Assembly (NCBI GenBank): GCA_963971425.1
Contig: OZ020524.1
Location: 21,505,022-21,569,021 of the forward strand
Source: Bryoerythrophyllum caledonicum
Taxonomy: Eukaryota; Streptophyta; Bryopsida; Pottiales; Pottiaceae
Reading direction: 5' to 3'
Length of the DNA: 64,000 nt
In this document: positions 1-64,000 of the stretch, in pieces
Position numbering within the stretch: the stretch's first letter is position 1
Layout of the letters: each line of letters starts with the position of its first letter
Made by a program: the position numbers and the translations under genes
The notes under the pieces: generated by a model
The model's database searches: none
The model's input: only the letters and a program-made list of their open reading frames with translations
What the model was told of the DNA's origin: nothing

Positions 1-1648
1 CAAGGTGGCTAGTGCTTGGCTGCCGCAGTCTACTTACTCCATCATAATCCTCTCTCTTATCCTTTTCTTCCTATCAGTCTTGGTCTTCAACCAAGAAACT
101 AGTCCTTAATCAACCACCAAGTAGTACATAAAGTAGAACACCAATACTCTAACCTCTACTTACTCGGACACTTAAAAAACTAATAAACTCACATAAACAA
201 TTGTTTCAAATTGCTAATTAGCCGACATCATGACAACAATTGTAATAATGGTCCGAAAGAGTTTGAGGAGAGTGATCTCTCCGCCTACCATGGCTTTGGC
301 GTATTAAAGCAATGTCAAACAACTTCAAGAGATGGTGGAAAGTTAGAGCAAGTTACATATTTTTTTCTTCATCATAATATTAAAAGACATTATTGAATTT
401 CAACATTTTATAAAGATAAAATATAAATTTTCCTTTATCTATGCTGTATTGCTCATTAAAAAAATTTGAACTTAAATGCATTCAAATGGACATATAATGT
501 GTATTTTTTAGATTCTTTAGGCAAGAACAATTTCATTGATTGTTGACAAATCAAGATTACAAGGTTGCAAGGTGAAGAGAAGTAGATTTTTTATCAACCG
601 TATGCATCTAATCACAAAAATGCATTGAATTAATCATTTATGGTAGTCATTTGAGACAACTAGATGAGACAGCTTACTAGAAGATTTCCATGATGTAAGT
701 CATGGGCATTAGATTTGATTTTTCAACCAAATCGTATGCAAAATTTAAACCATATGATCTACGTTGTAGTTGTTTTTTTTATCAAGATGGGATGGTTGTA
801 TGTGTCAAATTTTGCATACAATTTGTAATTGCAAAATCTTCTTATGTCATTTCCATGTCCTAAAAGTTAAGAATAAGAATCTTGTCACTAATATTGTTAT
901 TCTTGATAGAAAAACGTTTGGATAGCTTTGCATGTTTTGATGCATTGTCTTCAAAAAGACCATTTTGGTGATAACTTAAACAAGTTCTACAAGGATTTTC
1001 AACGTGTATTTGGTGTAATAGACTATATATAGGGAGTAAAATAGTGCAAATGTGCCATCGAAAAGGCTTCAATTTGGTTGAATTTCTTGTAGGTGGTGGT
1101 AATGAACATTACCAACAGCATGGAACAATATTGGAAGTACAATTAGTGTATTCTGCTCCAAGAAAGAGTGAACCATCTTCTCAGAGATATTATAATTTTC
1201 ATTGTCAAGAGCACAACAAATAGAAGTCAAGCTAAAGGACCAATCAAACTAATTGATCACTTCAAAATGGTGCAACTTATAAGAAGCTTTTGGAAAGCAT
1301 AAAAATTTCATATCGATGGTTATATGATATTAATATTTACCATTACCATGGATATTGAAAATTCAAATGCATCTTCTTTTAAGCTAGGTGTATTTCAACT
1401 TTAGGTGGTTCTTGCAGAATTACACAATAATACAACATAGTGCACCGTAGGTGTTTAAAATAAAAACATATATTAAAAGCGTACCAAGGGACTCAAAATG
1501 TAGCCATGCCAAGGGTTGATGAGGAATATATGTTGTTTCATGTGATGAAGGAGAATTTCCATGATATTAGACAATTTTTTTTATTGAGCACTCATATTTA
1601 TTATTGTCCAACTCGTATATTTACTTTCAAGTACATATTTTGGAGGTC
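1..1648. other. AT-rich stretch without a gene
   Basis: AT-rich sequence with only very short open frames, all without recognisable motifs. I see no RNA gene, terminal repeat or coding pattern here. It is probably intergenic or decayed repeat DNA. Confidence 0.5.
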
Positions 1649-2600
1649 TTACAATTTTTGAGAGACTATTTTATACACCTTGTTGTAAAAGAACCAAAAT
1701 GGAATTTTATGCCAAAGAATCACGATGTTATTGCTATTGATGTTAAATAAAGTAGAGAGATGGTTGCACAAGCAATTCGGCCCCTCATCTTGATCCTTGT
1801 ACGGTTCCTTGTCTTCATCCCAATCATGGCTTGCCAACACCCTGGCGGTTTCGTAGGTGGTTTCCTCGTTATCACGTAGTAGGTCATAATGGTGGTAGAG
1901 GTGGTACAGAAAAGGGAAGATTGGGGTAGGTCGCGCCTCACCTAATCCGGTAAGCAACTTCTCCACTAATTCCCCACTATCTCTCCCCACGCTATCGGCC
2001 GCTCACCCATGTAGGATCCATTAATAGTGTTCACCAGCGTAGTGGTGGTCTTAGAGGGGCGATCTGGATACAAAATTGGGTGTAAAACCTCCATCACTCT
2101 CCTCAGTGCGGATCCTTATAATCCGCCACGGTCAGCCTATTCTTGGAATCAGCTTTCCGCGTGAATTTCTCTTCTATGAACGACTCACGACGCGAACACA
2201 TACCTTCTATTTTCGTTGAGAATCTGTAAACGGCGCTCCAGACCTCCGTCGTCCAATACTTCGGGTCTGCTCGTAAGGTGTGGTCCCATTCATTTGATCC
2301 TCCCACTATCAGTTCCCGCGCCATGACGTCGTCGTGAAAATTCCATGGCTGCTCCCTCAATCCTATGCAATCCATTCTGTTCAGATCCGCATCTAGCGCT
2401 TTTCGGTCCTTCTTGGATTCAGGCACCACTCGAATTACCGTCTTGAGGTTGACAACAACCTCCACAATCGCCTTGCTGCTCGACGCCTTTTCCATGGCTG
2501 CACCTGCAAATGGAAACACTCCCTCCGATTCCACAATAGAATCTTCACTCACCCTCCAAACCCCTACTCCCAATCCAAACCCGATTGAAACCCTATCCAT
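1649..2600 (-). pseudogene. decayed gag-like ORF of the TGT...ACA element family
   Basis: Broken reading frames on the - strand match, in order, the gag-like ORF at 23260-25230. The N-terminal part (2103-2600) has the family signature: DADLNRMDCIGL, then RADPKYW, VYRF and EKFTRKADSKN. A middle piece near 1980-2060 reads NGSYMGERPIAWGEIV, which parallels GSYLGERMVNWAIIV of the 23-25 kb copy. A third piece (1649-1990) carries PFLYHLYHHYDLL, parallel to PFLIHLYHHF. Several stops and frame changes separate the pieces, so this is a dead copy. It is closer to the 21.8-26.7 kb element than to the 3.85-kb subtype. I could not find its ends. The function of the family ORF is not known to me; the layout recalls the plant retroelement-associated PF20167-type proteins, which is a guess from memory. 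Confidence 0.6.
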
Positions 2601-3886
2601 GGATTTCTCATGCTCAGTCCCTGATCTCTACTCTTTGCTCTCTTCACCACTAATCCACATAAAACTGTGCTTAAGAAAAGATGAGGGAAGACTCTCTCGG
2701 GCTAACTATTTATTAGTCATTCGGTAATCATTACCCCGATCCGGTTTCTGTTATGACCGTTATATCCAGTTCCTCTTCCGATTCCGACCGTTGAGACCCG
2801 GTTCTAATTTCTAATACCCAGATCATTTCTTAACAATTTTATGGTTTACGGTTTTGGTTAACAAGGAGTTTCGGTAGTTTCAATAAAACTACCTACACAA
2901 GAAGGATGTATTCTTATTTTTGGAAAAAGAACACCCTTTTAGCATGGAAACTATACTAGATTAGCGGTTATTGCAAAACTAGATTCCGATGAGTGCCACA
3001 GTCACCAAAGGCACATTCATCCCTAAATTTCTTTGATAAATTCACACCAAAATTACTTCAAAACTACTAATTCTAGTGCAATGAACAAGGAAGGTAACAA
3101 AAACTTTTTATTTTGGATTTTAATTGTAGGATCTTAGTTAAAACTTAGTAAGTAGCATATCCACAAAATTCCATAAATTTTGACCGGATTGAAAGATTAT
3201 AGTGTTTGAAATAGAAAAAACAATTCATTTTCTTCCTTGCGTTGAGTGGATCAATAGCCTTTGACTTCACTTGGTGGCAAATTTTGCACTATGCAAGGTC
3301 TAAATTCATTACTATTATGTTAAGAATTTTTATGTTAGTTCCCTATACCCCAATTTTAACAGGTAGCAAAGGGATGTGGTATATATACAAAACAATTGTT
3401 TTAGGAGTGGAGGTTCAAATTGCCAATTCGTGTTTTACTTTTTGTGAAATTAATATGTATTAGATTGATAATCCCAATGGTCAATAAGAAAGTTTTAAAC
3501 CACATATTGTTGTGGAAAAAAAAGTAAACAAATATGGGGCTCTATGTTTTATGTAGAAAAGAAGAAGTTTTGTAGTACCTTGCCCGAGAATGTGCCACAA
3601 TGTGTGAAATTGTATGACTTGGATTAGCATGCTATTTTCCACTAAAGACAAATTTTTTTTTGACAACATGAAAGATAATAATATTACTTGCTAGTAATGA
3701 AAATCTCACATTTAATAGAGCGTCATGGCAAAAGCTTTTGTAGTTGCCCCATGTGAACGCATTCGGGAAGTTTTTCTTTAAGATGGCATAAATTTTGTCC
3801 ATAGGTCAAATGAGAATTTAACTAAATTTTCCAAGTATCTCTCATCTTCTTGCATAGTTGTACAAAATCTCAAGAATTGTAAATAT
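2601..3886. other. non-coding stretch between relic and copia LTR
   Basis: AT-rich, with no coding pattern, terminal repeat or RNA gene that I can see. Part of it could be the unrecognised 5' flank of the relic at 1649-2600. Confidence 0.4.
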
Positions 3887-4166
3887 TGTTAGAGATTAGA
3901 GTTGCTCGTTGTTATTATGATATCGTAAATAGTTGAGGTAGATTTAGATAGGAAAGTAAAGGAGAGAAAATGGAGACGAGTGAAACAAACTTAAAGTAGT
4001 CCCATATGTATTGGCAAAGGTTGTTATTAATTGGTTCTATAAGTGAAGCCTTCGAAAGATGGCCGTATCTCACTTCAAGCATTGTTTGTAATACCTTGTG
4101 TGTTTCATTGGCTTGTGCAATCATTTCTCTACTTCTTTTGAACCTAAATAGGTTTAGGCCCATTCA
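3887..4166 (+). repeat. 5' LTR of copia copy 1
   Basis: Starts TG and ends CA. The stretch AAAGTAGTCCCATATGTATT and the following block through CTTTTGAACCT recur in the 3' LTR (8643-8882) and in the second copy from 16246. The exact 3' boundary (CA at 4165-4166) is my best guess, because the last 30 bases differ between LTRs. Confidence 0.75.
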
Positions 4167-4714
4167 TGTAAGTTGCGTTTGTAGAGTTTTGGTACAAATT
4201 GGTTAGAAGGAGATCTTGAGTCTTTGAGTGTTGATGGTGCACTAGATTCAATCTGGAGTATTGGAGGTGTACAGAAGTTGACTCTCAAGGTTGTTGGAGC
4301 ATTGGAGGTGATTGAGGACGGCCCAAAGAGTTTCTCGGAGCATTGAGGTGCACATTCAAGGGAGTTGACTTTGTAAATGTTTACATTTGCACTTTTGTAC
4401 TTTTGGACTTTGCCCATACATACTATACACAATCCATATGGATAGCCCTGAAATTTGAGTGTTCTAGGTGTGTGGGCACTTTGCCCATACACATAATATA
4501 TAAACTGTATGGATAGCCCTGAAATTTGAGTCTTACAGGTGCATAAGTGGACATTAAAGCCTAAAAATGGCTCATTTGAGTGATTGAGATGCACTAGTGC
4601 ACATTGGAAGTTAGAAGTTAGTGTTGGAGTGCAAATATAACAACACATGATGGCAAGAGTGCTAGAGTCATTGACAAGTTCCAAGGTGAGAATTTCAATC
4701 TTTGAAAGTTCAAG
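4167..4714 (+). repeat. copia leader with internal tandem repeats
   Basis: Untranslated leader between LTR and gag. It contains repeats of a unit with GATAGCCCTGAAATTTGAG (twice here, three times in copy 2) and a 40-bp unit with GCATTGGAGGTGTACAGAAG. The 40-bp unit is expanded to two full copies plus part of a third in copy 2 (16620-16730). Length variation of the leader is the main structural difference between the two copies. Confidence 0.6.
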
Positions 4715-7700
4715 ATGGAGATGGAACTGGCATCCATGGACCTTTGGGAGATTGTGGATCACTCCAAGGAGCCTCTATCCAAAGAAGATGATCCAAAGGT
4801 GAAGAAGGACTATGATTGGCGTGTGAAAAAAGCCATGTCCGTCATTAGCTTCAATTTGGTGGACAACCAACTTGCCCACATCAAGAGTTCCAAAAGATCC
4901 GCGGAAGCATGGAAGACTTTGTGCAACATCCACAAAATGAGGAGCTTGTCCAACATCCTTTTCATTCGCCGCAAGTTCTTCACAATCAAGATGCAAGAGG
5001 GAGATGATTTATTGAATCATGTCAACAAAGTGAAGGCACTTGCGGACCAACTCACTTGATTGGATGTCCCGGTGAGAGATGAAGATGTGGTCATGACCTT
5101 GCTTGAAAGTTTGAGGCCTTTATATGAACATTTGATCACTGCCTTGGAGACCTTAGGAATGAAAGAGCTCACCAGGGAGTTTGTCACGACGCGGTTGATA
5201 CACGGAGTATCCAAGTGCAAGGAGAAGGAGCCCAATGGCGACGATGCGACCTTGGTGTCAAAACAAAACAAGTTGGGAGGCTCTTCTTTAACACGTGGCA
5301 AACCCAAAGTATGTTACAATTGTGGCAAACCGGGCCACATTGCACCAAATTGCTTCAAGCCAGAGAAGTTGGAGTTGGACAACGTAAACCAAGAAAATGA
5401 AAAGAAGAACACCAATCATGCAAAGGATGATGATGACTGCGCATTTGCAACTCAAAGTGGACCACATTCCAAGTCCATGTATAAGAGGATCATAGATTCG
5501 GGCGCCACAAAATACATGACACCTCATAAGGCGACATTTGACACGTATGAGGTAATTACTCCACGGAATGTGCATTTGGGTGATGATAGTGTTGTGGAGG
5601 CCGTTGACATCGGATCTATTATTGTTGAAGTACTTATGAGGGGTTGTTCTAAAAAGTTTAGAATCAATGACGTTCTCCATGTGCCCAAATTGCAAGCAAA
5701 CTTGCTCTCGGTAAGCCAACTTGCATTAATTGAAATGAAGGTGCAATTCAAGGTGGATGGATGTGTGTTGAGGGCACCAAACAAAGATGTTCTTGTGGTA
5801 GCACCTCTTGAAGGCAATTTGTATCAAACGACTTACATGAAAGTGTTTGCGGTGGATGCGGCCAATCTGACACAATCACCTATAGAGAGCGGTGCATTGG
5901 AGCTTTGGCATCGTCGACTTGGTCATCTGAACGTGAGAAATGTGCATTTACTTGAAAGCATGGTAAGTGGCATGATTCTTGGCAAAGATGAATTATCAAT
6001 GTCATTTTGTGAAAGATGCGTGCAAGACAAACAACATAGGGCACCATTTTTGAAGGATGGAGCGACGCGTGCAACAAAGCCTTTGGAGATTGTGCATTTG
6101 GATGTGTGCGGCCTTATGAGGACCACTTCTATAGGTAGAGCAAGGTATTTTGTGACCTTCATTGATGACTTTTCAAGGAGGGTTTGGGAGTACATCTTAA
6201 AGACAAAAAAGAATGCCTTAAGAAGTTCAAGGAGTTCAAGGCTCTTGCGGAGAAGCAATCGCAGCACAAGATCAAGGTGTTTTGGTCGGGCAATAATGAG
6301 AAGTTCATAACCAAATGCTTTCAAAATTTCTTGAAGAAGCATGGCATTGAAAGGCACACGTCAACACCTTACACGTCGGAGCAATATGAAGCCGCAGAAC
6401 GTACAAACTGCACCATAGTAGAAATGGCGAGGAATATGATCCATACACAATGTTTAAAGCTTGAATTTTGAGCGGAAGCGGTGGCCAATGCGGTCTACAT
6501 CCGCAATCAATGTCCAAGGAGGGCTCTCGTCACCATCACACCCCAAGAAGCTTGGACTGGCCGCAATCCATGCATAGCACATATGCGTGTATTTGGATGC
6601 ATTGCATATTCCATGGTGCCGGTTTCAAAGAGGGATAAGCTTGATACAAAAGGTACAAAGTGTTTGTTTCTTGACTATTGTGAAGTACTAAGGCATATCG
6701 GCTCATGTGCATTGAGACGAAGAGGATCAATAAGAGTCGTGATGTAGTATTTGTTGAAGATACTACTAGTATTGGTGATGTTCTGGAGATGAGTTCAAGA
6801 GAGAGAAGTTAGAGCCCTATCTTGGTGGACGAATCTTCCAAACCACCTTCCTTGAAAGATTGCAATGGCGATATCAAAAAAGAAAAGAGATTGGATGCCA
6901 AAGAAGGAGATGTAGCATCTTCATCAACAACTTTACCAAGCGATGTGGACTTAGGGAACTTACAAGAGCCGCGGTATCCTAGAAGAGAGCGTCGCTTGTC
7001 TGGTGAATAGTGGAAGAGCCACATATTGCATCAACATGAGATAGAGCGTGCCAATATGGTGTCATTGGAGGATCCTTTCAACATGTGTGAGGCTGTGCAA
7101 TCAAAGGATGCGAGCAAGTGGAAGTCTGCCATGCAAGAAGAATACGACTCGCTTATGGCGAATGGCTCGTGAAAGTTGGCTCCTCTTCCAAAAGATCGCA
7201 AGAGCGTTGGATGCAAGTGGGTGTCCTGCAAGGAGGATGCTTCGGGTCGAGTGGTGCGCCACAAGGCAAGATTAGTTGCTAAAGGCTACTCTCAATTTGC
7301 GGTAGTGGACTTTCTTGAGACATTTTCTCCGGTTGCCAAGTTCACCACCATTTGGTGCATTCTTGCATTGGGTTAGCCTTGGACTTGGAGATCCACCAAG
7401 TAGATGTCAAGACCGCATTCTTAAATGGTGAATTGGAGGAGGATATTTATATGGACTAACCTTAAGGTTTTGAACAAGAAGACTTTGATCATCTTGTGAA
7501 CAAGCTCAAGAAGTCATTGTATAGACTCAAGCAATCACCAAGAACATGGTACCAACGCATCGATGTTTTTTTCACCAAAGAAGGTTTTACAAGGAGCCAA
7601 GCGGACCATTCTTTATACATCAAGCAAACGGATGAGTATTTATTGATAGTCCTCATCTATGTGGATGACTTGATCATCTTGGCTAGCCTTTTGGCTAAGT

Positions 7701-8655
7701 TAGCTTGGCTCAAAGGTAAGCTCAATACGGAGTTTAAGATGAACAATCTTAGTGAGTTAAAGTATTGTCTTGGTGTGGAATTTGTGAGAGACCGGAAGAC
7801 ACGCACTATCACCATGAGCCAAAAGAAGTATATTGAGGAGGTTTCCAAGCGCTTCAACATGGAAGAGTGCAAGTCCATTGATACCCCTCTTTATGTGAAT
7901 GTTAAGTTGTTGAAGCTTTCGGAGGAAGAGTTTGAGGAAATTCAAGGTAAGATAGAAGGCGTGCCATAAAAGAATGGAGTTGGGTCATTGATGTATGCCA
8001 TGGTAGGCACACGACCTGACATTGGATTTGCGGTGAGCATGGTGAGCCAATTCATGTCTAGGGTTGGTCCGACACATTCAACTGCCGTGAAGTGCATCAT
8101 GCGATACTTGCAAGGTATTATAGACCACAAATTGTGCCTTGGTGGTAAGGACATTGCTTTGAGGGGTATTGCGATGCGAATTGGATTGGAGACGCAAACT
8201 AGCATTGTTCGAGAACGGGATATGTGTTCTTTGTTGGAGTTGGTGCCATCTCGTGGATTTGCAAAAGGAAATCAATCATTTTCTTATCCACGATGGAGGC
8301 GGAATACGTGGCAATTAGTTAAAGTACAAAGGAGGCCATTTGGCTTTGCAATGTCTTGGCGGATGTGGGGTTTTTTCAAGAAGGAACAACAACCATCATG
8401 TGCGACAATCCACGATGCATAGCCCTTGCAAAGAACCCCACACATCACTCACGCACAAAGCACAATGATGTGCAACATCACTTCATTCGCAAGAAGTTGG
8501 AGAGCGGCGAGATTAGCTTGAAGTATTGCTCAACGGAAGACATGGTAGCCGATGTGTTGACGAAGATACTTGCAAAAGAGCGACATCAAAGGTTAGTTAT
8601 GGCAATGAGATTACAAAATGGTAACTACTTGCAAAGTGGGAGTGTTAAAGATTAG
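4715..8655 (+). pseudogene. copia gag-pol, multiply broken
   Basis: Would encode the copia polyprotein. gag starts at 4715. An in-frame TGA at 5057-5059 is followed in the same frame by the rest of gag. A CCHC zinc knuckle (CYNCGKPGHIAPNC) lies at 5312-5353 and the protease motif IIDSGA near 5486. Integrase follows with the HRRLGH and CERC zinc residues and HLDVCG (first acidic residue). The usual second-Asp segment reads FWSGNNEKF, so that Asp is lost. RT shows KWVSCKEDASG and LIYVDDLIIL (YVDD). The RNase H end shows HNDVQHHFIRKKL and ADVLTK. Frame changes near 6184, 6480, 6750, 7050, 7176 and 7500-7990, plus several stops, make it non-functional. Confidence 0.85.
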
Positions 8656-8882
8656 AGTTGTTTTTGTTAATATGTTATCGAAAATAGAGAGAGGTGAAAG
8701 GAGCTTAAAGTAGTCCCATATGTATTGGCAAAAGTTGTTACTAATTAGTACTATAAGGAAAGGCCTTTGAAAGAAGGCCGTATCTAACTCCAAGCATTGT
8801 TTGTAATACCGTGTGTGTTTCATTTGCTTGTGCAACCATTTCTCTTCTTCTTTTGAACCTTAATAAATATAAATTGCAATCA
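8643..8882 (+). repeat. 3' LTR of copia copy 1
   Basis: Starts TGTTAAAGATTAGAG directly after the polypurine tract and ends near CA at 8881-8882. It shares long blocks with the 5' LTR but is shorter, with a deletion after the first about 50 bases, and carries many substitutions. Confidence 0.75.
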
Positions 8883-10788
8883 TGAAAACGTGCTCAAGAT
8901 TTGCAAAAGCCTACCTCAAGACTCTAGTCATATTGGAAGTTAAGGTTTATGTTTTGTATGTTTATGTTTCATTTTGCATATTTATGTTTTCTCCTTAATA
9001 TTGTTCGAGATTTATTTGTCTTCCATGAATGTTTTTTAATCTTTTTATTGCAATGAATGTTTTTCTTAATGTACTCAAAATCTTCTTCAATTTCAATACT
9101 TAAATAAATTACTCAACCAAATGTGGACTTTCAAGTGCCCATAATTTCTCAAATTTTGTCTGAATTGGTCATATGAGCCTTGAGGTGTTTTTTTGACATT
9201 CCATAGATGTCAAAAAACCTCATTTGTCCAATTTGGACAAGATTTGAGTGAGTTATGATCTCTCAAAGGATGCTAAAAGTACACATCTCCTAACGGAGAG
9301 CCAAAAATATTTATGGAATTTTTTTCCACATTTAGTTAAATATCATATGTCTACACTAATTGTTAAGAAGTTATTGAAATAATTGTTCCAAATTTTACCT
9401 GATTTGGCATATGTGTCAAGTTCGCATTTAGCATATAGTATTGTTCTTATACTAAATGCGTAGCTTGCAATTAGTATCCAATTTTGCATTTAGTGTCCAA
9501 AATACTGAACATAAATTTTAGTGTAGTGGAAAGGTCCAACATTTAAAAAAAAGTTGGGTGAAGAGAATATATTTTAAATTTGGCAATTTTTTTATTTTTT
9601 TAAAGTTAGTTCAAATTTTTGAAATAAAAAATTCAAATATTTATGACAAAGATTTGTGTTGCTTTTAAAACAAGAAAATAAAATGTAACGAATCAACATC
9701 TCTAACTTATATGAAGAATGAAGTAGTTTTTCCCTATGTAGGCAGCAACATTGCCCAACTTCATAAATTATCACTCTTGATTTACTTATCCAATCACAAC
9801 TTTTGATTTGTATATTCGATTGTTAGAAAGATTCAAAATAATTTCATCACAAAATAAAATATTCTTCCCAATCATTCATGAAAGCAAAAATTCACCCCTT
9901 CACAACTACAATTGACACTGTACGTATGTGCCTAAAATCTCCATTAATTACCTACTTTGAGGCTTTGGGGTTTTAGTAGTTAACCCTTTAACAACAAGGC
10001 CTTTATCCGTATGACCAAAAAACAACCACTTTGTGACTTCCTTGTTGTTATAGGGTCAAGTGAGCCTTGAATTATATTTCCAAATAATTAGAAGGCAATA
10101 TGGCATTACAAAAGATTTGTTACAACTTGAATCATACTCCAATCTTCTTGATTTTGATGGGCACTCTCTACATTTAAAACATAATAATTTACCAATGAAC
10201 TCACATGGATTTTAAGAGAAATACAAAGAATACTAAATTAAACCATTAACATGCAAAGTTGAACACCATATTATGCATTTTATCAAAGCTTTCTAGACAA
10301 GGGTGACAAAACTCTAGTACCTCCACAAAAACCAAACTTAAAGTAAATTCTTTGGTAGCCAACCCAACTTAACAAACTCCTATTAAATTGGGATATTTCC
10401 AACCCACTTTTCTCCCATTACCTCCCATTTAGCTCCAAATGCAGATGTTCTATTAGTCAAGACCCCTTAATTTTGGTTGGCACTTTTGAGGGGTACTTAT
10501 TGATAGCCATAGGGTAAACCGGGCATCACACTTTGAAAATTCATAACTAATCCAAATTTCATTGGAAAAATATCACTAGGGTTGAAATTGTAATTCATTG
10601 GCTATCACAAAAAATAAATATATACATATATAATTTTTAATGTTCACTCCAAATATGCACATTTCTTTACAAGTTTAGAGTTTACTTGTGGGTTGAAGGG
10701 GGGTTACCTTAGTTTCTATGTATCAGAAAGCCAACACTTGGTACAAGCCTATAGGAAAATGAGGAGGTGTAGGTAATATGGAACTGTA
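8883..10788. other. AT-rich stretch without a gene
   Basis: No coding pattern, RNA gene or terminal repeat seen. Sequence is AT-rich with many short homopolymers. Confidence 0.45.
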
Positions 10789-12496
10789 CAGTACCCGAAA
10801 GAAATGATACGGGATTTTTACTTAACTCCAATTATACTAGATTACAAATAGTGAACTTCAAGTGACCACTAGGAGTTCAATTTGTGAGCAGTTGCCTTGA
10901 AATTTTCACCTATTTGTAGGACTAAGAGTAATGTTGTGAAAAGTAACTTGTATGTGGATAATTATCTTAAAAACCCATGTAAAGTTCTCCATTGCCCTAT
11001 CCAAACTGTGTCCACACGTTTTTCATGCACCGGCTTGTATTGGGCCTCATTACGGCATGGCAATGTTTTGGACCACTGTTTTTAAAGAAGATATGTATGT
11101 GATATTGTGTTGTGATTGCATTGTAAGTTGTGGGGGTAACTTTTGACATGATTGTATGTGAATTTGTGACTTGGTTTAGCGGGAGGTGTATTATTTTTGT
11201 TGAAACAAGTCTGTTTGGTGTTTCTCGTAGGTTGAGTGGCATAATCTGTTGAGAAAGATGAAGACTAGAGTGTTGACAGATGCTGAGAAAAGAGAAGTGG
11301 TTGGAATGCATAAAGGTGGAATGAGAGGTGCGCAGATAGCAAGAGAGTTAGGGATGCCATCTTCCACTGTTTATGGTGTTTTATGAAGTTTTAAGAAACG
11401 AGGAACTCTAGTGTCACCAAAGTCACCGGGTAGGCCTCGAAAGTTTACACAGCACAGAATGAGACACTTAGAACGCCTCCTTAATAATGATCGTCGTTCA
11501 TCACTCACAGAGATTACTAATCAGATGGCAAGTATTGCACATGTTAGTACTCGTATTGTAAGGAACGCTTTGAAAATCCTTGGTTACAGAAACCGTGTTG
11601 CAGCAAAAAAACCTTTTCTCATTGACAAGCACAAAGCAGACATGCTAGAATTTGCTGGAAAGTATAAAAACTGGACTGAGGAGGATTGGAAGAAGGTTCT
11701 TTGGACCAATGAATCATCTTTTGAAATTGGAAGGAATTCTAGACAAATTAGAGTGTGGCGAAAGGCATGTGAGAGATATTCATCTAAATGTCTAGCACCT
11801 ATTTTTAAGTCTGGACGTACTTCAGTGATGATTTGGGGTGCTTTTAGTCGCTTTGATAAGTCTCCTTTAGTAATCATACCTCCACAGAGTAGAAGTGCAA
11901 GTGATTTTGTTGATCTTACTTACGAAAGCACTTTAAGTGGGTTTTATTTTCTCCATGATCATCGAGAAGACATTATACTTATGGAGGATGGCGCTCTGGT
12001 TCACCGTAGCAAGTTGCCAGAGTTGTGGAGAGAAGCTCATGGCATAAAAAGTTGAAATGGCCAGCCAACTCTCCAGATCTAAACCCAATAGAGAACTTAT
12101 GGAAGATATTGAAAGACAGAGTTCAGAGTACATTCCCGCCACACAATAAAGAAGAATTGGTGGAATCTCTTCATTGAGTATGGGAAGAGAAACCTTCAGA
12201 GATTTTGCAAACCCTTATTACTACCATGCCCGCACGTATGAAGGAAGTAATTAGTGCAAAAGGTGGTAGTACTAGATTTTGAACACTATATAGGAGAAAG
12301 CAAATTGTGTGTTGATTTTGGATTTTTTTCCTATGTAAGCAAATTTTATTATTGAAATAGAGTCCAAAAGCTTTCAATTACAGTTTTTTGTATAAAACTC
12401 CATGAATTTTTGAGTTTGTATGAGCTTACTAAAGTAGCTCTTTAGTATATGTTTTTGGAAAATTATTGGAAATCCCGTAACATTTCTTCCGCGTAC
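10789..12496 (+). mobile_element. Tc1/mariner-type DNA transposon with TA target site (dead)
   Basis: Imperfect terminal inverted repeats of about 30 bp bracket a Tc1-like transposase relic. The left end reads AGTACCCGAAAGAAATGATA and the right end, on the reverse strand, AGTACGCGGAAGAAATGTTA. Both continue into CGGGATTT. A TA dinucleotide lies just outside each end (10787-10788 and 12497-12498), the target of this superfamily. Total length of about 1.7 kb is standard. Confidence 0.85.
11258..12282 (+). pseudogene. Tc1-like DD34E transposase relic
   Basis: Cut-and-paste transposase. From the ATG at 11258 an N-terminal helix-turn-helix (AQIARELGMPSSTVYGVL) leads to a TGA at 11384-11386. The same frame then continues through a GRPRK AT-hook-like motif and a second HTH to the catalytic core. 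The first catalytic Asp is replaced by Asn (WTNESSFEI). The second is present ([11 protein letters not shown]). A one-base frameshift near 12045 separates it from [11 protein letters not shown] with the catalytic Glu. Counting across the frameshift gives 34 residues between the second Asp and the Glu, the DD34E spacing of the Tc1 group. Another in-frame stop follows near 12175. Dead by four independent lesions. Confidence 0.85.
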
Positions 12497-12799
12497 TATT
12501 CAACAGAGTTTTTAACATAATACAAAGCATGCTAGAATATCATGATCATGCAGACGTACCATGCAATTGATAAAAAATTTCCATGGTGACAATCAGGGCT
12601 TTATTTTCGTTTCACGGTTTTAGTCAGAGTGGGAACACAAATTTTTGGAGACCACACATGTGGTGACACAAAGTTTCTCTTGATACCATACAAAACCAAA
12701 TTTTCTCCATAAATATCGTTTTTGGAGAATCCATCTCCACAAACATAGATTTGTACATCCTTTTTGGTGATAGGATGGAATCCGTGCAGTTCTCTACAC

Positions 12800-13010
12800 T
12801 GATTTTGATGTTTAGTGTCATGGGCAATAAATGACTTGTAAATGCTATAAGTTTTCACTCTTGATGAATATTTTTACCGACCATGTCCGCTATCATCCCC
12901 TACTTTAAGTAAAATATATTGTTGTGCTCTTAGTAAAAATTTATATCAAAAGTAAAAACTTACAGCATTTACAAGCCATTTACTGCCCATGACACTAAAC
13001 ACCAAAATCA
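12800..13010. repeat. fold-back repeat, two 78-bp arms
   Basis: The arms 12800-12877 and 12933-13010 are inverted copies with about nine mismatches, joined by a 55-bp spacer. A core shared by both arms is GTTTAGTGTCATGGGCA. This resembles a fold-back MITE, but I find no clear target duplication. Part of the arm also recurs near 14788 (GATGCTATAAGTTTT). Confidence 0.6.
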
Positions 13011-13922
13011 ATGTAGTAGCAATATGGCGATACGGAAACAACCATCAATGTAATTCTGGCAATACAAAATCATAATTTTCCCACTTTTTTGGTAATGTTC
13101 TTTTTTTGGGATTTTTTTTGGCCATTTGGCTTCAAATCACCATTAATAAAAAAAATCCCTGGTGACAATACAAACAACTTGATTAGTACCTCCACATTGA
13201 AAGATCAGGCGTACTAAAATGTCTCTTTTTGAACAGAAAGCGGACACTGTACAGGAGAATTACTAGGCGTATGTGGTGTTGTAACGACCCTAGCCAGTGT
13301 AAGCTGGTCTTGTCATGGTACTTGTGCACAGGTCCTGAAAATATGCGTTGCAGGAATTCTTTGGAGAGGAGCCAGCTGCACTTGAGCACATGATATAGTC
13401 TAATGGTAGCCCGCCCCTCAAGGGTCACGCATGCAGTCAGTTAGATCTTTTCCTCCTTTGGGAATCTAGCAACAGCTGACAGGCATAAAAGTGTGACAAG
13501 GGCAGTATGGCCCCTGATCAAGTTTTCAATACAAGAACCACCAGTTTGTTTATGTACTTTGGGATTATGAAGATGATTCCAGAAAAGATCAGGGACATAA
13601 TCTGCTCCATACATTTGTGCTCAGTGCTCTTCTTCTTTTTATTTTTTTATTTTTTAAAAAACAGAATAAAAAGTCTGCTCTTGCAACACTTGCAGGTTGC
13701 ATAAAGAGAGTGGTAGTTTGAAAAGGAGGTTATGCAACATAATGGGTGCACCACATAATTAGCACCACAAGACATGGAGGCGGTTATGTCATTGTTCACA
13801 ATTTCCATTTATACTTAGGTCAAACCACAATGGTGAGGGAGTAAACTTGAAACGGAATAATATAACACAAGGGCCCTGTTGGGAAAATGTAGACTCTATA
13901 TGAATGCGGTTGTTTTCAATAT

Positions 13923-14016
13923 ACAAATGGGGTTATTTTCAAAATTTGACACTTTTCTTTTACTCTTCATCCAAAAAGTGCCAAACTTTAGAGTGTGAAA
14001 AAACAACCCCATTTGT
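13923..14016. repeat. imperfect hairpin, about 35-45 bp arms
   Basis: ACAAATGGGGTTATTTTC on one side pairs with GAAAAAACAACCCCATTTGT on the other, and the stem continues through AAAATTTGACACTTTT and AAAAAGTGCCAAACTTT with a small bulge. Could be a MITE relic or a hairpin-forming intergenic repeat. Confidence 0.5.
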
Positions 14017-16245
14017 AGTTGTGAATTGTGCTCAAGATTTGCCACCATCGAAAGACTCAAGAGAAGGAACTTTGTGTTAGTTAATATGTAAGAAGTTGGT
14101 AGTACCAGAGACACCCGCCCAACTTTTTCCCAGATTTGCTGAGATATTTACACTTAGTTCTTAAATTGTTTTGTTTTGTAAGCACAACCTGTGAAGGTAG
14201 AAACAAATTTGGCCAAAAATGAGAATTTGGAGCTCAGGCTCTGGTCAGACCATTGAACTAGTTTGATCAGCTACAACTGAGATCAGCAGCTCCATGCCTA
14301 ATATTACTGACGTGAAAGTATCTGTAGATTCCCTGATCAAATCCAGCGGAAGATCAGCGTAATATATTGAGATTCATGTCTCTCTGCATTGCAGCAAAGT
14401 TGCAGACTCGCACATAAAACTCCTTCAATCAACCATTTGCAAGACAAAAGGTGTTGTCTCTGAAACCATCAATCAGTGCATCCAAGGATGCATCTTAGAC
14501 GTCTTAGATAACAGTACTCTAGTCTGGGACACAGAAGCCATTGTGTTTTGTCAGCGGACCTTTTGATTCCTCACTCTTCTCCTTTCTCACTGATCTCTTC
14601 TTGATACATGAAAGCCAGATTCACCTCTGGAAACTTCTTCATGCTTCTTGTCTTTACTCCTCCTTTCACTTGCTGACCAGTGAGGATCGAATGGCTTTCA
14701 CTCCCATGCATGCAGTGAATGTATTCTTCCTACATCGGTACACAAAAATTCATGTTTATTGTAGCCTCAATGTATTATGAATAAAAGATGCTATAAGTTT
14801 TTACTCTCCTTGATTGGATTCGTACCAACAATTTTTACAACAATCCCTCGTTTTGAAAATTAAAGATTATTGATACTTGTGCTTTGGGTAAATATCTTCA
14901 TCAAAAGTAAAAAAGAATAGCACTTTTGAATCATATAGTACCTCTACACTCAACATTCATTTTAGGGTATTATAGTGCCAATTTCTTTTTATAGATTTTT
15001 AACAAGATGGTTGAGAGGGCATGAAGACTTTGGCCTTTTGACCCTTTAAGGTTGATGAGCTTTTTTGGGCCTTTAATCCCTAAAGGACCAAGGCAATTTT
15101 TCCTCAAAAACACTCCAAAACTACCATTTTCAGCACATTCAACACAAAATGATACAAACTCATTTTTTTGAAAATTCAACCGTAGGATCTTGTACTAGAC
15201 TTGTAGGAGAGTGTGTGGTAAATTTTTTGGTAAGTTTGACTGCACGGATTGAAAGATATTAGCCTTTGAAGTGCAACATAATCTCTTTTTCAGGTCATAT
15301 TATACACCTTCAACAAACTTCGACCCCTTCTTTGGCAACTTTTTGCACTACGGGCTGTGATTTTATTGTGTTAACTTGAAAAGGATCATGTTAGGCACAT
15401 GTGCACCAAATTTTAGAAGTAGAAGAGGTGTAGAAGATGTCCTAAAAAATCCTGCAATGCAACTATGTGCTGAGAATCAACAATACACTTTATATTTTGC
15501 ATATATCATATCCTTCTCAAATACTTGAAATTCACAAAACCGTATTGCAAAGATCTCAATTTCCTTTCCAAGAGGACATTTTCTTTCTTTTAAATGGACA
15601 AAAACTCAAATTTCTATTGAATTTAGAAGTTATTAAAGTTTGGTGACAGTATTTGTGATATGTCACACTAAACTGGTGCACTATTTGTATATGTAAGTGA
15701 AAATAAATTGTAACTATTGAACCGTAAGTCGGAGTTCTACGAAATTTGTGTCTACACAAAGCTAATCAAAAGTTGTCCATTCAATAAAAAATCTCATAAA
15801 ATAATGCCTAGAATTGAGAACGTGGTACCTTACCCAAACTCAAAATGTCCTTCGAGGGGACATTGGTCCTTTAGGGGTTAACCCTACAAGGCCAATGAGC
15901 CTTTTGGGCATGTGAGGATCGACGAGCTCATGCAAAATGACATCAACGGAGTGGATACATTTTAGCACAAAAATCTACAAACTCATTTCATGGAAACCAC
16001 TATAGCTTGCCGATGCTTGCACCAATTATGGAGGCAATGGTTTCTATAGATACCCATCTTCCTCCACCTCTAAGTCATGGCCTATTTTTTCCTTTGAGGT
16101 GGCTTGTAGCGCTTTCTATAAAGACTCTTGTGCCAAAACAACCCATATATGGCTCATCGGCCTTAAAGGATTTAATCTTGTGATTGTACAAACCATAAAT
16201 GCAAAGTAGGTACTATACCATAGCGACCCTTCAATGTATTCATAA

Positions 16246-18335
16246 TGTTAGAGATTAGAGTTGCTAGTTGTTATTATGATATCGTAAATAGTTGAGGTAG
16301 ATTTAGAAGGGAAAGTAAAGGAGAGAAAATGGAGACGAGTGAAACAAACTTAAAGTAGTCCCGTATGTATTGGCAAAGGTTGTTATCAATTGGTACTATA
16401 AGTGAAGGCCTTTGAAAGAAGGTTGTATCTCACTTCAAGCATGGTTAGTAATACCTTGTGTGTTTCACTAGCTTGCGCGATCATTTCTCTACTTCTTTTG
16501 AACCTAAATAGGTTATGGGCCCATTCATGTGAGTTGCGTTCGTAGAGTTTTGGTACAAATTGATGAGAAGGAGATCTTGAGAGTCATTGAGTGTTGGAGG
16601 TGCACAAGATCTAATTTGGAGCATTGGAGGTGTACAGAAGTTGGCTCAAGGTTGTTGGAGCATTGGAGGTGTACAGAAGTTGGCTCAAGGTTGTTGGAGC
16701 ATTGGAGGTGCACAAGGTTCAATTTGAAGCATTCGAGATGCACAAGTATTGATTCAAGGCCGTTGGAAGCATTGGAGGTGATTGAGGACGGCCAAAAGAA
16801 TTTCTTGGAGCATTGGAAGTGCACATTTAAGGGTGTTGACTTTGTAGGTGTTTACATTTGCACTTTTGTACTTTTGGACATTGCCCATATATATAGTACA
16901 CAATCCATATGGATAGCCCTGAAATTTGAGTGTTCTAGGCATTGTGTGTGCACGTCGCCTATGACGTAATACATAATTTGTATGAGTAGCCCTGAAATTT
17001 GAGTGTTCTAAGTGTGTGCGCTTTACCTACACACATAATACATAAACTGTATGGGTAGCCCTGAAATTTGAGTCTTACATGTGCATAAGTGCACGTTGGA
17101 GCCTAAAAATGGCTCATTTGAGTGATTGAGATGCACTAGTGCACATTGGAAGTTAGAAGTTAGTGTTGGAGTGCAAATATAACAACACATGATGGCAAGA
17201 GTGCTAGAGTCATTGACAAATTCAAAGGTGAGAATTTCAATCTTTGGAAGTTCAAGATAGAGATGGTGTTGGCATCCATGGACCTTTGAGAGATTGTATA
17301 TGACTCCAAGGAGCCTCTATCCGAAGACGATGATCAAAAGGTGAAGAAGGACTATGATCGGCGTGTAAAGAAGGCCATGTCCGTCATTGGCTTCAATTTG
17401 ATGGAGAACCAACTTGCCCACATCAAGAGTTCCAACAGACCTGCGGAAGCATGAAAGACTTTGTGCAACATCCACAAAATGAGGAGCTTGTCCAACATCC
17501 TCTTCATTCGCCGCAAGTTCTTCACAATCAAGATGCAAGAGGGAGATGATTTATTGAATCATGTCAACAAAGCGAAGGCACTTGCGGACCAACTCACTTG
17601 ATTGGATGTCCCGGTGAGAGATGAAGATTTGGTCATGACCTCGCTTGAAAGTTTGAGGCCTTTATATGAACATTTGATCACTACATTAGAGACCTTGGCA
17701 ATGAAGGAGCTCACCATGGAGTTTGTGATGGTGCGGTTGATGCACGGAGTATCCAAGTGCAAGGAGAAAGAGCCGAATGGCGACGATGCGGCCTTGGTAT
17801 CAAAAGAAAACAAGTGGAGAAGCTCTTCTTCAACACGTGGCAAACCCAAAGTATGTTTCAATTGTGGCCAAAACGTGGCAAACCAGGCGACATTGCACGA
17901 AATTGCTTTGAGCCCAAAGAAGTGGGAGCGGGACAACGCGAACCAAACAAAAGAGAAGGAGAATGCCAATCATGCAAAGGAAGATGATGATTACGCATTT
18001 GCAACTCAAAGTGGACCACATTCTAAGTCCATGTGTAAGAGGATCATGGATTCGGGCGCCACAAAATACATGACACCTCACAAGGCCGCATTTGACACGT
18101 ATGAGGTAATTACTCCACGGAATGTGCATTTGGATGATGATAGTGTTGTGGAGGCCGTTGACATCGGATCTATTGTTGTTGAAGTACTTGTGAGGGGTTG
18201 TTCTAAGAAGTTTAGAATCAAGGACGTTCTCCATGTACCCAGGTTGCAAGTGAACTTGCTCTCGGTAAGCAAACTTGTAACAAGTGAAATGAAGGTGCAA
18301 TTCAAGGTGGATGGATGTTTGTTGAGGGCACCAAA
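16246..18335 (+). mobile_element. Ty1-copia retrotransposon, copy 2 (5' part only)
   Basis: Starts with the same LTR (TGTTAGAGATTAGAG), leader and gag-protease region as copy 1, at high identity. It stops abruptly at 18335 in the protease-integrase spacer, where a TGT...ACA element begins. The remaining 3' part is not found on the far side of that element (after 45032), so it has been deleted or lies elsewhere. Confidence 0.85.
17255..18335 (+). pseudogene. copia gag-protease fragment (copy 2)
   Basis: Same protein as in copy 1. The gag start region has lost its ATG, and a TGG codon became TGA (DL-stop-E). It shares the in-frame TGA after ADQLT with copy 1. The CCHC knuckle is disrupted by a 10-bp insertion near 17866-17875, which splits CFNCG from the following GKPGDIARNCF in another frame. 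The protease motif IMDSGATKYMTPH is intact. The frame ends where the next element is inserted. Confidence 0.8.
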
Positions 18336-19625
18336 TGTTGCAGTTTGTAGAGACAGTATTCCTCCGGAATTCACTTAATTGTCACTAATTGCTTCCAAAG
18401 TAACCGCTTCGGTTTCGTTCCCACAGAGACCTAGTATTTCTTCTCCGAATACTCCCCAAACTGAACTATCACATCAATCATTCATGGGTTAGCCATTCTT
18501 TTCACTCATGTATTAAAAATCCGGATCCTTTTGGAATCCAGAATTTGTACAATGATTGCTGGAACTAGGTCCGGACAACCGGTAGGTAGTTTGATTATTC
18601 TCTAGTTCCCTTCAAAGAGTCTTCCGGAAGGTTTAAGCGAGTGATAGGAAGGCCACTGATCTTGTTTTGTATAAGTGGCCAAATTCTCCACTGCCTTGTG
18701 ACTTTGAGTGGCTAGACACCCACTATCCCGGTACTTATAGTGACCGGACACTACTCTCCCTACTCTGCTAATCGGTGATTTGATTGCTACTGCTAGACTT
18801 AGACTCTTACAACATCCGGGTGGCCTTCCGGACGTGGTCACACAAAGACAAGTCCGGACAACAACGACATTCCGGTAACTATTGTTGTGATTCTCCGGAG
18901 CAGATGTTACCATTTACGAGGATTATTCCATCTAGACCTACGCATCAGGCTTTTTTCCTATCTTGGGGGAAAACTCTGGCCTTGACCAGAATCCAGGTTA
19001 ACACGGATTCTTCCGTGTCCTAGAGATTACCACAAACACCTCTGCAGTTCATCTCTGACCCTCCTGGCTACTTCCGAACCCTGAAGACTACCAGGAACAC
19101 CTCTGCAATAGTCCTCCAGCTCTCCCATACGATCTCCTAATACGGATCCTGACCGGTTTTTTTTCTTAGCAAACGAGTTATTCCTCCACTCCAGAAGAAT
19201 GCTTACACAATAGCACATACAAGAATGGATCCGTTACTCACAAAAGACGACACTTTACACCAAGGGTACAAGGAAGCAAATCTAGTATGAAGGCATGGAG
19301 AATATTCAACGTAAGAAAACAAGATGAGGAGTTTTTCCCAAAACTCTACTACTAAGTATTAACTAAGTTACTCCTAAACTTAGCCTTCCACCACATCTGC
19401 TGGAAATTCCCCAAATCTTATCTAAAAGATCCGAGAAATCCGGAAAAGTTCCAGATTGGATCTCAGATCTTATAATCTCGGAAGATTCTCTGAACTCTGG
19501 ATTTCCTACCCTAACTACAAAAACTGGCAGTTGATTCCGCCAGCAGCAGGGTGCACTGGAGCCCCATCGTTAATTGTTGTTGATTTGGAATTTAAGCACA
19601 AAAAATACTACAGCTAAATACTAAC
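18336..19625 (-). other. conserved 3' region of the host TGT...ACA element
   Basis: About 1.29 kb, non-coding, downstream of the gag-like ORF. It aligns along its length with 57444-58776 and with the left part of 19869-21170. Shared landmarks in order are AGTATTCCTCCGGAA, TTTCGTTCCCACAGAGA, GTGGCC/GTGGCTAGACACCCAC, TCCGGAC with CACAAAG, ACCAGGAACACCTCTGCAA and GCCCCATCGTTAAT next to the ORF stop. Such conservation outside the ORF suggests a role in transcription, packaging or priming, by analogy with retroelement ends. Confidence 0.65.
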
Positions 19626-19868
19626 CTAAGTCGGGGCACCCGGAGCCAGATTTCTCCCACTTCTACGCGAGGGGGAGATCTCCACCGGAACCCGCTGCTT
19701 GCCCTTGGTCTTCTTTGATGTTGCCGGCAAAGAGTTGCCCTTCCGGGTCGATGGTTCAGCCGTTGGAGAAACCCTTGCCGCTGGAGCCCTAGAATCCGGA
19801 GGAGGAGGTTGCTTCTTCGGTGCAGCTTCCGGAACTGGAGGTGCTGGTTGTTCCGGCTTGGAATTGGG
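19626..19868 (-). pseudogene. C-terminus of the host element's gag-like ORF
   Basis: Pro/Ala/Lys-rich end of the ORF: PNSKPEQPAPPVPEAAPKK, later SRRSGRNLAPGAP, then the TAG at 19626-19628. It is separated from the N-terminal part (42791-44526) by three nested insertions. When these are removed with 5-bp target copies, the frame runs through, with one TAG remaining close to the junction. Confidence 0.75.
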
Positions 19869-21778
19869 TATTGCAGTTCGTAGAGACAGTATTCCTCTGG
19901 AATGAAGTCAATCGTCACTAAATGCTTCTAAAGTAAACCGCTCCCAGTTCGTTTCCACAAAGACCTGCTATTTCTTCTAGAATCACTAAATAATCCACAA
20001 ATACTAAGCACCAATCCACCAGATCCTCATTCTCACTCGTTCTACAACTATTTCCGGATCCTCATAATAGTTTCCGGATTCCGGATTCTCACAATAGTTT
20101 TTGGATCCTTCCGGGTTCCGGATAACTTCTGACGGAGCCTCTTCCAGAGTTTTTAAGCTAGTGGCCGGGTGCCACTGATCCTGTTTTGTGTAAGTGGCCG
20201 GATTCCCCACTGTCTTGTGATTCAAAGTGGCCAGACACCCACTGCCCCAAAATTTATAGTGGCTGGGCACCCACTCTCCCTACTCCGCTAACCGGTGGTT
20301 GATTGCTGCTGCTAGATCCACACTCTCACAACATCCGGATGGCCATCCGGATGCGGTCACGCAGAGATAAGTCTAGACTGCAACGACATTCCGGCAAGTG
20401 CTGTCGTGATTCTAGTGAGTGTGTATTACGGTTTGCAACGAGGACTCCTTCTAGACATACACATCAGGCTTTTTCCTAACGTGGGGGTAAACTCCAGCCT
20501 CAACCGGAATTTGGGTTCACACGGATCTTCCGTGCCCTAGAGACTACCATGAACACTTCTGCAATATATCTCTTCCCCTCCTGGCTTCTTCCGCACCCTG
20601 GAGACTACGAGGAATACTTCTGCAATACGTCTCCAGCTCTCCCGGGCGCTCTCCTAATGCAAGTCCCAACCGGTTACGTCAAGTTATAAACACGATAATG
20701 CTCACTACGACAGAACCTATCCACAACAAAACAAACCGCAATGGATCCGTTCCTTACAAAAACGCTCAACACTAGGATATAGAGAAATATATTCAAAGGC
20801 TAAGATGTTTTTAGCTAGAGGAAACAAGATGATGAGCCTCCCAAGACTCATCCTTTAAGTACTAACTAAGTTCCTAACCTCAGTTCCATCTAATCCGCGA
20901 GGAATCCGGAAAATCTTATCCTTAAAGATCTTATCCTTGAAAATCCGGATTTCAAATCTCAGATCCAAAATTTATGGATATGAGATCCGGATTCCGGCTT
21001 CCGGAAATCCGGAAATCCCTGAAATCCGGAAATTCCCCGAAGTCTGGAAATTCTTTCCGGATGCAAACTTTCCTTAGTCTCCTTTGTTAGTAGCCGGGTG
21101 CAATTGTGAGCCCCATCGTTAATCGCTACTAATTCAAAAGGGACCAGAAATTTCCTAATACTACTCCTAACTATGGTGTCTTCTTATTCCTACGCCTAGG
21201 TGATTCCTCTATCTTCTTCCCGGCGTCTGTCTTCTCCGGAGTCTTCTCTAGCTGCTGAGTTCCGGATCCGGAAATCGCTGCTGGAGATTCTTCTGCTGGT
21301 GGTGTTGTTGCCGACCTCCACACCGACCAGATCTGCTTTTCCATGAGGTCCCGGAAGCTCTCTGTCGGACTGGCCGCTTCCTCGATACACCGTCTTGAGG
21401 CCGGGGAAGTCGACCTCCAAAGGATAGTTGATGGCGGTGTAGATGAGCGCCGGAACACCGAAGGGGTTTCCTGCATGAGGATCTCCTCTTAGTATTGTCG
21501 TGAGGAACAAACGGCCATCGGATGAGGTCTGTTTCATGATGACAGTTTCGGATTCCGGATCACCCCTGAAATAGTCTAGATTTCTCCGGACGTCCACACT
21601 AATACTAAGTACTATAATAGCACTGTTTAAAGATTCCGGTTGGACCTAGATTCCTTATTTCCTACTTCTACATATTTGCGTCCTACTATAATATTCTATT
21701 TACTAATCTTTTATTAATTTTTATATCTAGTCGGATTTTAAGGCTGTATTCGGAGCCATGTGGGAACGGATTCTCACA
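19869..21778 (-). mobile_element. 1.9-kb TGT...ACA element inserted in the host element
   Basis: The left end (TATTGCAGTTCGTAGAGACA) matches the left end of the host element (TGTTGCAGTTTGTAGAGACA) with one mutated terminal base. The right end has the hairpin GTGGGAACGGATTCTCAC followed by CA. It carries the same 3' region but only a short ORF, so it looks like an internally deleted member. The flanking 5-mers TTGGG and ATGGA match in three positions only. A 5-bp duplication fits the restored reading frame of the host. Confidence 0.7.
21171..21597 (-). pseudogene. short ORF of the 1.9-kb element, function unknown
   Basis: Two overlapping frames. One (21196-21597) contains NPFGVPALIYTAINYPLEV. 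The other (21171-21476) ends in a basic tail, SPRRRNKKTP, directly before the GCCCCATCGTTAAT landmark, where the gag-like ORFs of relatives also end. The likely original protein switches between them by a frameshift. I see no similarity to the N-terminal domain of the gag-like ORF, so most of that ORF has been replaced or deleted here. Confidence 0.45.
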
Positions 21779-22019
21779 ATGGATTTGGCCTCCTGGACTG
21801 TCGTAGTACGTGTTGGCAAGTATTCACATCTTAACACAAAGATACCCTTAAGGTAATTGTTCCCACAGAGAGTCATCGAGAACTACAACGACTAACAACA
21901 AGCCATAATCTATACAATATCAATTATACAATAGATACATTAAAGGAAAGGAGGTAATAAGGGTTTAGATCACAAAGCCTAGGTGTTAATTACACCAATT
22001 ACTCCGTTCTTCGTACGCG

Positions 22020-22205
22020 TGTTGCCTCCTCGTACGTCCTACCTCGTACGTCCTACCTCGTACGTCCTATCTCGTACGTCCTACCTCGTACGTCCTACCT
22101 CGTACGTCCTATCTCGTACGTCCTACCTCGTACGTCCTATCTCGTACGTCCTACCTCGTACGTCCTACCTCATACGTCCTACCTCGTACGTCCTACCTCG
22201 CTCGG
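22020..22205. repeat. 14-bp tandem repeat, about 13 units
   Basis: Head-to-tail copies of CTCGTACGTCCTAC with a C/T variant at one position, in the 3' region of the 4.9-kb element. Each unit contains the palindrome CGTACG. The open frame across the array is a by-product of the repeat. Confidence 0.9.
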
Positions 22206-22674
22206 GTAGGAAGAACTTTTATTACTCAAACCTTAGATTAGATCTAGAAATTATAGTTACACCTATGCACAATATGGACATCCAGAGTACATGCGTACTT
22301 GGTGGGGTTTTATATCACCACGGACGATGATCCGAGGACTCACAGAGATTTTAGTGTTTGACACAAGTAACAGAGACTCTTCCTCCCATTCTCTCCTTCT
22401 AACTCTATTCACTCACTTGGATGGTTATGACGTCACTGAGATCCCCCCAAAGAGGTGTTAGACCCGTGTTTCCGAAACTGTGAGTGGCGTAATGTAAGTG
22501 AGCAAGGGGCCTACCTGTCCACTATCCGTCCTACCCTCCACATCCGAAGCGGCTGGAGGTAAGATGTTCAGGGGATGATACGAGTCTTCACAATCGACAC
22601 CAATCGGTACGCCGGAAGGTCACTCAAGACTCACTAGGACCCTTATCCATCCGTCACTTCTCCCTCGTCCTTCC

Positions 22675-22865
22675 CTAGACACGTATAATCTCACCTGTTA
22701 TTCCCATCCACCCCAACTATTCTACTTGATGGAACAAGGAAACAACTATAACGGTTTAGAGTTGGAGTCACGTCCCTACTAACTATCCTCTCACCTCACC
22801 TGTTATTCCCATCCACCGGGACTAATCTACTTGATGGAACAAGGAAACAATGATTAGACAATTAG
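22675..22865. repeat. direct duplication, about 60-bp unit separated by about 110 bp
   Basis: CACCTGTTATTCCCATCCAC followed by CTACTTGATGGAACAAGGAA occurs twice (from about 22691 and from about 22797), with divergent bases between the two blocks. Located in the 3' region of the 4.9-kb element. No gene in this stretch. Confidence 0.7.
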
Positions 22866-23259
22866 TATAGACTTGAAGAGTGGACTACTTGAAATGGCAC
22901 TCACAGTCATGTATGCAATCCGAGCTCTCCAACCTTCGAAGGTCTTCTCAGAGCGTAGGTTTAGAATTAAAACTGAAAGCGAATACACACATCAAGCAGT
23001 GAAGAGAGAGGCCACGAGGCTTCTCTCTTATACCGCCAAGGACCCACACAAGAGTCCAAACTCAAAAGATACCTAAAACGGCGCATTAACTACTCTTGGC
23101 GGCGGTGGCCGCCACTACTCACGACGTGCACCTTCAGAAGGTGACTTATTACACAAATCCCAAGGCAAAACCAAGTCAAAACCAAAGTCAACCGGGGGCC
23201 AAATCCCGGAATGAACAGTGACCTACGAAACAAGATCCTTACCCTATAGGCGTAAGTTT

Positions 23260-25230
23260 CTACCTACCCTGCGCCAACTCCTCGAGCCTCTTCTTCTCCT
23301 CCTTCCTTCTACGTTTCTTGGAGCTTCGGCTTGAAGACGGGGTGGGTGCGGCCGTAGCAAGTGTCATCAAAGGTGCCAAAGTGGCATCCGTGGGCTGAGT
23401 CAGAGTGGCAAATGAACGGGACATGGTTTCTCTTGTAGAGAAAGTGGTGGCCATCCCGGTGGAGGTAACGGGTAAGGATACTGGAACTGGAGGAAACTCG
23501 GACCGAGATGGAAGGATTGATACCTGGGTCGGAGTTGTCATGATATCCGGGCCGGATGTAAGAACCGGGAGGTGCCAATGAGAAGAACTCTCACTCGTAG
23601 TCTTTCCAAGGGGAAAGACATTCGATAAAGGGGCCATAATTGGCGTAGAGCGAACGGTGTCACCTCGGGGTGGCTGGCGATGACGGATCAAGGGTGGAGG
23701 TTCCACCCCTGCATCTAAGCTCTCCTTCCATCCACTCTGCGTCTGGGTGGTGATTTCTGAAGGAGATGGTCTCGCAGGAACACTCGCAGGTCGTACAAGA
23801 GGAGTTGGACTGTCAAGGTCCACCACCGCCTTCCCTTTGTTGTTGCCGATGCCGCGATCTTCCGTGTCAGAGTCCGAATCCCCATCCTTACTTGAGCTGT
23901 CGGAGTCACCCACGAACTTGGGTAAGATGTGTGTGAGGTTACTCACCAATAACCTCATGCTGGCATAAGCCTCCTCAACCTCCACGGTTTGCTCCATCAT
24001 GAATGCGATCACCCTCTTGCTCGAAACGTGGTCATCTCTCTCCAACCTAGCATCGAACATCCGGGCCTTGAGTACGACATCGGCAGGTAGGTGTAAGGCA
24101 CCCTCCACTCGCTGTAATGCCTCCGCAGAGGCATTGGCTTGGAGAAGAGCCTCCTTCTGCCTCTTCTCTGCCTCCAAGGCACGACTCTTCATCTTAGTCA
24201 TCTCAAGGGTGAGTCGGTGGACCTTCTGCTCCATACTACGAAGGTCCCTCGCTCCTCCTATACTTTTCTTGACCGCTGCGACTAGTCCTTGGATAGGTGG
24301 GTTGCCCACCAAGCCGCTCACATGTGCCAATGTCTTGTCCGTGTCTTCTACATACACACGAAGAGCCTCAATTAGCTCGGATGCTCGGTAGGTCTTGTCT
24401 CCGAGATGTGCGGGTCCGGTAACTGCTGCGCGGAGGGCGGCTCGGGTCCGAGTAGAAGGGGCTCCTCCTTCTCTCCTTCTCTGGCGCTTGGGGGGTGGAG
24501 GTACCTCTTCTGCTGATGGGGAGGAAGTGCTTCCTCCTTCAGAGCCTGACTCAAACTCCGATTCGGTCCCTTGGAACTTCTTCATCATCAAATGAGTCCC
24601 GTACGCCATTGTCTCCTCCGGCGTTGTTTCCTTGAAGTGATGGTAGAGGTGGATCAAGAAGGGGCAAAGAGGAGAACGCTTGGCATTGCTAACACTCTTT
24701 GTCAACCGGAGTACTACGTCCTTCACGATGATGGCCCAATTCACCATCCTCTCCCCTAGATACGATCCGTACACGGTGTTGGCCAAGGTTACGGTGACTC
24801 GTGTAGGTTTTTCAGGGTGTAGAATAGGTACCAGGAATGCAAAGACACGTCATGCTTGAGGGTCTATGCAATCCTTCAACCCGTAACCATTCTTGGAGTC
24901 TTTGGTGCTAAATCGTCCTTTGGCGTACTCCTCCTTCTTCAAACTCGTCCATCCTGCACCTTGCCGGGGAAATCCGTACACCTCTTGCCACTTCCCCATG
25001 GTCCACCGACTTGGGCAAGCACGGATACTATCTCCCTCGGGTTCCGGCAACGAGTCCTGCCTTAACTCCTGCACCGTGGACTCAATGCAAAAACTCCAAC
25101 AACGTTCGAGGAGGGAGAGGCATCCCATGCGGAGGAGATCCTCTTTGAGCTCCGTAAGCTCAAGAGGTTCCTTCGGGATGGCAGGGAAAATGGCTTTAAC
25201 CGAGGCTGGTACTAGGTTGGAAGAGGCCAT
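23260..25230 (-). pseudogene. gag-like ORF of the 4.9-kb element (one stop codon)
   Basis: A nearly intact frame of about 656 residues starting at the ATG at 25230 (MASSNLVPASVKAIF), broken only by a TGA at 24850-24852 in a CGA-like context. N-terminal domain: LRMGCLSLLERCW, then VYGFPRQG and GRFSTKDSKNGYGLKD. A middle block reads ILHPEKPTRVTVTLANTVYG and PLCPFLIHLYHHF. Next come a low-complexity charged linker, a coiled coil (MEQKVHRLTLEMTKMKSRAL region) and LLVSNL. The Ser/Thr/Pro-rich tail ends in KKRRRKEEKKRLEEL, a likely nuclear-localisation type basic end. The order resembles plant retroelement PF20167-like proteins, but this is from memory and unverified. Role probably structural or nucleic-acid binding. 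Confidence 0.65.
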
Positions 25231-25339
25231 GACCCTCCTCCCTATTCCTCCTTCCCCTCGTAACGATTTGGTCCTTCACTCGGTCCTCTGTTCACTCGTC
25301 CCCTAGTTTGGAGTGTGCTTACCTTGAACGTGCTCCCTG

Positions 25340-26500
25340 GTTCGAGTTGGAGCTCTCGTGGACTTGTCCCTTGGTCCGGGCTGGAGCTCTCGTGGACTTG
25401 TTCCTTGGTCCGGGCTGGAGCTCTCGTGGACTCGCTCACTGGTCCGGGCTGGAGCTCTCGTGGACTCACTCACTGATCCGGGCTGGAGCTCTCGTGGACT
25501 CACTCATTGATCCGGGCTGGAGCTCTCTTGAATTCGCTCACTGGTCCGGGCTGGAGCTCCCTTGAATTCGCTCACTGATCCGGGCTGGAGCTCTCGTGGA
25601 CTCACTCACTGATCCGGGCTGGAGCTCCCTTGAACCTGCAGACTACTCCCTCGTGGATTCGCTCACTCTGGACGTGCTCCCTTGCTCTCTAGGCTGCTCC
25701 CTACGTCCGGGCTGAGCTCCCTCGTGTACGTGCTCTCTCGTTCTCCAGGCTGCTCCCTACGTCCGGGCTGAGCTCCCTTGTATACGTGCTCCCTTGTTCG
25801 TGCTGGAGCTTCCTTGATGTCGCAGCTGCCCTTCGTGGACGTACTCCCTCGTGGATTCGCTCACTGTGGACGTGCTCCCTTGCTCTCCAAGCTGCTCCCT
25901 ACGTCCGGGCTAAGCTCCCTCGTGTACGTGCTCCCTTGTTCGTGCTGGAGCTTCCTTGATGTCGCAGCTGCCCTTCATGGGCGTACTCCCTCGCTCTCCA
26001 GGCTGCTCCCTACGTCCGGGCTGAGCTCCCTCGTTCGCAGCTGCTCCTCACTCTCATGCTTGCTAGACTTGTTGTAGTGTAGGAGTCCAGGGCGTCGGTT
26101 AAGTAGTTGACTCGTACCGAATGGGAAGATTCCTACAGGTTGCAGTCGAAGGCTCCATCTCTGTTCCTCGCTTCTAAGTTTGTCCTTCGGTCTTGACAGC
26201 TCGTTCTCCTGGCTTTACAGCTCGTCCTCCGGGCTTTACAGCGAGATAGAGGCAGGCTGCGTGGTCGAGGCGGGCTGGCCTGGTTCTGGGTTTCAGAGCT
26301 TGATCTCCAGGTTCAGCTTAGGGCCTGGGGTCCGGGCTTGGGGCTCCGGGCTCGAGCTTTTGGGCTCGGGCTTAGGCTCCGGGCTCGGGGTTAGGGCCAG
26401 GGGTCCGGGCTTCGGTTCCCGGCTCGGGGTTAGGGCCTGGAGTCCGGGCTTGAGTTCCGGGCTCAGGGCTTGAGCTCCGGGCTCGGGACTTAAGCTCAGT
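25340..26500. repeat. GC-rich repeat arrays in the 5' region of the 4.9-kb element
   Basis: 25360-25640 is an array of about eight 34-bp units built on GATCCGGGCTGGAGCTCTCG with TGGACTCACTCACT. 25650-26040 has longer units of about 75 bp with CTCCAGGCTGCTCCCTACGT. 26310-26500 has short units of GGGCTCGGGGTTAGGGCC type. Since 34 is not a multiple of three, the open frames here are not proteins. The position upstream of the gag-like ORF suggests enhancer-like or terminal repeats. Confidence 0.75.
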
Positions 26501-26746
26501 CCTTCATGGTTTTAAACCACTTAGGCAATCCCCATTAACGGTATTTCCTAACTCATCTAATAACTATCCTAAAATAGTATTAACTCAAAACTTAAACTAA
26601 TTAGTCTAAGATTATCATAATTATCCTTCTAACTGAAAAAAATTGAAAATTCGTGGTACGACATGGACCAAGTCCCTCTAATTTCTGGAGGGACTTCCTC
26701 GTCCGGGCACCAATCTCCGGGACACGGACTCGGGTGGTGCTTGGGG

Positions 26747-26764
26747 GGTGAAAGTCCACTAAGG
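26747..26764 (+). repeat. left terminal inverted repeat of the 16-kb element
   Basis: GGTGAAAGTCCACTAAGG, preceded by the presumed target copy TGGGG. It pairs with 42772-42789. Confidence 0.75.
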
Positions 26765-29606
26765 TGGTATATAAATAGTGTCACAAATGGGTTTGGAAAT
26801 AGTCACAAACCTTCTATTGCCCAAAAGTGGAAATGTGGGACCAACCTTTGAATTCTGCTGATGGAATGTAGAAGGTAACTTGAATAAAAGGGTGGAAACC
26901 ATAGGCGAGTTTAGTTTTGACTAATGGTTTGGGCAATCTAGGTATATCTTCCAGATGTACATACTTGTCACAGGTATACAAAATCGCACAAATATACTGA
27001 TTTTGAGAGTTCTAGGAAGTAAAATACTTTGAAACTTGTATGACACATCCACGCCACAATGTTTTCATATATTTTGATTGGAAATTCTAGATCGGCAAGT
27101 TATTTTCACTTTTATTGCTAAAAAATATGTTATTTTTTCAAGGCTCCTGAAATAGGGATCTTTGTTGTTTCCTGCTTTGATTTCTTATCGAACCAGATAC
27201 ATCGTACAATAATCCATCTTCGAGCACAATTTTTTCCTACTAAAAGGTTTTTTATCCATAAATTTGGGTCAAATCAAGTTTTCCAGGGTCTGCGTTTCTT
27301 GATATACTTCGCTGTATATATGGTATATTTTCCATACCCTACGGTATGTATTATACTGAAAGACGGGAAAGGAGTGGGCAGCTTAGATCGCGACACGTGC
27401 CTTCTACAAATGCAGAAACGTTGTCAGTCGAATGGCAGTGAATATTTAGTTGAACTACATGATATCTAGGACTTTAATGTGGACGACGTTCTAACTTTGC
27501 AGAGTTGCATGGCTGCCGTAACGTCATTACTTGGGTGTAGACTGTGTGCGGCGGTGGTGAAGATGGTCTCTGTGCCAAAAGGTGGTGAAGATGCTCTCTA
27601 CGCTAGCGTAACTTCTTGGAGCATGCTCCATCCAACATGCGCCTGAAGGAAAAATCAGAGCCCTTCAACGAGTCCACGATAATCGCACACCGGTGACCAC
27701 ATACAAAGATACCAGGTAAGTCTCTAATTTCTTCCACTTACTGAATGTCGTTGAAGTTTTGATGAAGCCAGATTGTCGTCGACAATGACGTTTTTCACTC
27801 TGGGCTGTGTTGTATGACCCAGATACATCAATTTCTAGGTCGGGAGAAGATGGCGCTCCAGTATGTGTTGTCCGAATAGAAAGAAGCCCACTATACGTGG
27901 GCGTCGGTTTAGGGTGTGAAGTACGCGTAGCTTGGTTGTCATTCCTCAATGACTCTGCAGACGCCAAACCGAGGAATGTTTACTTGACCTACGAAAAGCG
28001 ATCAGTGGGACGGTCGCATCGTAGTCAAGTTTTCTTACCCTTTGTCACTCTGAGGTAATTTTGGTGCTATTTGTTTAGGGTGTGTTCTGAGTTAGAAGGT
28101 CTACTCATCTGTAAAGACGTCGTTAACCACTACGTGATGTGCTCATGGAAAATAAGAGGCTGGGTCTACAACGCACATCCAAGTGGTTTGAAATCAGTTT
28201 CATGGTGAGATCCATATGACATGCAGGTTGAAGGAGGTTGCGGCTTGTCGGTGAGAAGGGATTGTGCAACACGTAATATTTCTTGAAATGGGTGTTGGTT
28301 GCAAGGCATCGTGCTCAAACATGCGGGCTGTCATCGAAATGAAGATAGGGTTCGGACCAGGGGACTATCAGGCAGGTCTGTGTGTTGTAGTTCATTCAAT
28401 TTTTGAAAGCTGTAGTGAAGAGTAGAAAATTGCAACTTATCTAGTGTGATGTTTGTATTGCTTTTTCAGACTGCCGAGGCTCTTCAGAAGGCCCTAGGAA
28501 AGGATAAAGTGTACATCAAAGGAATTCGCATACACAAAGAACCGAGTTCCAGCACTCCGAAGCCTTCATACATCAATGTAGATATTTCCTCCACACAAAA
28601 CATAGGTGATAGTTCGGATATATCATATACTGAGAAACATGGGGACTACAATGCCAACGTGAAGTTTAAGGTACCAACTCCTGCACTTTTTGTGGATTTT
28701 TTCATAGTACAGGCGCGAGAATATCTTCTGAAACTTCCTCAGTCGGTTTGCCAGGTAATAGTAACTTCGTGCCGCCTTATATTGCAAGGAAAAGATGCTC
28801 GTGAGAGAGCTGAAAAGACCTCACTGGTCCAGTTGAGCAGACCTCAGTGGTCCGGTTGAGCAATGTAGGTGCTGAAGTTGGTGCCGAAGAGATACAAGCC
28901 GCTTGTGAGTTGATTGGCCGGGTCTAGAAAGTGTGGGTACGACGCGATGGTTCATTCGACGTATATTTTCATCAGACAGAGTTGGGAAAAATGCCACGAA
29001 TCATGAGCAGGTACAACTGATTTGAGTTCTGGAGTGGCTGAGTTGCAAGTCTCACATGATTTCTTGGTACTCAGACTTTTATTTGTGGATGTCTTAATAT
29101 GGTGTGGACTGTATTTTGGTACAGACTGAACGAGGTGCAATTGGGAGGGCAACTCTTGCCAGCGTAGTCGTCATCTTATATCAATACCAACTCATACTTG
29201 TGTTTAAGGCGATGAAGATAGGGTTCGGACCAGGGGACATGATCGACAATAAGACCGACGCGGACTACATTTGAAGGGACAGTCGTAGTATCTCTAGTAT
29301 AAAACCTGGAAATACTGAGGTCTTAGGTATAACCACATGGCACTGGGGTTAACAATTGATAGATTTGCTAAACCTAGTACGACATATACTACTATGTACT
29401 ATGTGCAACAGAGTCTGTGCTCCATGTATACAGTATATATACTTGAATATAATGCATTGGTAGCTAAACTTCTGTTATTTAGAATAAATATATAGTCCTA
29501 GGTATCTGCATAATGTCGGTGGCTTAGCTTTATTTAAGTCGTTCAAGGTATATTTGTATGCTTTATACATTATGATGCTTACTTTGGTAATGTGTGCATT
29601 GTAGAA
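26765..29606 (+). other. left arm of the 16-kb element, possible short exons
   Basis: Mostly non-coding. Two stretches look exon-like on the + strand. 27807-28054 contains GCEVRVAWLSF and NVYLTYEKRSV and ends at a GT donor. 28470-28755 is bordered by TTTTTCAG and CCAG-GTAATA, and contains KVYIKGIRIHKEPSS and DYNANVKFKVPTPAL. Their splice phases do not fit each other directly, so I cannot build a gene. A 27-bp direct repeat lies at 28339-28365 and 29212-29238. The segment may hold a fourth, small gene or promoter sequence of the transposase gene. Confidence 0.4.
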
Positions 29607-32600
29607 ATGGTTACTACTAGGGCTGGAGATCGTCGGAGGGGTGTGCATCGGCCGCCTGCATCACGTGAAGGAACAGGCGTGGGGATGTCTAGAGATGAAG
29701 AGGACGCTGCGCGTGTCAGGGAAAATGCAACAGAGAGACAACGACGTTCTAGAGTGAGAAGAGGGGAGCTTGAGGAGAATTCGCTTCAGTTGGCGTTGGT
29801 GGCTAGGGTTCCAGCTGAAGAGAACGTTGATCGACAAGATGTCCATTGGGTGTCGTCGCGCATTTCAGATTTCATTCTCAAGGAACTCGTGAATGCCGGG
29901 GAGGGTCCTGCTTTCAGACAGTCTGTATTGGAATCGGTGTTGTCTAACAGAAACATAGCCCGGCACTTGCCGAAGTGTTACCGTAGTAACTCTGATGTAA
30001 GAGCTAGTCATGCTTTTCTTGAGTCGTATAAGAAAGAGTTGCGGCTGCTGAAAATTCCATGTTCGAAGGAGAAACTAGTGAGAAAGAAGACCTTGCTGGA
30101 GGCTGTGGTTGGTAGTGAAGTGGCGGGCGTACGAGCATTGTCAAAGGTTTTGGGAGCAAATCCGAAGTGTATTACTGCAGCTGTGCAACGACGTCAAAGC
30201 CTACAGCCCAGCGGATCCTCCATTTTCATGTTGCCTGAGCGACGGAAGAGGCCCGGTCTTTTTGTCGCTACAAGAGACCTTGTCATATCTTGGTGGTGTA
30301 CAGAAACCCGTGTGAGTCCTAACAAGAAGGACGTGAGGAGAAGGCGGATGGGGCCCAAGGTGTACGAGACGCATGCAACCCACTTCTTCCTTGAAAGCCA
30401 GGTACTTCTGAACACATCCTCTGCTCTAGGTATATTCCATGTGGTCGATCGTGATAGACACGAATTTCCCCAACACACATGTCAAGTGTGAAGCCTTTTA
30501 GATATTGTATATGGCCTCTTCCCACAAGCACTATGGTCAGTTCATATACTTTTGAGATCCATCTTTAGGTGTTTTTGTGCATATTGCTAGTACGTTGATA
30601 TACATCATAGAGGTAGTTTATATACTCCAGAAATCTTTCATACAAGAAGTCAACAGGGCTTGTCCTCTATACACCATGACATGATGTAAAGCCCTCAACC
30701 CGCTCGAGAGTTGATAAACTTCGTAGAGGTCTTTCATATACTCTAATAGACTTTGGTCATGTCGATCATTACAAGGGGTTGTTCTCATGTATACCTCGAC
30801 AAAATATAGACCCGTGAGTCATTACATGTTGATGTACGTTGCAGAGGTATCCAATATACAGTTATACTCTAGTAATATTTCATACGGTGTGTCAACATGG
30901 CTTTTTCTGAAATATACCTTGCGATAGTACTAACCCAAGAGTCTTTGTATGTTGGTATACCTTGAATAGTCACAACTATACACGCATGCATAGTCTTTCA
31001 TGGGGTATGTCAACAGGGTTTGTGCGCAAACATACCGTGATAGAATAGACACTCATGAGTCATTGTATGTGTAGGTATTGGACACACTATAGAGTTTGAA
31101 CCTAGAAGACTTACAGTATAGAATATACACGTATGTATTTAATGGAGTATATAGTTGTCGCCTATGGAGAGACCTTACTGGTCTTATGCATAGTTCCTAT
31201 GTTTGTGAACATACCTTTTATGTTTAGTGTATTCATAATACTATGTGAGGACATTCACGTACTACTGGGGTCCCATGACACCCAATTTTACATACTTTCT
31301 CAAGGTATCCAGTGGTGCCCATTACAGAACCCTGGTCTATTTGTATACCTCAAAGAAGTATCTGAGATACTTCATCAGTACGAAGCAGTGTGTGTACATA
31401 CTAGGGTATATACTCATATACAGTTCGAGAGGGTATCTTCTAATCTCATAGGATGCACTGTTCTTGTCGGTTGCCAAGCTTCTTTGGTAAGGCTACATGT
31501 GTGGCTATTTGTTATACACTTTACTGAGATTTACTTCCCTTCTTTGTCACGCAGGCTTCTTTATACGATCGATTTAGGGCATTGCATCCAAACGAGCCCA
31601 TTTCAATGCGAGCTTTTGAAAGACTGCGGCCCTACTTTGTGAAGAAGTGCAATGAATGGAATGTATGTTGTTGTAGGTACCATGTGGAGCTTGACATGCT
31701 ACGTCAAGCTCTACAATCATTGAGGGATATATCAACTGGTTTCCACGTTCGGGCCTCGTGCCATTGTAGATGTGTGGTGTGTGCCAATGGGGTTGATGTG
31801 GGGTGTACGGCGCATGTGAACAGGTTTGATGGAGTCACAAAGATGTGGGAGGTGGTTGTGTGCCCAAAAGAGGCAACCGAAGAATTCCACCGGCTGGAGT
31901 GCTTGGTGGGTGACTGTTCAAGTTGTGGTGGGCATACCTTGCCAGTCTGCCCCCTAGAGAGTGGAGCGTCAGGATTTCAATTGAAGTGGCGGCGTTTTGA
32001 CAGTCACGTGGTGGGCGTCGGTGACGATGGAAGACCAAGGAAGCGAATCAGTGAGGTTTTCATGGAGACCAGTCCGAGTGAATTATTTGACTACTTGCGG
32101 CCTAAATTGCACAAGTTCATCACTCACAATTTCGTGGCAAGGTGGCAAGACGTTCAGTGCAGGGTGAGCATGAAGGAGCTGCCCCGCGACGTTATACTGT
32201 CGCATATTGATTTTGCGGAAAACTACACCTTTGAGATCCAAAATGAAATTCAAAGTATGCATTGGCAATCGAGCCAAATCACTGTGTTAGTCCACATTGC
32301 CTACAGGTATGTACCTACTTCAGATAGTGTGATCAAGGAGTCCCACTTCTACATATCAGATTATAGGACACACGACACTTTGTTTGTACAACACTGCTTC
32401 TTGAGACATTGGGATTGGCTTCGCGACCGTGGTGTGGAGGTCCGACGCCATTGGGTTTGGAGTGACAGTTGTGCGGGTAAGTGTATTCTTCTGTGTCGTT
32501 CATAGTTGCAAACTCTGTAGCTAGCATACTTTAAAGGAATACTATATATACTTCTATACTCTTATGTTGGCCTTTCGGGTAGCGACATATCATCTAGTTC

Positions 32601-33742
32601 CGCATACATATTATACTATCTCAGTCACCTACTATGTTGCGGTCGTTCATATACTTGTACCGTATTATGCAATTATATGCTTGTGTATTAAGATACCATT
32701 CAATTTTGTACAAAGCTAACATTATTACCAATACTTTACATAGTTGGTTGCCTGCCATGGCTTTGCAGGACAATTTAAGGGGGCACGGTGCATGTATTTT
32801 GTTAGTCGATATCCCGCCCTGACATGAGGCTGCCAAATGGAGTGGAGTTTCTTCGGTACAGGTCACGGGAAGGGTGAGTGGGACGGAGCTAGGGCGGTGG
32901 TGAAGAGGGCTTTGCGTGTGGAGCAGCTCCACAACCCAGCCAGGAAGCTTCAAGATGCGAGGGATGCAGTGGACTTCCTACACGAGAAGTTGGGAGGCTT
33001 GGTGGAGAGATCGGTTGGTGACGATAAAATAGTTTCATGGCGATACTTTCATTTTGTTGCAGTGGATGCAGTGGATCGGCGATACACACATGGGTGCGAT
33101 ACCATTCCTGGGTCACGACAATTCCATTCCATACGAGCGGTTTCTGTTGCCGACCTGACGTCGTTGTTGGTACGTTATTTAACATGTTATTGTCCATCCT
33201 GCTTGGATGGAATTTGGTTATTCTGTGAGCGGGGTGCGCATGTGAAGCCGTGGACTGTGGTCAAATTAGCACCGACAGATGTGACATTTGCAAGGATGAG
33301 TATGCAGCACGCACAAGGCAATGAGGGACAGGATGACACATGGAAGTACCGTGCAGATGAGAGCCTTGGAGACTTGGTTGATGTCGGCGACAACTTTGCA
33401 ATACGTGCAGACAAGGGCAACAACGAGGACGTGGACTTTTACATCCTCCAGTGCCAACAACAGAAATCTACTGTCCAAGAGAGGTTCACATGTAAGTGGG
33501 GCAGTGAGTTTGATGTTGGACAACACACCATTGCTGGAACGTATTATCAAAAGTGGGGTACCAGTCCAAATTCTTATGTATTCTTGAGAAAATCGCATGT
33601 AGCCCATGTTGATGCGGAATCAGTACTAGCTTGCAAATTCTTGATGGTTCCTGCGGTACACAGGGTCAAAGGTGGTGATCCTGTGTACCAACTTAGTGAC
33701 GAGACCATCGATGTCATTAGGACATCTCTGGAGAGTTTTTGA
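29607..33742 (+). CDS. DDE-type transposase of an unnamed family, three exons
   Basis: Exons 29607-30401, 31555-32476 and 32769-33742 have matching phases (0 and 1), GT donors and AG acceptors, and total 897 codons. Exon 1 is a basic N-terminal region (MVTTRAGDRRRG). Exon 2 has a Cys-rich block with NVCCCRYHVELDML and CHCRCVVC, then HIDFAENYTFEIQNEIQSMHW (first Asp, about residue 484) and WVWSDSCAG (second Asp, about 569). Exon 3 gives QFKGARCMYFVSRY and GTGHGKGEWDGARAVVKRA (third acidic residue, about 611), then a Cys pair and a C-terminal domain with VGDNFAIRADKG and YYQKWG that resembles BAH-like chromatin readers (tentative). These motifs match hypothetical proteins I know from animals and algae. 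A TGA at 32825-32827, probably from GGA, interrupts it, so this copy may be inactive. Confidence 0.75.
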
Positions 33743-34278
33743 GGTTGTCATTTGCAGGCAATAGTTAGCATTCGAAACACGGTCGGTACTTCTGGATCCT
33801 CTTTTCAATACAGTATTGGAAGGTCTGTAAGGCTTCACTAGAAAGTTTAGAGATTGCATGTAATAGGGTACCGCAAGCATGCTCGACTTTGTAGCATAGT
33901 GACACTATCCACGGTGCAGCTTATCGTTTTAAACTTTTCCCACTATATATAGAAGATAACAACAATGTGGAATGCGATGTAGTATACATTATACCACATA
34001 ACATGGTGCAATATGTTGGCTTTGTTTCATCAATCACAATCGACTTTGTAACCGCAATAACTACACAGTATCCGGACACATTTTAAACGATACATGTTGC
34101 CGGAACATGTATATGAAACAGTCTGCTATAGTTGTTTACTAGTTCTCTACAGTAAATAATATCCCCGGGTGTAAAATTGAGTACTTCACTGTGATGTGTA
34201 TATAAGAGAATGCAGTGTTTCGTAGTTTATATACTCTGCAATTTACTCTATGTTGTTAGTAATATACTTTTGGTGTAC
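33743..34278. other. spacer between convergent transposase and SET genes
   Basis: About 530 bp of AT-rich DNA between the 3' ends of two convergent genes. It should contain both polyadenylation regions. No further signal recognised. Confidence 0.5.
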
Positions 34279-35770
34279 TCATAGGTATCTTCGCCGAATT
34301 GCAAGAGTGTCGCGACAACCAACGCTTTCACATGCACACAAAAAACTAGGCACCTCGTTGGTTGTATCTTCGAAATTAATTCCATAGTCCCATGTGAGTT
34401 CTTCCCCCGCCAACACCTTTTCTTTTGTAAAGAACGCTACCTGCATACAGACCAACGAAACGTCAAACCTATAGATGTACTAGCACAGGCTTCAACTCAG
34501 GACATGTATAACAATAAAAGTGAAGGTTGTTACATATGTGGTAGTAGCCTGTCAAATGCCAGTCCACGATCACGGGGACATCCAACAAGTTTGCATCAAA
34601 GCACCTGCGTTGAAGAAGACGACAATAAAATTTAAATGCAAATGATGATGTTCAAAATAAAAAAAAACCTTAATAGACGGGTGTGTCATTCATATACGGA
34701 TTTGCAATGACCTATGATATAGAAATCTGGAGACGTTTCCACGTCTGCTGGCGTCAATTGAGAGGCACTCCTTGTTGCTGCGCTGGCCTTCCAATCTCCA
34801 ATTTGCGTCCAAGTCAAGAGCGTACTTACCTTGGCTGTGACTTTGGGTGTCCACATCCTCGCTGTACGATACCTCTCCAACGTATTCGAATACAAACGTG
34901 CCTTTCGGCAAATCCTCCAAGGTCTTTATGCCCCAGCCCTTCTGGTGGTTCACCCAACATACTTGCGAGAAGTTGAGCATGAAATGTAAATATTAGGATT
35001 TCTAGACCCGAGACCACGAGTGAAAATTACATGACTATTGGACACTCAACTTCAAGGATATTTTGAAATGACGAACCTGGAGCTTCCACGTGACTCTCTT
35101 CTGGACAACACGGTTCTTACAATGAGAGTTGCACTTACATGCAATCCCACATTCGTTTATAAAAGTCCTTGTTATATGCTTGATACATCTCCCAACCTCT
35201 GTATTAGAGCAACCTGCACTATCACAGTACTCATACAATCTGGTATCCAATGTAGTACTCTCCTCCATTGCCTGCAACGAGACAACAACAATCTCTCTAT
35301 AAACTTTCCCTGAGGCGCCAAACATGACGAAGTTAACAATCCCTATTGTAATCTTCAGAAACGGGATGACCAAAAAACTACAAATTGCATGCTCACAACC
35401 ATGATACTCTACAATTTAAACTTACCATTTCAACATAGTGCTCGTGAAGGATGCCATCTTCGGTGTACGGGGCACAATTTGCAGCAAAGTAAGCCCATCC
35501 GCATACATTCCTCTTCCCCACACCGCACCCAAAAACACATCTTCTGCAACCATCCAATTGTTTCACAGCTTCATTCACGTCTACACAGACAACCTTGCTT
35601 AATGAATTTTCTACGATGTACTCAAAAGGAGCCAGTTCCATGGGTGGGTCTCCTGTGACAACCACAACAATGGGAATCCGTTCACGACCACCAAACAAAT
35701 CATAAGACCATTGTACAAATCCGACGCCCTGCATGCATGAAGCCAATATCTGCATTACAAAACCACCCAT
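34279..35770 (-). pseudogene. SUVR/SUV39-like SET-domain histone methyltransferase gene carried by the 16-kb element
   Basis: Five exons: 35770-35426, 35271-35077, 34962-34712, 34604-34538 and 34440-34279. They total 340 codons in consistent phase. Pre-SET part: ERIPIVVVVTGDPPMELAPF and a Cys-rich GCRRCVFGCG, then CGIACKCNSHCKNRVVQ. SET part: KGWGIKTLEDLPKGTFVFEY, DANWRL, the NHxC region, CFDANLLDVPV and EELTWDYGINF. Post-SET: CACESVGCRD. The order is that of plant SUVR-type H3K9 methyltransferases. Lesions: the catalytic-site Asn of RFxNHRC is Tyr (RFLYHRC); the exon 3 acceptor reads CAA instead of CAG; the exon 4 donor reads ATATGT instead of GTATGT. The start is uncertain: 35770 is the first ATG, but a CAG acceptor at 35729-35730 suggests a further upstream exon. 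Confidence 0.85.
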
Positions 35771-36373
35771 AGCATGTACCCTTCCATGATGTGATAGGGG
35801 CCAATGATTTTAACAATGATGCCTATCATTGAAAGATAACTTCAAGATCTCTATCCCCTATACAAATCAAGAGCACAGTAAAGTCTAAAATAGCGCAACA
35901 TCTTGTACACTTTTGTATGCTACACTATACTGCAATACATGACAGTGACCTGCAGTATACTATAGTGTTCCACAGTATAATATAGTATGATGCAGTATAA
36001 TAGAGACTTCTTCAGTATACATCAACATACTAATCAAAAGTACATCAAAGGTACAAATCAAATATGCCCATCTCCCATTGGTTAGAGTGCAATACATATT
36101 ATGCAGAATTGGAAGGGAGTAAAGTGTCAGCGTTGCACTCAAGGACCGAGGAGACGAATGGAATCTCGGCAAATAGACATACAAACGATGTATGTATGGC
36201 AACTTCACGTCTCCATACATACTGCCCAAGCTAAGATCAGAACCACTTCCCCATAACTAAAGTAAAAACTTATGCAACGTGACATAGCACATTGCCTGGC
36301 TACAAAAGATGAAAATGCCATTTTTGCATACACTGCCTACAATAACTCTTATTAGGCACATGTACTAATACCG
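35771..36373. other. spacer between the two - strand genes of the 16-kb element
   Basis: AT-rich DNA with many CTATAC/TATAGT words. It could hold the promoter or an upstream exon of the SET gene, but I could not identify one. Confidence 0.4.
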
Positions 36374-39300
36374 CTACTTAGTCTTTGCACTCTTTACCTT
36401 TCCAGCTTTCGTCCCACTAGCCTCGTCCCCCACTCCATCTTCAATACCTCGAGCATCAATATTCTTTCTCTTACCTGGCTTCTTCTTCGTAGTATGTACA
36501 ATGGCTGCCACCTCAACAGCTCTATGGCCGCGTGTCTGCATCTTGCCCTTCTCCTTTGCCCGTGTCTGTGCGCCAAGAGAATCTGTATCGGCAACCGCAG
36601 TAGCAACGTCTTTGCCACTGCCTACGACATTTCTATGCTTCTTTGTCTTCAACCCCTGAATCATGTCTCCACACTCCGCAATCAGCCGTGCCTCCGTGAT
36701 GAGCTCGTCTTCACCTTCCAAACTGGGCACTTCATTGTCCATGTGCTCACTCCCTGCGGCCACAAAAATATTTAACAAATTTGAACATGTGGATACAAGG
36801 TGGTCGCAATTAATATAGGCATGTCAACCAAACTTGAATCATCCATAACAAGATTGAAGAAAGCACGGGCAAAGACACAAAGACGTCAAGACACCAATAT
36901 AAAGACTCTGAGTACTTGATTTTATGAGGACTTCCTTCTCGTTCTGCCCAACACAAGTACCTTTACTGGATTTTTCCACGCCTGTGGATATGTCCTTACG
37001 ACTCAGAGGTGACTTCACCTCCTTTGCTGGACGCTCAGCTGGCATAGGCTGCTTCATGAAGTCCACTGCTGCAGGCGTAGGTGAGGCTGCACCCTTCATT
37101 GGTGACATACACATTAAGACATGTGGAGAGGAACTTGGCTGTGCGGCGGGGTCCACAGCTGTCCGAGGATTTCTTCCACCGCCAACACCTGGTGATACGT
37201 ACGAGATCATTGGGGTGGTGAAAACAACGTCGTCCTTCTTTGAGTTGTACAACACTCGACGTGGGGTGCTAACTGCATCATCCAAGGCCGGCGCCTTCAA
37301 TGCGCCCGTTGAGAAAAGAACAAGGTCAAGCACCGGGAACTTGGGAGTACCTCCAGGTCGAGAGGGATGTCGAGAGTCACAGCTAGTCACAGAGTTGACC
37401 TTGAGCTGGCTAGTCTCACCAGCATTGTGTGTGCCCGTGGTGGTTGAATTGGGGCTATGCTCCACATGGGATGTACCTACAGTCCCCAATGTCCAACAAA
37501 ACCCATGCGTGAGCATCTGAAGACACTCCATCACATTAGTATACAAATATACTAATTCCGTGTACATGAAAGTATTCTATGACCCATAGAGATGCAAAGC
37601 AGCGGAGTCTTAAGTCTACAACCAAGTATACAACCTTCGGCATCACATCCCACTCATGCACCCTACACATAAAGCCCAGGTATACATTCCACCCAAGTTG
37701 ACAATTCGTAGAATATAATACCCCATCCAAGTACAAGTGACATGACCCAAATATACATCCCATACAGGAAACTATACCCCACCTGAGTATACGCCCCTAT
37801 CAAATATACACCCGAAACAATCATATACTACACACCCAAGGTTACACTCCTACCCAAATGTATACTCGTGCAGTTCTGTATACTCCACCTGATTATATAC
37901 ACCTATCAATGGCCTTAACCCGTTACTGTTCTATATATTCCATCAAGGGTATACACCCCTATCAAATACATACCTGGTACAGTTGAATATACTCCACCAA
38001 GGGTACACACCTCTGTCAAATATACACCCAATATAGTTCTATATATCCCACTGATGATATACACCCCTATCAAATATACATCCAGAACAGTTCTGTATAC
38101 CCCACTGAGGGTATACACCCCAATCAAATATACACCCGTTACAATTCTTTATACCCCACGGAGGGAATACATCCACCCAAATATATACTATTTAGTTATT
38201 TACATCCCACCCATGTATTGAGCCCTCCCTAAGTAGCCATGTTAGACAGCCCACACTATGCACCCTAATGATACATCAAAGTATACATTCTCCATCACTA
38301 TTCTCCAAACCCCGTCCAGATAGACATCCACGGAGGTCCGTGCATACACCCAGATGAAGAGAATTTCCACATTTACAATATATCCTAAATCGATAATATA
38401 CCCGAACACACTCTTAAACCCACGCATACACCTCTACGCAGACTGCACCCACTTATCTAAAGATCCAAACCCACTCTACATTCCCGAACTCCGAAGTATA
38501 CCCACCCCGGGTATACATTGGTATGTAAGTATACTACAGACAGAATGAGCCCTAGGTATATATGGAAAGGCTTACCAACTATAGGGCAGGTCTTGTTTGC
38601 TGCCACTGTGCGTGCTGAAATCGCCAGAACTCTTGACAACTCACAATTTTGGATTTGAGCCTCCTGATCAAGGTCGTCAGGCAGCTCTCCATATCCATTG
38701 CTCTTGTACCACTCGGGATGCACTAGTCCGCAATCCTTTGATGCACATTTTGCACTCGACTGGAACCACACCGTTGCACACCAGAGGTGATATACATAAA
38801 GGCAACTGCATACTTGGATGTCGTTGTGAGGGAAGGGAAGGCCGCAAACCGCGCATGTCCTCCACCTCAATGTATTCCACGAGGTACCATCCACCTCATC
38901 GAGGTACACCATGGGATGTGGGAAAATCCCTAAACTGTTGTATCGTGTCTTCAACATCCCACCGAGCTTCACCAGTCCTTCTGCCTGCGTCCCGAGGATT
39001 CGAACTCTCCATTCCATCTTGGAAATCAACTCCACTTTGCAATCCAAGTTGGCCTTGAGGATGTCAAGCTGGTCGCCAGCTTGCCTATACATGTCACTAT
39101 AGAAACCGTCCTACAACATGAAGTGCTGCATCTGGGTGTCATCCTTGCACTCACCCATACGCTTCTTGGCAGCATTCACTGTTGCCTCCATGGTAGAAAC
39201 CAGCTGACCCTGACCAAGGATCTGCTGCAGGAGACTCTCGTGATCTTTTTTCACGGTTTCCAGCTCCTTCCTAGCAGCTATAGTCTCCAACTTCACCAAG

Positions 39301-39994
39301 GTGAGGAATTCCTGAACCTCCTTCCTCTTCACACATGTCCAAGATGAGGAGCTCTGAGATGGCTTCACGTCCAACATCCCCGAGAGAGGGTCGACACCCC
39401 CGTGCTTCACATAATTTCCCCCTTCCAAACACGTGAGCAATCCATCTTCCTCAAAAATTTCAGCAAGGCCCTTGTTAGACTTGCCTTCGCCTTCGCCAAG
39501 CGCAACACCTTCTTGCGCCATGTAGACCTCTGAGTAGTATTGGTGACAAAGGCATACCCTGCCCAGTCCACCTCCATCCCCTTCACTACCTCTGCAACCA
39601 CCCCCAGTGCGAAGTGCCGATCCACGAGCTTTCCTGGCGGCCCCCCCGCCTTTTGATAATATATACAGTAATACCTATCAATGGCCTTCAGTATGGCGCT
39701 GTCGGACACCTTCCGATATGAATACCCGGACTTCCCCCCACGCTTTGGTCCAAAGATCTCAGCGAGATCATTCTCGCCCATGCCAATCCTCTCATGGTAC
39801 TTGTGTGGATTCAGACCACCAGCGTGAAGCCTATAATCATCCCGAAACATGTCGTACGTGATCGCACGTGGAGGCGGACCTCTCAACAAGACTCCTAAGG
39901 CGTTGTCAATGTCCTCAAGCGCAGAGTCCTTCTCCTCTCCACCCCGTCAAGATTGACGACCTTGTCCTCTTCCTCCTCTTCCTCTTCTTCCTCC

Positions 39995-40033
<39 letters not shown>

Positions 40034-41391
40034 TCCAACTCTTCCTTGGAGTCATCATCGCTCTCACCCATCTCCTCCGAGCGCGAGACGCTCCTTGCAA
40101 TGGACAATTCTGTCTTCTTAGCCACCCGCTTTTGCTTCATCTCCTGCCTCCCCATGTCCGTCTAGCAAAGTTGCTATGCTTATTCACACCTAATACAATT
40201 ACATATAGAGGACGTTATAAACTGAAGACAAATACCACAAGGAAGCTACCAAATTCTAACCAAAATGAAAATCAACTACAAGATGCATAGCAGACTCTGT
40301 AGTATACTACATTGCCAAGTATATAGAATACATGGGTGTGACATATACACAGCAGTATACAAGAGTGTCATACATAATAGAGAGTTTGAGTACGACGTGT
40401 ATCTTACCGCACTCACAATCAAAGGATGGAAGGGCATTCATCTTGAACAACTTCATAAGTTTAGGACTTCAACGAGCAATACACTAATAAAGTGCAATTC
40501 ATCCCATGTACAAACTCTGGTGCTTACCTCGAAGGTGTAGAGGAACTACTGTAAACATGGGGACGTGTTGTCCAAACACCGCTTGGGATCGACCTTCAAA
40601 TATCTACTGGGTTAGCATCCGTTACCATCACGGCTGCCTTCCCATGTCGACTCGTGCTTCAACGCCTCGGAATGACGACCCACAAGGTTGATACCACAGA
40701 ATAAAGTGGACCTCAAAATACTACAATGACATGTGTCATACAAAAGTTATTGCGATATATTATACTACAATGTATACAAACCGTCACCGAAGCATATACA
40801 CAATCAGAGAAGAATACACACCCAAACCGAAGCATACACACAATCAGGGAAGAATACGCACCCTCAACTAAGAAAAGACCCGGATATACATCATACACCC
40901 GGGTATACATTTTATAAGCAGGTATACATCCAACCCGAGTATACACCCATACCCAAGTATACAAGCTACCTGTGTATACAACTCCATGTATGTAACATGA
41001 CAACCTACCCGGATATACAACCTATCAGGGTATAAAACCTACTCAGGTAAGATACATACCCGGCTATACAACCACGTCCGAAGGTAACCCTGAACATCAC
41101 AGCTTCATCCACGTCCAATCCTCAACACCACATCCTCATCCACATTCATTTGACGTATGAATTCATCCTTGGCTACATAGCTGTAGTGAATTGTAAATGC
41201 TAATTTCCATGGCAGTATACTAAGTTGTAATAGGAAACTACAGTAGTTTTGCACATACACGGACCTAATCGCAAGAAAGACAATACATACCTGAAACCTT
41301 TGTCATTCTTCACGTGGAGCTCGTCTTCACCATCTTCCAAGTATGCTAGGCCGAACTCATCAGCATGGGGGTGATCATGCAACACCTCCAT
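36374..41391 (-). pseudogene. acidic coiled-coil zinc-finger protein gene of the 16-kb element, five exons
   Basis: Exons 41391-41291, 40711-40528, 40143-38576, 37476-36895 and 36753-36374. The phases of all four introns agree with GT...AG sites. Exon 1 starts MEVLHDHPHADEFG. Exon 3 has a basic start, an uninterrupted Glu run, a block AEIFGPKRGGKSGYSYRKVS with IDRYYCIYYQKAGG, a coiled coil (KLETIAARKELETVKKDHES) and a Cys/His cluster (CAVCGLPF ... CSCLYVYHLWC ... CASKDC) like a PHD/RING-type finger. Exon 4 is Pro/Ser-rich. Exon 5 ends in a Lys-rich tail (GTKAGKVKSAKTK). Lesions: TAA and TAG in exon 2, TAG at 39111-39113 in exon 3, and frame changes at the Glu run and near 39500. Probably a nuclear, chromatin-linked protein; function unknown. 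Confidence 0.7.
37770..38170. repeat. 54-bp minisatellite in an intron
   Basis: About six or seven degenerate units of 54 bp built on GTATACACCCCTATCAAATA and ending in CCCCACTGAGG-like sequence. It lies in intron 3 of the zinc-finger gene. Similar GTATAC-rich words recur at 38480-38560 and 40790-41050 (intron 1), so several introns have the same low-complexity style. Confidence 0.75.
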
Positions 41392-42771
41392 CTACTCCTA
41401 AACCTGTGTCGGCAAAGACCAGAAGTAAGTCATAGGATCTGTCATAGGCAGCTATACACATCAGAACCAACACCAAGTAATCCAGCAAATTGAACATAAC
41501 CTTCATCCCTATACAAAAATAATGTCCACGAAGAGAGCATGAACCTCAATCTCCTCGCACCTCCCAGCCCGCACCTACAGTACAATAGAGCTTCATATGG
41601 CAGTGTTGGAGCCCGAAACGTGTCCTTTCGACCTGTCCGAGATGACCCTAAACCGTCGACCTTGCAAAGACTTCGATGCAGCCGCTCTCAACCCTGCATC
41701 CAGTATGGAGTAGATAGTGTTAAGATGACACGGGCAGCTAAAAAACACAGGTCCAGTAAACCCACATCTTGTCTTCCTCTCTCCTCTCACAATCTCCCTA
41801 ACCCTCTCCAAGGTTTCCAAGCGGACTGTACACCAGAAAGAAGTAATGTCTATCTACTACATACACCCTAAACCCTTAAGTCTAGAGCAGATATCTGGAG
41901 CAAGAAAAACACTTACCCAGCGCATATGGACGAGAAAAACATGCACCCTCTCTGCAATCTGGCACACCAGCGTCAGCTCCACCCTAAACCAGCGTCAGCT
42001 CCACAGCTGCTCCACAATATGCGCCCATAGAAATTGATTCATTTGTGAGCCCAGATCTTACATCTTCTAGCATTCTACTGCAAGCCTTAAACCGAGAGAA
42101 TTAGCGCGAGACCACCTGCCAACAGTTCATTGCTAAAAAACACGAGGCCCTTCCAATGAAAGCGGAAAAGCTTGGAAATTCGTGGAGAGCTGATACTTAC
42201 AGTAATAGCCCAAACGTGCATCTAGGACACGCTCCCTGCCTTGACTCCAAATCTCCAGCGCACCCTAAAGCCTTGACTCGCAGTAATAGCCTTGACGCGC
42301 ACCCTGCCGATCCTCCAAATCTGCAGCGGTAATGTGCTGCTAGCCAAGAGGGGCGTCCTACTCTCTACTTCGATCGCACAACCTCCTTGCTAACGCCTGC
42401 AACGCCGCAGCACCCGATCATGCACATGCGAACTCCAGATGTGGTCGCCAAATCTTGCAACACCCTAAACCCTCTTCACCGAGCACAAATCCACAGCTGC
42501 ACACGCGAAGAATGAGAGCTGGGAAGTAGGAACGAGCCAGCCAGGTCCCCCTCATAATTTACACAAACCGATTAACTGCCACGCCACGCGTCTTCCCGCC
42601 ACACATTCAATTGAATGCGCCGTTGTTGACCATTAACTCCCATCTAAGATCTATTCAACGGCCACGAATACCCGAGATACACAAAATGGACAGTTCTCAT
42701 TGATCAGGTTGGCTTACAAAGGGCTGCGGAAAAACATACTTGGAGGTATACTTTTGCCCAAAAGTGAGTAA
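41392..42771. other. right arm of the 16-kb element, no gene
   Basis: About 1.4 kb upstream of the zinc-finger gene start, running to the right inverted repeat. No coding pattern accepted. Repeated words such as CACCAGCGTCAGCTCCA and CTCCAAATCTCCAGCG/CTCCAAATCTGCAGCG occur near 41960-42330. It presumably holds the promoter and subterminal sites. Confidence 0.5.
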
Positions 42772-42789
42772 CCCTAGCTGACTTTCACC
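42772..42789 (-). repeat. right terminal inverted repeat of the 16-kb element
   Basis: CCCTAGCTGACTTTCACC on the + strand, i.e. GGTGAAAGTCAGCTAGGG read inward. It is followed by A and the presumed target copy TGGGG. Confidence 0.75.
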
Positions 42790-42790
42790 A

Positions 42791-44526
42791 TGGGGGTCGG
42801 CTTTTCCAGGAGGATCCGGCAGGCTCATGGTCGGTGGCATTAGCAGGTCCAGAAGAGTCTTCAGTATCTCAGCCGTGCAAGGGTTGAGAGATACGATGCC
42901 TTTCGCCGGTGTTTAAAGTGACGGAGTATAGAGGTCCTCCGGATTAGCTGAGGTACTCGGAGCTGAACCGGATCGGACTGTGGCGGTCTCAAAGGAGCCG
43001 TGGTCCGGTCTGGAGTCATGAAATCTTCCGGTACTTGGGCCGCCTTGTCTTCCGGTTCCACCAAGGTGATGTTGCTTACCAGCAGCTTCATCTGTTCCCA
43101 GGTCTGGCCATCTTCTCCGCCTGATCAAGGAGGAACCGGAAGATATTGGCCCTCGTCACCTTCTTCTCTTTCTCCACCAGTTCGGTGAAGAGTTGGCTCC
43201 GGTTGACCGTGTCCACCGGAAAGTTCAAGGCCTCCCGGACTCCCGTCAAGGCGGCTACCGATGCATTGGCTCTTGCCTCTGCCTATTTCCAGCCCATCAC
43301 TGCCAGGGCTGTCCACTGTCGCATGTGCATTACCTTCTTCTCCAACTCCATGTTGGATTTGTACAAGGTGGAGACTTGTAGGTGCATTGCCTTTAGGGAC
43401 ATCTCCTTGCTCTGGAGATCCTCCACGCGGCGGATTGCGTCTTCTAGCCGATCGACTCCCAGACTCCAGAAGTCCTGTTCCACGCTGGTTGTTACGATGT
43501 ATTTGGTCTCTTTGAAAGCTGCCACTCTCCAGCCGAGCCCGTGCAGGAGGTCATCAATCTTTTTCAAATGGCCCTTGGAGTCTTTCGGGTCAAGCTTCAT
43601 CTTCTTCCGGCTGACTTCTTTAAACGGCCCGGAGTCGTCTGCACTGGAAAATTCGGACGAGCTACCGTTGTCCGGACTCTCCGACTCGGGCTCTTTCCCT
43701 CGAGTCCTCTTCTGGGCCCTCTGGTCTTCTTTCGGAGTGTCCGCTGTTGCTGGTTCTGAACTTGGTTCGGCTGCCTCTCCGGACTCTTCTTCCGTCTCTC
43801 CACCTCCATACTTCTAGAGGCTGAGGACTTCCTCATACAGTCTCAGCCTGCTTGAGTGAGCTCTTGGTGGTGGCAGTAGAGATGCACCATGTAGGAGGCC
43901 AGAGGAGTCGCCAATTTCCTCACCTTTTGGAGTTTGGCCACCAATCAGTTGATCATCTCGCACATCAGCATGCCTCAATCCACTAGTATCTTTCCCCGGA
44001 GTGCTCTGAGGAAAGTGCACGCCCACTTCGACACCAACCGCTTCGGCTTCTCCGGATGGAAGATAGGGTTTAGAAATCCTAGCACCAGATTGGCGTCCTG
44101 ATGCTTCAAATCCTGGAAGCTGTAACCCTCTTTTGGATCGGCCTTCCCTTCGAACTCCTCCACCAGGAATTTGTCTCGCCGTTCCACCACCTTGGTGCGG
44201 CCGGCCCAGAAGTCCTATGCCTGTATCCATTCCGGAACTCCCCAGAGTTTTGAATGGGCCCGCAACAACCCTTCGTACTTGGGATCCGGGGTGCCGATTA
44301 TCTCCCGGACGTATGCCTCCTCACGGATGCCCCAAGCGACTTCGAGAAATCCGTCACAGCCCATGGTCTTCAAACTCTCCTTCAAGAGGTTGTATTCGTC
44401 CAGGTCTGTGGGGATTTCCGGCAGCACCCTTGTCAAGGGTGGAAGCGCAGCGGCCGGCTCTTCGTCTCGCGTTCCTTGCCCATCTCTGTCAGTTCTCTTC
44501 TTTTTGGCCATGAGGACCGTCTTCAT
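42791..44526 (-). pseudogene. N-terminal and central part of the host element's gag-like ORF
   Basis: Begins near MAKKKRTDRDGQG at 44511. Family signature: LKESLKTMGCDGFLEVAWG, then GLLRAHSKLWGVPEW, KADPKEGYSFQDLKHQDA and FLNPIFHPEKPKRLVSKWA. Next come CEMINWLVAKLQKVRK, ASYMVHLYCHHQ, an acidic Ser-rich linker, a Lys-rich KEVSRKKMKLDPKDSK, a coiled coil (LEDAIRRVEDLQSKEMSLKA) and LLVSNITLVEPED. Close to the 16-kb insertion it reads LKTLLDLLMPPTMSLPDPPG and stops at the insert. At least four stops or frameshifts (for example TAG at 44215-44217) make it dead. The frame continues at 26746 on the other side of the insert. Confidence 0.75.
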
Positions 44527-44661
44527 TGAGTCTGCCTACTTCCTCACTTTCCCTCAATGTTGTCCCTGCATGCACTGTCCTCACAAAAACCCTCCCTAAT
44601 GGACACACGTCCGTTCTAATCGTCTAACTAACAAATCCTAATGGCCAGCAGTTAGGAGAAT

Positions 44662-44663
44662 GG

Positions 44664-44691
<28 letters not shown>
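44662..44691. repeat. GA microsatellite
   Basis: An uninterrupted run of about 14 GA/AG dinucleotides in the 5' region of the host element, upstream of its ORF. Confidence 0.95.
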
Positions 44692-44694
<3 letters not shown>

Positions 44695-45064
44695 CTGGAG
44701 CGGAAGCGCAACACGCAAAGAAGACAAAAAAAGAAAGAGTTTTCCCTCGCGCCACGGCCTTTTGTAGCTAGCCGTTCGTATGGCTGATGATGACAGTTGA
44801 TGGTGACAGCTCCAGATGGCAGATTTTTCTGGAGTTCCGTCAACTACTCTGGCTGTTCGTTTTGCAGCTTTAGAATCAATTAGGGATTTCAACCGGGTTC
44901 ATCCGTCTTTATTCTTCTAAACGGATTAGAAGTTTTATTCTAGCATAAACTACCGTAACTACTTACTAATTTTTTTGTTTTTGTCGGATTTTTAGGTTAA
45001 CTTCCGGCACCTTGTGGGAACGGTTTCCCACAGTTATCCTCTCGGAAACGGAATGGTCCGCCTC

Positions 45065-45262
45065 TTAAGAAACCCTTGAGTCCGGAGTGTCGTCCTCCAC
45101 CTTGCTCGTCTTTTCCTTCCGAACCCTCACTTTTAGTTGAGACAACGGAGGGAGCTCGTCCTTCTGCTTCTTAGGTTCTACACCAAGGATTTGGAATCCG
45201 GCTTCCGATTCCAAAATCGTGAGTACTTCCGAAAGCGCCTCTGTCAGCTCCAGGGTTGTCTA
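45065..45262 (-). pseudogene. ORF end fragment of unknown origin
   Basis: A short - strand frame translating as LELTEALSEVLTILESEAGF, then QILGVEPKKQKDELPP, ending DSRVS and TAA at 45065-45067. It lies just outside the 5' terminus of the host TGT...ACA element and looks like the end of a protein. I cannot link it to a family. It should have been copia sequence if the host element had simply inserted into copia copy 2. Confidence 0.35.
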
Positions 45263-45264
45263 CA

Positions 45265-45340
45265 TAGACGGACAGGGGCCCAAAGACAGCGGACGGACGG
45301 ACAGAAGGACGGACGGACAAGACGGACAACACTTTTTGGC
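45265..45340. repeat. short GGAC-type degenerate repeat
   Basis: Runs of ACGGACGGACAG and GACGGACAA words give a degenerate 4-bp repeat next to the fragment at 45065-45262. No function evident. Confidence 0.7.
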
Positions 45341-45439
45341 GGACAGTTGCGTATAAAAAAAAATTACAAATCCTAAATCTAATTTTCAACTTACCTCCTA
45401 GTAAAACACGTATGCACGACACGTCAGACGGCTTTCGAC

Positions 45440-45770
45440 GTCACATCAAGGGGCGGGCGCGTGCCTTTGGACCGCGCTCGCAGCATTTGGGGCCGGGCGC
45501 GTACCAATCTGGACCGGGCGCGTTCATGTAGGGCCGGACGCGTTCCAATTAGGGCTGGGCGCGTACCCCTCACGGCCGGGCGCATGCATATTTGGGCTGG
45601 GCGCGTACCGTCAAGGTCAGGCGCGTAATGTTAGGGGCCGGGCGCGCAGCGTCATGGGCCTGGCGTGTACCATTGTGGGTCGCGCGCGCACCTGCCTATC
45701 GAGCGCGCGCAATTAGGGGCCGGGTGCGCGCGATCAACCACTGCGTTTGCCTCTCAAAAGGGCTGAGGTT
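45440..45770. repeat. GC-rich subterminal repeat array A
   Basis: About twelve degenerate units of 25-30 bp with the core GGGCCGGGCGCGTACC, all in the same direction and separated by short AT-richer spacers. The same core occurs at 56755-56930 and 62085-62200. Arrays of short repeats just inside transposon ends are the usual transposase-binding sites of hAT and CACTA elements, so I read this as the left subterminal region of the hAT-type element. Confidence 0.7.
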
Positions 45771-45962
45771 TAGAGAATTTGAAAGAATACAATTGTACCA
45801 GGGTGCTCTAACATCAAAATTATTTATTTCAATGTGGTGCGTTCATGAATTGGCACTCTCAACACCAAGAACATAGTTTAAAACCGCGGTGCTATTGTAC
45901 TATGCTATCACCACACCACTAAAGACACTTTTAACTTGTAGTACCTTCATGTCCGTCATCTT

Positions 45963-46646
45963 TTAATCATCTGAACTTGAGGATTCTTCATTGTGTTTCT
46001 GCTTCCGTTTTGATCGGCGAACATTTAAGGGAACAGAAAGCCCGCGAAGCACCACCGTATTGTCACCAGGTACCTCATCGCAATCCTCATCGTTTGCATC
46101 ATCGCCCGATGATGAGAAGTTCTCCGCTGCATTTTCTAAGACTGGTGCCATGTACTCTTCAATCTCCGAGGCCAAGTTTCGTAATTGTAGCTCGGCTCCA
46201 GTAGTTGATGCGGCGTTCACAAGTCGTTTTACTCGGATATTCTTCCTTTTGTCTGTTACTCCATCCATGTTTTTAGAGCGGTTGCCTTTGGCCCCAATGA
46301 CTCTCTCCGAGGTTCCCCTTCGCCAAGGTCCCGTGAAGAAAGGGAGAGTACCATTGTTCTCGCCCCTCCGTGTCCCTAAATGGCTGCTCATAGTAGAGGA
46401 CCCAACCCTCGCGGAGGGAAGTTGTGGGGTGAGTATCGCGCGCTCCACACCACGATTTGGGCCGAGTGCGCTACGGTGGACGGGTGGCCGAACTATTGTT
46501 GAAGAGGTCTTTTTCTTAACACGTAAAAGAGTTCTTCCGATCGATGCGGTACTTTGAGCACGTGGCCGCCGAAACAAGTCTTGGAGTGGAATGTCTTCAT
46601 CTGAGTCCACTTCTATTGCTTGAGGTAAAACCACATTGATTCTCAC
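45963..46646 (-). CDS. intact ORF of unknown function in the hAT-type element
   Basis: A 227-residue uninterrupted frame starting at the ATG at 46646 (MRINVVLPQAIEVDSDEDIP). It is rich in Arg/Lys, Ser and Asp, with basic clusters (KGNRSKNMDGVTDKRKNIRV, RRSKRKQK) and an acidic stretch (SSSGDDANDEDCDE). The C-terminus is EESSSSDD. No catalytic motif is visible. It lies between the end of the transposase gene and array A, on the same strand. It could be an accessory DNA-binding protein of the transposon or a separate 3' exon. The absence of stops contrasts with its decayed neighbours. Confidence 0.45.
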   Translation of the reverse strand: MRINVVLPQAIEVDSDEDIPLQDLFRRPRAQSTASIGRTLLRVKKKTSSTIVRPPVHRSALGPNRGVERAILTPQLPSARVGSSTMSSHLGTRRGENNGTLPFFTGPWRRGTSERVIGAKGNRSKNMDGVTDKRKNIRVKRLVNAASTTGAELQLRNLASEIEEYMAPVLENAAENFSSSGDDANDEDCDEVPGDNTVVLRGLSVPLNVRRSKRKQKHNEESSSSDD

Positions 46647-48621
46647 AACTTCAATGGACCTCGTTGTCGGGTAGAGAGGAGCGCGCTTTGAGAATACACG
46701 AGGTATCTTGCTGCGACTTCTTACAGTCTGCTACGGAGTTCTGTCAAATCTTGTAATCTTCGGTCTTCAGTCTTCACTCTTCAGTCTTCAAACTCCTCCC
46801 CGTTTGCCTATCCTGTGGTGGCTCTAAAGGGTTAAAGGTAAAGGTGGGTGATAAGAAACCACGGCCTCGGACGGGTAAAACGGGATGGCCAGACCACAAG
46901 CTGAAACCGTCCGAAAGATTGGCTCCTAAAATTCAAACCCACGGTGACCAGCAAACGTGCCTCACCGGTGGGAACGACATAAACACGACCGTGTGGGCAA
47001 TTAACCCCACTTCGCCGCAAAAGAGTTTACAAGAACAGAATTAAAATACAACTAGCCTCCAAAGCTGGCTTGGAATCACAAAAAAAGAAATCGGACCACA
47101 AGCCACAACACACTTGTCTCCATCTTCTCTTCTCTTCAAGCCTTAAGTCTTCAATTCCTCCATCCTTCAACTCCAAAGTCTTCAAGTGTTCAAAAACACT
47201 AAGAAACTAAAAAGAAGTGTTCAAAAACACAATGGAAAAGTTTCACCAAGGCTGTAACCTTCAAACAAGTGACACATATGACTCAAAACTTCAAATACTA
47301 AGTGTAATAGCTCTCTGGAAAGCTAATTCAGACAACTAACACTATTTCAAATTTCAAGTCAATCTAAACTATTGTCCGAAAGTTATACGAGTTCAAAGTT
47401 TTGCCCCTTTAGATATTCAATCGCTCATAACTTCTTCTTTAAAACTCCAAATCTCAATTGTAATAACTTTTTGAAGAGCTATGACCATTGTCCAGGCACC
47501 TTCCAATTCTCAAACAATTCTAAACTACTGTCCAAAAGTTATGGACAATCAAAGTTCTGCCTACCCCTATTCATTCAGATCTCTATAACTTCTTGTTGAC
47601 AACTCCAAATCTCAATTGTAATATCTTTCTAGAAAGCTAAGATAGAGATGCACAGTTCCTCAAAATCTCAAATCAAATTGAGAATTACAAAAGAAGTTGT
47701 GGCTCCTCGAAACCTCTGCCCCTCAATGGATGGCCTCAGGTTTTCACAGAATTAAAACCTCAATAACTTTTTCTCTACAACTCCGAATTCAAAATTTAAA
47801 ACGAGTATGGAAAGCTCTTGAAACAAGGAACAAGATCACAAATTTTCCATTCCATTCAATTCAAGCTCAATGAGTTACACACAGTGAAAGTTCTGCTCCA
47901 AACCCTTGCTCTCTCACCCGCACACACACACACACTAAGGAATCTCTTTTTCCAACCTTTTTCCCTCAAGTGGACGTGGGCACTCCAGCCCATATCACCC
48001 TACCCAAAGTACCCTACAAGGTACTTCATTACTTTCTTATCCTTTCCACTTTCAACCACATAAAATCCCCTAGTCATTTATTTATTGGAAGACTAAAAAC
48101 TTAGACCTTCCAACCAACAAGATAAGTAAAATAAAAAAAATAACTAAATAAAAAAAACTTATCATAAGATAGCTGATGGTACGGACGTATAAAGGTGTTG
48201 ATTCGCACAACCTGATCGCCAAGTCGTGGACTTGGTTGGCTGGAAATGTCGTGGTCAGTGGCCGCCGCCGATCCGGGTTCGAACCCGATCGAGTCCGTCG
48301 AGTGGTTGGGCGGCCCACGGCTTGGTTCGCTAATGAGGCATGAAAAATACCAGTCAACCCGCTACCTACCTCCCTGAGCAGTGACAAGAACGGTGCAGCA
48401 CCTACATGCAAACACTTGCCCAAATCCTCAAACCGTGGTTCTCACCACGACCAAACATTTTTACCTCATCTAACCGCTAGTTGTATTCATTATTGTTTCC
48501 AGCAGTGCTCACTTCGTTTCCATCGTGAGGAATATATCGTTTGCTGCAATGCCAATGCCATGATCGTCGAGTTGAGGGCCATCGCCACTAGAAGGGCCCA
48601 AGGCGCTAGAGCCGTTTGAGT
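46647..48621. other. non-coding stretch with a degenerate ~135-bp repeat
   Basis: No gene. 47281-47890 contains two clear and two partial copies of a unit of about 135 bp with ACTCCAAATCTCAATTGTAA, AACTTCTT and CAAAGTTCTGCC. A short palindrome GGGTTCGAACCC lies at 48275-48286 but no tRNA fold is supported. (CA)n occurs at 47920-47934. Confidence 0.55.
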
Positions 48622-50507
48622 TCATAGACTGATTCTCCGAGATGTTGTCATCTCCATCAAGATTGCCCCTAATGCCGACCCATCTTTGTCTGCCCTAGCT
48701 TCTTGGGCACGGTCTTCACCCGATAATTCTACTATAGTATGGACTGCCCCTGCATCGACATCATCAAACTCAAAAGGATCCACTGGGTCACCGTGGACGT
48801 CGTGAAAATGGTCATGTAGTGCATCTCCACCGTGTTTGTTGTTTGCAGAGTTGTCCCTAGGTGGGCTATGATCAAACACGGGGTTGTTGTCACCGGCAAG
48901 GTCTTTCCAATCGCCGCCCATCCAGTTGTAACCCTCATCATCCGACTCCAAGCCCTCGTCCTCTGTGTTTGAAGGAAGTCCGCCATCTGGATCAGACTCC
49001 TCCGAATGCACATTCTCCTCATACCATCGAATTGGGTCTGGACAAGCACGTTCTCAGAGCAATCGACTATTCGTGTAGATGTAAACCAAATCTTCCGCTT
49101 TCTGCACTCCCAAGCAATTTCCGCTCTTACTATGCACGAACGAATACATGCTCCAATTACGCTCACATGACGAGGCCGAGCAGGTTTGTGCTAGTATACG
49201 CTTTGCAATGATAGGCAATGATTGCCCGTCCACGCGGTTCCACCATTGGTGAGGCAAGAGGTTGCTGTTTTCAATTTCCCCAGCTTCCTCCGGTGAATAT
49301 GGGCCTTGCAATTCTTCATACTCCGTGATTTCGAGCATTACTGCCGAAAAAGACACTCCGAGTGGACCACAAAGTGTCATAACAACCTTGTTTAGGGCCC
49401 TTTTGGCTTCAGCATTGTTTTGAATTTGTAAGTTATTGGCTAGATAAGGATTCAATAAAGCCCCTGCATAATGAAGATCTGTTGTCATCATCTCCCAACG
49501 GGCAAGGAATGATTCTCGAGGCGAGTTGCAATTCCGTTAGGCATGTTGAACGGCGCATTGCGCAGCTTAAACACGTGCTCTTTTAGCTTGTTCATGGTCA
49601 CCCAAACATTTCCCATTGCCGGAGTGTCACCATCTAAAGTCCGCAATGCCTTTAGTACTGGTGCCACTACAAATTCAAAATTAGTGCACCGATGCCAGAA
49701 AGTCTCGTCTAGAACGGTGGCTCGCACCTGCGATGCCTTCGCATGGGCACGGTGCCTGTTTTGCGTATCAAAAAGAGAGGATACGTAGGATATCCATGCG
49801 GGGTCTATCACAACCATCTCCAGGGCATTTTTCACTTCCAACGGACGATGGATCATTATGTAATTGCATACAAACCTTGTTGCTGCTGGTCACAACAAAG
49901 ACAATTTTGGCAAAAATCGACGAAAAAGGGCCATGGGCACATGGTGGTTCCAGATATACAATGCAATTTGTTTCGCCTTCTGGACGAGGTCTGCAAACAT
50001 GCCTTCCTTCCCCCAGTCCTCGAGGAGGAGGTCCAAAATATGTGCACAACACCCTTGAGTATATATGTGCGGGTACTCATCGTTGACATTTTTCATTGCT
50101 CCCAACATGTTTGAAGCATTATCGATGCACACTTGGACCACATTCAATTGTCCAACCTTACGGGTAAAACTTTTCAATTGGTCCCCTATATATGCTGTAG
50201 ATTTCTTCATACCCGTGGTGTCTATAGACCCCAAGAAGATATCACCCATTGGACATACGAGCATGATATTCATGAGAGGGCGACGTGTAACATTGTCCCA
50301 CCCGTCCGAGCATATAGTTGCCCCATACTTGGCAATATCTACGCCGGTCTTCTTGTCCACAAGGTCTTTGACTTTTTTTTAGAGGCTCAATGTATGTCGT
50401 CCTCATGGCCTTGTACGATAGCGGTGTATAATCAAAACCCGCCTTTGACGTTGCGAGGGTGGCCTTGATGAAGGCCGGATGTCTAACCACGTTGAATGCA
50501 ACGTTTG
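48622..50507 (-). pseudogene. hAT transposase, central and C-terminal part
   Basis: 3' part of the transposase gene; the 5' part is at 56064-56541. From 50507: a conserved lead-in (VVRHPAFIKATLATSKAGFD), the DUF659-type catalytic part (GATICSDGWDNVTRRPLMNI, VVQVCIDNASNMLGAMK, PHIYTQGCCAHILDLLLEDW), then VIDPAWISYVSSLF and the hATC dimerisation domain (CSASSCERNWSMYSFVHSK). An acidic tail follows. Lesions: a frame change at a run of eight A (near 50380), TGA at 49890-49892, a one-base frame change near 49510, and TGA at 49054-49056. Both TGA codons sit where a CGA Arg codon fits the family, so they are probably deamination products. Confidence 0.85.
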
Positions 50508-50752
50508 TGTCAAGAACTGAGAACGGAACGGTTCACATTTTGACTACAATCGCATTCAATGTCATCTTTCAAGAACATGAAGAATGCAAACTGAATTAAT
50601 GGACATCATATTCATTAAACGAAAACATTACAGAGTATTACAAAATGCCAGATGAGGAATACATTCTTGCTACTAACTTTATATAGGATTCTATCCCTGT
50701 AACCGTAATGTAACCGCTAAGTCCAGCTGTCACTACGAGTGGAGTCGTGACA
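50508..50752 (-). repeat. 3' LTR of the chromovirus
   Basis: 245 bp, starting TGTCAAGAACTGAGAACGGA and ending GGAGTCGTGACA. The pol frame runs into it and stops at 50733. Confidence 0.95.
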
Positions 50753-53660
50753 TTACCCCCCTTTTTAACGTTCTGGGTGCTTGAGGATGTAACTTGTCAA
50801 ACGTTGCCACAGCGTCTGGGGCGTTCTCAAGATTCACTGCAGGTTCCCATGAATTTTCCTCCACACCATATCCTTTACAGGAAACTAAGTACTGAAGTTT
50901 TTTCCAGCGTCCAAATAGTCTGGAATCCAGGACTTCCTGCACCTCATATTCTAGATCCCCATCCGGAGTAACAATAGGCGGTGGAATTGTGGTCCGTCGT
51001 CCAACAATGGTGTCTTCAGAATATCGTTCCAGGAGTGATACATGGAATACATCGTGAATTCGTAATGAACTAGGAAGTTTAAGGCGATAGACTACGTCTG
51101 AAAGTTTCGAAATTATGGGAAATGGACCCAAAAATTTCGCTGTTAACTTTAGAGATGGAGAATCTGTGGAAATATTGTCATGTCGAAGTAGAACCCTGTC
51201 GCCGACTTGGAAAGCTGGCGGAAGTTGCGCGCCTTTGTCGTAGTTGCGTTTAGCCTGTTCACCAGCAAGTTGTATCATAGTCTTGACTTCCTCGTGAATT
51301 TCCTGCAAATATCGGACTCGATCTTCGGCAGCTGGGACTGTGGATGCAGACGGTGTCGTAAATGAAAAGGATGGATGGTAGCCATATGTCGCGTAAAACG
51401 GCGAGAATCCCGTAGCAGAATGAAATGCATTATTATATGCAAATTCAGCCATCGGAAGGAGATCCGCCCAATCATTCTGACGTCTTGTGGTGAACATACG
51501 TAAATACTGTTCGAGAACCTGATTAACCCGTTCCGTTTGCCCATCTGATTGGGGATGAAAAGTAGTGGTGGGAGATGGCTTGATACACAATAATTCTGAT
51601 AATCTTCTCATAAATTTTGATACGAATACTGGACCTCTGTCTGATATAACTTCTTCCGGTGTACCGTGGTACTTCCAAATGTTATGCAAATAAAGTGAAG
51701 CCATTTCCGGTGAAGTAATTGTCTCACTGGTTGGAATGAAATGACCGAGCTTGGTATTTTTATCAATTACCACCATGATGGAATCATACCCACTGCTAAT
51801 GGGAAGCTTTACTATAAAATCGGCAGATATGCGTTTCCAAGGAGCGTGAGCAGCTCGGATGGGTTGAAGGAGCCCATAGCGAGCATGATGTACAGGTTTG
51901 GACCTTTGGCAAACATCACACCTGTCGACGTAACGATTTACATATCGTCTGAGTGTTGGCCAGTAAAAATTAGGACTTACCAATTCCAAAGTTTTAGCAC
52001 GCCCCTGGTGTCCAGCTGCAGGAGCGTCATGTCTAGATCGAAGGATTTGTCTATAAAGTTCTGCATCATCCGGGACATAGATGCGATCATGGAACCGAAG
52101 AATATCATTGTTGTAAGTATATGGCTGTAGTCGACTTCGAATGTCTGTTGAGAGCTGGTGTGCATCTTTACGCAAGAGATCCAGCAAAGGTTGAAGGACA
52201 AAATCTTCTTTTACAACAATTTGAATTTTTTTAAGTATGCGATCATCTGTCCATACAGGTGGACAAGATTCGAGTGCGGCCAGTCGTAGAAGGGGACGAG
52301 CGAGTGAACTTCGGCCATCCATCAGGTCCACTCGTCTTGACAGGGCATCTGCCCGCCCATTTAATGATCCAGGCCGATGCTGAATTTGGAAATTAAACGT
52401 GGATAAAAATTCAGACCATCTTGCCTGGCGTTGGTTGAGCTGTTTTGTTGTAAGAAAAGATTCCAAATTCTTGTGGTCTGATATGACGTTGATGGTATGT
52501 GGGGATCCTTCCAAGTATACCCTCTAGTCTTGGAAAGCAAGAACCACACTAAGTAATTCTTTGTCGCAGATGTCGTAGTTTTGTTCAGCAGGAGTCATTT
52601 TTGAGCTTCTGTATGCACATGGATGCAAATACCCATCTGTGCCGTATTGTGAGAGAATCGCCGCAGTGGCCATGTCGGAAGCATCACTTTCCACTACAAA
52701 GGGATTCTGGAAATTGGGATGTATTAATATGGGTGCCTGTATAAACATGAACTGAAGTTTCTTGAAAGCATCATCTGCCTGAGGTGTCCAAACGAAAACC
52801 TGACCTTTCTTTGTCAACGCTATAAGTGGCAATGCAACTCGTGAATAATCAAGAATAAACCGTCTATAAAAATTTGCAAAGCCGAGGAAAGCTTGAACTT
52901 CCTTTACTGATTTTGGTATGGGCCAATCCTTGATTGTTTGAATTTTATCACGACACATTTCAAGCCCATTTGAAGAAACTATCATTCCCAAAAATTCCAC
53001 CGAAGTTCGATGAAACTCACATTTCGATTCTTTTGCATAAAGTCCGTGGTCCTGCAGCCGTTGGAATACTTGTTGCACAACTCTGCAGTGTTCATCCATG
53101 GTCTTCGAAAAAATCAAAATATCGTCCAAATAGATGACCACAGATAGATCAAGGAGGTCACCAAAAACATGTTGCATGTGAGATTGAAACTGCGCAGGAG
53201 CATTTGTCAAGCCGAAAGGCATGACCAGATATTCAAAGAGACCATATCGGGTCTTAAAAGCTGTTTTGTATTCATGACCAGGAGCCATGCGAACACGATG
53301 ATATGCTTGTCGAATATCAAGCTTTGTGAATATTTTGGCTCCCACCAAGCAATCAATGAGCTCGGGAATAAGTGGGAGAGGATATCTATTTTTTATGGTA
53401 ACTCCATTCAAATTACGGTAGTCTATGCAAACTCTGATAGAACCATCTTTCTTGCGAGCGAAGACAATGGGTGCAGAAATCGGAGATTTAGATCTGCGAA
53501 TCCATCCTTTGCCCAAATTCTCTTCTAAATATTTGCGCAGCTCCTCTAATTCCCTTGGAGACATAGGTTGTAATCTAGTGTTCCGTGGTTCCTGTCCATC
53601 TTTCAGTTCAATTTTTATGTCTGCGATACTGTGATTTGGTAATTCATTAGATGCAGTTTA
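50733..53660 (-). pseudogene. chromovirus pol: RT, RNase H, integrase, chromodomain
   Basis: RT: PLIPELIDCL, VVIYLDDILIFSK (catalytic DD) and GFANFYRRFI. RNase H: FVVESDASDMATAAILSQYG. After a TAG at 52524-52526, in the place of the usual Trp codon, the same frame continues with YLEGSPHTINVISDHKN. Integrase: the zinc region HDAPAAGHQGRAKTLE and CDVCQRSK, then the DDE residues in ISADFIVKLP, EVISDRGPVF and PQSDGQTERVNQ. The C-terminus is a canonical chromodomain: LEYEVQEVLDSRLFGRWKKL, then SWEPAVNLENAP. A TAA at 53658-53660 separates it from the protease part. With only two nonsense changes it is close to intact. The chromodomain is of the Tcn1-like type reported from mosses and fungi, rather than the degenerate type common in seed plants (family knowledge from memory). 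Confidence 0.9.
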
Positions 53661-54626
53661 ACTGAAAGCTCCTTTTAAATCACTGTATTTCTGACGGAAT
53701 TGAATTTGAAATTTCAGCTGTACATTCTGAGACCTCCAGCACGTATAGATCGGCATCGGTATCCGACAGTTGAAACGCTGCAGCTGAAATAACAACCGGC
53801 GAAAAATTCGAAGAAAGTTCTGGACCAATGTCGTTACTGTCCGAATTTTTCTTCAATTCCGAAGTTTGTGTGTCAGTGGATTGTCTCAAATCTTGCGATT
53901 CATGAAATCGCGTGGTTGCCTTCTGACCTAGTACGAAATCCTGAAATCGCGATTCCTGAAATCGGTTGATTGAAAACAAAGGTCCCACCGGTTGAATCCC
54001 TGTGGACCTGAGTCGTCCATTTTCTCGTTTTCTTTGCCATTATATGAGTGACTGTCTGTTTCATCCCAGTCCAGTAACCCCGGTTCCTAAAACTTATCGT
54101 TGAAACAATGCTTTTGGCAAAACGAAGAAGCCAATGTAACTTGTCGTTGTGACCAGCAGATGGTCGGATCATGGCGAACTAACCATGGCATTCCAAGTAT
54201 GTAGTCATAATGGCCGGTGTTAGTGATCTCTGCCAGTAACATCTCGTGGTGATTCCCAATGAATAACTCAACTTCATCCGTGGATGGTAAATATAAAGAA
54301 TCCATTCCTTTTTCATGAGTTTTTTTCCTTTCATCAAACTGGTTGTCCAGCTTTAATGCACTGCGTGATAATAAAAACGTGGCTGAAGCACTTTGAACTA
54401 TGCCCGGGTACTGAATTTCTAGATTCAATCCCGGGCTATGCCTTTTCCCGAGACCGCACCTTCCGATTCTGTAGTTGCTGCAAGAGATAATGGCCGGGAT
54501 GGATTGGTAGGACATTTGGATCGTATATGCCCCAACTCTCCACATCCCCTCAACGACCTTGACGTTGATATTCAAGTCTTTCTGCTGCATTCTTTGCCAA
54601 CGCTGGTGGTCCTCGAACTGCCCCAA
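53661..54626 (-). pseudogene. chromovirus protease region and zinc-knuckle relic
   Basis: Frame pieces with VELFIGNHHEMLLAEITN, then YDYILGMPWLVRHDPTICW, the segment that follows the retropepsin active site in Ty3 elements, and ALKLDN where the LIDSGA-type motif is expected. The gag zinc knuckle should lie near 54520-54560, but only a remnant (GDVESWGIYDPN in another frame) is left. The spacer to RT is degraded (53680-53990). Confidence 0.7.
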
Positions 54627-55536
54627 GTTCCATGGGTACTGGACCCGAGTTCACCGGGTCTGATGAGGGCCTCACAGGTAGGATACGAGAACTAAAACTC
54701 AAGTTTCTCAAATTGGAAGACTCACTTGGTAATCGACGAGTTTGCTTCCTACTCCAGAGACGTTCATCAATGCGGGATGACATCGCCATCCATTCATGTA
54801 ACGTGCGTGGCTGTGTCTTTGCAGTGGCTACTGAATCCAGTATTTCATCTTTCAGTCCAGATCGAAATCTTGCTACTAAACTAGACTCATTCCAATCCAA
54901 TTGAGCTGCATACTCATTGAAAGTAGAGATGTAATTTGCCACTGCTCCCGTTTGACGAAGCTTCCCAATGCGGTCCTCAGCGTTGTATGTTCTATCAAGA
55001 TCAAAGTAGATGCAAATAACTGCTTCTCGAAAAGCACTGTAATCCTCCAACAGATCATGCTTCCTTCCTTCATCAAGTGCTTGCAGGATTGGCATGGCCC
55101 AATTCTGTGCTGATCCAGTCATATACGAAAGCGCGAATGCAACTTTATCTGCATCTGACTGGTGCATACGTGGTTTTCCACGAAATACCAATCGGAGTTG
55201 TGCAAACCATCGATAAACTTCATTACCTTTCTTTCCCGAGAATTTATCAGGTGGAGCTACTTTCGATTCTGTGCTTCTTTCCTCCAATCGGTTATAGCTT
55301 CCAGGACCTCGTAGACCCCGATCTGCTCTAAGACTTGAACTTTGGGGAGACCGAGGGCATTGTCTCACACTTGTTTGATCAAGAACTTGCTGTATGACAT
55401 GGGGAAGTGCCGCCGGAAGGATGCTCTGTACCTGCTGTTGCACAAGTGCTGCCCAGTCCGGTGCAGCTTCCTCAGGCGGTGGAATGTTTCCTGGTTCCAT
55501 TAATTCTCCTTGATCCGCACCAGGAATACTGAACAA
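54550..55536 (-). CDS. chromovirus gag
   Basis: An intact frame of 328 residues or, starting at the second Met, MEPGNIPPPEEAAPDWAAL (about 318). It contains the retrotransposon gag core: PPDKFSGKKGNEVYRWFAQL, DKVAFALSYMTGSAQNWAMP, FREAVICIYFDLDRTYNAED and ISTFNEYAAQLDWNESSLVA. It ends with PVPMELGAVRGPPALAKNAA just before the zinc-knuckle relic. This is the virus-like-particle capsid protein. Confidence 0.85.
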   Translation of the reverse strand: MFSIPGADQGELMEPGNIPPPEEAAPDWAALVQQQVQSILPAALPHVIQQVLDQTSVRQCPRSPQSSSLRADRGLRGPGSYNRLEERSTESKVAPPDKFSGKKGNEVYRWFAQLRLVFRGKPRMHQSDADKVAFALSYMTGSAQNWAMPILQALDEGRKHDLLEDYSAFREAVICIYFDLDRTYNAEDRIGKLRQTGAVANYISTFNEYAAQLDWNESSLVARFRSGLKDEILDSVATAKTQPRTLHEWMAMSSRIDERLWSRKQTRRLPSESSNLRNLSFSSRILPVRPSSDPVNSGPVPMELGAVRGPPALAKNAAERLEYQRQGR

Positions 55537-55813
55537 ATTTTTATTTCATGACTGATTAAATCAGCCGGAATGTCACTCCGAAAAACCACCGGCAATTATC
55601 CATTTCTCCGGAGGACAACTGCATCGGCATTATCTCAACCCACTTACTGCTGACGAATTGTTTCTGTTTAAAAAACGAAAAAACTGAGGTGCACAATCTC
55701 ACCGAACTATTTCACTCATGACCTGAAGTTGATCAGTATTTAAAAATCACCACTAATCTCCGAACCTGCTTGCAATCGCGGCAGAATATGAACAGTTTTG
55801 TGATCTGGCATTA
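55537..55813 (-). promoter_or_regulatory. chromovirus leader with presumptive primer-binding site
   Basis: About 280 bp between the 5' LTR and gag. Immediately inside the LTR the - strand reads TAATGCCAGATCACAAAAC, the position of the primer-binding site. It does not match the usual initiator-Met sequence TGGTATCAGAGC, so the primer is uncertain. Confidence 0.5.
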
Positions 55814-56058
55814 TGTCAAGAACTGAGAACGGAACGGTTCACATTTTGATTGCAATCGCATTCAATGTCATCTTTCAAGAACATGAAGAATGCAAACTGA
55901 ATTAATGGACATCATATTCATTAAACGAAAACATTACAGAGTATTACAAAATGCCAGATGAGGAATACATTCTTGCTACTAACTTTATATAGGATTCTAT
56001 CCCTGTAACCGTAATGTAACCGCTAAGTCCAGCTGTCACTATGGGTGGAGTCGTGACA
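55814..56058 (-). repeat. 5' LTR of the chromovirus
   Basis: 245 bp, identical to the 3' LTR except four transitions (GATTGC versus GACTAC, and CTATGGGT versus CTACGAGT). It should carry the promoter of the element. Confidence 0.95.
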
Positions 56059-56063
56059 GTTTG

Positions 56064-56541
56064 CTTCATAAAAAAAATGTGCCCATAATTTGTCCAGCTC
56101 TTTTCGTTTTTCTATTTGGTAAGCCTCTGGAAAGCTCCGTTGTCGTACAGATCTTGGTGTTGATGATACTGCTTGGCTTAGAGGATTTGTGGACTGCGTG
56201 TTCTCCTCATTTCGAGTTTCCAAGAAACTACCTTGTTGGATGGATTGGCTAGAACAAGGTTCAGTGGAACATGTTGCTGGTGCGCTAGGAAGGCCAACGA
56301 TCTCCGCCTCGATCATCCTAGTAGGAATAATATTCCCGCATGTTTTAAAACGGGCCTTAACAGTTGCTGGGGCCTTAGAGCACGAAGTCTTTGTCCATTG
56401 TGGATACCCATGGTGTGACATGCACCTCCCGCTTTTGTATGCAAACGTGTAATTGCACGAAACACATGTCACTTCATCCTTCTTGTTAAATGTGTACCAT
56501 GGGGCCCACTTCTTCGTTTGAGCCCTTTGGTGCGACGACAT
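56064..56541 (-). pseudogene. hAT transposase, N-terminal part with BED zinc finger
   Basis: Starts at the ATG at 56541 (MSSHQRAQTKKWAPWYTFN). A BED-type finger follows: CVSCNYTFAYKSGRCMSHHG with Trp/Phe residues upstream. A Ser/Thr/Gln-rich linker leads to KRKELDKLWAHFFYEAN, where the chromovirus inserted. Joining to 50507 continues the protein with VAFNVVRHPAF, in frame. An in-frame ATG exists at 56640, but the sequence before 56541 looks non-coding. Confidence 0.85.
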
Positions 56542-56754
56542 CACAATGTAATTGGCGCGCAATGTTGTGCCAAAGAGAATCCGCCAAAAGTAATAGGAAA
56601 TTGTGTGTGCATAGAAAATGTTGACCCAAAGGTCACTCACAAACTTGTAGATTCATGCAAGGAGCCCAATAAGGAGTTCCAGGACACGAAGCCAAGGATG
56701 TGAGGTGAGTCAAGCACATCGCATATGGTTCTTATATAGTGCTAGAGCAGGAGC

Positions 56755-56930
56755 ATCTGGGGCCGGGCGCGCATAAGGGGGGCCGTGCGCGTACGCTGTG
56801 GGCCGGGCGCGCACAATGTTGGGGCCGTGCGCGTACGTTGTGGGCCGGGCGCGCACAATGTTGGGGCCGTACGCGTACGCTCTAGGGCCGGGCGCGCACA
56901 ATGTTGGGGCGTGCGCACTAATTCGACGGT
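56755..56930. repeat. GC-rich subterminal repeat array B
   Basis: About seven alternating units, GGGCCGGGCGCGCACAATGTT and GGGGCCGTGCGCGTACG. The core is shared with arrays A (45440) and C (62085). It lies upstream of the hAT transposase start and downstream of gene C copy A, so it may belong to either. Confidence 0.8.
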
Positions 56931-57126
56931 ATATTGAAACATTGCAACACTTAACATTTTGATATATAAAACATCTCATAAAAATCCACTAAATATACAT
57001 GATGCCATTCAATTTACAAGGTTTTATTAAATATACAAAATATCGCTCAATATTAAATGGCACTTACAAAATTATAGAAAGCTCTTGTTCCAAAACGTTT
57101 CAACATTGCTCTATGTACATTTCTCG

Positions 57127-57443
57127 CACTGTTGTAGTTCTAGATTCCCTTAAAGCCAGTAAAAAATGAAAGAAGATTGTCTTTCTCCCGAACTCGTGCC
57201 TTCAAGTCTTGAATTTCTTCAAGACATTTCGCTACTTCATTATCCTTTTCATCGAGCTCTTCTCCTAGATCCTCAATTACGTTCAAGCTTTCATTTAGTT
57301 ACTTCTTCACTCGAAGATTATTATCACGACTCACCCAGTCACCTTCCGTAGACTTTTTTTTATTATCCACACCCTCCTCTCGTACCGCATCTGTCTTCGT
57401 GGCATGTCCGTCTTGTTGTGAAACTGACGGTTTACGGTTCAAG
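57127..57443 (-). pseudogene. gene C copy A, C-terminal part
   Basis: - strand frame from the insertion site at 57443: NRKPSVSQQDGHATKTDAV, then GDWVSRDNNLRVKK, a TAG-type stop, and a coiled coil (EDLGEELDEKDNEVAKCLEE, QDLKARVREKDNLLSF), ending at 57127. It matches the C-terminal coiled coil of copy B at 63121-63330 (LQKLRAILQEKDNQIQEYAK). It is separated from its N-terminal part by the element 57444-61278, and joining across one TCAAG copy keeps the frame. Confidence 0.75.
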
Positions 57444-58776
57444 TGTCGTAGTTTGCAGAGTCAGTATTCCTCCGGAATGCACTCAATCGTCACTAAGTGC
57501 TTCCAAAGTAAACCACTCCGGTTTCGTTCCCACAGAGATCTAGTTATCCTTTCAAATTACCCCTAAATCACTAGTCTATTCATTACCTAGGTTAGTCAAT
57601 CTAATCAGTGATAGTCCGGATCCTTCCGGATTCCAAAACCCAAGCGAAACTTTCCGGATCTAGTTTCCGGAAGGTTTCATAGTTATTTCCGGAAAGGATT
57701 TCCGGAAAGGTGGAGGGTAGTTTGATTTACCTCTGTTCCTCCTCAGAGCGGCTTCCGGAAGGTTTAAACGAGTGACCGGAAGACCACTGATCCTATTTTG
57801 TGTAAGTGGCCGGATTCCCCACTGCCTTGTAACTTTAAGTGGCTAGACACCCACTTCCCCGGGTTTTATAGTGACCGGAAAATCACTCTTTTTCTAATCT
57901 ACTAACCTGTGATAGGGTGTTGGTCCTAGACGTAACTCTCATGACATCCGGAAGGCCTTCCGGATGCGGTCACACAAAGGTACGGCCGGACTACAACGAC
58001 GTTCCGGTAGCAATTTTGTAGCCCTACAAAGATAGGGATATAGTTCTACTTGGGAGGACTCCTTCTAGAATCACATAGCAGGTTTTTCCTATCGTGGGGG
58101 TAAACTCCGGTTTTGGACCGGAATCCGGGTTCACACGGACTGTTCCGTGCCCTAGAGACTACCAGGAACACCTCTGCAATATATCTCTTCCCCTCCTGGT
58201 TCTTCCGGACTCTGAAGGTGACCAGGAACACCTCTGCAACCTCCTCCAATTATTCCGGACACTCCCCTCCTGAATATCCAAGTCGGTTCACTCCTTAGCA
58301 CAACAACACATCCTTCTCTTCGAAGAAACTTGCACAAAACGTACTACCGCAACGGACCTTGAACCTCACAAGTAAAATAACTCTCTTCACAAATACTAGG
58401 TAGCAAATCTAGAAAAAGTTCTGAAATATATTCAACGTAGAGGAAAAGAAAACAAGGCGATGAGTTTTTCAAACCCATCTACTAAGTACAAGAATTGTTC
58501 CTAAATTAAGGCTTATCCTATCTGCAAGAAATCCGGAGGATCTTATCCCTAAAGTTAAGAATCTTGTCCCAAAAAATCCGGAAAAGAGAATCTCAGATCC
58601 TATTTTCCTGGGTCCGGATTCCGGACATCCGAAAAGTACGCAAAATTCCGGAAAGATTCCAAGTTTCCGGAAGGCTTAGTTTCCGGATTGAGTAGCCGGG
58701 TGCAACTTTGGGCCCCATCGTTAATTGCTACCTAATTCCGATCTCTAAGCTACTACTACTCCTAAATCTACCCTAC
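57444..58776 (-). other. conserved 3' region of the 3.84-kb element
   Basis: Non-coding. It aligns with 18336-19625 and with the left part of 19869-21170. It carries CCGGAA-rich words, paired ACCAGGAACACCTCTGCAA boxes near 58158 and 58218, and GCCCCATCGTTAAT next to the ORF end. Confidence 0.6.
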
Positions 58777-60844
58777 CTAAGGGGGTGATCCAACGTTCTT
58801 GAATCTTGGACTGGTATGTCTCGTAGATGCCTCTGCCTTCGTCTTGCCGGCCCTCCTCCGCTGGGGAGTAGAAGATGCCGGAAGGTCTTGTGATCCGGCT
58901 CCGGAAGTGAGAGGCTGTGATGCTGCTGGTGGAGGGGGTTCGGAGGTGGAATCCACCACAATGGTCTCCGGAGCTTCAGCAAAGCCTTGGAATTCGGCTC
59001 CGGGACTAGGAGGATCCGTCGCCAAACGCCTAGCGAGTGGTGGAGTGGACTTCCGGCGACCTGATGAGGGAGGAGTAGGTGCAGGCCGAATGGGAGAAGG
59101 GGTTTCGCCCTGACTTACCTCCGGTAGTAACTTCGTCCAGTGCTTTCCAACACCGGGGCTTGGGTTGCCGGGAGGAATGCTGGTCATGGGTGCAGCAGGC
59201 TCGGCCGGAGTTGGAAGATCCGTCTGCTTCTCGGAAACCTCCGGGTGTACGCTTGATGGTCCAGGTTCGTCCGGAGACGTCCGGATACGGACCCGAACTG
59301 CAATGTTCTCCGGTGCTTGAGTGCTCCGGTTTTCTGGTCCCTGAGTGGGTAGATTGGCCACCAGTTCCTGCATTCGAGTCCATGTCTTCTCCATCTTCTT
59401 GCCGTGGTCGTGTAAGAACCGTATAATCTGGATCCAGTTCAGTCTGCCTTCCTTCTCTAGCTGATCTGTGAAGAGAAGACTCCGGTTGACCGTATCAACC
59501 GGAAAGGCTAAAGTTGCACGTACCTCCGTCAAGGCCTGTGCGGAAGCGTCTGCTCGATCTTCCGCTTCCTTCAGCTTCTTGTGAGACTCTGTCAACGCCG
59601 TAAACGTTTCTTCGCACGTGGCAGCAAACTTGTCTCGACTCCGGATGATGGCAGCCTGCTGGATCTCTAAGGCTTGGAGTCGGAGTGTGTTCTTCTGTAG
59701 TTCTTGGATCGCTGTCGGTATCTCCACGACCCTCTCTACCTCCAGCTCCCTCCGGATGCCATCCAAGACCTCTCGTAATCGTGCTTCGGATTGGCACACG
59801 ATCGCCGCACGCCATCCTGCATGCTGGATGAGCTCCAGTAGGTCGGGCCCGTCGAGTCCAACAAGGTGCGGGGGCTCCGCCGGAGGAATGCGACCTTCAC
59901 GTGGAACTGACTTGGGGCCTTGCGGAGGTTGCTCTCCCGTTGGCTGAATTGATGTAGATGGTCCCGGTGTCGATTCCCGCGGTACAGATATGCTCCGCTT
60001 CCGGTTTTGGGGAACTGTCTCGGGCAAGGAAGTCTCCACGTCCTCCGGAACCTCGTTATCGTCTCCTGGTTCCGGACCTCCATAGTTTTGGATCTACAGC
60101 AGCAGCTCGTATGCGTCTTGCTCGTCCGGGGTAAGCACATCGTGTTGTGCGTAGAGGTGAGTGAGGTACGAGGGAAGAGGGGTGCCGGCCCTCTTCGACT
60201 TCTGGAGTCCCTTAACCATCCGGTTGATCATCTCGCTCATAAGCGAGGCCCAATCTACACTTAATTTCTCTCATCGAACCTAATATGGTGGTGGCCCATT
60301 TAGACACCACTCATTTAGGTTTCTCCGGGTGAAAGATCGGGTTCAAGAATCTTTCCACAATTTGCGCGTCTTGGTGCTGGAGGTCGTCGGTGCTGTAGCC
60401 TTCTTTGGGGTTGGCTTGCCTTGTGAATTCGTCCCCAAGTATGTCTTCGCACCGCTCCGCTGTCTTGACGGTTCCGCTGCTGAAGAAGTAGGTACGCTGC
60501 CACTCCGGAATACCCCAAGTTTCGGGATGAGCTCGAATTGTGCCATTGTACTGGTTGTCCGGCGTCCCGAGCAGCTCCACCACCAGTTTCGGGTCCTTCG
60601 CACCCCACGCCACGTCGAGAAGCCCTCGGCAGCCCATGTTGGTGAGGTAGTGTTCGAGGACGGCCTTCTCCTCCGGGTCTGTCGGTATGATCGGGACTAC
60701 CCGTTGAACCGCCGGTTGCGCTGTCGAACCCACGAGTAGTCCGGGAAGGTTTCCCTTCCGCCATTTCTGCAGAGATTCCTCACAGTCCCTCCGGTACCAC
60801 CTGCACGCACTGACCTCACCACACACTTTCTCTACTGGAAACAC
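58777..60844 (-). pseudogene. gag-like ORF of the 3.84-kb element (three stops)
   Basis: N-terminal domain: LEHYLTNMGCRGLLDVAWG, RAHPETWGIPEWQRTYFF, DEFTRQANPKEGYSTDDLQH, FLNPIFHPEKPK, then TGA at 60311-60313. The frame goes on with VVSKWA, further stops (a TAA after DQPDG and a TAG after AYELLL), then an intact 420-residue stretch (58777-60039). That stretch holds Pro/Thr-rich sequence, a coiled coil (VEIPTAIQELQKNTLRLQAL, SHKKLKEAEDRADASAQALT), RMQELVANLPTQ and a Pro/Ser-rich basic tail (STPQRRRAGKTKAEAS). The same domain order occurs in the other members. Function unknown; probably capsid-like or nucleic-acid binding. Confidence 0.65.
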
Positions 60845-61278
60845 TTCCGTTCTAGGGGAATCAAGAAGATAAGACGCCGGGTGGAGGGAAAAGAGTAAGC
60901 CAAAAAGTGTGGCAAGTGAAACCTAACTTCTTGCTTTAATACCTTCTGCGGTGTACGGACGGCCGTTACGGTCATAATAGCGGTTCCGGCTCCGGGCCAA
61001 TTCCGGATCCAGGTTCCCTCCGGCTCCGGTTTACTTTCGGTTCCGGATGCTTCCGGCAAGTTCCGGATGTGAGCGATCTCCCCGGTTCCAAATCCCTTGG
61101 ATTTATGGTAATTCCTAAACGGGTTTAAGGATCTTTGGTACCCCTAGGTTGTCTTATTTCTTATTTATCTATTCTATAGTTCAAACTTAGTATTCTAACA
61201 TTCTAACACTAATTTTTATTTTTTTTGTGCCGGATTTTTAGGTTAACTTCCGGAACCTTGTGGGAACAGATTTCCACA
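60845..61278 (-). promoter_or_regulatory. 5' region of the 3.84-kb element with terminal hairpin
   Basis: About 430 bp upstream of the ORF. The last 60 bp (GGATTTTTAGGTTAACTTCCGG, an AT-rich block and the hairpin TGTGGGAACAGATTTCCACA) match 44975-45032 and partly 21735-21778. This is presumably the promoter end. Confidence 0.55.
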
Positions 61279-61906
61279 TCAAGCGTGATACGATGGACAA
61301 TTCTTGTTGCCTATGCACAGACTGATGACATCCAGTATCTGAGGCGTCAGATGAAGACGCGGACCACTCGATTTTTTGATTCGACAGTTCAACTTCCGTG
61401 GTTTTCCCGAGACCTTCTCCTGGAAACTTCCGCACAAACGGTATTGTTAATCCAATGACTGGCGCCATCTTGGAGTATGTTTGGATTTCCATTGCCCTCC
61501 AATCAATCGGTACGCCAAGTACCACCTCCGCGTAAACCATCCGTAAAATTGAAATATTTACCGAGTTGCGGCGCACTTTCGCCTCGTCATAAATGTGCTG
61601 GTACGCTTGGATGCAACGCTCGTTGAAGAACTCATTGGTGCACTATCCCAAGTTGGCCCTATTAGTACGTCGCATTAGAGAATACCGCGAGTATGGCCAG
61701 AGGTGCCCCAAATGACACCATCCAATGTATTTTGCACATTGTGCAAATGTCCATGGAATTGGAACTGCCTCCCAACCAAAAAATGCCTTCATCTTCTCAT
61801 CCATCAACACATGAAGGCGCTTCTTCTGCTTTGAGCGTGCGTGACAAAAATCACGTTGTCGCTTTCCGTGGGGACTGCTAGTGGTAGATGGTTGTCCAGA
61901 ATCCAT
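61279..61906 (-). pseudogene. gene C copy A, N-terminal part
   Basis: Starts at the ATG at 61906 (MDSGQPSTTSSPHGKRQRDF). A basic Lys/Arg-rich start is followed by EKMKAFFGWEAVPIPWTFAQ, CAKYIGWCHLGHLWPYSRYS and an in-frame TAG at about 61641-61643, where copy B has Tyr. Then come CTNEFFNERCIQAYQHIYDE, NISILRMVYAEVVLGVPIDW and an acidic Ser-rich SASSSDASDTGC. The frame is cut by the 3.84-kb element at 61278 and resumes at 57443. The Trp-rich helical core recalls Myb/trihelix-like DNA-binding domains, but I cannot assign it. Confidence 0.7.
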
Positions 61907-62084
61907 GGTGACAAGGTGGAGGAATACGAAGCTGGCGAAATACAAAGGTGTCAATAGACACCGTAAAAAACTTCCCAAAAGTGCCAAGCAAGCAGCCGCC
62001 ACGTGGCAGTTGCAAGCCAAAGCACCTAGGAAGTGGGGTCCGTAACTTTGAATTCTAATATTTATAATAAATTAGTGACCTATG

Positions 62085-62200
62085 GCGGGCGCATACGACC
62101 AAGAGGTGTGCGTACGCGAGAGGGCTGGGCGCGTGCGCGAGAGGGCTGGGCGCGTGCGCGAGAGGGCTGCGCGTGTACGCTGAAGGGCTGAGTGCGTAAG
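62085..62200. repeat. GC-rich subterminal repeat array C
   Basis: Units GAGAGGGCTGGGCGCGTGCGC repeat head to tail about five times, with relatives of the GGGCNGGGCGCGT core of arrays A and B. It lies 180 bp upstream of the gene C start. Confidence 0.8.
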
Positions 62201-62204
62201 CAAG

Positions 62205-62435
62205 AGGGGTGTGCCTTGAACTTGTGCCTTGAACTTGACATACAATACTCATATTTACTTATAACCTTGTGCCTTGAACTTGACATACAATACTTATACT
62301 TACTTATAACCAATGACCTTGAACTTATACTTACTTATACAATACTTATACTTATACATACAATACTTAATATTTATACTTACTTATACAGTACTTATAC
62401 TTACTTAGGCACACAATACTTATACTTACTTAATG
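62205..62435. repeat. AT-rich tandem repeats
   Basis: TGTGCCTTGAACTTGACATA occurs as a roughly 60-bp duplication, followed by many ACAATACTTATACTTACTTA units. Marks the boundary between array C and AT-rich DNA. Confidence 0.8.
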
Positions 62436-63120
62436 ATTTTTTGGGGAGAGCTAGTACCTTCAATTAGCATGGGAAATGATTTGTATGGCAAACTTATACT
62501 CATATTATACTCATATAATATGGATAATTTGTATGGTAGAATGCCATCTCTTATCATTTGGAAGGCCGTTGCAATTAGTTACATATAGTTCAACCAAGAA
62601 TAATAATGTTGCATTAATATTGGAGATTTTGTTACATCCCAAATCATTTATTATGCAAGAAAGTAACATGATTTTTATTGTTTAGTCTTATGATTTACAT
62701 GATTGAGACAAAAATTTAAGTTTATTCTTCAACACATGATATAAATTCCACTACAAAAAAATTCTCGATGATACTATAGACTATTGTAGTCGGTTATCAA
62801 ATATTAGACAAAAGTGAATTTAATTTATAGACTAGAGTGCATGAAGTTGTACAATCATGGAAGATCATAACACATTCATCAAATATATAATTTAAACATA
62901 TACAAGACAGTATAGAACATTCACTTTATTACATTGTACAAATCAAAAAACATGCTGAACCATACAAACTTGATTAACGTCAGAGATAAACAATATTGTT
63001 TCGAACTAAAGCCATTTACAAATGTAGTGCAATTTACAAAATTCACAAGATCTATGATTTCAAAATGTTACAAAATTGCCCGTTTATCATTCATGGCACT
63101 ACTGCCATTGCTATCAAATT
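62436..63120. other. AT-rich stretch without a gene
   Basis: No coding pattern. Probably the 3' flank of gene C copy B. Confidence 0.45.
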
Positions 63121-64000
63121 CTACGACTTTAAAGTAAACACCAACTTCGCGTATTCCTGGATTTGATTGTCCTTTTCTTGGAGTATAGCGCGTAATTTTT
63201 GAAGTTCTTCTTTGTTGCAGTTGGCTTCTTCTACCAGATCCTTGTTTTCCTGTAAACTCTGCTGATATTTAGCAAGAGGTTGAAGATGAGCTTCTCGTCC
63301 AATTGGAACATCATCAGAAGACTCTAGGTTTTCATTGATGTTCTCATATGCAACCGCGTCCATCTCAGTTGGATCTTCTTCCTTGCCAGAATCTTCTCCA
63401 ATTGTCGGTGTTTCTTGGAGGGCAGAATCTAGCCAATGGCATTTAATAAAGCCTTCAATCTCCTTGCGAATAGTTGAGTCACACCCAGTATCTGAGTCGT
63501 CACTGGAAGTGTCAGACCACACGACTTCCTCGTTTGGAACTTCAACCTCCTTGGCCTTTTTCCCTAGAGCTTCGCCCGAAAACTTGCGCTCTATTGGTAG
63601 TGACGCCGTGGATACTGGTGTCATCTTGGAGTTTGGTTGTATTTCCATCGTCCTCCAATCGACTACTACTCCGAGTATAATCTCAGCATACACCATACGT
63701 AAAATGGATAGATTCACCTCGTTCCGGTGAACCTTTGCCGTGTTGTAGATGTGTTGGTACGCATGATGCACCGTTCTTTGAATACTTCATTGGTGCAGTA
63801 ATTTAAATTACCCTTGTCGTATTTCCGAAGTTGCGAATACCGCGAATGCGGCCACATTCGTCCCAAATGACACCAGACAATGTACTTTGCACACTGTGTA
63901 AATGTCCACGGACTTGGTACATCTCCCCAACCTTGAAATGCCTTCAGCTCACCATCGATGAATATGTGAATGCGTTTCTTCTGCTTGTGGTTGCGTACTC
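63121..64000 (-). pseudogene. gene C copy B, incomplete at the window edge
   Basis: The stop is at 63121. The C-terminal frame (63121-63771) has VNLSILRMVYAEIILGVVVD, TSSDDSDTGCDSTI and a coiled-coil end. Upstream, in another frame, are GWGDVPSPWTFTQCAKYIVW, WPHSRYSQLRKYDKGNLNYC and CTNEVFKERCI. A one-base deletion near 63760, relative to copy A (GCATCATGCG versus GCATCCAAGCG), breaks the frame. The N-terminus lies beyond the window. Similar in length and layout to copy A, but without the large insertion. Confidence 0.75.

Follow-up and report, generated by a model that had tools for sequence, protein, structure and literature searches.

A transposon family of Bryoerythrophyllum caledonicum that carries an integrase-like transposase gene and a SUVR-type SET-domain gene

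Introduction

DNA transposons that carry a gene for a SET histone methyltransferase are known outside plants; examples are HarbingerS and the SET-bearing MuDR elements of Phytophthora (Kojima and Jurka, Repbase Reports 2014, cited in PMC12730594). A transposase is also found together with an enzyme for chromatin or DNA marks in the TET/JBP-bearing DNA transposons of fungi, which belong to several superfamilies and for which an escape from silencing has been proposed (PMC12730594), and SET and transposase sequences are likewise joined in SETMAR of primates. Among plant SET proteins, SUVR4 methylates H3K9, and SUVR2 acts in transposon silencing although it has no methyltransferase activity (PMC4260354, PMC7218100). 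Integrase-like DDD/E transposases have been described for Ginger1 (4-bp duplications), Ginger2 (4-5 bp) and IS3EU/GingerRoot, the last with TA..TA ends (in GingerRoot occasionally TG..CA) and usually 6-bp duplications (PMC10045372).

In this report, we describe a family of transposons in B. caledonicum, one copy of which occupies positions 26746-42790 (~16 kb) of the stretch of 64,000 nucleotides that was analysed (the window; GCA_963971425.1, OZ020524.1, 21,505,022-21,569,021, forward strand). As far as the cited descriptions go, this element differs from HarbingerS and the Phytophthora MuDR families, known here through citation, in its integrase-like transposase, its 4-bp duplications, a SUVR-type SET domain fused to a RING-like finger and its plant host. 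The fungal TET/JBP elements encode an enzyme of DNA demethylation, whereas the present one has a predicted histone methyltransferase gene; SETMAR is a domesticated host fusion of SET and mariner transposase in one protein, whereas here two separate genes belong to a mobile family. The cargo protein shares its pre-SET and SET parts with SUVR4 and SUVR2, but these are genes of the host that encode a WIYLD domain at the N terminus, and the part of the element protein that was scanned has a coiled coil and a RING-like finger and no WIYLD match. Compared by description alone, only the duplication length agrees with Ginger1 and Ginger2, and the termini (GGG..CCC) and 4-bp duplications depart from the pattern of IS3EU/GingerRoot.

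Results

Ends and target-site duplication

Evidence for the ends from the window itself is weak: the pair of terminal inverted repeats (TIRs) ranks best of 413 candidates, yet 6 of 100 random-sequence controls reach the same combined TIR and duplication score. On that figure alone, inverted ends lying by accident around a transposase beside an unrelated host SET gene could be entertained, but the genome refutes such a coincidence, with hundreds of end matches and six further copies that combine the same right end with both genes. Searching with the ends, as the original prediction had proposed, yielded 554 matches to the TIR pattern (260 + 294) compared with 26 (9 + 17) for a reversed-pattern control, and both ends are present on short copies; for these reasons we take the TIR ends as real. 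The original prediction had instead relied on a flanking open reading frame that rejoins across the element as independent proof, but the rejoined frame reaches only ~21 codons into the left flank, and this borderline argument was replaced by the genome copies.

The predicted 18-bp inverted ends are present, but they start one base earlier, with GGGTGAAAGTC, and the flanking repeat, first read as a 5-bp TGGGG with an extra right-hand base, is shortened by the short copies to 4 bp. Of 28 sampled family loci, 26 are short derivatives, and 8 loci were dropped from duplication scoring because the search pattern had missed their right end; in the 20 short copies scored, the base preceding GGTGAAAG is always G, and the 4-bp duplication is perfect in 16. 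The window element therefore extends over 26746-42790, with TGGG on both sides (Table 1). Among the six full-length copies, the 4-bp duplication is perfect in four (window, A, B and D), retains three of four bases in F and is lacking in G. The last base of the right TIR is A in the window copy, C in A, B, D and G, and T in F. The 13-bp word TTGCCCAAAAGTG occurs exactly at two places in the window, one towards each end, which lends the ends some support: among 5000 pairs of segments drawn at random within the element, 5 share a word of that length. TATAC/GTATA words number 143 inside the element against 41.8 expected and 69 outside against 129.7 expected. We discarded a further candidate gene at 27.8-29.3 kb, as copies F and G gave no blastn match of at least 250 bp to window positions 28342-29394. 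Inverted ends with target duplications of fixed length recur across several copies, and the transposase is RNase-H-like with three acidic residues, the features that define TIR DNA transposons of the DDD/E type. We regard the anatomy of the element as practically beyond doubt.

Table 1. Positions of the element's features in the window
Feature	Position	Strand	Basis or remark
Left target-site duplication TGGG	26742..26745	.	Equals 42791-42794; 4-bp length from short copies
Left TIR, starts GGGTGAAAGTC	26746..26764	+	Window ends, genome matches, short copies
Subterminal word TTGCCCAAAAGTG, first place	26817..26829	+	13-bp word common to both ends
Transposase exon 1	29607..30401	+	Junction with exon 2 backed by K. 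nitens P0021
Transposase exon 2, first and second catalytic Asp	31555..32476	+	
Transposase exon 3, third Asp; in-frame TGA 32825-32827	32769..33742	+	Exon 2-3 junction supported by P0001
Cargo exon 8: SET end, post-SET cysteines, stop	34279..34436	-	
Cargo exon 7, SET	34534..34604	-	
Cargo exon 6, SET core	34712..34962	-	
Cargo exon 5, pre-SET	35077..35271	-	
Cargo exon 4, pre-SET	35426..35728	-	
Cargo exon 3, linker	36398..36753	-	
Cargo exon 2, linker, fast-evolving	36961..37476	-	
Cargo exon 1: acidic stretch, conserved domain, coiled coil, RING-like finger	38576..40155	-	
Subterminal word TTGCCCAAAAGTG, second place	42754..42766	+	Exact repeat of 26817..26829
Right TIR	42772..42790	-	Window ends, full-length copies, short copies
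Right target-site duplication TGGG	42791..42794	.	Window sequence and 4-bp rule from short copies

Copies and the transposase gene

Nine listed places with a full-length-type right end, chosen by that end, were fetched (A to I). The SET region is present in seven of the nine and SET together with transposase in six. Several copies thus enclose both genes within the same ends, in support of the predicted transposon that brings along a gene for a chromatin modifier. Copy C has both, but exon 1 of its transposase is absent from the stretch fetched; in the stretches fetched, no transposase match was found for copy E, and neither transposase nor SET for H and I. Two findings named beforehand as refuting did not appear: none of the six fetched copies with a transposase, in this set chosen by right end, lacks SET, and SET was not seen as a single-copy host gene without TIRs, seven of the nine copies carrying it. 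The aligned set comprises the window copy, A, B, D, F and G, all from one genome.

The transposase gene has three exons, as predicted, although the decayed window copy holds an in-frame stop and the transposase frame is interrupted by one stop or more in all six aligned copies. The relative P0001 aligns without gaps across the exon 2-3 junction. The enzyme is of the D-D-D type, with a retroviral-integrase-like core, and makes 4-bp duplications. Its fold match is to integrases, and the top Foldseek rows are NurA and Argonaute-like chains (E 0.0014 or worse). Pfam assigned the window exons to no known family of transposases, a transposase profile had no match among the sequences of solved structures, and a transposase query found no relative in viral_contigs or genome_contigs; DUF7869 (PF25273) stays below its cut-off even in the distant relative P0051 (24.6 bits against 26) and has no match in the window exons. 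Relatives in C. fissa, C. japonica and K. nitens are known here as proteins alone.

A single cargo gene

What had been taken for a five-exon SET gene and a separate five-exon zinc-finger gene is one eight-exon gene on the minus strand, convergent with the transposase gene, whose product runs from an acidic and coiled-coil part through a RING-like finger and a linker to pre-SET and a SUVR-type SET domain. The splice sites that join the two halves (exon 1 donor, exon 2 acceptor) are conserved in all six aligned copies, and the frame is continuous in copy A (3 internal stops over 1145 aligned codons) and in copy B (5 stops); indels break it in the window copy, D, F and G. In D, the SET part of the frame is open, with no stop. 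Exon 1 of the window copy has two frameshifts and a stop at 39111-39113, and extra introns in the coiled-coil part were rejected in favour of these lesions. The exon 6 acceptor is CAA in the window copy and CAG in the other five; CAA also stands as an acceptor in A (exon 3) and in G (exon 5 or 6 region), and G has TAA before exon 8. The finger is called RING-like only, because its zf-RING_16 score (19.2 bits) lies below the cut-off of 27.4. An independent protein from a metagenome matches 149 residues of the coil exon at 56% identity, and the model predicted from two sequences for the N-terminal part is poor (pLDDT 46) and was set aside.

The SET domain has a Pfam match above its cut-off (E 1.5e-16), and pre-SET one below (E 3e-05, 25.0 bits against 29.1). 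The best sequence matches to the SET part are named SUVR2 or SUVR4 (34-39% identity), and EHMT1/2 are top among solved structures. No WIYLD domain was matched in the 794-residue R-F part of the element protein, in P0074 or in the coil ORFs scanned piecewise; it was found in P0053 and P0060. In a SET-domain tree with very long outgroup branches and angiosperm-heavy sampling, the six element copies cluster (support 87/89) beside plant SUVRs, and we claim no closer origin given those branches and that sampling. The closest resemblance of the SET part is to plant SUVR2/SUVR4, and its capture from a host gene of that type is probable. The NHxC motif has N in 20 of 20 relatives and in five of the six aligned copies, with Y in the window copy only; an inactive enzyme, once considered on account of this YH motif and an odd pre-SET tryptophan, was dropped, as both are private to the window copy among the six.

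Constraint on the cargo

Between the two copy lineages, for pairs that share branches and copies that all come from one genome, dN/dS is 0.40 for the transposase, 0.36 for coil and RING, 0.48 for SET (bootstrap 0.27-0.73 for the pair B-G) and 0.89 for the linker; intron divergence (0.08-0.17) is similar to dS (0.11-0.18). The SET and coil/RING parts have thus evolved under constraint near that of the transposase, so that the SET gene behaves like a functional component of the transposon, and our data suggest that selection preserved it across several related copies. These values speak against the view of the SET gene as a passenger, i.e. as a captured piece of a host gene that the element carries without benefit. 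Host gene capture by plant DNA transposons is common, and the stops in all six transposase copies and the broken cargo frame in four of six agree with a passenger; however, the linker evolves almost neutrally while the SET and coil/RING parts of the gene do not, the gene order is identical in two copy lineages 13-14% apart, and the cargo is a complete gene in which the splice sites between the two halves are conserved. We therefore consider a passenger quite improbable.

Discussion

Taken as a whole, the locus is likely to represent a two-gene streptophyte TIR transposon with a chromatin modifier as cargo. The cargo protein is a probable histone methyltransferase, and there is a reasonable probability that it catalyses H3K9 methylation of some kind; conservation of SET need not mean catalysis, since the close relative SUVR2 works in silencing without methyltransferase activity (PMC4260354). 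Acting as an H3K9 methyltransferase on the element's own chromatin, the protein would alter how the host silences the element. By a SUVR4-like route, H3K9me1 would be raised to higher states and nucleosomes diverted from the H3K9me2 silencing loop, and we tentatively put this forward, by analogy, as the likeliest specific effect. In its fullest form, the proposal is of an anti-silencing histone writer: a SUVR4-like enzyme, retargeted by its RING-like and coiled-coil front end, might change the H3K9 methylation of the element's copies (e.g. me1 to me3 instead of me2) and evade the host loop of H3K9me2 and CHG methylation, which is possible but somewhat doubtful.

The same activity could be turned inwards, the cargo protein silencing its own element through H3K9 methylation on new copies and so limiting harm to the host. 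The role of SUVR2 in transposon silencing and H3K9 methylation by SUVR4 (PMC4260354, PMC7218100) speak for such self-restraint, as does the intact NH motif in five of six copies, but known transposon-encoded modifiers are presented as counteracting silencing (cited in PMC12730594), and we hold self-restraint to be unlikely. The original prediction had suggested that the cargo may steer integration to heterochromatin or allow survival there; in a more general form, the SET/RING protein would steer integration, e.g. to particular chromatin. Some integrases are tethered by host chromatin proteins, and the fold match of the transposase is to integrases; steering by the cargo nevertheless seems to us as improbable as a passenger gene.

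No plant transposon of this kind was found in the literature at the level of titles and the opening lines of abstracts, a search outside Repbase, in agreement with the original statement that no such combination was known from a described plant element; the novelty is smaller than first thought, because SET-carrying HarbingerS and Phytophthora MuDR elements are known. Together, our results extend SET-carrying transposons to plants, to another transposase lineage and to the SUVR class, which is itself active in transposon silencing. Because the gene is present in several copies and under measurable constraint, the question of whether transposons use a histone writer against silencing can now be put to a direct test.

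A transposon family with full-type and short copies

In the window, the inverted-end pair with its duplication ranked first among 413 candidate pairs, and its score was reached by 6 of 100 Markov controls; support for the ends from the window alone is modest. Exact occurrences of the 13-bp word TTGCCCAAAAGTG lie only close to the two ends of the element, and words of at least 13 bp were common to 5 of 5000 segment pairs drawn at random within the element and to 2 of 5000 Markov pairs. The status of the element as one of a TIR family is instead settled by matches across the genome (assembly of 437 Mb, 894 contigs), where the search with the inverted ends called for by the original prediction returned 554 matches to the end pattern with at most one mismatch, versus 26 with the reversed control.

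We sampled 28 loci matching the left end (L001-L008 and L037-L056). In 26 of them the alignment with the left end of the window copy (76-81% identical) extends no further than ~536 bp, and 23 of the 28 also align by blastn with its right end; these loci are short derivatives. L046 and L054 align with the full-length left end across 712 bp (93-94%) and are not short copies. The right end was located by pattern at 20 loci, giving lengths of 500-618 bp; the base preceding GGTGAAAG is G in all 20, and the flanking duplication, proposed to be 5 bp, is 4 bp and perfect in 16 of these scored copies. Eight loci without a pattern-found right end were unscored (L004, L008, L041, L045, L046, L052, L054 and L055); at L004 and L008 a 4-bp duplication is visible by eye and is excluded from this count. 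The short family is non-autonomous; it shares ~78% identity with the full element over its left ~536 bp, and most short derivatives have GACTTCTACCC as their right end. At one short copy, L049 (C1:21555893-21556660), the DNA on both sides matches the element's SET region, so its insertion site was probably the SET gene of a further full-type copy.

By the right-end form of the window copy (AGCTAGGG, once AGCTAAGG), at least nine further full-type copies were recognized; the nine among the matches listed (A to I) were all fetched. Copies enclosing both the transposase and SET were indeed found, in six of the nine (A, B, C, D, F and G). Copy C has a short copy inside, and the sequence fetched for it gave no transposase exon 1; copy E has SET and gave no blastn match of at least 250 bp to the transposase half within the 19 kb fetched; of copies H and I, no more than the right-end part, including the coil region, was found in 18 kb. 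The window copy, A, B, D, F and G align at 86-96% identity and split into two lineages, WIN/A/B/D (WIN being the window copy) and F/G; from TIR to TIR, A measures 15,685 bp and B 16,069 bp. Duplications of full copies were scored from the flanks by the 4-bp rule, with C, E, H and I unscored.

Element features in the window and 4-bp flanks of scored full copies
Feature	Position in window	Strand	Flanks (left/right)	Remark
TIR element	26746-42790			two convergent genes
Transposase gene exons	29607-30401, 31555-32476, 32769-33742	plus		
Cargo gene	40155 to 34279	minus		
Window copy			TGGG/TGGG	
Copy A			TGAA/TGAA	
Copy B			TTAT/TTAT	
Copy D			TCCT/TCCT	
Copy F			AAGA/TAGA	
Copy G			TTAG/CACA	

Gene content and surroundings

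All three exons of the predicted transposase gene could be placed. The annotation of a related transposase in Klebsormidium nitens (P0021) places it in a single protein together with leucine-rich repeats, which may be either a gene-model fusion or real cargo.

The "SET" and "zinc-finger" genes, previously described as separate, are one cargo gene: in copy A a single frame runs through eight exons to the final stop (1145 codons, 3 internal stops). The donor ending the RING exon is GTAA, and the acceptor after it ends in AG, in all six aligned copies. The eight-exon frame has 5 internal stops in copy B and is interrupted by indels in the window copy, D, F and G. Since the exon 6 acceptor, CAA in the window, is CAG in the other five aligned copies, and neither A nor B has a stop where the window copy has one (39111-39113), this acceptor, this stop and the frameshifts are private defects of the window copy. 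Splice defects occur elsewhere too: exon 3 of A, for instance, is preceded by a CAA acceptor, and G also has a CAA acceptor. A metagenome protein (P0074), 56% identical to the coil exon over 149 residues, runs on unbroken where the window copy shifts frame.

TATAC/GTATA words are enriched inside the element (143 versus 41.8 expected) and depleted outside it (69 versus 129.7 expected); the enrichment falls on the non-coding stretches to either side of both genes and on their larger introns, and is absent from the exons and from 34279-35728 and 36398-37476. The left non-coding part holds a 27-bp exact direct repeat (28339-28365 and 29212-29238). Several open stretches at 27789-29271 on the plus strand resemble decayed exons of an additional gene; copies F and G gave no blastn match of at least 250 bp to window 28342-29394.

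Judged by eye from its ORFs, the region around the element is dense in other mobile DNA. ORFs at 50733-55545 and 5060-8422 resemble Ty3-type and Ty1-copia-type retrotransposon polyproteins, and one at 11387-12055 resembles a transposase of the Tc1/mariner type, which is uncommon in plants.

The SET protein and its constraint

The cargo SET protein is 34-39% identical to hits named SUVR2 or SUVR4, its top matches among solved structures are EHMT1/2, and a domain scan found no WIYLD domain in the part of the cargo protein that it covered. The SUVR matches, together with those to streptophytes, are the basis for regarding the genome as a plant's. Five copies (A, B, D, F and G) retain an intact NHRC motif, although in F the three residues directly after it are missing. 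According to PMC7218100 and PMC4260354, SUVR4 adds further methyl groups to H3K9me1 in vitro, and SUVR2 lacks activity yet acts in silencing; what the element's own SET protein does is something that we infer.

Selection was estimated as Nei-Gojobori dN/dS, omitting codons with stops or gaps. Means of the eight between-lineage pairs, which are not independent because pairs share branches, were 0.40 for the transposase, 0.36 for coil+RING, 0.89 for the linker and 0.48 for pre-SET+SET; within WIN/A/B/D the values were 0.37, 0.38, 0.88 and 0.45. Bootstrap ranges for SET were 0.27-0.73 in B-G, the sole between-lineage pair tested, and 0.15-0.47 in A-B, and those for the linker span 1 in both. The near-neutral linker is an internal control within the same cargo gene. 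Between-lineage divergence is 0.08-0.17 in introns, which is similar to dS, and higher (0.24-0.29) in the outer non-coding parts. Because decay after insertion moves dN/dS towards 1, constraint in the active lineage is probably stronger than measured.

SET cargo in a DNA transposon is a kind already known, from HarbingerS and MuDR of Phytophthora (cited in PMC12730594), and no plant transposon with such cargo was found in the searched literature, as far as its accessible text goes; the plant case is therefore a new version only. Its strongest point is that the SET cargo shows constraint across copies.
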